Shown piece by piece: positions 1 through 33,299 of a stretch of 33,299 nt of DNA; the first letter of the stretch is position 1; every line of letters begins with the position of its first letter. The stretch is from Burkholderiales bacterium (GTDB lineage: Bacteria; Pseudomonadota; Gammaproteobacteria; Burkholderiales; Burkholderiaceae_C): NCBI GenBank assembly GCA_026400155.1, contig JAPLPO010000025.1, positions 1-33,299 of the forward strand. The letters are read 5' to 3'. A program made the translations under genes and the position numbers. Below the pieces are notes generated by a model, which was not told the origin of the DNA, ran no database searches, and worked only from the letters and a program-made list of their open reading frames with translations.

Positions 1-636
1 AATGCCCCAAACCGTGCCGAACAAGCCCACGAAGGGCGATGTAGAACCCACTGTGGCCAACACAGCCAAACCGTCTTGCATGCGGCTTTGTACGTTGCCA
101 ATGGCACGCTGAATGCTTCTGGCCGTCCAGGTGTCAAAGTCCACCCCGCCCAGCAAACCGGTGTGCTTGTTGGCACTTTCAAGACCTTTTTCAGCAATGA
201 AGCGGAAAGGGCTGTCGTCTGCCAAGCCATCTGCGCCTTGGCGCAAAGAAGCTGCACTCCAGAAACTTTCTTTGGCAGCTGCGGCAAACTTCGCGGCTTT
301 CGATTGTTCAAAGTACTTGGTAAAGAGCACGTACCAAGAACCCATGGACATCAGCACCAAGATGAGCAAGGTGCCCTTGGCCACCACGTCGCCTTGGGCC
401 CACAAGGCGCCCAAGCCGTAGGGGTTTTCGTCGTGAGCACCGGGGGCTGGTGCAGCTTCAGCTGCAACGGGCGCTGCAGGCGCTGCAGGTGCGGCAGGTG
501 CTGCCTCGGCGGCTGGCGCTGGTGCCGCTGCCGCAGGGGCTGCCTCTTTGGGCTTGGCCGCAAAGCTGCTGCTGGCCAATCCCATGCCTGCCACCAAACC
601 GATGGCTAAGACGAGAGTTTTGAGTTGCTTGATCAT
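1..636 (-). CDS. exbB: ExbB/TolQ/MotA-family proton channel subunit ExbB (C-terminus beyond window edge)
   Basis: Inner-membrane subunit of the TonB-ExbB-ExbD motor, which uses the proton gradient to power TonB-dependent outer-membrane receptors. The 212 visible residues start MIKQLKTLVL, with a signal-peptide-like segment ending near residue 26 (SSFA/AK). A low-complexity Ala/Pro/Glu tract follows to about residue 65. After that comes a membrane segment (GTLLILVLMSMGSWYVLF) and the ExbB hallmark GSTSPFVGLFGTVWGI at the window edge. The start at 636 is supported by GAGGAG about 7 nt upstream. It lies 82 nt downstream of tonB on the same strand, so the two are probably one operon. exbD would be expected just outside the window. 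The gene is cut by the window edge, not broken. Confidence 0.95.
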   Translation of the reverse strand, partial: MIKQLKTLVLAIGLVAGMGLASSSFAAKPKEAAPAAAAPAPAAEAAPAAPAAPAAPVAAEAAPAPGAHDENPYGLGALWAQGDVVAKGTLLILVLMSMGSWYVLFTKYFEQSKAAKFAAAAKESFWSAASLRQGADGLADDSPFRFIAEKGLESANKHTGLLGGVDFDTWTARSIQRAIGNVQSRMQDGLAVLATVGSTSPFVGLFGTVWGI

Positions 637-718
637 GGAAAGACTCCTCTGAAACGAATTCAATTAAATTTAAAAATGTTCAACAAAATGTTGGGTTCTT
701 GCGGCTGATTGGGAATGC

Positions 719-1393
719 TTATTCCAAACGCCAGGTGTATTTCATGCTGGCCCAGCTTTGCTGAGGCTTGCCATCTATCGTGCCGGGCTTGAACTGACAC
801 TTGGACAAACCAGCCCTGGCCGCTTCATCCAAACGCCTAAAGCCCGAAGACCTCTCAACGGCTGACTCAATGACCTTGCCATCGACGCCCACCAAGAATT
901 TCAATTGCACAGTGCCCTCCTCTTCCAAGCGCTTTGAAGCGCTGGGGTATTCGGGCTTTTCGCAGCCGGACGCATTGATCACAGCGGCTGTTTGAACAGG
1001 CGGCGCGGGCGGCGCTGGTGGTGCGGGCGGCGCTGGCGGTGCATTCATCTGCACTGGCAGAGGCGAAGGTGGCGCGATAGGTTGCGGTGTATTCGAGACA
1101 GCAGCAATGGCATTCACCGGAGGTGGCGCAGCCACGGGCACTTCAACCGGCGGCACGTAGGCGGGCGGTGGGGGTGGCAAGTTCTTGGGCGGTGGCGGTG
1201 GTGGGGGCGGCGGAATGTCGGGCTTGGTCTCTTCCAAAAGAACGGCTTCCACCGGACCTTTGATGACCTTCACAAACTTGCGCGCAAGTCCGGAATTGAT
1301 GGCCCAAAAAAGCAGCCCGTGCAACACCACCACAACGGTCAACCCGATCAAATGCTTGCGAGGGGTTCGTTGCCGGCTGGCGTAATCAATCAT
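719..1393 (-). CDS. tonB: TonB family energy transducer
   Basis: Links the ExbB/ExbD motor in the inner membrane to TonB boxes of outer-membrane receptors. The 224-residue protein has a short cytoplasmic N-terminus and one membrane helix at about residues 15-36. A long periplasm-spanning linker follows, with runs of up to nine prolines and repeated APPAPPAPP units (about 60-140). The C-terminal TonB domain (about 143-224) contains YPSASKRLEEEGTVQLKF and ends in YTWRLE. AAGGAG lies about 10 nt before the ATG. It is first in a tonB-exbB unit preceded by its own promoter and a palindromic operator candidate. The TonB-dependent receptor at 25584-28346 is the obvious partner in this window, although TonB proteins often serve several receptors. 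Confidence 0.95.
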   Translation of the reverse strand: MIDYASRQRTPRKHLIGLTVVVVLHGLLFWAINSGLARKFVKVIKGPVEAVLLEETKPDIPPPPPPPPPKNLPPPPPAYVPPVEVPVAAPPPVNAIAAVSNTPQPIAPPSPLPVQMNAPPAPPAPPAPPAPPVQTAAVINASGCEKPEYPSASKRLEEEGTVQLKFLVGVDGKVIESAVERSSGFRRLDEAARAGLSKCQFKPGTIDGKPQQSWASMKYTWRLE

Positions 1394-1478
1394 GTAGCAA
1401 GTACTCCTTTTCAGCTAGGCTAATCTATCACGTGTTACAGATCTAAAAAACTTTGGATTTTATTTACAACCGGTCGAA

Positions 1479-1506
1479 ATTGTAATTAAGTTACAGCGTT
1501 TGACAA
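1479..1506 (-). promoter_or_regulatory. tonB promoter with overlapping HexR/RpiR-like palindrome
   Basis: On the minus strand, TTGTCA (1501-1506) and TACAAT (1479-1484) are separated by 16 bp, a good sigma-70 arrangement about 85 nt upstream of the tonB ATG. A 15-bp palindrome, TGTAACTTAATTACA (1481-1495), fills most of the spacer and covers the -10 box; only one of its seven base pairs mismatches. It closely resembles the HexR operator consensus as I recall it (TGTAAT-A/T-rich-ATTACA). HexR is an RpiR-family regulator, and the neighbouring gene encodes an RpiR domain. Repression by the fused Glk/RpiR protein is an inference. Confidence 0.6.
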
Positions 1507-1555
1507 GTTATTGGTAGCAAAATTACATAAGGGTTATCCCTTGTTATTTTGGGCT

Positions 1556-3427
1556 TTATTGGCTGTGAGAAATGTAGGGTTTGAGGGGTGCAGACAGCCT
1601 GACACCTGGTGTTCCATGTGCGTCGAGTGGCTTCTCTGAAAGGTCTTTTTCAAGGGTGTGGGTCACCGAATGGCGCATTTCCAAGCCCACTATCAAAATA
1701 TCGATGAGCAACAAATGCAAAACACGGCTCACCATGGGCAGATGTGTGGCGGCGTTCTCGTTGTGATCGGCAACCAAAGCAGCATCTGCTTTGCGGGCCA
1801 GAGGAGATTGGTTGGCTGTGATGGCAATCAAGGCCGCGCCGCGCTGTTGAATCTTTTCTTGCAAAGCCATGAGTTCAGGCAATTTGCCGCCACTGCTGAT
1901 AATCACGGCCACAGTGCCGGGTTGAATGGTGGCCGCAGTGAGTTCTTGAAGGTGAGGCTCCGTGTGGGCACCACAAGGCAGACCAAGTCGCAAAAATTTG
2001 GTTTGAGCATCTTGGGCCACTGCCGCATAGTTGCCCACTGCAAAGAGTTCGACGCGGTCTGACGCAGCCACCAAGTCAATGGCGCGGTCAATCGATTCAC
2101 GTTGCAACTCATTGCGCAGTTGCAAAATAGCGTTGGCCGTGTTGCCCAGCACCTTGGCGCCCAATTCCAGCATGGAATCATCGTTGGTCACTTGTGAGTG
2201 CGTGATCGGAACCGACATGCTCAAGCCCGAAGCCAAACGCAGCTTGAAATCAGACAAGCCTTTGCAACCCACAGACCGACAAAAACGAATCACGGTCGGT
2301 TGGCTAACCTGTGCTGCCAACGCTATATCGTGAATGGGGTCACTCAGCACAGAGCGAGGTTTGGCCAATACCAAGTCGGCAACCCGTTGCTCGGCCGGAG
2401 AAAACTCAGCGCGCGAGCGCCTAATTTGAGTCAGGATGGCTGAACCAGGGTTGTTTAACATGGCGCGCAACTGAGTGTCCAAAATGGCCGAAGCCCCCAA
2501 GAAAGTGGCCTCGCTCGCTGTGATCACAAAGGTGGGAATGTGGCCAACATAGTTGGCAAATCGACCCTTTTGCTCAAAGCGACTTCGAAAGCCCGAGCGG
2601 TCAAAAAATTCACCCAAGCGCGGCACAATGCTGCCGCCAATATAGATGCCGCCCGTGGCACCTAGGGTCAGCGCCAAATTGCTGGCGGCCGTGCCGAGCA
2701 TGTTGCAAAACACGTCCAATGTTTGCGTGCACAAGGGGTCTTGTTCTTCCAAGGCTTGGCGTGTGATGTCGGGCGCTGAAAGGCTCTTGACTTTCGTGTG
2801 GTTCAGTTCTGCAAGTGCCAAGTAGGTCAATTCCAAACCCGGTCCGGACAGCAAACGTTCAAACGAAACGTGGTCAAACTGCCGCCACATATAAGCCAAC
2901 ACAGCGGCCTCGCGGGCATCTGAGGGCGCAAAGCTCGTGTGGCCTCCCTCAGACCCTAGCGATGTCCAACCGTCGCCGGAAGGGATCAGGCCCGAAACAC
3001 CCAATCCTGAACCTGAGCCGAGCAGGCCAATGACACTGTTTTTAACGGCTTGGCCAGAGCCCACTTGTCGAAAGTCTTGCGGCCCTAATCGCGGTAAGGC
3101 CATGGCCAATGCCGTGAAGTCGTTCACCACCACGAGTGTTTCGAGACCTAAATTGACGCGTGTTTCTTCAATAGAAAAATGCCAGTGGTAGTTGGTCATG
3201 CGAACCTGGTCACCGTCCACCGGGTTGGCAATGGCCACGGCAGCATGGGCCACAGAGGCTGATTTCAAGCTGGCCAGGTAGGCCGCCATGGCGGCTTCAA
3301 AGCTGGGAAAGTCAGCACATCGCAAGCTGCGTTGTTGGGCAAATCCGCCATAGCTGGTTTCTATGGCAAAGCGCGCATACAGGCCACCGATATCAGCGAT
3401 CAAACGGGGAGAGTCAAATGCGATCAT
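1556..3427 (-). CDS. glk: Bifunctional glucokinase / RpiR-family transcriptional regulator
   Basis: A fusion of a ROK-independent bacterial glucokinase (about residues 8-325) with an RpiR regulator: HTH at about 333-405 and a sugar-phosphate-binding SIS domain at about 430-565. Such fusions are known in Burkholderiales. Glucose-binding residues look intact: VNDF at 101-104, and SEGGHTSF with E160 and H163. The HTH contains AAQVSQPTVIRFCRSVG. The first phosphate loop is unusual: DIGG is followed by LY instead of the usual TN (residues 16-17). The start MIAFDSPRLIADIGG at 3427 is chosen because the glucokinase fold begins there. The frame stays open to 3565, but the extra 46 residues do not look conserved. 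It would phosphorylate cytosolic glucose released by the glucosidases and could regulate the locus through the SIS domain. Confidence 0.9.
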   Translation of the reverse strand: MIAFDSPRLIADIGGLYARFAIETSYGGFAQQRSLRCADFPSFEAAMAAYLASLKSASVAHAAVAIANPVDGDQVRMTNYHWHFSIEETRVNLGLETLVVVNDFTALAMALPRLGPQDFRQVGSGQAVKNSVIGLLGSGSGLGVSGLIPSGDGWTSLGSEGGHTSFAPSDAREAAVLAYMWRQFDHVSFERLLSGPGLELTYLALAELNHTKVKSLSAPDITRQALEEQDPLCTQTLDVFCNMLGTAASNLALTLGATGGIYIGGSIVPRLGEFFDRSGFRSRFEQKGRFANYVGHIPTFVITASEATFLGASAILDTQLRAMLNNPGSAILTQIRRSRAEFSPAEQRVADLVLAKPRSVLSDPIHDIALAAQVSQPTVIRFCRSVGCKGLSDFKLRLASGLSMSVPITHSQVTNDDSMLELGAKVLGNTANAILQLRNELQRESIDRAIDLVAASDRVELFAVGNYAAVAQDAQTKFLRLGLPCGAHTEPHLQELTAATIQPGTVAVIISSGGKLPELMALQEKIQQRGAALIAITANQSPLARKADAALVADHNENAATHLPMVSRVLHLLLIDILIVGLEMRHSVTHTLEKDLSEKPLDAHGTPGVRLSAPLKPYISHSQ

Positions 3428-3523
3428 GGACAAATCTGGGGCAATGGTGTGCAATATTGAGTGAGGGCTGTCGAATTTCAGGCTGTTTGCGAAGCACTCA
3501 AAGGTCTGACGATTGACTGAATT

Positions 3524-3577
3524 TGTAATGTAACTACGAGCAAGCAAGTTGAAATGTAACCTCATTGTTACTTTTAT
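3524..3577 (+). promoter_or_regulatory. Candidate promoter/operator region between glk and the amylase gene
   Basis: TTGAAA (3549-3554), a 17-bp spacer and TTTTAT (3572-3577) form a possible but weak promoter reading toward the amylase. The spacer holds an inverted repeat, TGTAAC (3555-3560) and GTTACT (3567-3572). Just upstream, TGTAATGTAACTACG (3524-3538) has the half-site spacing of the tonB palindrome but a degenerate right half. TGTAAC-type half-sites therefore recur on both sides of glk. The spacing of the inverted repeat differs from that of the tonB site by 3 bp, so a common regulator is uncertain. Confidence 0.35.
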
Positions 3578-3659
3578 TTCAAGCCCAATGGCCGTGAAAA
3601 TTGCAACATATTAGAGGAAAATAGGCCATCTCTCATCGAAAATCAAGAGCGTTTCACTC

Positions 3660-6386
3660 ATGTTACTTTCTTACGCGCGTAGTAAAGCTACAGTTTTCGG
3701 GGCTTCAATTTCTGTATCTGTTTTGGTATGGGCCCTGAGCATGGCACTTTCAGCAGAAGCCGCAGCGCCCAAATTAAAGCTTCATGTGCCGTCACCCGAT
3801 TGGCGCGACCAAATCATTTACTTTCTCATGACTGACCGTTTTGAGGATGGAAACCCTCAAAACAACGATCAAGGTGCGGGTGAGTTTGATCCCAAGCAAG
3901 GCGCGCGCTACAGCGGTGGCGATTTGGCAGGTGTGCAAAAACGGCTGAACTACATCCAAGGGCTGGGCGCCACGGCGGTGTGGATCACGCCCCCGGTGGC
4001 CAACCAGTGGTGGAACGGCAACTACGGTGGCTACCACGGCTACTGGGCATCCGACTTCAAGCGGGTTGACGCCCACGTGGGCACCTTGAAAGACTACCAA
4101 AAACTCTCTGATGCACTGCACCGCCGAGGGATGTACCTCGTTCAAGACATTGTGCTGAACCACATGGGCGATTTTTTTCGCTATAAAAATGTAGCGCCTG
4201 GAAGCACAGAGAAAGATCCGACACAAGGCTATGAGTTCAACGCGCAATCGGTCCCAATGAAGGCACCTTTGCAAAAGCCCTTTAACCAGAACGACCCACT
4301 CAACTCTCAACATCGTACAGCAGGCATCTATCACTGGACGCCCGATGTGGTCAATTACAACGATCGCCATCAAGAGTTGAATTACCAGATGGCTGGCTTG
4401 GACGATTTGAATTCTGAAAACCCGGTGGTCAGACGTGCACTGCGCGACAGCTATGGGTATTGGATTCGAGAAGTGGGTGTCGATGCTTTCAGGTTGGACA
4501 CGGCCTTTTATGTACCGCCAGAGGCCATTCAAGATTTTCTCTATGCCAAAGATCCCAAGCACCCCGGCATGCGCTTGGTTGCCCAACAAACGGGCCGCAA
4601 AAATTTCCTGACCTTTGGCGAAGGCTTTGGCATCGACAAGGCAGGTGAGACCCAGCAAATGAAAAAAATTGAGGCCTACGTGCGAGACGCCAAGGGTGCG
4701 CCCGTCATGCAAGGCATGCTCAATTTTCCGTTGTATGGCAGTGTGAGTGATGTCATGGCGCGGGGGCGTCCCACGCAAGAGTTGGCAGAGCGAATTCGAC
4801 AGAACATGCAAATTCACAGCGATCCGCACCGCATGCCCAGTTTCTTAGACAACCACGATGTTGATCGGTTTTTAAAGGGTGGCAGTGAATTGGCCTTGCG
4901 TCAAAGCTTGGCCTTGATGATGACCTTGCCTGGCATTCCAACTTTGTATTACGGCACTGAGCAAGGTTTCAAAGAACAACGTGCCGCCATGTTTGGCAAG
5001 GGCTATGGCTCTGGGGGAGTGGATCATTTCAACCAACAGGCACCTTTGTACACCTACACCCGAAGCTTGACGACCTTGCGCAAGCAGCACAAAGTTTTCT
5101 CTAGAGGGGTGCCAACGATATTGCGCGAAGATTCAGCCGGTCCTGGCGTGTTGGCTTACCGCATGGACCATGGCAATCAGTCTGCGTGGGTGGTTTTCAA
5201 TACGGCAGATCACGCGGTGATGTTGGATCGATTAGAACTTTTTAAAGGCCGTAAAAACGCAGCAAGGCCCGCTTCCCTCAAAGGCGTTTGGGGTGTTGAG
5301 GGAGCACAGTTCAAGCTGCCCACAGAAATTCGAATGGCAGACACAGCCTCTGACGACCATGCTGTGAATTTGCAAATGCCACCGCGCAGCACTCAAATTT
5401 GGATGGACGAGGGACAATCTAACAAGCGTTCAATGCATGTTGCAAATAACGCAGCAAAAACCAAAACTGTATTGCCTCAATGGCCCAGCAACATGCCGGA
5501 AAAAATGGCGCAAGACTTTGAGCTCAAAGGGGAGTGGTCTTTGCCTCAAGCCGCCACAACTGAGTTGGTCCTGGTGGTGAATGGCCAGTTGAACAATGCC
5601 AAAGTGGTTGAGTGGCTGTCACCCAAGCAATGGCAGTTGAGAGTAGACACCTCGGCTTGGGCAGATGCTTCTGATCAACGCTTGAGCTTGGTGGTCAGAG
5701 ACACAAAGACACAAAGTGTGCTGACAGTCAGTGAACCCAGATTTTTGCGTTTTGAAAAACAATGGGCCTTGGTCTCAGAAGTGCTGGACCCCAAAGGCGA
5801 CGATCGGGGCCCGCTTGGAACTTACGTTTACCCCACAGACCCCGGCTATTTTCCTGGGATCTTTGACATTGAATCAATGCAAGTGTGGCGCGCGCAGAAG
5901 TCCATCCGCTTGAAACTTAAGATGGGTGCACTGAGCCAATCGTGGAACCCCGCCAACGGATTTGACCATGTGGTTTTCACGGTGTTCATAGGTCTGCCGA
6001 ATGCTACCAACAGCCTTCAAGTGATGCCAATGCAGCAAGACCAACTTCCTCCCGGCACACATTGGCACTTTCGCTTGAGAACCCATGGCTGGTCGAATGC
6101 CATGTTTTCCACACAAGGTGCCTCAGCGGGCTCTGAAGGACAAACCTTGCTGGAGACTGCCAAGCTCAAAGTAGACGCGCAAGCTCAAACCATTCAATTT
6201 GATTTTCCAGCCTCTTTGTTGTCTCAACTCCCTGATTTGAAGGGCGTTCAAATCTTGGTCAACACATGGGATTACGACAGCGGTTATCGCAAACTCTCGC
6301 AACAAGGGGGCACGCACAATGTGGGCGGAGGCAATGCCGATCAGCCGTTGTGGATGGACAGCATCAAGATTGAACTGAACCCATGA
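3660..6386 (+). CDS. Exported GH13 alpha-amylase-family enzyme with glucodextranase-type C-terminal module
   Basis: A 908-residue secreted or periplasmic alpha-glucan hydrolase. A signal peptide covers about residues 1-35. The GH13 catalytic barrel (about 45-480) carries all four classical regions: DIVLNHMG; FRLD with nucleophile D280; FGEGF with acid/base E321; and FLDNHDVD with stabiliser D400. A beta-sandwich C domain and a linker follow. Residues about 708-905 (DPKGDDRG, then YPTDPGYFPGIFDI) match the C-terminal membrane/sugar-binding module of glucodextranases (Glucodextran_C). The length is about twice that of a minimal amylase because of these extra domains. The stop overlaps the MATE start (ATGA), so the two are translationally coupled. 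Exact specificity (amylase, cyclodextrinase or similar) cannot be read from sequence. No clear Shine-Dalgarno is visible before the ATG. Confidence 0.9.
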   Translation: MLLSYARSKATVFGASISVSVLVWALSMALSAEAAAPKLKLHVPSPDWRDQIIYFLMTDRFEDGNPQNNDQGAGEFDPKQGARYSGGDLAGVQKRLNYIQGLGATAVWITPPVANQWWNGNYGGYHGYWASDFKRVDAHVGTLKDYQKLSDALHRRGMYLVQDIVLNHMGDFFRYKNVAPGSTEKDPTQGYEFNAQSVPMKAPLQKPFNQNDPLNSQHRTAGIYHWTPDVVNYNDRHQELNYQMAGLDDLNSENPVVRRALRDSYGYWIREVGVDAFRLDTAFYVPPEAIQDFLYAKDPKHPGMRLVAQQTGRKNFLTFGEGFGIDKAGETQQMKKIEAYVRDAKGAPVMQGMLNFPLYGSVSDVMARGRPTQELAERIRQNMQIHSDPHRMPSFLDNHDVDRFLKGGSELALRQSLALMMTLPGIPTLYYGTEQGFKEQRAAMFGKGYGSGGVDHFNQQAPLYTYTRSLTTLRKQHKVFSRGVPTILREDSAGPGVLAYRMDHGNQSAWVVFNTADHAVMLDRLELFKGRKNAARPASLKGVWGVEGAQFKLPTEIRMADTASDDHAVNLQMPPRSTQIWMDEGQSNKRSMHVANNAAKTKTVLPQWPSNMPEKMAQDFELKGEWSLPQAATTELVLVVNGQLNNAKVVEWLSPKQWQLRVDTSAWADASDQRLSLVVRDTKTQSVLTVSEPRFLRFEKQWALVSEVLDPKGDDRGPLGTYVYPTDPGYFPGIFDIESMQVWRAQKSIRLKLKMGALSQSWNPANGFDHVVFTVFIGLPNATNSLQVMPMQQDQLPPGTHWHFRLRTHGWSNAMFSTQGASAGSEGQTLLETAKLKVDAQAQTIQFDFPASLLSQLPDLKGVQILVNTWDYDSGYRKLSQQGGTHNVGGGNADQPLWMDSIKIELNP

Positions 6387-7777
6387 AGATGCGTTTTGGC
6401 GCTATTGCGGCGCCCTTGTTTTTAGAGCTGAGCATTGGCATGGCCGTGGGCATGCTGGGTACCAGTTTTGCCGCACACATTTCAGACGCAGCAGGCGGTG
6501 CATTTGCCCTCACCAACCATTTGTTTGGTTTGCTGTTCATGGTGTTTCGCTTGGTGGGGGCGGGTATAGGGGTGGTGGTCAGCCAAAACTTGGGCGCGCA
6601 ACACCGCCATGAAGCAGACCGCGTAGCGCGCGCTGCATTGGCCGCTGGAACCTGGATGGGTGGCAGCATGGCCGTGGTGGCCTTGGTGTTTGCCACGCTA
6701 CTTTTGCGCTTGCTGAATGCACCAGCCGATGTGTTGGTCTTGGCCACGCCCTTGCTTCAAGCCTTGTCATTGGCTTTGCTGTTAGATGCTTGGAATGCCT
6801 GCATGGCCAGTGTCATGCGCGCGCATTTGCGAACGCGAGAAACACTGGGCGTCATGTTGGTCATGCACGCGGTCCATGTGGGTTTGGCTTGGCCTTTGAT
6901 GCATGGTGTGAGCTTCGTGCCAGGCCTTGAAAATTGGCCAGGCTTTGGTTTGCCAGGCTTTGCCCTTGCCTTGGTCATCAGCCGCTTGGTGGGTCTGTGG
7001 CTGCATTGGATTTTGTGGCAAAGCCGATTGAAGTTGGTGCCAGATGTAGCCGATTTTTGGCGCTTTCGCAAAACACAAATCAAACACATACTGCACATTG
7101 GCTTACCCGGTGCAGCTGAAAACCTATCTTGGGAATTGGCCTTTTTAGTCAGCGTGGCGGCTGTGGGCCTCATGGGCACCCAAGCCTTGGCTACGCAGGC
7201 TTATGTCTTGCAATTCAACATGTGGATCTTGATCAGCGGTGCGGCCATCGGCATCGCCGTTGAAATGGTGGTCGGTCATTTGGTGGGCGCCAGAAAATTG
7301 CGCGAAGCGCATGTGCTGGTGAAGCGCGCACAGACCATCGGCTTTGCAGTGACCCTGGTTGTGGCGGTGCTCATGGCTTGGCAAGGTGCTAGCTTGCTGA
7401 GGTGGTTTACAGACGATCCCGCTATTTTGGCTGAAGGTCAGCGTTTGCTGTGGTGGTCCATTCTGTTGGAAACAGGCCGCACCTTCAACCTGATTGTGAT
7501 TTCAGCATTGCGCGCCACAGGCGACTCTAAGTACCCGTTTTATGCCGGTGCAGGCTCGATGGCCGTGGTCTTGGCTGGCGGCAGTTGGTTGCTGGGCGTG
7601 CACTGGGGCTGGGGTCTCACGGGTATCTGGATTGCCTATGCCGCCGACGAGTGGATTCGCGGACTGTTAATGTGGCATCGCTGGGTGTCTAGAGGATGGA
7701 TTCCCCATGCCAGAGCAACGCATGCCCGCATGCGACATCAAACGCCATCGCCTGCGATCCCTCAAGCTAGCACGTAA
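6383..7777 (+). CDS. MATE-family multidrug/solute efflux transporter
   Basis: A 464-residue integral inner-membrane protein with about 12 hydrophobic helices in two homologous halves, typical of MATE antiporters. The N-terminus contains PLFLELSIGMAVGMLGTSF. A loop reads VGAGIGVVVSQNLGAQ, and the second half has the equivalent GAAIGIAVEMVVGHLVGA, the paired glycine-rich segments of this family. MATE proteins normally expel cationic compounds or metabolites in exchange for protons or sodium ions. The start overlaps the amylase stop by 4 nt (ATGA), so its synthesis is tied to the amylase. The 3' end overlaps the convergent glucosidase gene by 16 nt. A role in glucan metabolism is not established, and the substrate is unknown. 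Confidence 0.88.
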   Translation: MKMRFGAIAAPLFLELSIGMAVGMLGTSFAAHISDAAGGAFALTNHLFGLLFMVFRLVGAGIGVVVSQNLGAQHRHEADRVARAALAAGTWMGGSMAVVALVFATLLLRLLNAPADVLVLATPLLQALSLALLLDAWNACMASVMRAHLRTRETLGVMLVMHAVHVGLAWPLMHGVSFVPGLENWPGFGLPGFALALVISRLVGLWLHWILWQSRLKLVPDVADFWRFRKTQIKHILHIGLPGAAENLSWELAFLVSVAAVGLMGTQALATQAYVLQFNMWILISGAAIGIAVEMVVGHLVGARKLREAHVLVKRAQTIGFAVTLVVAVLMAWQGASLLRWFTDDPAILAEGQRLLWWSILLETGRTFNLIVISALRATGDSKYPFYAGAGSMAVVLAGGSWLLGVHWGWGLTGIWIAYAADEWIRGLLMWHRWVSRGWIPHARATHARMRHQTPSPAIPQAST

Positions 7778-9483
7778 ACGCGTGCTTCCCAGGCCGCCAA
7801 GGTGTCGGGTGCCATCGCCCATTCACTGCTTGGAAGGTTGCCAATCAGGGGTGTGGCTGCGGAAAAGTCGGGCAATTGTTTCAAAGGCAAGCCCTGAAAC
7901 TGCGCACTGAAATTGCACAAGACCAACAATTGCACGTCATGCAAGCGGCGTGTAAAGGCAAACAACGCGGTGTGTTTGGGCAACAACAATTCAAAATCGC
8001 CATCCACCAGAACGGGCCAATTTTTTCGCAGCGCAATCAGTTGGCGGTAATGGTGAAACACCGAATCAGCGTCTGCACGCGCTTGGGCCGCATTCACTTG
8101 GCTGAAGTTGTCGTTCAAAGCCAACCAAGGCGTGCCTTGTGTAAACCCCGCATGCTGCGACGCAGACCATTGCATGGGTGTGCGGGCATTGTCTCGACCC
8201 TTGGCATGAATCGATGCCATGACATCTTGGTGCGGACGGCCCTGCTACAAGACAGCCTGTGCATACATGTTGCGTGTTTCAATGTCTTGGTAGGCTTTGA
8301 TGTTGAACCATTTCACATTGGTCATGCCCAACTCTTCACCTTGGTAAATGAAGGGAGTGCCTTGCATCATGTGCAAACACGTGGCCAGCATTTTGGCCGA
8401 GCGCACGCGGTGCAGGCCTGCATCGCCAAACCGAGAAACAGCGCGGGGTTGATCGTGGTTGCACCAATACAAACTGTTCCAGCCCTTGCCATGCAAACCT
8501 GTTTGCCAGCGGCTAAGGCTGGCTTTCAGGTCGGGCAGGTGCAATGCCTTCAAAGCCCACTTGCCTTTGCCCGCTTGGCTGTCCACATCCATGTGTTCAA
8601 ACTGAAAAACCATGTCCAAGGCGCCGGTCTCTGGGTTGGTAATTTCTTGGGCTTGTTCAAGCGTGGCGCAAGGGGCTTCGCCCACAGAGCTGCAGTCGTA
8701 ATGGTCTAGCACTTCCTGCTTCATCTCGCGCATGAAGGCCATGAAGCGAGGGCCGTGAGTGACCATCTCAAAGGCCGGCTGTAAAAACCCATCTTGAACT
8801 TTGGGTGCATTGGGCAAGCGGGCTTCTGGCTTGGAAAAAGTGCTAGCTTCAAGCCAAGGCTTGGAGATCATGTTGATCACATCCATCCTAAAACCGCCCA
8901 CGCCCTTCTTCAACCAGAAGTGCATCAGTTCATACACCTCTTGCCGCACCTTGGGGTTCTCCCAATTCAGGTCGGGTTGCTTCTTTGAGAACATGTGCAG
9001 GTAGTACTCACCGGTGGCCTCGTTGAAGGTCCAAGCCGAGCCACTGAACGCGGCTTCCCAGTTGGTGGGCTCGCGCCCGTCTACCGGGTCATGCCAAATG
9101 TAGTAGTCGTGATATGGATTGGTCTTGGCGCTGCGGGCTTGCTTGAACCATGCGTGTTCATCAGAGGTGTGGTTGACCACCAAGTCCATCATCAGGCGAA
9201 TGCCGCGCTGTTGCATGCCCGCCAGCATGGCGTCAAAGTCGGCCATGCTGCCAAACTCTTGCATGATGCTGCGGTAGTCACGAATGTCGTAGCCGTTGTC
9301 GTCGTTGGGCGAGTCATACACCGGCGACAACCAGACAATTCCAACACCCAATGCGTCTAAGTGATCAAGCTTGGCGGTGATGCCAGGTAAATCGCCGATG
9401 CCATCGCCGTTGCTGTCTGCAAAAGAGCGAGGGTATATTTGATAGGCAACTTGTTGGCGCCAATCTTTTTTACTAGGATGCAT
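7762..9483 (-). pseudogene. GH13 oligo-1,6-glucosidase-like enzyme interrupted by an in-frame TAG
   Basis: A cytosolic (no signal peptide) alpha-glucosidase of about 573 residues, read in a single frame except for one amber codon at 8245-8247 (codon 413). The GH13 residues are present before the stop: DLVVNH (100-105), nucleophile D201 in GFRMDVINM, acid/base E269 in SSVGEAP, and D344 in WCNHDQ. Val directly after the nucleophile is the residue associated with alpha-1,6 (isomaltase, oligo-1,6-glucosidase) specificity. After the TAG the same frame resumes with QGRPHQDVMASIHAKGRDNA and runs through the C-terminal domain to a TGA at 7762. Termination at 8245 would give a 412-residue protein lacking the last barrel elements and domain C, probably misfolded. 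An internal ATG at 8220 could start only the tail. It is last in the minus-strand transport operon, 11 nt after the ATPase. Mutation, sequencing error and readthrough all remain possible. Confidence 0.85.
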
Positions 9484-9494
9484 TTCAGAAAAAA

Positions 9495-10631
9495 TCAGTT
9501 AGGCAGCTCGACAGTGCGCTGGCAAGCCGCGCCCTTGCTGTCAAACAAATGCATTTGATCTGGCAGCATGCACAAATTGAGCGAGGTGCCTGCGCTGGTG
9601 GTGGCGCTACCCTCCACCTTGACGGTGGTCACTGCCTGACCTTCTCCCATTAGCACGTAAAGCAAAGACGAATCGCCTAAGCGTTCAATGTGTTGCACAT
9701 GGCCTAACACGTTGCTGCCAGCGCCAGAAGAAGTCAAGGGGATGTGTTCTGGGCGAATGCCCAATTGCACTTTTTCACCGGCTTTCAAATGGCGTGCATC
9801 CACAGCTGCTTTGAGCAGTTGATCGCCCACCTTCACCGTGGCGTAGCTTTCTTGAGCATCCACCAAGTGGCCGTGCAGCAAATTCATTTTGGGCGAACCA
9901 ATGAACTCCGCCACAAACAAACTCACGGGGCGATGGTACAAGTTCATGGGCGAGCCCACTTGCGCCACGCTGCCGCGTTCTTGAATCAGATCGCCGGTGT
10001 GCAACAGCACAATTTTGTTGGCCAAGGTCATGGCCTCCACCTGATCGTGCGTGACATAAATCATGCTGGCCGAATTCATGTCTTTGTGCAGTTTGGCAAT
10101 TTCCAATCGCGTTTGAACGCGCAGTGCAGCATCCAAATTCGACAAAGGCTCGTCAAACAAAAACAACTTGGGTTCTTTCACAATGGCACGGCCAATGGCC
10201 ACACGCTGGCGCTGACCGCCAGACAAAGCTTTTGGCAAACGATCTAGCAAAGGGGTGAGTTGCAAGATGTCGGCGGCAGCTTTCACTTTGCGATCAATGT
10301 CGGCTTTATTGGAGCCCAGCACACGCAAGCCAAAGGCCATGTTATCTGCCACAGTCATGTGCGGATACAGCGCATAACTTTGAAACACCATGGCCACACC
10401 GCGCTTGGCGGGCTGCAGTTCATTCACTCTTTGACCTTCGATCAATAAGTCACCAGAGGTGATGTCCTCCAGGCCTGCCACCATGCGCAGCAAGGTGGAC
10501 TTGCCACAGCCGGACGGCCCCACGAACACACAAAACTCACCTTGCTCAATGGTGAGATTGGCGTTGTTGATGGTCAGAGGCAACTCGGGTGAATAGCGCT
10601 TACAGACGTTTTGGAAATCAATGCGTGACAT
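9495..10631 (-). CDS. malK: MalK/UgpC-type ABC transporter ATP-binding protein
   Basis: The ATPase that powers the sugar ABC importer encoded by the same operon. The 378-residue protein has Walker A GPSGCGKST (38-46), a Q-loop in MVFQSYALYP, signature LSGGQRQR (136-143), Walker B LFLFDEP (156-162) and switch His195. The C-terminal part is a regulatory TOBE/OB domain (after about residue 235), as in MalK and UgpC. The start MSRIDFQNV at 10631 is preferred over the in-frame ATG at 10649 because GGAGA lies about 6 nt before it and the protein then begins as family members do. It sits between two glucosidase genes, 14 nt after the alpha-1,4-glucosidase. MalK-type ATPases of this kind can serve several permease pairs. 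Confidence 0.93.
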   Translation of the reverse strand: MSRIDFQNVCKRYSPELPLTINNANLTIEQGEFCVFVGPSGCGKSTLLRMVAGLEDITSGDLLIEGQRVNELQPAKRGVAMVFQSYALYPHMTVADNMAFGLRVLGSNKADIDRKVKAAADILQLTPLLDRLPKALSGGQRQRVAIGRAIVKEPKLFLFDEPLSNLDAALRVQTRLEIAKLHKDMNSASMIYVTHDQVEAMTLANKIVLLHTGDLIQERGSVAQVGSPMNLYHRPVSLFVAEFIGSPKMNLLHGHLVDAQESYATVKVGDQLLKAAVDARHLKAGEKVQLGIRPEHIPLTSSGAGSNVLGHVQHIERLGDSSLLYVLMGEGQAVTTVKVEGSATTSAGTSLNLCMLPDQMHLFDSKGAACQRTVELPN

Positions 10632-10645
10632 GCTTGTCTCCGATG

Positions 10646-12283
10646 TCAAATGGCCAACAGCAAGGCGCCGTAGGCTTCAAACTTCATGTGATTGCCAGCG
10701 ATATTGCCTCCGTTCAAACCTGGCACAGGCAATACCGATGCAGACTTGAAGTGGGCAGGCAAGTCCATGCTGGCGGCACTGTCGCTGAAGTTGAATGCGC
10801 ACAAAACTTGTTGGCCTTCGTGTTCGCGCACAAATGCCATCACTTGCTTGTGCACGGGCAGTAATGCTTGATCGCCATGTAACAACACCGCTTGGCCTTT
10901 GCGCCAGGTTAGCAAAGCGCGGTAAAAGTTGAGCAATGACGCGGGGTCATTGTCTTGTTCAGACACAGCCAGCGTTCGATAGGCTTCGGTCAAAGGCAGC
11001 CAAGGTTTTTGAGCGCCACTGCCAAAGCCCATGTCAGCGGCTTTGCTGTCCCAAGGCATGGGCGTGCGGCAACCGTCGCGGCCTTTGAACTCGGGCCACA
11101 TGGTGATGCCATAAGGGTCTTGCAAATCTTCGTAAGCCACTTGCGCTTCAGGCAAGCCCAACTCATCACCTTGGTACAAGCAAGGAGAGCCGCGCAGGCA
11201 CATTTGGAAAGCCGCCGCTGCGCGAAGTTTGCGCACATCGGCCGACTCGCCGCCCCAACGCGAACCCACACGCACCACATCGTGGTTGGACAATGCCCAT
11301 GAGGGCCAGCCGGTGGCGTTCTTCTCGGCAAAGCGCGTCATCAGGCCGTGCAAATAGGTGCTGCTGCTGTCGGGCCCCAACAAATCAAAGCTGTAGGCCA
11401 TGTGCAGTTTGTCGGTGCCGCTGGTGTATTCGGCCATGATGGTCAGGCCATCGTCATCGCCAATTTCGCCCACCATGGTGGTGTTGGGGTATTGGTCCAG
11501 CAACGCGCGCAGTTGTTTAAGGAAGCCCAAATTCTCGGGTTGTGTTTTGTCAAACTTGTGATACTGCCAACCATAGGGGTTGACATCATTCACAGCAGGG
11601 TCGTTGCCCTTGGGTTGACCACGGCCTGGGTTGTCACGCAATTGTTTGTCGTGGAAGTAATAGTTGGCGGTGTCTAAGCGGTAGCCATCAACACCCAGCT
11701 CCAACCAGAACTTCACGGTGCCCAAAATGGCTGCCACCACATCGGGGTTGTGGAAGTTCAAGTCGGGTTGACTGCTTAAGAAGTTGTGCAGGTAATACTG
11801 GCGACGTCGAGTGTCCCATTGCCAAGCGCTGCCACCAAAAATAGACAGCCAGTTGTTGGGCGGGTTGCCATCGTCTTTGGCGTCGGCCCACACATACCAA
11901 TCGGCCTTGGGGTTGTTGCGTGAGGCGCGGCTTTCTACAAACCATGCATGTTGGTCTGAGGTGTGCGACAGCACTTGGTCAATCATCACTCGCAGGCCCA
12001 AATCGTGGGCTTTGTTCACCATGGCCCGAAAATCATCTAGCGTGCCAAACAAGGGATCAACGTCGCAATAGTCGCTCACGTCGTAACCAAAGTCTTTCAT
12101 GGGGCTTTTGAAAATAGGCGACAACCACACGGCATCGGCACCCAGCTTGGCCACATAGTCCAAGTGTTGTGTGATGCCGGGTAAATCGCCCACACCGTCG
12201 CCATTGCTGTCGGCAAACGAGCGAGGGTAGATTTGATAAATGACGCCACCGCGCCACCAATTGTTGTTAGGTGCTTTGCTCAT
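10646..12283 (-). CDS. Cytosolic GH13_23-like alpha-1,4-glucosidase
   Basis: Hydrolyses short imported malto-oligosaccharides to glucose in the cytosol; there is no signal peptide. The protein of 545 residues has the GH13 set: region I VLSHTSDQH (Ser in place of the usual Asn, as in GH13_23), nucleophile D204 in GYRLDTANYYFHD, acid/base E273 in MVGEIGDDDG, and D335 in LSNHD. Thr after the nucleophile is typical of alpha-1,4-specific enzymes, contrasting with Val in the second glucosidase of this operon. The start MSKAPNNNWWRGG at 12283 is chosen because the barrel begins there; the upstream in-frame extension is low-complexity and unlike any glucosidase. It lies 34 nt after the MalG-type permease and 14 nt before the ATPase. 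Confidence 0.92.
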   Translation of the reverse strand: MSKAPNNNWWRGGVIYQIYPRSFADSNGDGVGDLPGITQHLDYVAKLGADAVWLSPIFKSPMKDFGYDVSDYCDVDPLFGTLDDFRAMVNKAHDLGLRVMIDQVLSHTSDQHAWFVESRASRNNPKADWYVWADAKDDGNPPNNWLSIFGGSAWQWDTRRRQYYLHNFLSSQPDLNFHNPDVVAAILGTVKFWLELGVDGYRLDTANYYFHDKQLRDNPGRGQPKGNDPAVNDVNPYGWQYHKFDKTQPENLGFLKQLRALLDQYPNTTMVGEIGDDDGLTIMAEYTSGTDKLHMAYSFDLLGPDSSSTYLHGLMTRFAEKNATGWPSWALSNHDVVRVGSRWGGESADVRKLRAAAAFQMCLRGSPCLYQGDELGLPEAQVAYEDLQDPYGITMWPEFKGRDGCRTPMPWDSKAADMGFGSGAQKPWLPLTEAYRTLAVSEQDNDPASLLNFYRALLTWRKGQAVLLHGDQALLPVHKQVMAFVREHEGQQVLCAFNFSDSAASMDLPAHFKSASVLPVPGLNGGNIAGNHMKFEAYGALLLAI

Positions 12284-12317
12284 AGTTTCAAAATACAAAT
12301 TAAACAGAGAAAAAAAA

Positions 12318-13154
12318 TTAACCTTTGACCGCGCCAGCCGTGAGGCCAGAGACGATGCGTTTTTGGAAGAAGAACACCAACAGCAGCAATGGCACAGTGA
12401 CAATCACTGAGCCTGCCATGATGGTGCCCCATGGAATTTCGAATGCGGTTGCGCCCGCAATCAGTGAGATGGCCACAGGCACAGTGCGCTCGCTGTCATT
12501 GATCACAAAGGTCAAGGCAAACATGAATTCATTCCATGCGCCAATAAACGCGAGCAAACCAGTAGACACCAGCGCCGGCCACAAGAGTGGCAAAAAGACT
12601 TGAAAAATAATGCGCAGGGGACCACAACCGTCCATGATGGCGGCTTCTTCCAACTCAACAGGTAACTCACGCATGAAGGTGGTCAAAATCCAAACTGTGA
12701 AGGGCAGCGTGAAGATGGTGTAGGGCAGAACCAAGCCCCAAGCCTTGTTGTAAATGCCCAGCCACTGAATGAGTTCAAACATGCCCGACAACACCGCCAC
12801 TTGCGGAAACATCGATACGCCCAAAATGCAAATGAGCAACAGGCCTTTGCCTTTGAAGCGAATGCGGCCCAGTGCGTAAGCCGCAGTGACACCCATCAGC
12901 ATGGCAAAGCCCACGGTGAGCACCGCCACCATGACCGAGTTGACCAAACTTTTGCCAAAGGGTTGCACGCCTTCAAACAAAGCGTAGTAATTGCGCAGGT
13001 CGGCTTGGTCTGGAATGATTTGCGTATTGAAGAGCGCCGTACCAGTTTTCAAAGACGTGGAGATGGCATACACAAACGGATACACCGAGAGCACGACCAC
13101 CACCGTAGATGCAAAATAAATGAACGCCGTGGTCCAAGATGAACGGGTTTTCAT
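12318..13154 (-). CDS. malG: Carbohydrate ABC transporter permease, MalG type
   Basis: Second membrane subunit of the oligosaccharide importer. The 278-residue protein has about six hydrophobic helices, beginning with one at residues 10-30. The cytoplasmic coupling motif EAAIMDG (170-176), with PLLWPAL downstream, docks the ATPase. The ATG overlaps the stop of the MalF-type gene by 4 nt (ATGA), implying coupled translation and equal amounts of the two permeases. The C-terminus ends FFQKRIVSGLTAGAVKG, typical of MalG-like proteins. Specificity for maltodextrin, trehalose or related glucosides cannot be fixed from the permease; the surrounding alpha-glucan enzymes favour maltodextrin. Confidence 0.93.
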   Translation of the reverse strand: MKTRSSWTTAFIYFASTVVVVLSVYPFVYAISTSLKTGTALFNTQIIPDQADLRNYYALFEGVQPFGKSLVNSVMVAVLTVGFAMLMGVTAAYALGRIRFKGKGLLLICILGVSMFPQVAVLSGMFELIQWLGIYNKAWGLVLPYTIFTLPFTVWILTTFMRELPVELEEAAIMDGCGPLRIIFQVFLPLLWPALVSTGLLAFIGAWNEFMFALTFVINDSERTVPVAISLIAGATAFEIPWGTIMAGSVIVTVPLLLLVFFFQKRIVSGLTAGAVKG

Positions 13155-14065
13155 TTGGCATCCTCCGACAATTTGACGCGGGCCAGCTTGATAAAGATGA
13201 TTGCGGTGATCAAGATGATCACGAACAATGAGGTGGACGCTGCAGAGCCATAACCCATGTTGCCGTACTCCACCATTTCACGGCGCACAAAGCCCGACAT
13301 GCTGATGGTGGTACTGCCGTTGGCAGTTAACACATAAATCAAATCAAACACGCGCAGCGAGTCGAGCAAACGGAACACCACAGCCACCAGCAAAGGTTGG
13401 CGAATGAGCGGCAATGTGATTTTCCAAAACACACGCAAGGGATGCACGCCATCCACGCGTGCAGCTTCATAACAATCCTTGGGCACGGTCTGCAGGGCCG
13501 CCAAAATAAGCAAGGCCATGAAGGGGGTGGTTTTCCAAACGTCCACTAACACCACGGTCCAAAGGGCATAGGCAGGCTCAGCTGTCCATGCTATTTTTTG
13601 AGAGATCAAACCCAAGTCCATCAGGTAAGTGTTGATCACACCAAACTGATCGTTCAGCATCCAACCCCACATCTTGGCCGACACAATGGTGGGAATGGCC
13701 CATGGCACCAACACGGCAGTCCGTACAAAAGCACGGCCCTTAAACTCTTGATTCAAAAGCAAGGCTACGCCCAAACCAGTGAGTGTTTCCAAGATGACCG
13801 ACACCACCGCAAAGGTAAAGGTGTTGCGAATGGAGATGCCCCAATCGCCCGCCCAAAAACCACCTTCTTCATTGGGGTTGAAGAACAAGCCGTATTCGCC
13901 AAAGTAGTTTTCCAAGCCTACAAATTTGGCGGCAGAAATATCGTTGATATTCATGTCTGTGAAGCTGAACCAAATGGACCGCGCCAAGGGCCAAACAGCC
14001 ACTACCAACATCAGCAACACCATGGGCGCTAAAAACAACCATGCGGTTTTAACTCTTGAATTCAT
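13151..14065 (-). CDS. malF: Carbohydrate ABC transporter permease, MalF type
   Basis: First membrane subunit of the oligosaccharide importer. The 304-residue protein has an N-terminal helix (about residues 8-28), five further helices, and the ATPase-docking motif EAARVDG (200-206) followed by PLIRQPL. It lacks the large periplasmic loop of Escherichia coli MalF and so looks more like the shorter ThuF/LacF-type permeases. It lies 18 nt downstream of the binding-protein gene and overlaps malG by 4 nt. The arrangement binding protein, permease, permease on one strand supports a single importer. Confidence 0.93.
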   Translation of the reverse strand: MNSRVKTAWLFLAPMVLLMLVVAVWPLARSIWFSFTDMNINDISAAKFVGLENYFGEYGLFFNPNEEGGFWAGDWGISIRNTFTFAVVSVILETLTGLGVALLLNQEFKGRAFVRTAVLVPWAIPTIVSAKMWGWMLNDQFGVINTYLMDLGLISQKIAWTAEPAYALWTVVLVDVWKTTPFMALLILAALQTVPKDCYEAARVDGVHPLRVFWKITLPLIRQPLLVAVVFRLLDSLRVFDLIYVLTANGSTTISMSGFVRREMVEYGNMGYGSAASTSLFVIILITAIIFIKLARVKLSEDAK

Positions 14066-14083
14066 AGGGAGTTCTCTTCGGCT

Positions 14084-15328
14084 TTACCAGTGCTTGCGCC
14101 TGATTTGTTTCAGGCGCGATTCGAGTTTGGTCACGGCTTCTTCGCCGGTGGCACGTTTGGACATCACCTCGTGCGCAGCATTCCAAAAGCTTTGGCTGAC
14201 CTGCGGGTATTTCAACCCTGTAGCGGAAGTGGGGCGTGCCACGCTATTGGCAAAAACTTCCTCAAGCGCACCCATAAACTCATTAGCCTCCAAAACTTCT
14301 TTGTCTTTGTAGAGTGCAGGCAATGTGGGGTTGTAGGAGCCATGAATGGCGCGCGTTTTTTGCACGGCGGCACTGGTCATGTACATCACCAAATCGGCCG
14401 CAATGGCGGGGTGCTTTGAATATTTGGACACTCCCAATTGCCAGCCGCCCAGTGCCGCAGCGCTGGGCTTACCGGGCAATTTGGCAACGCCTACTTTGCC
14501 TTTGACCAGGCTGTCATTTTTCTGCAGCAAGGACCATGCATAGGGCCAGTTGCGCATGAAGAGGGCATTGGCGTTTTGAAACACACCTCGCGCTTCCTCT
14601 TCTTCGTAATTCAGCACACCAGTGGGGCTGATGGTGCCAATCCAGGAGGCCGCCAAGTTCAAAGCCTTGGCTGCTTGGGCATTGCGAATTGTGATTTCAC
14701 CGTCGGGGTTGACCACCGTGCCACCGCCTTGCCCACCGACCCACTCAAGCGCATTGCAAGTGAGGCCTTCATAGGCCTTGGCCTGAAAAACATAGCCATG
14801 AAAATCTGCCGCACCTTTGGCCCGCTCGCCCGCTTGAACCTTGGCCGCACTTTCGGTCAACTCCTCCCAAGTTTGGGGCACGCGCAAGCCATACTTTTTC
14901 AAGAGGTCTGCGCGGTAGTAAAGCAAGCCCGCATCGGTGTACCAAGGCATGCCTAGCAGCTTTCCGTTGACCGTGTTGTTGGCAACGATGGCCGGAAAGT
15001 GCTCGGCTTCGGCCCCTTTGCTGTAAGGCTTCAGGTCCGTCAAGTGATCTTTCAGAAGGCCTGGCCACACCGTGTCAATTTGCACCACATCAATGTCGCC
15101 CGATTTGGCGGCAAACAATTGACGGTACAGCGCCAGTTTTTCGGTGGCGCTGGTGGGCGGGGAAAAATTCTTGATGGTGTTGCCTGTTTTGGCGGCCCAA
15201 GCTTGTGCATGTTTTAAGCAAAACTCCACATCGCTGCCACTGGGCCCGCAAGTAATGGTGATCTCAACCGCTTTGGCGTTCAAGCAGGCCAACAAACCAC
15301 TGATCAGCAACAGAGGCAAGAATTTCAT
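14084..15328 (-). CDS. Sugar ABC transporter substrate-binding protein (maltose/trehalose type)
   Basis: Periplasmic protein that captures oligosaccharides and delivers them to the permease pair. The 414-residue precursor has a signal peptide MKFLPLLLISGLLACLNAKA, with a good type I site after AKA; the LLAC segment is only a weak lipobox. The mature part has family 1 solute-binding features: VVQIDTVWPGLLKDHL, the hinge-region GMPWYTDAGLLYYR, and the C-terminal-lobe pattern around FMRNWPYAWSL. Aromatic residues (W, Y) are frequent at expected sugar-stacking positions. Closest in style to ThuE/MalE proteins. Its start overlaps the pullulanase stop (ATGA), so it is coupled to a periplasmic debranching enzyme, which supports branched maltodextrin breakdown products as cargo. 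Confidence 0.92.
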   Translation of the reverse strand: MKFLPLLLISGLLACLNAKAVEITITCGPSGSDVEFCLKHAQAWAAKTGNTIKNFSPPTSATEKLALYRQLFAAKSGDIDVVQIDTVWPGLLKDHLTDLKPYSKGAEAEHFPAIVANNTVNGKLLGMPWYTDAGLLYYRADLLKKYGLRVPQTWEELTESAAKVQAGERAKGAADFHGYVFQAKAYEGLTCNALEWVGGQGGGTVVNPDGEITIRNAQAAKALNLAASWIGTISPTGVLNYEEEEARGVFQNANALFMRNWPYAWSLLQKNDSLVKGKVGVAKLPGKPSAAALGGWQLGVSKYSKHPAIAADLVMYMTSAAVQKTRAIHGSYNPTLPALYKDKEVLEANEFMGALEEVFANSVARPTSATGLKYPQVSQSFWNAAHEVMSKRATGEEAVTKLESRLKQIRRKHW

Positions 15329-18000
15329 TGTTTAGATCCTTTGACCACAAACACCACAGCACTGCGCGCTGGAATGTCAAACGTGCCCGTTGTCTTTTCA
15401 TACTTGGCGCTGTCGCGTGGTCTGGCATCTGCGGCTTGCGCAGACGCTTGAACGGGGTGAAGTTCAAACGCTTTTTGTGCCAGCTTTGGAATGATTAATT
15501 GTTGCGCTTTCTCGGAAGCATTGACGAAGTAAATCAATTCGGCAAAGTCATTCAGGTCGCGGCCTTGCAAATGGCCTGCAATCAAACGCGGGTCGGCTTG
15601 CGAGTCGGTGTTGAAGAAGCTCAGGCGCGCCTGCACATCTTTTTCTGTTTCTAATCTGAACAATTTGGAGCTCTTGCGAATCTTCAGCAAATCCAAATGC
15701 GCATTGCGTGTCCACACAATGTCGCCAGGCGTAGGTTTGAGATTGGTGTCTTTTAGCAATGCGCGGCTGATGGCGTTGGCTTCTGGGCTGTCTTGCAAGT
15801 CAGGCACAGACTCCCCAAAATAGTTGCTCTGGTAAGACCAGTCCAATAGATTGAACAAATCACCCGAGTCGTAGCTGTTGCCGTCCAAAGACTTGGAACG
15901 CAAAATTTCTTGGCCTGCATGGAAGTAGGCCACACCTTGGCTGAAAGCCACCAAGGCGCCCGCCAGCATTTGGACGCGTGCGCGTTCTGCACTTGGAGTT
16001 TCACGCGGCAACTTGTAGACCAAGCTGTCAAACAAGGTGAGGTTGTCGTGGTTCTCTGCATAGTTCACCACCTCGCTGGGTTGGCTCACATAGCCAGTGG
16101 GTTGGTCGCCATAGGGAATGTCTTGTAGCGCTTTGACCGTGCCATCTGCCGTGGCCATGCGGTAGTTTCTAAGAGACCCTGCCAGGCCCGCACGAATTTG
16201 ATCGGACACCCGCGCAGAGCTTTCACGGCCACTCACAAAGCCGGGTACCTTCACTAAGTTTTCAACTGCATCGCCAGCACCACCACCGCGAATGGCATCG
16301 CGCAGCCGGTCGTTGAAGGTGCCAATGCCCGTGCCGTTCAAAGACAGTTGCGAGGCTTGCACAAAGCGCGCGCTATTGGCCACTTCGCCAAAGTTCCAAC
16401 CTTCACCCACAAAATCAATGCGCCTCTTCAGCGTTTTCTGCAAACGGTTTTGCATGTCCAACATCACTTGTTTGGGCTGATGGCCCATCAAGTCAAATCG
16501 AAATGAATCTAACTTGTAGTGTTGGGTCCAAAGCAAGACCGAGTCCGACATCAGTTTGGCCATCATGAGGTTTTCTGTGGCCGTGTTGTCGCAACACGTC
16601 GAGCGCTCAACCTCACCTTTTGCATTCAAGCGTTGATAGTAGCCGGGCACGATGCGATCTAGTACCGATTGCAAATGCTGACCCGATGCCGAGGTGTGGT
16701 TGTAAACCATGTCCATGCCCACGCGCCATCCAGCTTCGTGCAATGATTTCACCATGCGGCGAAACTCCACAATGCGTTTGGCACCGTCATCTGCATCGCT
16801 TGCATAGCTGCCCTCAGGCGCATTGAAATGCAGTGGGTCATAGCCCCAGTTAAAGCAGTCGTTGGCGCGGGTGGTTTTGTCCGAGCGCGCATCGCTTTGG
16901 CAGTTTTTCTCGGGCACAGTGGCCAAGTCAAAAACGGGCAGCAGGTGCAAATCGGTCATGCCCGCATGGGCCAGCGCCTTCAAATGCTTCATGCCTTGCG
17001 AGGCGGTTTGTGTGAAGGCCAAATACTTGCCTCGTTGCTCTGCAGGCACTGTCTCATCGTTGATCGAAAAGTCGCGCACATGCAATTCATAAATGACCAT
17101 GTCGGCCGGATGATTCACGCTGTGGGGTGTGAGATGCGTGTCCCAATTGGCAGGTTTTAAATGGGCGGCATTTAAATCAGCCACATAACTGCGAAGAGAG
17201 TTGGCACTTAAACTCACAGCATAGGGGTCGTTCACAAGGTTGGTCACCATGCCGACGCCGGGTACAAAAACGTCAACGGCATAGCGGTAATAACTGCCTT
17301 GCTTGGCTTGGCGCGATGGGACTCGCCAAACCCCTGTGCTGTTGTCGCGTTTCAATGCGGCATGTGCCAAGGCAGGCGAATTTGCGTCTGCATAAATGCA
17401 AACGCTGACTGCTTGCGCTGTAGGTGCCCACAAGCGAAATTCTGTGACCTGTGTGTTGGCTGATGTCGATAGCCTTGAAAATGTCACGCCCAATAGGCGT
17501 TCATTGGCTGCTTTGCCAAACAAGTCATCCAAAGCCTTGGCCAATTGCACGCGGGTGGCCATGACAACGTGACCATTGGCATTTTCTTGCACCAACACCA
17601 ATTGCGTGGTGTGAAGTTTTCTTAGCGCAGCATCGCTCAAGGCGGGCATGTCTAAGGTCTGAGGGGCGCCGACTCTTAAACCAAATACCTGATCGGCACC
17701 CTTGGCAGCTTGACCCACTTCCACTTTCAACTTGCCAGCTGCAGAACTGAGCAGCCGCCAAACTTGACCAGGCTCCTTGGTTGCACCCGGCATCAAGATC
17801 TGGGAACGGTTTTGCCAAATGGCCAATGCAGGCAATGTCAAACTGTTGGCATGAGTCACCAGTGTGCCCAAGGGTGCGTTGCACAAGCTGTTGCCAACGT
17901 CAGTCAAAAGTGTTTTTCCCGCAGCTGCACCCATGCTCAACATGTTGATGACAAGGCAGGGCAGTGCAGCCCAGCGCGAAATGCGAGAGAGTAGAAGCAT
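15325..18000 (-). CDS. pulA: Exported type I pullulanase (GH13 debranching enzyme)
   Basis: Cleaves alpha-1,6 branches of pullulan or limit dextrins outside the cytoplasm. The precursor of 891 residues starts at the first ATG (18000) with a signal segment (LLLSRISRWAALPCLVINML). An N-terminal region of about 150 residues has no clear family. A CBM48 module follows (about 185-262, containing FRLWAPTAQAV). The catalytic barrel carries the pullulanase signature FNWGYDPLHFNAPEGSY (about 381-398) and YNHTSASG. Its nucleophile is D503 in SFRFDLMGH, its acid/base E533 in VGEGWNFG and its stabiliser D652 in AENHDN. It is first gene of the minus-strand operon and shares a divergent promoter region with the amylases at 18159. 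An in-frame TTG at 18015 is a less likely start. No strong Shine-Dalgarno is visible. Confidence 0.93.
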   Translation of the reverse strand: MLLLSRISRWAALPCLVINMLSMGAAAGKTLLTDVGNSLCNAPLGTLVTHANSLTLPALAIWQNRSQILMPGATKEPGQVWRLLSSAAGKLKVEVGQAAKGADQVFGLRVGAPQTLDMPALSDAALRKLHTTQLVLVQENANGHVVMATRVQLAKALDDLFGKAANERLLGVTFSRLSTSANTQVTEFRLWAPTAQAVSVCIYADANSPALAHAALKRDNSTGVWRVPSRQAKQGSYYRYAVDVFVPGVGMVTNLVNDPYAVSLSANSLRSYVADLNAAHLKPANWDTHLTPHSVNHPADMVIYELHVRDFSINDETVPAEQRGKYLAFTQTASQGMKHLKALAHAGMTDLHLLPVFDLATVPEKNCQSDARSDKTTRANDCFNWGYDPLHFNAPEGSYASDADDGAKRIVEFRRMVKSLHEAGWRVGMDMVYNHTSASGQHLQSVLDRIVPGYYQRLNAKGEVERSTCCDNTATENLMMAKLMSDSVLLWTQHYKLDSFRFDLMGHQPKQVMLDMQNRLQKTLKRRIDFVGEGWNFGEVANSARFVQASQLSLNGTGIGTFNDRLRDAIRGGGAGDAVENLVKVPGFVSGRESSARVSDQIRAGLAGSLRNYRMATADGTVKALQDIPYGDQPTGYVSQPSEVVNYAENHDNLTLFDSLVYKLPRETPSAERARVQMLAGALVAFSQGVAYFHAGQEILRSKSLDGNSYDSGDLFNLLDWSYQSNYFGESVPDLQDSPEANAISRALLKDTNLKPTPGDIVWTRNAHLDLLKIRKSSKLFRLETEKDVQARLSFFNTDSQADPRLIAGHLQGRDLNDFAELIYFVNASEKAQQLIIPKLAQKAFELHPVQASAQAADARPRDSAKYEKTTGTFDIPARSAVVFVVKGSKQ

Positions 18001-18158
18001 CAGAAACTCATGCAATGAATAGAATCAGAATTATCGTAATAAAACTACAAAAAATCATCATGCAATCGATTGAATTAGGGTAAGTACCGAATATTGCAAA
18101 TTTCATTGGCCTCAAAATCTGTAGCTTTTCTACATTTCGGCCTCATTTGGGTGTGCGC
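18001..18158. promoter_or_regulatory. Divergent promoter region with LacI-type operator candidate
   Basis: This A/T-rich gap separates the pullulanase-ABC operon (minus) from the exported GH13 cluster (plus). At 18061-18074, TGCAATCGATTGAA contains a perfect 10-bp palindrome, CAATCGATTG, centred on CG. It matches the LacI/GalR-family pattern TG-AA-CG-TT-CA at all fixed positions but one. On the minus strand TTGCAT (18061-18066) followed 18 bp later by TATTAC could be a promoter, placing the operator at its -35. On the plus strand TTGAAT (18070-18075) with weak -10 candidates lies at the other edge. A second copy of CATGCAAT occurs at 18009-18016. The LacI protein at 29915-30925 is the candidate binder (inference). 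Confidence 0.5.
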
Positions 18159-19838
18159 ATGAGTGATCAAGTTCAGTTGAATATCAAAAAATGCTTTTTT
18201 GGCCTTGCCAAGAACACAAGTGCTCAGGGCTTGAGAGCCCTGCTGCTCTGTGTCAGCGTTTGCCTTGGCGCATGTGGGGGCTCTTCCGTGATCACGCTTG
18301 AAGTGGGTAACGGCAGTGAAACGCAGGTTTTAGATATGGGGTCTGTGCCGCAAGGCGCAACTGCGAGTGCCTTGGCGCCCGATTGGTGGCGAGGCGCCTT
18401 TATGCAAATTTATGTTCGCGCCTATCAAGACAGTGACGGCGATGGCATAGGCGATCTCAAGGGTTTGATTCAACGCTTGGATTATTTACAGGGTCTCGGG
18501 GTTAAAGGATTGTGGCTGTTGCCCATCTCAGAAAGTTCAGACCGTGATCATGGCTACGCGGTCAAAAATTACCGCGCCATCGAAGCCGATTATGGAGCCC
18601 TGGCAGACTTTGATTTGTTGCTGTCTGAAGCGCACAAGCGAGGTATGGGTGTAATTATTGATTTTGTGATCAACCACAGCAGCAACCAGCACCCGCTGTT
18701 TCTAAACTCATCATCTTCTAGCAAGAACACGCAAAGAAATTATTTTGTCTGGCAAAACCCCAAGCCAGTAGGTTGGCAGGTTTATGGGCAAGACCCTTGG
18801 TACGCGAGCAATTGGGCGAACGGGTTTTATTTCGCAGGCTTCTCACCGACCATGCCCGATTTCAACTTGCGTTCAAGTGAGGTTGAAACTTTCCACCACG
18901 ACAATTTGCGATTTTGGCTGAACAAAGGTGTTGACGGTTTCCGCTTTGATGCCGTTGGCAACCTCATTGAAAATGGCCCCAGTGCTTGGGAAGTTCAAGC
19001 AGAAAATCATGTGGTGATGAGCAAGGTTCGCCAAACCATCCAGCAGTACAGCCAACGTTTCATGGTGTGCGAGGCGCCTGCCAATTCAAATGCATTTGCA
19101 CAAGCAGACTCGTGTGGCAGTGCGTTTGCGTTTGACTTGTCTGGCTCGGTGGTCGGGGCGGCCAAGGGCGATGCCGCAGCGATTCAAAAATTGGCCGACT
19201 ATTACAAAACAAGGTCGGCCAATCTGGCCCCCTTTGTCTCTAACCACGACCGTTTTGCGGGCGACCGTTTGTGGAACCAGGTGCAAGGCAATCTGGCGCA
19301 ATACAAGCTGGCTGCAGCCAGCTATTTGTTGCTACCTGGCACGCCCTTTATTTATTACGGCGAAGAAATTGGCATGGCCTCGGCCAGCACCTTGTCTGGC
19401 GATGCCGCCCTTCGAACGCCAATGAGTTGGACCACCGATGCCAAAGGGTTTAGCACCGCAACCCCCTTTAGAAGCTTGTCGGCCAATGTGAGTTTACAGA
19501 ACGTGGCGCAGCAACTGAGCGACAGCAGCTCGCTCTATCAACACTACAAACAACTGTTGGCTTTGAGAAACACACACACAGCGCTGCGAAGCGGTACCTA
19601 TGAAGCCGCATGGGCGCTGCAAAAGACCATGGGTTTTCAGCGCGTGGCCGGTGCCGAAAAAATCATGGTGCTGTTGAACTACGACACGCAGGCCAGCATG
19701 CTCAATGTGAGTAACTTAACGCCTGGTGATGCTTGGGCGCCTTTGATGGGCGCATCGGCTACAGCCACTGTTTCAAGCGCAGGTGTGCTCCAGCTGAGTT
19801 TGCCCGCACAGTCATTGGCTGTTTTTAAGAAAAACTAA
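18159..19838 (+). CDS. Exported GH13 alpha-amylase-family lipoprotein
   Basis: Alpha-glucan hydrolase, predicted lipid-anchored and facing the periplasm or cell surface. The protein of 559 residues has a long N-terminal region, a hydrophobic stretch, and the lipobox LGAC with Cys39 followed by GGSS. The GH13 barrel starts near DWWRGAFMQIYVRAYQDS. It has calcium-type DGDGIGD, region I DFVINHSS, nucleophile D264 in GFRFDAVGN, acid/base E305 in MVCEAPA, and D364 in SNHD. A short C domain ends the protein. The first ATG (18159) is used; a TTG four codons upstream is possible. It lies 21 nt before a paralogous gene, and the three exported GH13 genes form one apparent operon. Specificity (alpha-amylase or alpha-glucosidase) is not decidable from sequence. 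Confidence 0.9.
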   Translation: MSDQVQLNIKKCFFGLAKNTSAQGLRALLLCVSVCLGACGGSSVITLEVGNGSETQVLDMGSVPQGATASALAPDWWRGAFMQIYVRAYQDSDGDGIGDLKGLIQRLDYLQGLGVKGLWLLPISESSDRDHGYAVKNYRAIEADYGALADFDLLLSEAHKRGMGVIIDFVINHSSNQHPLFLNSSSSSKNTQRNYFVWQNPKPVGWQVYGQDPWYASNWANGFYFAGFSPTMPDFNLRSSEVETFHHDNLRFWLNKGVDGFRFDAVGNLIENGPSAWEVQAENHVVMSKVRQTIQQYSQRFMVCEAPANSNAFAQADSCGSAFAFDLSGSVVGAAKGDAAAIQKLADYYKTRSANLAPFVSNHDRFAGDRLWNQVQGNLAQYKLAAASYLLLPGTPFIYYGEEIGMASASTLSGDAALRTPMSWTTDAKGFSTATPFRSLSANVSLQNVAQQLSDSSSLYQHYKQLLALRNTHTALRSGTYEAAWALQKTMGFQRVAGAEKIMVLLNYDTQASMLNVSNLTPGDAWAPLMGASATATVSSAGVLQLSLPAQSLAVFKKN

Positions 19839-19859
19839 AGCACCACTTTCAAAATCAAC

Positions 19860-21434
19860 ATGGCATCTTTCTTCAAACATAGGCGTGCCATGACCTGGCC
19901 TCAAATCACTGGCATCGCCCTGTTGCTGGCAGCGCTCATTGCCAGCACACAGTTGGCACGCAAGCCGCCAAGTTTGCCGGAGGACTGGCACCACGGTGCT
20001 TTCATGGAAATCTTTGTTCGCAGTTACAAAGACAGCAACGGCGATGGCATTGGGGACTTGAAGGGCTTGACGCAGTCGCTCGATCACTTGAAAGACTTGG
20101 GCATCAAAGGCATTTGGCTCATGCCCATAACCACCAGTGCCGACAAGGACCATGGTTACGCCACCACCAACTTTCGCGACATCGACCCAGACTATGGCAA
20201 CTTGGCCGACTTTGATGAACTGATCAAACAGGCCCACGCCAGAGGGATCGGTGTGATCATGGACTATGTTTTGAATCACAGCGCCAAAGAGCACCCCTAC
20301 TTTGAAGACAGTTTGAAAAATCCGCAAAGCCCTTACCGCGCTTGGTTTGAGTGGCGACAAGAGAAACCGCAGGGCTGGGACATCTGGGGCAAAGACCCTT
20401 GGGTGGTCGCCAGCAAGGGCAGTTATCTGGCCACTTTTGGCCCGCACATGCCCGATTTCAACATGCGCAACCCCGATGTGGTGAAGTACCACGAAGAGAG
20501 CTTGAAATTTTGGTTAGACCGCGGCATTGATGGTTTTCGTTTGGACGCAGTGCCGCACCTCATTGAGAACAACGCCAAGGACTGGAACGACCAACCGGAA
20601 AGCCGAAAACTCACGGGCCACTTCACACGCCTGATCAAGTCTTACCCCAATCGCTATGTGGTGTGTGAAGCCACAGCCGAGCCCAAGGTGTATGCACGCG
20701 AAGAGATTTGTGGTGGCGCGTTTGCATTTGGTTTGGAAAATCAAATTGCCAAAGCAGCGCAAGGCGAGACAGAGGCCATTCAAAAAGTTGCGCAGTACTA
20801 CATGCAAGCGCCCCACAGCTTGGCCAGTTTTGCGTCCAACCACGACCAGTTTGCAGGCAAGCGCTTATGGGATCAGGTGAATGGCAACGAGCTGCACTAC
20901 AAATTGGCAGCTGCCACTTACTTGCTGTTGCCGGGTACCCCGTTCATTTATTACGGTGAAGAAATTGGCATGGCGGGCGCCCAAGGTTTAAGCGATGACC
21001 CGTTCATCAGGGGCCCCTACAGCTGGCAAGCCAACGAAGAAACGGCAGGCTTCACCACAGGCAAGCCTTACCGAGCTATTTCGGGCAACAACAGCACCCA
21101 CCATGCGCAAGTGCAAAAGGCAACGCCAAACAGCCTTTGGTCTTTCTACAAAGAGCTGCTGGCCCTGCGCAATTCACGCCAGTCGCTTGCCAAGGGAAGC
21201 TACGAGTTTGCCAAAGCGCAAGGGCAAACTTTGAGTTACCAACGGAAGGCTGGCTCAGAACACAGTGTGGTTGTGATCAATTATGGTTTGCAGCCAATGC
21301 AAATCGAACTTGACGGAATCACAAGCCCATCGAAGTTGAGTGCGGTTTATGCCTCAACGGGTATTGCCAGTCTCAAAGGGAATGCGTTCAATGTTCCTGC
21401 TCAATCCGTCCATGTGTTTGCAGTGAACAAGTGA
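19860..21434 (+). CDS. Membrane-anchored or exported GH13 alpha-amylase-family enzyme (paralogue of the preceding gene)
   Basis: A 524-residue GH13 enzyme clearly related to its upstream neighbour. Both share GAFM-I-VR-Y-DS-GDGIGDLKGL, DHGYA, DPDYG-type spacing and similar catalytic surroundings. The N-terminus (QITGIALLLAALIAS) is a signal anchor or signal peptide without a lipobox, so its location may differ from that of the lipoprotein copy. Catalytic residues are D229 in GFRLDAVPH, E270 in VVCEATAEP and D329 in SNHDQF. An ATG at 19890 (MTWPQ) is an alternative start. The stop overlaps the next gene by one base (TGATG), showing coupling. The tandem pair probably arose by duplication and diverged; the functional difference is unknown. 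Confidence 0.9.
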   Translation: MASFFKHRRAMTWPQITGIALLLAALIASTQLARKPPSLPEDWHHGAFMEIFVRSYKDSNGDGIGDLKGLTQSLDHLKDLGIKGIWLMPITTSADKDHGYATTNFRDIDPDYGNLADFDELIKQAHARGIGVIMDYVLNHSAKEHPYFEDSLKNPQSPYRAWFEWRQEKPQGWDIWGKDPWVVASKGSYLATFGPHMPDFNMRNPDVVKYHEESLKFWLDRGIDGFRLDAVPHLIENNAKDWNDQPESRKLTGHFTRLIKSYPNRYVVCEATAEPKVYAREEICGGAFAFGLENQIAKAAQGETEAIQKVAQYYMQAPHSLASFASNHDQFAGKRLWDQVNGNELHYKLAAATYLLLPGTPFIYYGEEIGMAGAQGLSDDPFIRGPYSWQANEETAGFTTGKPYRAISGNNSTHHAQVQKATPNSLWSFYKELLALRNSRQSLAKGSYEFAKAQGQTLSYQRKAGSEHSVVVINYGLQPMQIELDGITSPSKLSAVYASTGIASLKGNAFNVPAQSVHVFAVNK

Positions 21435-23944
21435 TGAAAAGTTTGAATTTAAAAACATCGGCGGTTGGCGCCTTCTTGGCTTTGTGTGCCTCGGTGTTTG
21501 CACAGAGCTCCACGCAGAGCACCCCCCAAAGCACTCCCCAAAGCACATCCCCCATCAGCAACCTGGCGCAGGGCACCAATGTCACCTGCCAAGCAGCGCC
21601 CTCCCAAGTGCCACCTCTTTTTTTGCGCGGCGGCATGAATGGTTGGACGGCGCAAGATGATTTTGAATTTGTGTGGGATTGCAATGCGTTTTATTTGAAC
21701 GTCAACTTGCAAGGCGAGCATGAATTTAAATTGGCCGATGCCAAATGGCAGGCCGGCAGCAGCTGGGCGATGCCAGATCGGCAATGGCCCAATGCAGCCA
21801 ACACCATGGCACTGCTCCCCGATAAACCGGGCGGGCCTGCTGCAAAACTCACTTTTTCTGGCGCGCACACCTTGCGTCTCAGTCTCAAAGCCAGTCATGC
21901 CCTGCTTGAATTGCTGCCCCAAACCTTTGTAGACCCACGCCAAGTGGCCGTCACAAATCCAATTGCGCAAAGTTTGCATCACGACTCGCGTGATTTACGC
22001 TATCGCAAACCCTTTGGCGCAGTGCCGCAGCATCAAGCCGTGCAATGGTCATTGAAAGCCTTACCCGGTGTTGAGCGTGCCACCTTGGTGCTCGATGTTC
22101 GAAACCTAGAGGGCAATCAAGAAATCTTGACTTACCGCAATCTGAAGCGCATCGACATGCAACGCACTCAGTTGCAAGGCCACGAGCTTTTCAAAGCCAG
22201 CCACCGTTTCAAAGACAAGGCCATTTATGGCTATTGGTTTGAGGTCTTGATCGGTGGTGTGAAATATGTGTACCACAACAACCCTGAGCCTATTTATTGG
22301 ACCCAAGAAAAAGGCAGCGGGGGCGTAGGCCAAGTCAGTGCACCCATGGAACATGAGCGGCGCCTCAGACGCTTTCGAGTGACTGTTTATGACCCTGCAT
22401 TCAAAGTGCCCACTTGGACACAAGATGCGGTGTATTACTTTATTTTTCCAGAGCGCTATCGCAATGGCAATGTGGCCAACGACCCCCAGGTGGGCCAGCG
22501 CAAGTACCAAAGCCACAACATTGAAGTGCATTCGCGTTGGTTAGACAAACCCTACAAACCTGGCACTGGCGATGGCTCGGACGCGCACTACAACAATGAT
22601 TTTTTTGGAGGCGACTTAGAAGGCATCATTCAAAAATTGGATGAGATTCGCGATTTAGGCGCCAATGCCATTTACATGACGCCCGTGTTCAAAGCGGCCA
22701 GCAACCACAAATACGACACCGCTGATTTCCATGAAATAGACCCCGCCTTTGGCAGCAATGCAGACTTCACGCGACTCACCCAAGAGGCTGCCAAGCGAGG
22801 CATCCGAGTCATTCCCGATGCCTCTCTGAACCACGTGGGCGCCGATTCAAGGTACTTCGATCGCTTTGGTAATTTCCAGTTGCAAGACAAAGGTGCTTTC
22901 GCCAACAACCGCATTCAAGCAGATTCACCCTATGCCAGTTGGTTCACATTGGATGCCACGCAAACAGACCCCGACAAGCAATTCAAAGGTTGGGTGGGCG
23001 TGAGTGATTTGCCAGAACTGAATAAAAATTCGCCTGGATGGCGACGCTTTGCATATGGCGACAAAGACTCGGTCACGCGCAAGTGGTTGCAAATGGGAGC
23101 ATCGGGTTGGCGCATGGATGTAGCACCTTGGGTGCCTGATGATTTTTGGCGCGAATAGCGCAAAGCCGTGAAACAAACCCAACCCGATGCCGTGACCATT
23201 GCCGAGACATGGTTTGATGCGTCCAAATACTTTTTAGGTGACACCTTCGACGCTACCATGAACTACGTCATGCGCAATGCCATTTTGGATTTTGCCAATG
23301 GCAGCGACGCCAGAAAACTGATAGCCAACTTAGAGCACCTGCGTGAGGCCTATCCTCCTCAAGCCTTTCATGCACTCATGAACTTGTTGTCAAGCCATGA
23401 TCAAGCCCGCGCTTTGCATGTTTTAGGCGGCCCCCTTGATGCAGCACCCGAGGCCATGCAAAAAGCCAAACAGCGCTTGCTGTTGGCCACACTGGTTCAG
23501 ATGTCCTTGCCGGGTTCGCCCACCATCTACTACGGCGACGAGGTGGGTATGACGGGCGGTGATGACCCCTACAACCGCATGACCTATCCGTGGGCAGATT
23601 TAGGTGGCCAGCCCGATAGGGCTTTGCGAAGTGAATTCAAAGCCTTGCTCCAATTGAGAAAAGACAAGGCGGTCTTACGAAGAGGGGTGCTCAGTGCCCC
23701 CTTGGCCAGCACGCCTAGCAGCGCTGTGCTGGCGCGGCATTGGGGCAAAGACACGGTGCTCATTGCTTTTAACAACAGTGCGCAAACACAAACCTTGACT
23801 TTCAAGATGCCCAGTGCTTTGAAAGGTCAACAAGGCAAGCTGTGGTGGGGCACTGGCGAGGTGCAAACCAGAGGCCAAGAAATGACAGTGAGCATTGAGC
23901 CCTTGAGTGGTTGGATTTGGGGAACAAGTCCTCAAACCAGATAG
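21434..23944 (+). pseudogene. Exported multidomain GH13 neopullulanase/cyclomaltodextrinase-like enzyme interrupted by an in-frame TAG
   Basis: One reading frame of 836 codons, broken only by an amber codon at 23156-23158 (codon 575). A signal peptide (1-23) is followed by four QST(P/S)-type repeats and a small beta-rich module with FLRGGMNGW (about 55-135). A second N-terminal sandwich resembling those of neopullulanase-like enzymes (about 190-300) precedes a GH13 barrel with region I DASLNHVG. Nucleophile D562 (GWRMDVAPW) lies before the stop. Acid/base E591 (IAETWFDASKYF) and D656 (LSSHDQ) lie after it, so the truncated product could not be an active GH13. The text around the stop reads DFWRE-TAG-RKAVK; relatives usually carry an aromatic residue there, so TGG to TAG is a simple explanation. 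The final stop at 23942-23944 is also TAG. It overlaps the upstream GH13 stop by one base. Confidence 0.85.
21503..21550 (+). repeat. 12-bp in-frame tandem repeat in the GH13 N-terminus
   Basis: Four consecutive 12-nt units, consensus CAAAGCACTCCC, start directly after the signal peptide. They encode QSST, QSTP, QSTP and QSTS, a short Ser/Thr/Pro linker. The units differ by a few bases each and could vary in copy number by slippage without shifting the frame. Confidence 0.8.
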
Positions 23945-23971
23945 GCATTGCAAGTAGAGCGTGCTAAGAAA

Positions 23972-25483
23972 TCACATGGCTTGTGCAGCGCAGTTCTTGG
24001 CAATGTAATCTGCGTGGTCGGGCATGAATTCAACACACTTGGTGATCACGTTTCGCACACTGTCTAAGTACTCTTGAATGCTGCCCTCTTCTTGCAAGTC
24101 GACCAAGGGGTTGTAGCGTGCCGGTTTCAAGTTTTGTCCCTCCATGACTTGCAACCAGCCCACTTGCGAGAACAACTCCTCGTTGAATCTGAAAATGCGT
24201 CCATGCGTTTGATACAAGGCAATTTTTTCTTGCAGTGAATCGGGCACTTTCATGTGGGCACAGGCTTTCCAAAATTCTGAGTCTGTGCGTTGGTTAACGT
24301 GGTAGTGCAAGATGATGAAGTCGCGAATGCGTTCAAATTGAAAGCGGCTTTGTGCGTTGTAAGTGTCAATGTCAAGCTGACTGAAGCCCTGGTCGGGGAA
24401 GAAATCAATCAATTGGGCCACAGCCGATTGGATCAAATGAATGCTGGTGGACTCGAGGGGCTCTAGGAAACCGCTTGAGAGCCCAATGGCAATGACGTTT
24501 TTGTTCCAAGCCTTTTTGCGCATACCCGTATTGAACTTGATCAAACGCGGATCGGCCAAAGGCTTGCCATCTAAGTTGGACAGAAGTGTGTTTGCAGCCT
24601 CATCTTCGCTGATGAATTGGCTGCAAAACACATGGCCGTTGCCAATGCGATGTTGCAAAGGAATGCGCCATTGCCACCCTGCGCGGTGCGCTGTAGATCG
24701 TGTGTACGGCAACAATTGGGGCGCCGATTCGCATGGTACCGCCAATGCACGATCGCAAGGCAACCAGTGCGTCCAGTCTTCATAGCCTGTTTTCAAAGTC
24801 TCTTCAATCAGCAATCCTCTAAAGCCAGAACAGTCGATAAACAGATCACCTTCAACTCGCTCGCCACTTTGCAAAACGACAGCATCCACGTGACCATCGA
24901 TAGGGCGCTGAGACACTTGAACAATCTTGCCTTCTGTTCGGACCACACCGCGCGCCTCACACAGTTTGCGCAAATATTTGGCGTACAAATTGGCATCAAA
25001 GTGATAAGCGTATGTAATTTCGCCCAAGGGCGAGTTGGGTACCGACAAATCGGGCCGCATGAATTTGTTGGCCCGCGCTGCGGCGCGCGTGATGGAGTAG
25101 CTGCCCAAATCTGCAGCTTTGCCAGCAGCGCGCATTTTGTGCCAATACTGCTCGAACGGTACGGTCCACAAGTCTTGACCAATGGTGCCAAAACCATGCA
25201 TGTAGCGGTCACCCACTTGCCCCCAATTGACAAATTCGATGGCCAGTTTGTAAGTGCCATAAGTGGCTTTTAGGAATTCGTTTTCATCGATGCCAGCAAT
25301 TTTGTTAAAGCGCTGAATCATGGGAATGGTGGCCTCGCCCACGCCCACAATGCCAATCTCATCCGACTCCACCAAGCGGATTTTGTACTTGCCGCGCAGC
25401 ACACTGGCCAAAGCGGTGGCTGTCATCCATCCCGACGTACCACCGCCCACAATGACAATGTTTTGAATTAAAGGGTTTTGCAT
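23972..25483 (-). CDS. Flavin-dependent tryptophan halogenase family protein
   Basis: FADH2-dependent enzyme family that makes hypohalous acid from halide and oxygen and uses it to chlorinate or brominate aromatic substrates. The 503-residue protein has FAD-binding GGGTSGWMTA (13-22), GVGEATIP (47-54), the catalytic lysine K79 in GTYKLAIEF, the signature WQWRIP (W270-P275), and LEPLESTS with E344 matching the second catalytic residue. All key residues are present, so it is likely active. The start at 25483 (MQNPLIQNIVIVGGG) is the first ATG; an in-frame TTG lies four codons upstream. It follows a TonB-dependent receptor on the same strand, with a terminator in the 100-nt gap. Family members next to such receptors occur in Xanthomonas and Caulobacterales, and their natural substrate is usually unknown. 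No flavin reductase gene is in the window. Confidence 0.92.
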   Translation of the reverse strand: MQNPLIQNIVIVGGGTSGWMTATALASVLRGKYKIRLVESDEIGIVGVGEATIPMIQRFNKIAGIDENEFLKATYGTYKLAIEFVNWGQVGDRYMHGFGTIGQDLWTVPFEQYWHKMRAAGKAADLGSYSITRAAARANKFMRPDLSVPNSPLGEITYAYHFDANLYAKYLRKLCEARGVVRTEGKIVQVSQRPIDGHVDAVVLQSGERVEGDLFIDCSGFRGLLIEETLKTGYEDWTHWLPCDRALAVPCESAPQLLPYTRSTAHRAGWQWRIPLQHRIGNGHVFCSQFISEDEAANTLLSNLDGKPLADPRLIKFNTGMRKKAWNKNVIAIGLSSGFLEPLESTSIHLIQSAVAQLIDFFPDQGFSQLDIDTYNAQSRFQFERIRDFIILHYHVNQRTDSEFWKACAHMKVPDSLQEKIALYQTHGRIFRFNEELFSQVGWLQVMEGQNLKPARYNPLVDLQEEGSIQEYLDSVRNVITKCVEFMPDHADYIAKNCAAQAM

Positions 25484-25500
25484 CTTCCACACCAAGAATG

Positions 25501-25529
25501 AAAAAAAGGGGAGGACTAGTCCTCCCCTT
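25501..25529 (-). terminator. Rho-independent terminator after the TonB-dependent receptor gene
   Basis: A perfect 24-bp palindrome (25506-25529), with arms AAGGGGAGGACT and AGTCCTCCCCTT, is followed on the minus strand by a run of T (seven A on the plus strand, 25501-25507). The stem is G/C-rich and the T run is directly adjacent, a textbook intrinsic terminator for transcripts leaving the receptor gene toward the halogenase. Confidence 0.88.
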
Positions 25530-25583
25530 AACTTTAACTTCTCAAATCAGGCGACTTGAGGAAGGTTAAATAACAAGTTCAAA

Positions 25584-28346
25584 TTAGAACTTGTAGGTGG
25601 CGCCCATCAAGTAGATCTTGCCATACTTGACTGTTTCTACGATGTTGTCTGGCGTGTTGCTGTAACGCTGGAACTTTGCATTGCTGGCATTGTTCACTTG
25701 GAACAAAATGGACAAGCCTTTGGCTGGACCTTGTTGGAACTCGTAACCCGCTTGCAAGTCAACCACTGTTTCGCCCTTGATAAAGGTCAACTGACGGTTG
25801 TCTTGGAAGTCGCTGATTTCGCCCAAGAAGTCGGAACGCTGACGACCTGCCACGGCCACTTGGAAGCCACTCTTCTCGTAGTACAAGCGCAAGTTGGTTA
25901 CATTTTTAGACAAACCTGGCAATGGAATTTTGTCCTTGCCAATGTCATTCGTGTTGAATGCGCTGGTAGGCAAGCTCACATTGCTAGAAGTGCTAGATAC
26001 GTTGGCCATCACACCGAAGCCATCCAAAGTGGGCGTTAGCATGGAGAATGGCACATTGACAGCCAATTCAACACCGCTGATGTCGCCACCCTGACCATTC
26101 ATCGGACGAGTCAACATGCCCATGGTGGGGTATGTCAAGCCAGCAGGTGTCAAGCCTTTGTAGTCAAACGGTGTAGCTGTTTTCAGGATGTAAGTGTCGA
26201 GGTTTTTGTAGAAACCAGCGATGCTGACATAACCCTTTTTGCCGAAGTATTTTTCGTATGAAACGTCAAATGACTTTGCGCGGAAGGGCTCCAAGCCTGG
26301 GTTGCCGCCGTCACCGGTGTACATACTCTTGCTGGTGTCGTAGCTCATGTTCATGCTAGCCCGCATGTCTGACATATTGGGGCGGGCCAAAACTTTGGCA
26401 ACACCCACACGCAAGACTTGATCATTGCCAGCATCAAAGTTCAGGTTCAAGCTAGGGTTGAAGTCGGTGTAAGACTTACCGTTAGCAATCGTGGCGGTTG
26501 GGCAACTTGCAACAGAATTGCAATTGGGAACGTTGATGTTGAAGCCAGTAGAACTCTGATCGGTGTTCACCAATTGAGCGCCCACATTGCCGCGATAAGG
26601 CATGCCCATGAACTTGCCGTCTAAGTCACCTTTGACATAAGAAGTGGTGACTTTTTCGTTCACAGACCAGTCTTTTTTCAGAATGTCGCTGTTGACTGTT
26701 CTGGCAACGTCATAGATGGTGCCCAAAGAGCCACGGGGGTCCCATGAAACAACTTTAATGCCTGACGTGCCAGCCACATTGATCGCTGTACCAGGTACAT
26801 CTGCCCCTGCAAATGGGTCGGTGCCTTTAAGGAACAGGGTACCTTCAAGCGTCGTACGTACTTTTTTGCGCTCAGAAAAGTTTGCGCCAATTTCAACCGA
26901 AGAAATGGGACCGTAGTCAACACTTCTGCGTCCTGAGAATCTGACGTTATCTACTTGATCGGTCACAGTTGGGATGGCTGTGTAACCAGCTTGCGGGAAG
27001 CTTGGACCACCGCCCCAGCCGTTGACGTCTGTTAACTTCATCAAACTTCTGTCAGCATAGTTCAGACCAGGTGTGAGAACTGTACTGGCCAAGTTGGTGC
27101 CGTTGTAGCCAGTCCATGACAATGTGTCTGTTCTGCCTGTGGTGTTGCCATTGCCAGGCAAGCCAGCAGTGGTCTCATAGCGAGAGCTTTGGCGGAAGAC
27201 TTTTGACTGTGCAACGTCTGCAGCTGCACGCCATTCGCCAAGCTTCATTTTGGTATTCCAACCAAAAGAATCCAGCGAGTCTTCGCCTGCTTCCATATGG
27301 TTGCGAATGACGCCCTTGAACTTATCAATCGTACCGCTGGTTGCAAAGCCGTCTGAGTTGATCACAGCATTTGTCAAAGTGCCAGCGGGGTCATATTTAC
27401 CTTGGTCACCGGTTGCGCCTTCAATACCCGTTTTCTTAAGACCAAACTTTCCCTTGGAGGAGAAGACATCCAAGACTGTTTCAAAGTCTTTGTTGGGTTT
27501 GTACTGAATAACAGCCATCAAACCTTCGCGATCTGATGTGCTTTGTTCAGTGTCTGCGCCAAAGCCGCCAAAAATCTTGACGTTCCTACCTTGGTAAGGA
27601 ACATCGATATTCCATCCACCCCAAGTGTTGAACTTGAGTTGCTCTGCACCCGCATCTTTCAACTTGGTGAAGCCCAAAGCGATACCCAAAGTGCGGTCTG
27701 CAAATTGGTCTACGTAGGAGAATGATTGGCGATCGCCTTTGCCTTCGCCTGCGCCAGAGTCAATGCCTGAACGCTGTGAACGAACGTTGACAGAGAGTGT
27801 GCGCTTGTTAAAGTCCAATGGGCGCACTGTGCGCAGATCTATGGTTGAGGCCAGACCTTGGCCAACCAATGAAGCCTCTGGCGTCTTGTGAATCACGATG
27901 GAGCCGAGCAATTCTGCAGGGAATTGGTCAAACTCAACACCACGGCTATCACCCGTAGAGGCTTGTTCGCGACCGTTGAGCAAAGCGCCGTTGAAGTCTG
28001 GTGACATCCCGCGAACGCTCACAGATTGCGCACGACCTGTAGATTTGTTGCGCTGCGCAGTGACGCCAGGCAAACGTGAAACTGATTCAGCAACGGTAGA
28101 GTCGGGCAACTTGCCAATGTCTTCAGCAGAAAGTGCTTCAACAATGCCATCTGCATTGCGTTTGGTTGCAATGGCGCTTTCAATCGAAGCCCTAATACCG
28201 GTCACGACCACTTCGGTACTGGCTTGCTGAGCATGCGCAGCACCAGCAACGCTGATGAGCAAGACTGCGCAGCCAGCTGCTACGGGGCTCACTGCGAATC
28301 CGCTTTGTCTCTCCACCTTGCGAGATTTTTGGTTTGTTTGTGTCAT
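25584..28346 (-). CDS. TonB-dependent outer-membrane receptor (Xanthomonas/Caulobacter carbohydrate type)
   Basis: Outer-membrane gated channel that imports a large substrate, here probably maltodextrins, using TonB. The precursor of 920 residues starts at the ATG at 28346. It has a signal peptide ending AHA/QQ near residue 39 and a TonB-box-like EVVVTGIRAS just after it. A plug domain carries IGKLPDSTVAESVSRLPGV and VSVRGMSPDFNGALLNGR. The 22-strand-type barrel ends YLMGATYKF, with the terminal Phe needed for outer-membrane assembly. Sequence style matches the TonB-Xanth-Caul family (which includes Caulobacter MalA). A longer GTG-initiated reading from 28415 would precede the signal peptide and is unlikely. 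No SusD-like partner is encoded, as is usual outside Bacteroidetes. The upstream leader holds a 10-bp inverted repeat. Confidence 0.93.
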   Translation of the reverse strand: MTQTNQKSRKVERQSGFAVSPVAAGCAVLLISVAGAAHAQQASTEVVVTGIRASIESAIATKRNADGIVEALSAEDIGKLPDSTVAESVSRLPGVTAQRNKSTGRAQSVSVRGMSPDFNGALLNGREQASTGDSRGVEFDQFPAELLGSIVIHKTPEASLVGQGLASTIDLRTVRPLDFNKRTLSVNVRSQRSGIDSGAGEGKGDRQSFSYVDQFADRTLGIALGFTKLKDAGAEQLKFNTWGGWNIDVPYQGRNVKIFGGFGADTEQSTSDREGLMAVIQYKPNKDFETVLDVFSSKGKFGLKKTGIEGATGDQGKYDPAGTLTNAVINSDGFATSGTIDKFKGVIRNHMEAGEDSLDSFGWNTKMKLGEWRAAADVAQSKVFRQSSRYETTAGLPGNGNTTGRTDTLSWTGYNGTNLASTVLTPGLNYADRSLMKLTDVNGWGGGPSFPQAGYTAIPTVTDQVDNVRFSGRRSVDYGPISSVEIGANFSERKKVRTTLEGTLFLKGTDPFAGADVPGTAINVAGTSGIKVVSWDPRGSLGTIYDVARTVNSDILKKDWSVNEKVTTSYVKGDLDGKFMGMPYRGNVGAQLVNTDQSSTGFNINVPNCNSVASCPTATIANGKSYTDFNPSLNLNFDAGNDQVLRVGVAKVLARPNMSDMRASMNMSYDTSKSMYTGDGGNPGLEPFRAKSFDVSYEKYFGKKGYVSIAGFYKNLDTYILKTATPFDYKGLTPAGLTYPTMGMLTRPMNGQGGDISGVELAVNVPFSMLTPTLDGFGVMANVSSTSSNVSLPTSAFNTNDIGKDKIPLPGLSKNVTNLRLYYEKSGFQVAVAGRQRSDFLGEISDFQDNRQLTFIKGETVVDLQAGYEFQQGPAKGLSILFQVNNASNAKFQRYSNTPDNIVETVKYGKIYLMGATYKF

Positions 28347-28597
28347 TCTTTTGACATTAAATTGAGAAATAACAGAGGTGTGCCACCCTTGGGAATTTAA
28401 TGTAACAGATTGCACGCTCTTATTGTGTTGCAGAAATAAAACCGTTTTAAAATGAATTCTTTAGAGTTAATTTTAAGGAATGCTATTTTTAAATACCATC
28501 AAAATAGACGAAAATTTAGTTTTTTTGTACCAAAATTACAGCGAATCACTTGTTTGGGTTCTTTATAGTTCTCAATCCGCATTATTCAGCTTCAGCC
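28347..28597. promoter_or_regulatory. Divergent intergenic region between receptor and TPR genes
   Basis: An A/T-rich stretch of about 250 bp between divergent genes. Two features stand out. ACATTAAATT (28354-28363) and AATTTAATGT (28394-28403) form a perfect 10-bp inverted repeat with a 30-nt interval, ending 7 nt upstream of the receptor ATG. TAAAAC-C-GTTTTA (28437-28449) is a perfect odd-centred palindrome that could be an operator. No convincing sigma-70 promoter could be fixed in either direction. Confidence 0.45.
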
Positions 28598-29860
28598 ATG
28601 CCCAATCGTTTTTTCATTTTTTCTTCGATGTCTTCCAGCACCAATGCGCCAAGCAAATTGCGTTCAATTTGCATCACTGCCTTGCTGGCTCTTGGGTTTG
28701 TGTTCAGTGCCAGCGCCCAGGTGCTTGTGCGCCCTGAAGTAGCCAAATCATTGCTAGCTGCCCAAGAGGCCATCAAAACGGGGCAGTTTGAAAATGCCAT
28801 AGCCCTCGCACAGCAAGCCTTGGCCTTACCCGGCATCACGCCTGTTGAAAAACCGGTTATTCAAAGAAACCTTGCCGTTGCAGCCATGCAAGGCAAAAAT
28901 TTCCCTTTGGCTGTGAGCACCCTTGAGGCCCTGCTTCAAGAGTTGCCCGAAGGTGCACCTTTGGCCCAAAAGCTGCCCCTCATTGAGACACTGTTAAGTG
29001 CCAGCCAACAAGCGCAAGATTTAGCAAGGGTGGTCAGTTGGGGTCGCACTTATTTAAAGCTAGAAGGCAGCAACCCTTCTGTGCGGCCGGTGGTCATTCA
29101 AACATTGTCGGTCTTGAACAGACATGAAGAAGTCATTCAAGAAGTCAAAGAAAAAATACGTTTGGATGAAGCGGCCAAGGTCAAGACACCAGAAAGTGAC
29201 TACCGCCTGATGGCTTTCAGTCAGCGCCAATTGAAAGACGACGCGGCATACAACAACACGCTCAAAACCTTGCTCCAAAACTATCCAAGCAAGGCCTACT
29301 GGTCAGAAACCATTGCGCGCATCACGAGAAAAGCCAACTTTAATGCGCGCTTCGATTTAGACCTGTACCGCTTGCTTGAAATGACCGGCAACATGGAAGA
29401 CACTGTTGAATATGTCGACATGGCCAACTTGGCACTCAATGCTGGTCTGCCTGCAGAAGCCGCCCGCGTCGTAGAGCTTGCCTATGCAGCTGGCACCATG
29501 GGCAAAGGCAGCGATGCTGCCAATCATCAAAAGTTGCGCCTCCAAGTTCAACAGCGCCTGAACGAAGATGAAAAAGCGTTGCCCGCAATAGAAAAGTCAG
29601 CCAAGGACGCCAACACATTGGCCAGTTTGGCCGATGTTTATGCCTCTAAACAAAAGTGGAATCAATCGAATGACTTCTACAACAAAGCATTGGCCATGGG
29701 CGGCTTAAGGCGTGAGGCAGAAACAAGATTGCACGCGGGTCTCGTGTTGTCCAAAATGGGTCAAAAAGTGGAGGCTGTCAAAATGTGGGACAGTGTTCAA
29801 GGCGATGCAACCGCAGTCGAATTGGCTCAGTTGTGGAAAATTTGGCAGGCGCACAATTGA
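28598..29860 (+). CDS. Exported tetratricopeptide-repeat-like protein of unknown function
   Basis: A 421-residue protein with an N-terminal signal peptide (LRSICITALLALGFVFSASAQ), so probably periplasmic. The rest is almost wholly alpha-helical, with TPR/Sel1-like pairs. Examples are AQEAIKTGQFENAIALAQQAL, NLAVAAMQGKNFPLAVSTLEA, and near the C-terminus LADVYASKQKWNQSNDFYNKAL followed by GLVLSKMGQKVEAVKMWDSV. No catalytic motif is visible. The first ATG is used (28598); an ATG at 28628 gives a shorter, equally plausible signal peptide. It is divergent from the TonB-dependent receptor and 54 nt upstream of the LacI gene. TPR proteins often scaffold protein complexes, and a link to the receptor or TonB is only suggested by position. 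Confidence 0.82.
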   Translation: MPNRFFIFSSMSSSTNAPSKLRSICITALLALGFVFSASAQVLVRPEVAKSLLAAQEAIKTGQFENAIALAQQALALPGITPVEKPVIQRNLAVAAMQGKNFPLAVSTLEALLQELPEGAPLAQKLPLIETLLSASQQAQDLARVVSWGRTYLKLEGSNPSVRPVVIQTLSVLNRHEEVIQEVKEKIRLDEAAKVKTPESDYRLMAFSQRQLKDDAAYNNTLKTLLQNYPSKAYWSETIARITRKANFNARFDLDLYRLLEMTGNMEDTVEYVDMANLALNAGLPAEAARVVELAYAAGTMGKGSDAANHQKLRLQVQQRLNEDEKALPAIEKSAKDANTLASLADVYASKQKWNQSNDFYNKALAMGGLRREAETRLHAGLVLSKMGQKVEAVKMWDSVQGDATAVELAQLWKIWQAHN

Positions 29861-29914
29861 TAATTCAAAAGTTCTCCGTGCCGCATCTGTGTCAAATCAG
29901 GCCTTGAAGCACAC

Positions 29915-30925
29915 ATGCTAGACAAACGCAAAATTCAAATGGCCGACATTGCCAAATTGGCAGGCGTATCAACAGCCACTGTTTCCCGCGCGCTTAACGG
30001 CAGCGAGGCCATACGTCCCGAAACGCGCGAACGCATTCAGGCTTTAGCGCAAGCGCACCAATACACCGTTCATGCTGGCGCCAAAAATTTGCGCAGCGGC
30101 GAAAATCGCACCTTGGGCTTGGTCATTCCCTACCGTGCCCATTTGCCCATGCAACTGACCGATCCCTTCTTTTTGGCCATGATGGGTCAATTGGCCGATG
30201 CCATGACAGCAGCCCAATACGATTTGCTTTTGTCGCGTGTTGATGCCGATCACTTGGATGAATGTGCTGCCCTTTACGACTCTGGCCGTGTAGCGGGCAT
30301 GGTCATGGTGGGTCAGTGGGATCACCATGATCAACTCAATGCCTTGGCAATGCGGCGTGTTCCCTTGGTGGTTTGGGGCGCCATGCTGCCAGATCAGTTG
30401 TACTGCAGTGTTGGCAGCGACAACTTCAGCGGAGGCTTTCAAGCGACTTCCCATTTGATCCACAAAGGCTGTCGTCAAATCGCATTTTTAGGTGACTTTA
30501 AATCTGGTGAAGCCAAGTTTCGCTTTGATGGCTATTGCCAAGCCCTTCAAACAAATTCCTTGGCACTGCGTCAAGAATTGTGCATTCAATCTCCCTATAC
30601 GCCCTTAGAAGCGCAGCAAGCCATGCATGCGTTTTGTGACAAAGGTATTCAGATTGATGGCTTGTTTGCAGCCAGTGATTTGATTGCCATCAATGCCATG
30701 GGCGTGCTCAACGCGCGGGGCTTGAAAGTACCCGACGACATTGCTGTCATTGGTTATGACGACGTCGATGCATCTCGTCACAGCTTTCCACCTCTCAGTA
30801 CAATCCGACAACCACTTGATCTCGCAGCAAGAGCCCTTTTAGAGTCACTTCAAGAAGTGATGCGGGGTGGCCAACCTGCCTCGCGCCAGTTGAGCAGCGA
30901 GTTGGTGGTTCGGACATCAGCTTAG
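29915..30925 (+). CDS. LacI-family transcriptional regulator
   Basis: A 336-residue sugar-responsive DNA-binding protein. The N-terminal LacI HTH (about 8-50) reads MADIAKLAGVSTATVSRALNGS, followed by a hinge helix region. The periplasmic-binding-protein-like effector domain (about 65-330) contains SDNFSGGFQATSHLI, AASDLIAINAMGVLNARGLKVPDD, and AVIGYDDVDASRHSFPPLSTIRQP. The start at 29915 begins directly before the HTH. It ends in TAG, overlapping the convergent rep stop by 4 nt. Its position beside the receptor/TPR genes and the presence of a LacI-type palindrome at 18061 suggest control of the alpha-glucan locus by an imported sugar. The effector cannot be read from sequence. Confidence 0.93.
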   Translation: MLDKRKIQMADIAKLAGVSTATVSRALNGSEAIRPETRERIQALAQAHQYTVHAGAKNLRSGENRTLGLVIPYRAHLPMQLTDPFFLAMMGQLADAMTAAQYDLLLSRVDADHLDECAALYDSGRVAGMVMVGQWDHHDQLNALAMRRVPLVVWGAMLPDQLYCSVGSDNFSGGFQATSHLIHKGCRQIAFLGDFKSGEAKFRFDGYCQALQTNSLALRQELCIQSPYTPLEAQQAMHAFCDKGIQIDGLFAASDLIAINAMGVLNARGLKVPDDIAVIGYDDVDASRHSFPPLSTIRQPLDLAARALLESLQEVMRGGQPASRQLSSELVVRTSA

Positions 30926-33027
30926 TCTTTTTGTTTGGCCGCAGAAGCCGCCGCTTTGAGCGCAAACTCTGCACGCAATGCGCGCAACTTCTCACGCGGA
31001 TCTTCTTTGATGGTGTTTTTGTCGAGAGCCATTTCTTGAATAAACCGACTCGGCAAAGCAGCGATGGTTTCGCGGCCTTTTTTTCGGCGCCGAGTCCAGC
31101 TCACTGCCAAAGTTCTTTGTGCGCGAGTAATGCCCACATACATCAAACGCCGCTCTTCTTGCAGTCTGGAGAGCTGACCCTCTGCGTGCACTTGGGCGTC
31201 GACTGACTCTTTGTTGTCTTCGTCCATTTTGAACGGCAGCAAACCTTCGTTGACACCAACCAGCATCACATGGGGCCACTCCAATCCTTTGGCGGCATGC
31301 AGCGTCGACAAGGTCACCACATTGGGGTCTTGTTCGCGTTCATTCAAGGTGGACAACAAAGAAATGGTTTGCGCCACTTCCAGCAAGGACTTGGTTTCGG
31401 AAGCCATGCTCACCCCTGCAGCATCGTCAATGGTGCCGCCGCAACGCCCCGACATCCAATCGACAAATTCCAGCACGTTGGTCCAACGTGCGGCGGCCAC
31501 TTTCTCGTTGTCTTCACCGTCGTACAAATGTTTTTCGTAGCCAATTTCTTTGAGCCACAGCAACAAAAAAGCCTTGGCATCGTCTGCGCCATGGGTGCGT
31601 TTGGCGCGGTATTCCAAGTCATTCATGTAGCGGCCAAACTCATGCAAGCTGCCCACTGCACGCGCCGACAACCTGCTGCCCAAGCTGTTGGAAAACAAAG
31701 CTTCAAACAAACTGAGTTTGTATTGGCTGGCCAAAGTGCCAAGCCCTGCCAAAGTTTGGTGCCCAATGCCGCGCTTGGGGCTGGTCACGGCGCGCAAGAA
31801 AGCGGGATCGTCGTTGTTGTTAACCCACAGGCGAAACCAAGCGCACAAGTCTTTGATTTCTGCGCGGTCAAAAAAACTTTGACCGCCCGACACCTTGTAA
31901 GGAATTTGCGCACGCCGCAGGGCTTTTTCAAACGGCTTGGCCATGTGATTGGCGCGGTACAAAATGGCAAACTCTTTGTAGTCTCGGTATTGAATGCCAC
32001 CCGCGGTGGTGGCAGTGCCCGCGCGCAAAGATTGAATGCGCGCAACCATTCGATCGGCCTCATGCTCTTCGTGATCGGCGTCGACCACACGCACCGGTTC
32101 GCCTTCGCCCAGTTCAGAAAAGAGCGTTTTGGGGTAGAGCTTGGGGTTGGGTTCAATCACGTTGTTGGCCGCGCGCAAGATGGCACTGGTAGAGCGGTAG
32201 TTTTGCTCTAACTTCACCACTTTCAGTTGCGGAAAGTCTTGCGGCAGCCGTTTCAAGTTGTCCAAGGTGGCGCCGCGCCAGCCGTAAATCGATTGGTCAT
32301 CGTCGCCCACAGCGGTAAAGCGCGCGCGTTCGCCCACCAAGTGTTTCAGCACTTCGTATTGGGTGGCATTGGTGTCTTGGTATTCATCGACCAAGACATG
32401 GCCCATGGCGGCTTGCCAGCGTTCGCGCACATCAGGAAACTGCCCCAAGAGCTTCAAAGGCAAACCAATCAGGTCGTCAAAATCGACGCTTTGATAAGCG
32501 CTCAGTCGTTCTTCGTAGCGGCCCATGATGCGCGCTGCCACCCGCTCGTTGTCATTCTTGGCTGCAAGCTCCGCTTGTGCGCCCGTCAGGCCTGCATTTT
32601 TCCAAGCGCTGATGGTCCATTGCCATTGGCGTGCGGTGTTGGCATCGGTGGTGCCGCCGCAGTCTTTCAAGATGCTCACCACATCGTCGGCATCCAAAAT
32701 ACTGAACTGCGGTTTCAAGCCCAGCACGTGGCCATCTTGTCGCATGATGCGCACACCCAAGGCATGAAAGGTGCAAATCATGACCTCTTGTGCGCCTTTG
32801 CCAATGAGCTTGCGAGCACGTTCGCGCATTTCACTGGCGGCTTTGTTGGTGAAGGTGATGGCCGCAATGCGCTGCGGCGCCAGCCCCACTTCAATCAGCC
32901 GTGCAATTTTTTGTGTGATCACGCGCGTCTTGCCCGAGCCGGCGCCCGCCAACACAAGGCAAGGGCCTTTGACGTAATTGACGGCTTCTAATTGAGCCGG
33001 ATTCAAACCGGTGGTGGGGGTCGACAT
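30922..33027 (-). CDS. rep: ATP-dependent DNA helicase Rep (UvrD/Rep superfamily 1)
   Basis: A 3'-to-5' DNA helicase that helps replication forks pass bound proteins. The 701-residue protein has motif I GAGSGKT (28-34), motif II VDEYQDTN (D214, E215), motif III DDDQSIYGWRGA, motif IV EQNYRSTSAILRAANN, motif V LSTLHAAKGLEW and motif VI RRLMYVGITRAQ. LFSELGEGEPVRV, followed by EEHEADR, is closer to Rep than to UvrD. The start MSTPTTGLNPAQLEAV at 33027 matches the family; an upstream in-frame ATG at 33087 would add 20 unconserved residues encoded through a hairpin. It is probably core genome bordering the glucan locus. Its stop overlaps that of the convergent LacI gene. Confidence 0.95.
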   Translation of the reverse strand: MSTPTTGLNPAQLEAVNYVKGPCLVLAGAGSGKTRVITQKIARLIEVGLAPQRIAAITFTNKAASEMRERARKLIGKGAQEVMICTFHALGVRIMRQDGHVLGLKPQFSILDADDVVSILKDCGGTTDANTARQWQWTISAWKNAGLTGAQAELAAKNDNERVAARIMGRYEERLSAYQSVDFDDLIGLPLKLLGQFPDVRERWQAAMGHVLVDEYQDTNATQYEVLKHLVGERARFTAVGDDDQSIYGWRGATLDNLKRLPQDFPQLKVVKLEQNYRSTSAILRAANNVIEPNPKLYPKTLFSELGEGEPVRVVDADHEEHEADRMVARIQSLRAGTATTAGGIQYRDYKEFAILYRANHMAKPFEKALRRAQIPYKVSGGQSFFDRAEIKDLCAWFRLWVNNNDDPAFLRAVTSPKRGIGHQTLAGLGTLASQYKLSLFEALFSNSLGSRLSARAVGSLHEFGRYMNDLEYRAKRTHGADDAKAFLLLWLKEIGYEKHLYDGEDNEKVAAARWTNVLEFVDWMSGRCGGTIDDAAGVSMASETKSLLEVAQTISLLSTLNEREQDPNVVTLSTLHAAKGLEWPHVMLVGVNEGLLPFKMDEDNKESVDAQVHAEGQLSRLQEERRLMYVGITRAQRTLAVSWTRRRKKGRETIAALPSRFIQEMALDKNTIKEDPREKLRALRAEFALKAAASAAKQKD

Positions 33028-33043
33028 GCGTAAAAATGGAGAA

Positions 33044-33077
33044 GGCCGAATCCAAATGCGCAAATGCGCATTCGGCC
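33044..33077. other. Bulged inverted repeat in the rep leader / rep-AEC intergenic region
   Basis: ATGCGC-AAAT-GCGCAT (33056-33071) is a perfect stem-loop. It is extended by GGCCGA (33044-33049) and TCGGCC (33072-33077), with a 6-nt bulge on one side, giving 12 base pairs in all. It lies 17 nt upstream of the rep ATG between divergent genes. On the rep transcript it is followed by TTCTCCATTTTTACGC and then the start codon. It could be an operator, a leader structure or an attenuator; nothing further supports a choice. Confidence 0.5.
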
Positions 33078-33133
33078 ATCCAATCAATCATAGCGGGCAA
33101 TTGAGGCGCCAATTACAAGGCACAATGTGAGCC

Positions 33134-33299
33134 ATGCTAGATGTCTTGCGCGTCACCTTTCCCTTCTTTGCATTGGTCCTTTGCGGCTACTGGGCGGCGC
33201 GTCGACAAATGTTGCCCTTTGAGGCCATTCCAGGGCTCAATGGCTTTGTGCTGTTCTTTGCCTTGCCTTGCATGCTGTTTCGTTTTGGTGCCAACACGC
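33134..33299 (+). CDS. AEC-family (auxin efflux carrier-like) permease, N-terminal fragment
   Basis: Only the first 55 residues are in the window. They read MLDVLRVTFPFFALVLCGYW, then AARRQMLPFEAIPGLNGFVL and FFALPCMLFRFG. The pattern of two hydrophobic helices, with GLN-FVLFFALP in the second, is typical of the AEC transporter family, which exports or exchanges small organic acids. It is divergent from rep with a 106-nt gap. The gene continues past the window edge and is not truncated by any visible defect. Confidence 0.8.
   Translation, partial: MLDVLRVTFPFFALVLCGYWAARRQMLPFEAIPGLNGFVLFFALPCMLFRFGANT

Follow-up and report, generated by a model that had tools for sequence, protein, structure and literature searches.

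A BrvH-like flavin-dependent halogenase encoded directly behind a TonB-dependent receptor in an alpha-glucan locus, with a polypeptide as its possible substrate

What a flavin-dependent halogenase might do in the midst of genes for alpha-glucan use is the question raised by a 33,299-nucleotide stretch of DNA (the window) from a Burkholderiales bacterium (assembly GCA_026400155.1, contig JAPLPO010000025.1). The halogenase gene lies directly 3' of a TonB-dependent receptor gene, inside an alpha-glucan locus (Table 1). GH13 and pullulanase-type enzymes, an ABC importer and a regulator were found together, which identifies the locus as one for alpha-glucan, and the sequence-only reading that every neighbor of the halogenase concerns starch held for nearly all genes. 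The TPR-repeat protein and a Rep-type helicase, which lie together with the LacI-family regulator on the far side of the receptor gene, are not starch genes, and the gene of the MATE-family transporter is 16 kb away from the halogenase gene.

Table 1. Features of the window (positions in nucleotides of the forward strand)
Feature	Position	Strand	Remark
TonB C-terminal domain protein	719..1393	-	
Glucokinase fused to RpiR-type HTH-SIS regulator	1556..3565	-	
GH13 enzyme with glucodextranase C-terminal module	3660..6386	+	
MATE-family transporter	6383..7777	+	
GH13 enzyme	8245..9483	-	
MalK-like ABC ATPase	9495..10649	-	
GH13 enzyme	10646..12403	-	
Two ABC permeases	12318..14065	-	MalF/MalG-like by context
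Extracellular solute-binding protein	14084..15328	-	MalE-like by context
Pullulanase-type alpha-1,6-glucosidase	15325..18015	-	TIGR02103
GH13 enzyme	18147..19838	+	
GH13 enzyme	19860..21434	+	
GH13 protein, N-terminal part	21431..23158	+	ended by in-frame TAG at 23156-23158
GH13 protein, C-terminal part	23168..23944	+	same frame
Flavin-dependent halogenase	23972..25495	-	PF04820; nearest BrvH/Xcc4156; probable ATG start 25483
Terminator-like hairpin	25506..25529	-	10 pairs, T-rich tail; in the receptor-halogenase gap
TonB-dependent receptor	25584..28415	-	TIGR01782; probable ATG start 28346; 943-aa ORF
Receptor W467 codon	27015-27017	-	943-aa ORF numbering (W444 from ATG); predicted long loop 419-476
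Receptor W265 codon	27621-27623	-	943-aa ORF numbering; other conserved Trp
TPR-repeat protein	28550..29860	+	divergent from receptor
LacI-family regulator	29915..30925	+	

Neither a core biosynthetic gene, as a secondary-metabolite cluster would have, nor an aromatic-metabolism gene was found among 20 window proteins scanned, and a PADLOC search gave no match for the halogenase, the TPR protein or the MATE transporter. The MATE gene and its neighbor, the GH13 gene with a glucodextranase C-terminal module, recurred together in a halogenase-free alpha-glucan locus (L158, positions 4261-8252), so that the transporter may serve glucan use here as well. Two side observations concern the remaining genes. 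The homologue in locus L036 of the GH13 protein that is split by a TAG codon in the window is one unbroken ORF of 971 aa, and the in-frame TAG could be either a real pseudogene mutation or an assembly error. A homologue of the TPR protein occupies the same place in a locus of the same genus (L032, positions 14097-15311).

The halogenase ORF comprises 507 aa from a TTG codon or 503 aa from an ATG (codon 5, at 25483), the latter being the likelier start, and matched PF04820 with 649.7 bits (cut-off, 21; E = 3.3e-195) over profile positions 1-456 of 458. The GxGxxG motif, the catalytic Lys (K79 from the ATG; K83 in the ORF), the WxWxIP motif (reading WQWRIP) and the catalytic Glu (E344 from the ATG; E348 in the ORF) were all present, in agreement with the sequence-only reading that the catalytic marks of the enzyme are kept. 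In an alignment of 15 halogenases that included that of the window, the Lys, the Glu and both W residues and the I of WxWxIP were invariant, and the P of this motif varied. Full-length and with its catalytic marks intact, the window halogenase thus looks functional as judged from its sequence. No signal peptide was recognized by eye. In the source genome (2.69 Mb and 81% complete, with the window as contig C159), a single PF04820 gene was found.

The best matches of the halogenase among PDB sequences were 9luq (a Pseudoalteromonas enzyme, from its title), Xcc4156 (6y1w) and BrvH (6frl), at 502-555 bits and over nearly the full length, and all remaining matches, with LooH and PrnA next in line, scored 311 bits or less. 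The residue after the EST motif is a Ser (S351), as it is in 129 of 138 catalytically complete relatives, the window enzyme included; replacement of Gly by Ser at this position is described for BrvH and two Xanthomonas enzymes in the available text of PMC7336383. In sequence alignments, which were the sole basis of this comparison, the halogenase could be followed with 6y1w and 6frl through the substrate-loop region, matches to PrnA, RebH, Thal and LooH stopped at residue 429-430 of the halogenase, those to PyrH-type enzymes extended to approximately 498-500 (498 in the case of PyrH [2wet]), and Th-Hal, Tar14 and SttH each matched in two stretches, best from residue 159. Since PyrH-type enzymes, too, align to approximately 498-500, the C-terminal alignment alone leaves the subtype unsettled. 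According to the parts of PMC5945002 and PMC7336383 that were available, enzymes of the BrvH/Xcc4156 type prefer bromination, and no native substrate is known for BrvH or the Xanthomonas enzymes; the latter source adds that the site is open in both BrvH and Xcc4156, that both are active on indoles, inactive on free Trp and might accept peptides, and that Xcc4156 is 26% identical to MibH.

We then assessed how often a halogenase of this kind and a TonB-dependent receptor go together, starting from the halogenase. A match at E ≤ 1e-20 was found in 17 of 300 genomes from the order of the source organism, whose own genome is one of the 17, and all 13 matches with at least 55% identity were directly behind a TIGR01782-like receptor gene; these 13 include the window and one contig-end fragment, and the receptor of L037 is cut by a contig end. 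GH13 genes were nearby in 8 of these 13 close homologues. In a second sample, the best 80 (L052-L131) of at least 587 named loci, ranked by halogenase sequence, the halogenase gene was directly behind a TonB receptor gene in 55 loci (47 with TIGR01782-like and 8 with Oar/OMP_b-brl_4-like receptors). In the other 25 loci, the receptor was on the same strand 0.7-4 kb away (2 loci), divergent (4 loci), elsewhere in the locus (9 loci), not detected (9 loci) or undecidable (1 locus). Receptors in this survey were called with profiles built from relatives of the window receptor, so that not detected means no match to these, L090 was labeled by hand from Pfam, and ORF starts were the longest possible. 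Direct pairing recurred in Burkholderiales and in Xanthomonas, Pseudoxanthomonas, Sphingopyxis, Maricaulis, Henriciella, Gilvimarinus and Glaciecola. The earlier claim that such enzymes recur beside TonB-dependent receptors in other Proteobacteria was thereby borne out, with 55 of the best 80 of at least 587 loci on the halogenase side and, as set out below, 36 of 63 receptors on the receptor side.

Linkage to glucan genes was a different matter. A GH13 gene was present in 28 of the 55 direct pairs from these best 80 of at least 587 loci, and 16 of the first 17 loci (L052-L068) had one. From 47 genes picked behind halogenase genes, 10 were scanned and proved to encode GH2 (L097), PF10091 (L085 and L093), LPMO (L101) and GH13 (L062, L083 and L104) proteins, the others being a DEAD helicase, a molybdopterin oxidoreductase and an alpha/beta hydrolase. 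A sister clade of the receptor (L156-L160, L264, L266, L268 and L285-L287) has GH13 genes alongside and no halogenase gene in the stretch. From these sister alpha-glucan loci without a halogenase and from the pairs next to GH2, PF10091 and LPMO genes it follows that the halogenase goes with the receptor and not with starch, and a glucan-specific role was rejected as a general rule. The survey that the sequence-only reading had proposed, of halogenase with GH13 and TonB receptor genes, therefore gave a divided answer: linkage was conserved for the receptor and only partly so for glucan genes.

Several of these loci had further features of their own. In L101 (positions 2-5775), the receptor-halogenase pair is followed by a gene for a cellulose-type LPMO with CBM2. 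Oar/OMP_b-brl_4-type receptors, which are a different family, precede halogenases of the same subtype in L085, L088, L089, L093, L094, L100, L121 and L128, and the genes next in L085 and L093 are PF10091 "glycoamylase" genes. Genes for SapC (PF07277) and Cupin_8 (PF13621, JmjC-like) proteins lie beside TonB receptors and halogenases in L045 and L048 (by Pfam) and in L066 and L101 (by profile), and beside a receptor with no halogenase seen in the stretch in L174 and L194; they are a second protein pair at these receptors.

The window receptor matched TIGR01782 with 541.5 bits (cut-off, 310), and its plug and barrel were recognized by PF07715 and PF00593; its probable ATG at 28346 coincides with the end coordinate named in the sequence-only reading. 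Its matches to PDB sequences were weak and to BtuB only, and the 50 matches listed in a fold search with its predicted structure were siderophore, heme, transferrin, cobalamin and other TonB receptors of 10-14% identity. When 300 genomes of this order were searched with this receptor, 24 places matched; all 10 with at least 46% identity (window included) were followed by a halogenase gene, and of the other 14, one (40% identity) was linked and 13 were unlinked, three of these near contig ends. A phylum-wide search matched in 46 of 398 genomes and, together with further loci, gave the set in which 36 of 63 receptors were halogenase-linked; these receptor-side searches scored 2-4 receptors per genome, and the two later ones covered 30 loci each. 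Of 29 TIGR01782 receptors taken from 8 genomes as a baseline, 11 were linked and 18 were unlinked. On a FastTree receptor tree, the linked label changed 9 times versus 29.5 times when labels were shuffled. Distances between receptors correlated with distances between halogenases (rho = 0.57 for 90 pairs; top of 999 permutations, 0.20); such co-divergence is expected of any operon pair. The receptor-halogenase pair is therefore widespread and optional, tends to joint inheritance and is no fixed part of alpha-glucan loci.

Between the two genes of the pair, the window has a terminator-like hairpin. Hairpins with a stem of at least 7 and a T-rich tail were present in 42 of 94 receptor-halogenase gaps of relatives (some of them duplicate loci), versus 2.0 from shuffles, which preserved base composition only. 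With a stem of at least 9 and within 160 nt after the stop codon, hairpins were found behind 59 of the 92 linked receptor genes (6.9 on average after shuffling) and behind 32 of the 55 unlinked ones (4.9 after shuffling); behind halogenase genes, stems of at least 9 were found in 5 of 58 stretches, shuffling having covered the two receptor sets. Since hairpins trail unlinked receptor genes as well, the hairpin belongs to the receptor gene, and its position after this gene suggests that the halogenase is probably expressed by read-through, at a level below that of the receptor. A search for CG-centered palindromes revealed no operator site common to the receptor promoter and the others.

With the receptor as a possible substrate in view, linked and unlinked receptors of this kind were compared, and W467 and W265 are the candidate tryptophans that the linked ones share. 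In the predicted structure (mean pLDDT of 83.1, approximately 71 around W467), W467 falls in a long loop (419-476) between barrel strands, which would be on the outer side by loop-length parity. The signal at W467 was strong early and became weaker with more sampling. In a first comparison (45 linked versus 8 unlinked receptors), it was one of 8 columns lost among 153. In a second, with 78 linked and 34 unlinked receptors (9 of the latter set aside as distant), it was one of two relaxed among 73 conserved columns, and W was present in 77 of the 78 linked receptors. In the largest, with 161 distinct receptors and 11 distant rows set aside, W occupied the position in 113 of the 114 linked receptors, that of L039 having Phe, and in 24 of the 36 unlinked ones, and W467 was one of five relaxed columns among 84; the distant rows were chosen by hand, and L279 was kept as near although the receptor tree groups it with the distant rows. 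Other than the Phe of L039, W467 was lost only in unlinked receptors, mostly in one clade of 11; the losses represent very few events. W265 was conserved at 96% and 92% in the comparison of linked and unlinked receptors.

Phylogenetic tests showed no significant association of W467 with the halogenase. Among independent pairs, cis linkage and W went the same way in 1.4 and opposite ways in 1.0 of 8, and presence of any close halogenase in the genome and W went the same way in 2 of 5 and opposite ways in 0, counts that cannot reach significance. In 25 unlinked receptors, W was present in 10 of 11 with and 3 of 14 without a genome halogenase of at least 49% identity (P = 0.001), in 9 of 10 with and 4 of 15 without at a cut of 50% (P = 0.004), and in 10 of 16 with and 3 of 9 without when any halogenase at E ≤ 1e-30 was counted (P = 0.23); the labels were assigned by hand, the identity cut was chosen after the data had been seen, the P values ignore kinship, and 11 later unlinked rows are left out of this comparison. 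Several observations count against the receptor as the substrate: W467 was kept in 24 of the 36 unlinked near receptors, among them those of G923, G994 and G144 (84% complete), where no halogenase was found in the genome; it was not the only relaxed column in the largest set; this column is without Trp in other receptor clades that are linked to a halogenase; and 9 of the best 80 of at least 587 halogenase loci gave no receptor match.

Some relatives carry halogenase genes in arrays, most of them near a TonB receptor gene. In 14 loci with at least three, and up to five, halogenase genes in a row (L076, L092, L096, L098, L106, L107, L108, L111, L112, L113, L115, L122, L123 and L130), 15 copies lack the catalytic Lys, the catalytic Glu or both, and WxWxIP is gone as well in 14 of these. 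The dead copy is second in 12 of the 14 loci and third in L113, a further one is fourth in L123, and L096 is cut by a contig end; L066 has three halogenase genes that are not in a row, none of them dead. Examination of 155 family members flagged, beyond these 15, only two contig-end fragments. All 10 dead copies scanned matched PF04820 (that of L106 only in part), all 15 were on one side of one branch in a FastTree tree, at which long branches meet, and the model of the dead L107 copy (mean pLDDT of 87.6) had BrvH as its best fold match. Together, these sequences and this model suggest that a non-catalytic subunit role is open to family members at receptors.

We propose, with a probability of roughly 0.35, that the substrate of the halogenase is a polypeptide tryptophan, the polypeptide most likely being the receptor prior to its export. 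The enzyme would be made as a lower-level read-through product behind an abundant receptor and, having no signal peptide by eye, would be a cytoplasmic enzyme that draws its reduced flavin from a general reductase. The open substrate site of the enzyme would bring HOX to a tryptophan of the bound polypeptide, which would most likely be the receptor, before or during export, and the halogenated aromatic residue in an outer loop may then tune ligand binding, stability or phage recognition. Halogenation of an aromatic residue of the receptor, one of the options of the sequence-only reading, stays open, with two candidate tryptophans to which it can now be tied. The most specific form of the proposal, in which the halogenase posttranslationally halogenates, and probably brominates, W467 (or W265) in an outer loop of the receptor before export and dead paralogues are complexed with it in multicopy relatives, is unlikely as a whole.

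Halogenation of a small molecule is about equally likely. An indole, a phenol or an aromatic glycoside that enters with, or is freed from, the imported glycan, or an intracellular indole, could be the substrate, and the product could be a signal or be detoxified or degraded; this possible role fits the bromination of free indoles by tested family members (PMC5945002 and PMC7336383, in the text available), the apparently cytosolic location of the enzyme, the several kinds of glycan genes that the pairs adjoin and the arrays of 3-5 halogenases near one receptor, which would suit stepwise tailoring. However, alpha-glucan is not aromatic, the 20 window proteins scanned include no aromatic-metabolism gene, and the tight coupling to the receptor gene would go unexplained. 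Because the relatives have an open site and the gene is paired with that of a receptor, we lean slightly toward halogenation of a polypeptide. The 15 dead paralogues in 14 arrays, with their recurrent second place (12 of 14), their position on one side of a branch and the retained fold of the one that was modeled, would also agree with family members, or the window halogenase itself, being flavin- or receptor-binding subunits in assembly, redox or regulation, with halogenation secondary. We consider this improbable for the window enzyme, which retains its catalytic residues, and dead copies are few (15 and two contig-end fragments flagged among 155 members).

A metabolite-producing or defense arm of the glucan locus that exports through the MATE transporter had been put forward in the sequence-only reading and appears very improbable. 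Although MATE and halogenase genes do share one locus here, they are 16 kb apart and the former recurs with its adjacent GH13 gene in the halogenase-free L158, which leaves the metabolite arm unsupported; pairs next to GH2, PF10091 and LPMO genes, glucan loci without a halogenase, the lack of biosynthetic core genes among the proteins scanned and the lack of PADLOC matches for the halogenase, TPR and MATE proteins likewise speak against it. Least credible of all is that the halogenase is a chance or hitchhiking neighbor with no functional tie to the receptor: its occurrence is patchy (17 of 300 genomes of the order, the window's own included) and 18 of the 29 baseline receptors from 8 genomes were unlinked (11 linked), but direct pairing recurs in Burkholderiales and seven named genera, and the linked label changes far less often on the receptor tree than when shuffled (9 versus 29.5).

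No report of a halogenase-receptor pairing was found in the open-licence literature, among the matches listed; the available parts of PMC11337851, PMC8269204 and PMC2996990 do not report it, and that of PMC11340318 describes one insertion in a tryptophan halogenase gene among colony-morphology mutants. The question of the native substrate can now be put to a direct test, given a defined partner gene, sister loci that have or lack the enzyme, and two candidate residues in the receptor. Should the receptor prove to be the substrate, a surface transporter would carry a protein modification of an unusual kind, enzymes for brominating Trp in proteins could be drawn from this source, and halogenation of a receptor by a dedicated enzyme would also provide the native substrate of BrvH/Xcc4156-type enzymes.

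Compared with known systems, the window enzyme is closest to BrvH and Xcc4156, together with the Pseudoalteromonas enzyme 9luq, and shares the Ser after EST with BrvH; Xcc4156 itself has Asn there. The native substrates of BrvH and Xcc4156 are stated to be unknown in the print available, while the window enzyme has a defined receptor partner and an alpha-glucan locus around it. Free-tryptophan halogenases (PrnA, RebH and Thal; PyrH, Th-Hal and SttH) have PF04820 in common with it, and its catalytic Lys and Glu and its WxWxIP motif align with their counterparts in PrnA, but their scores are far lower (at most 311 bits) and the window gene has no biosynthetic genes alongside among the 20 window proteins scanned. 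The peptide halogenases MibH, SrpI and ChlH are also flavin dependent and act on peptide Trp (PMC12615548, available in part), a likeness in described activity. Carbohydrate utilization (CUT) loci with TonB receptors, as presented in the available text of PMC1790865, share with the window locus a TonB receptor, glycoside hydrolases, an inner-membrane transporter and a LacI regulator; that main text, as far as available, is without halogenases, whereas the window locus has one behind its receptor, and its sister receptor clade is again without it.
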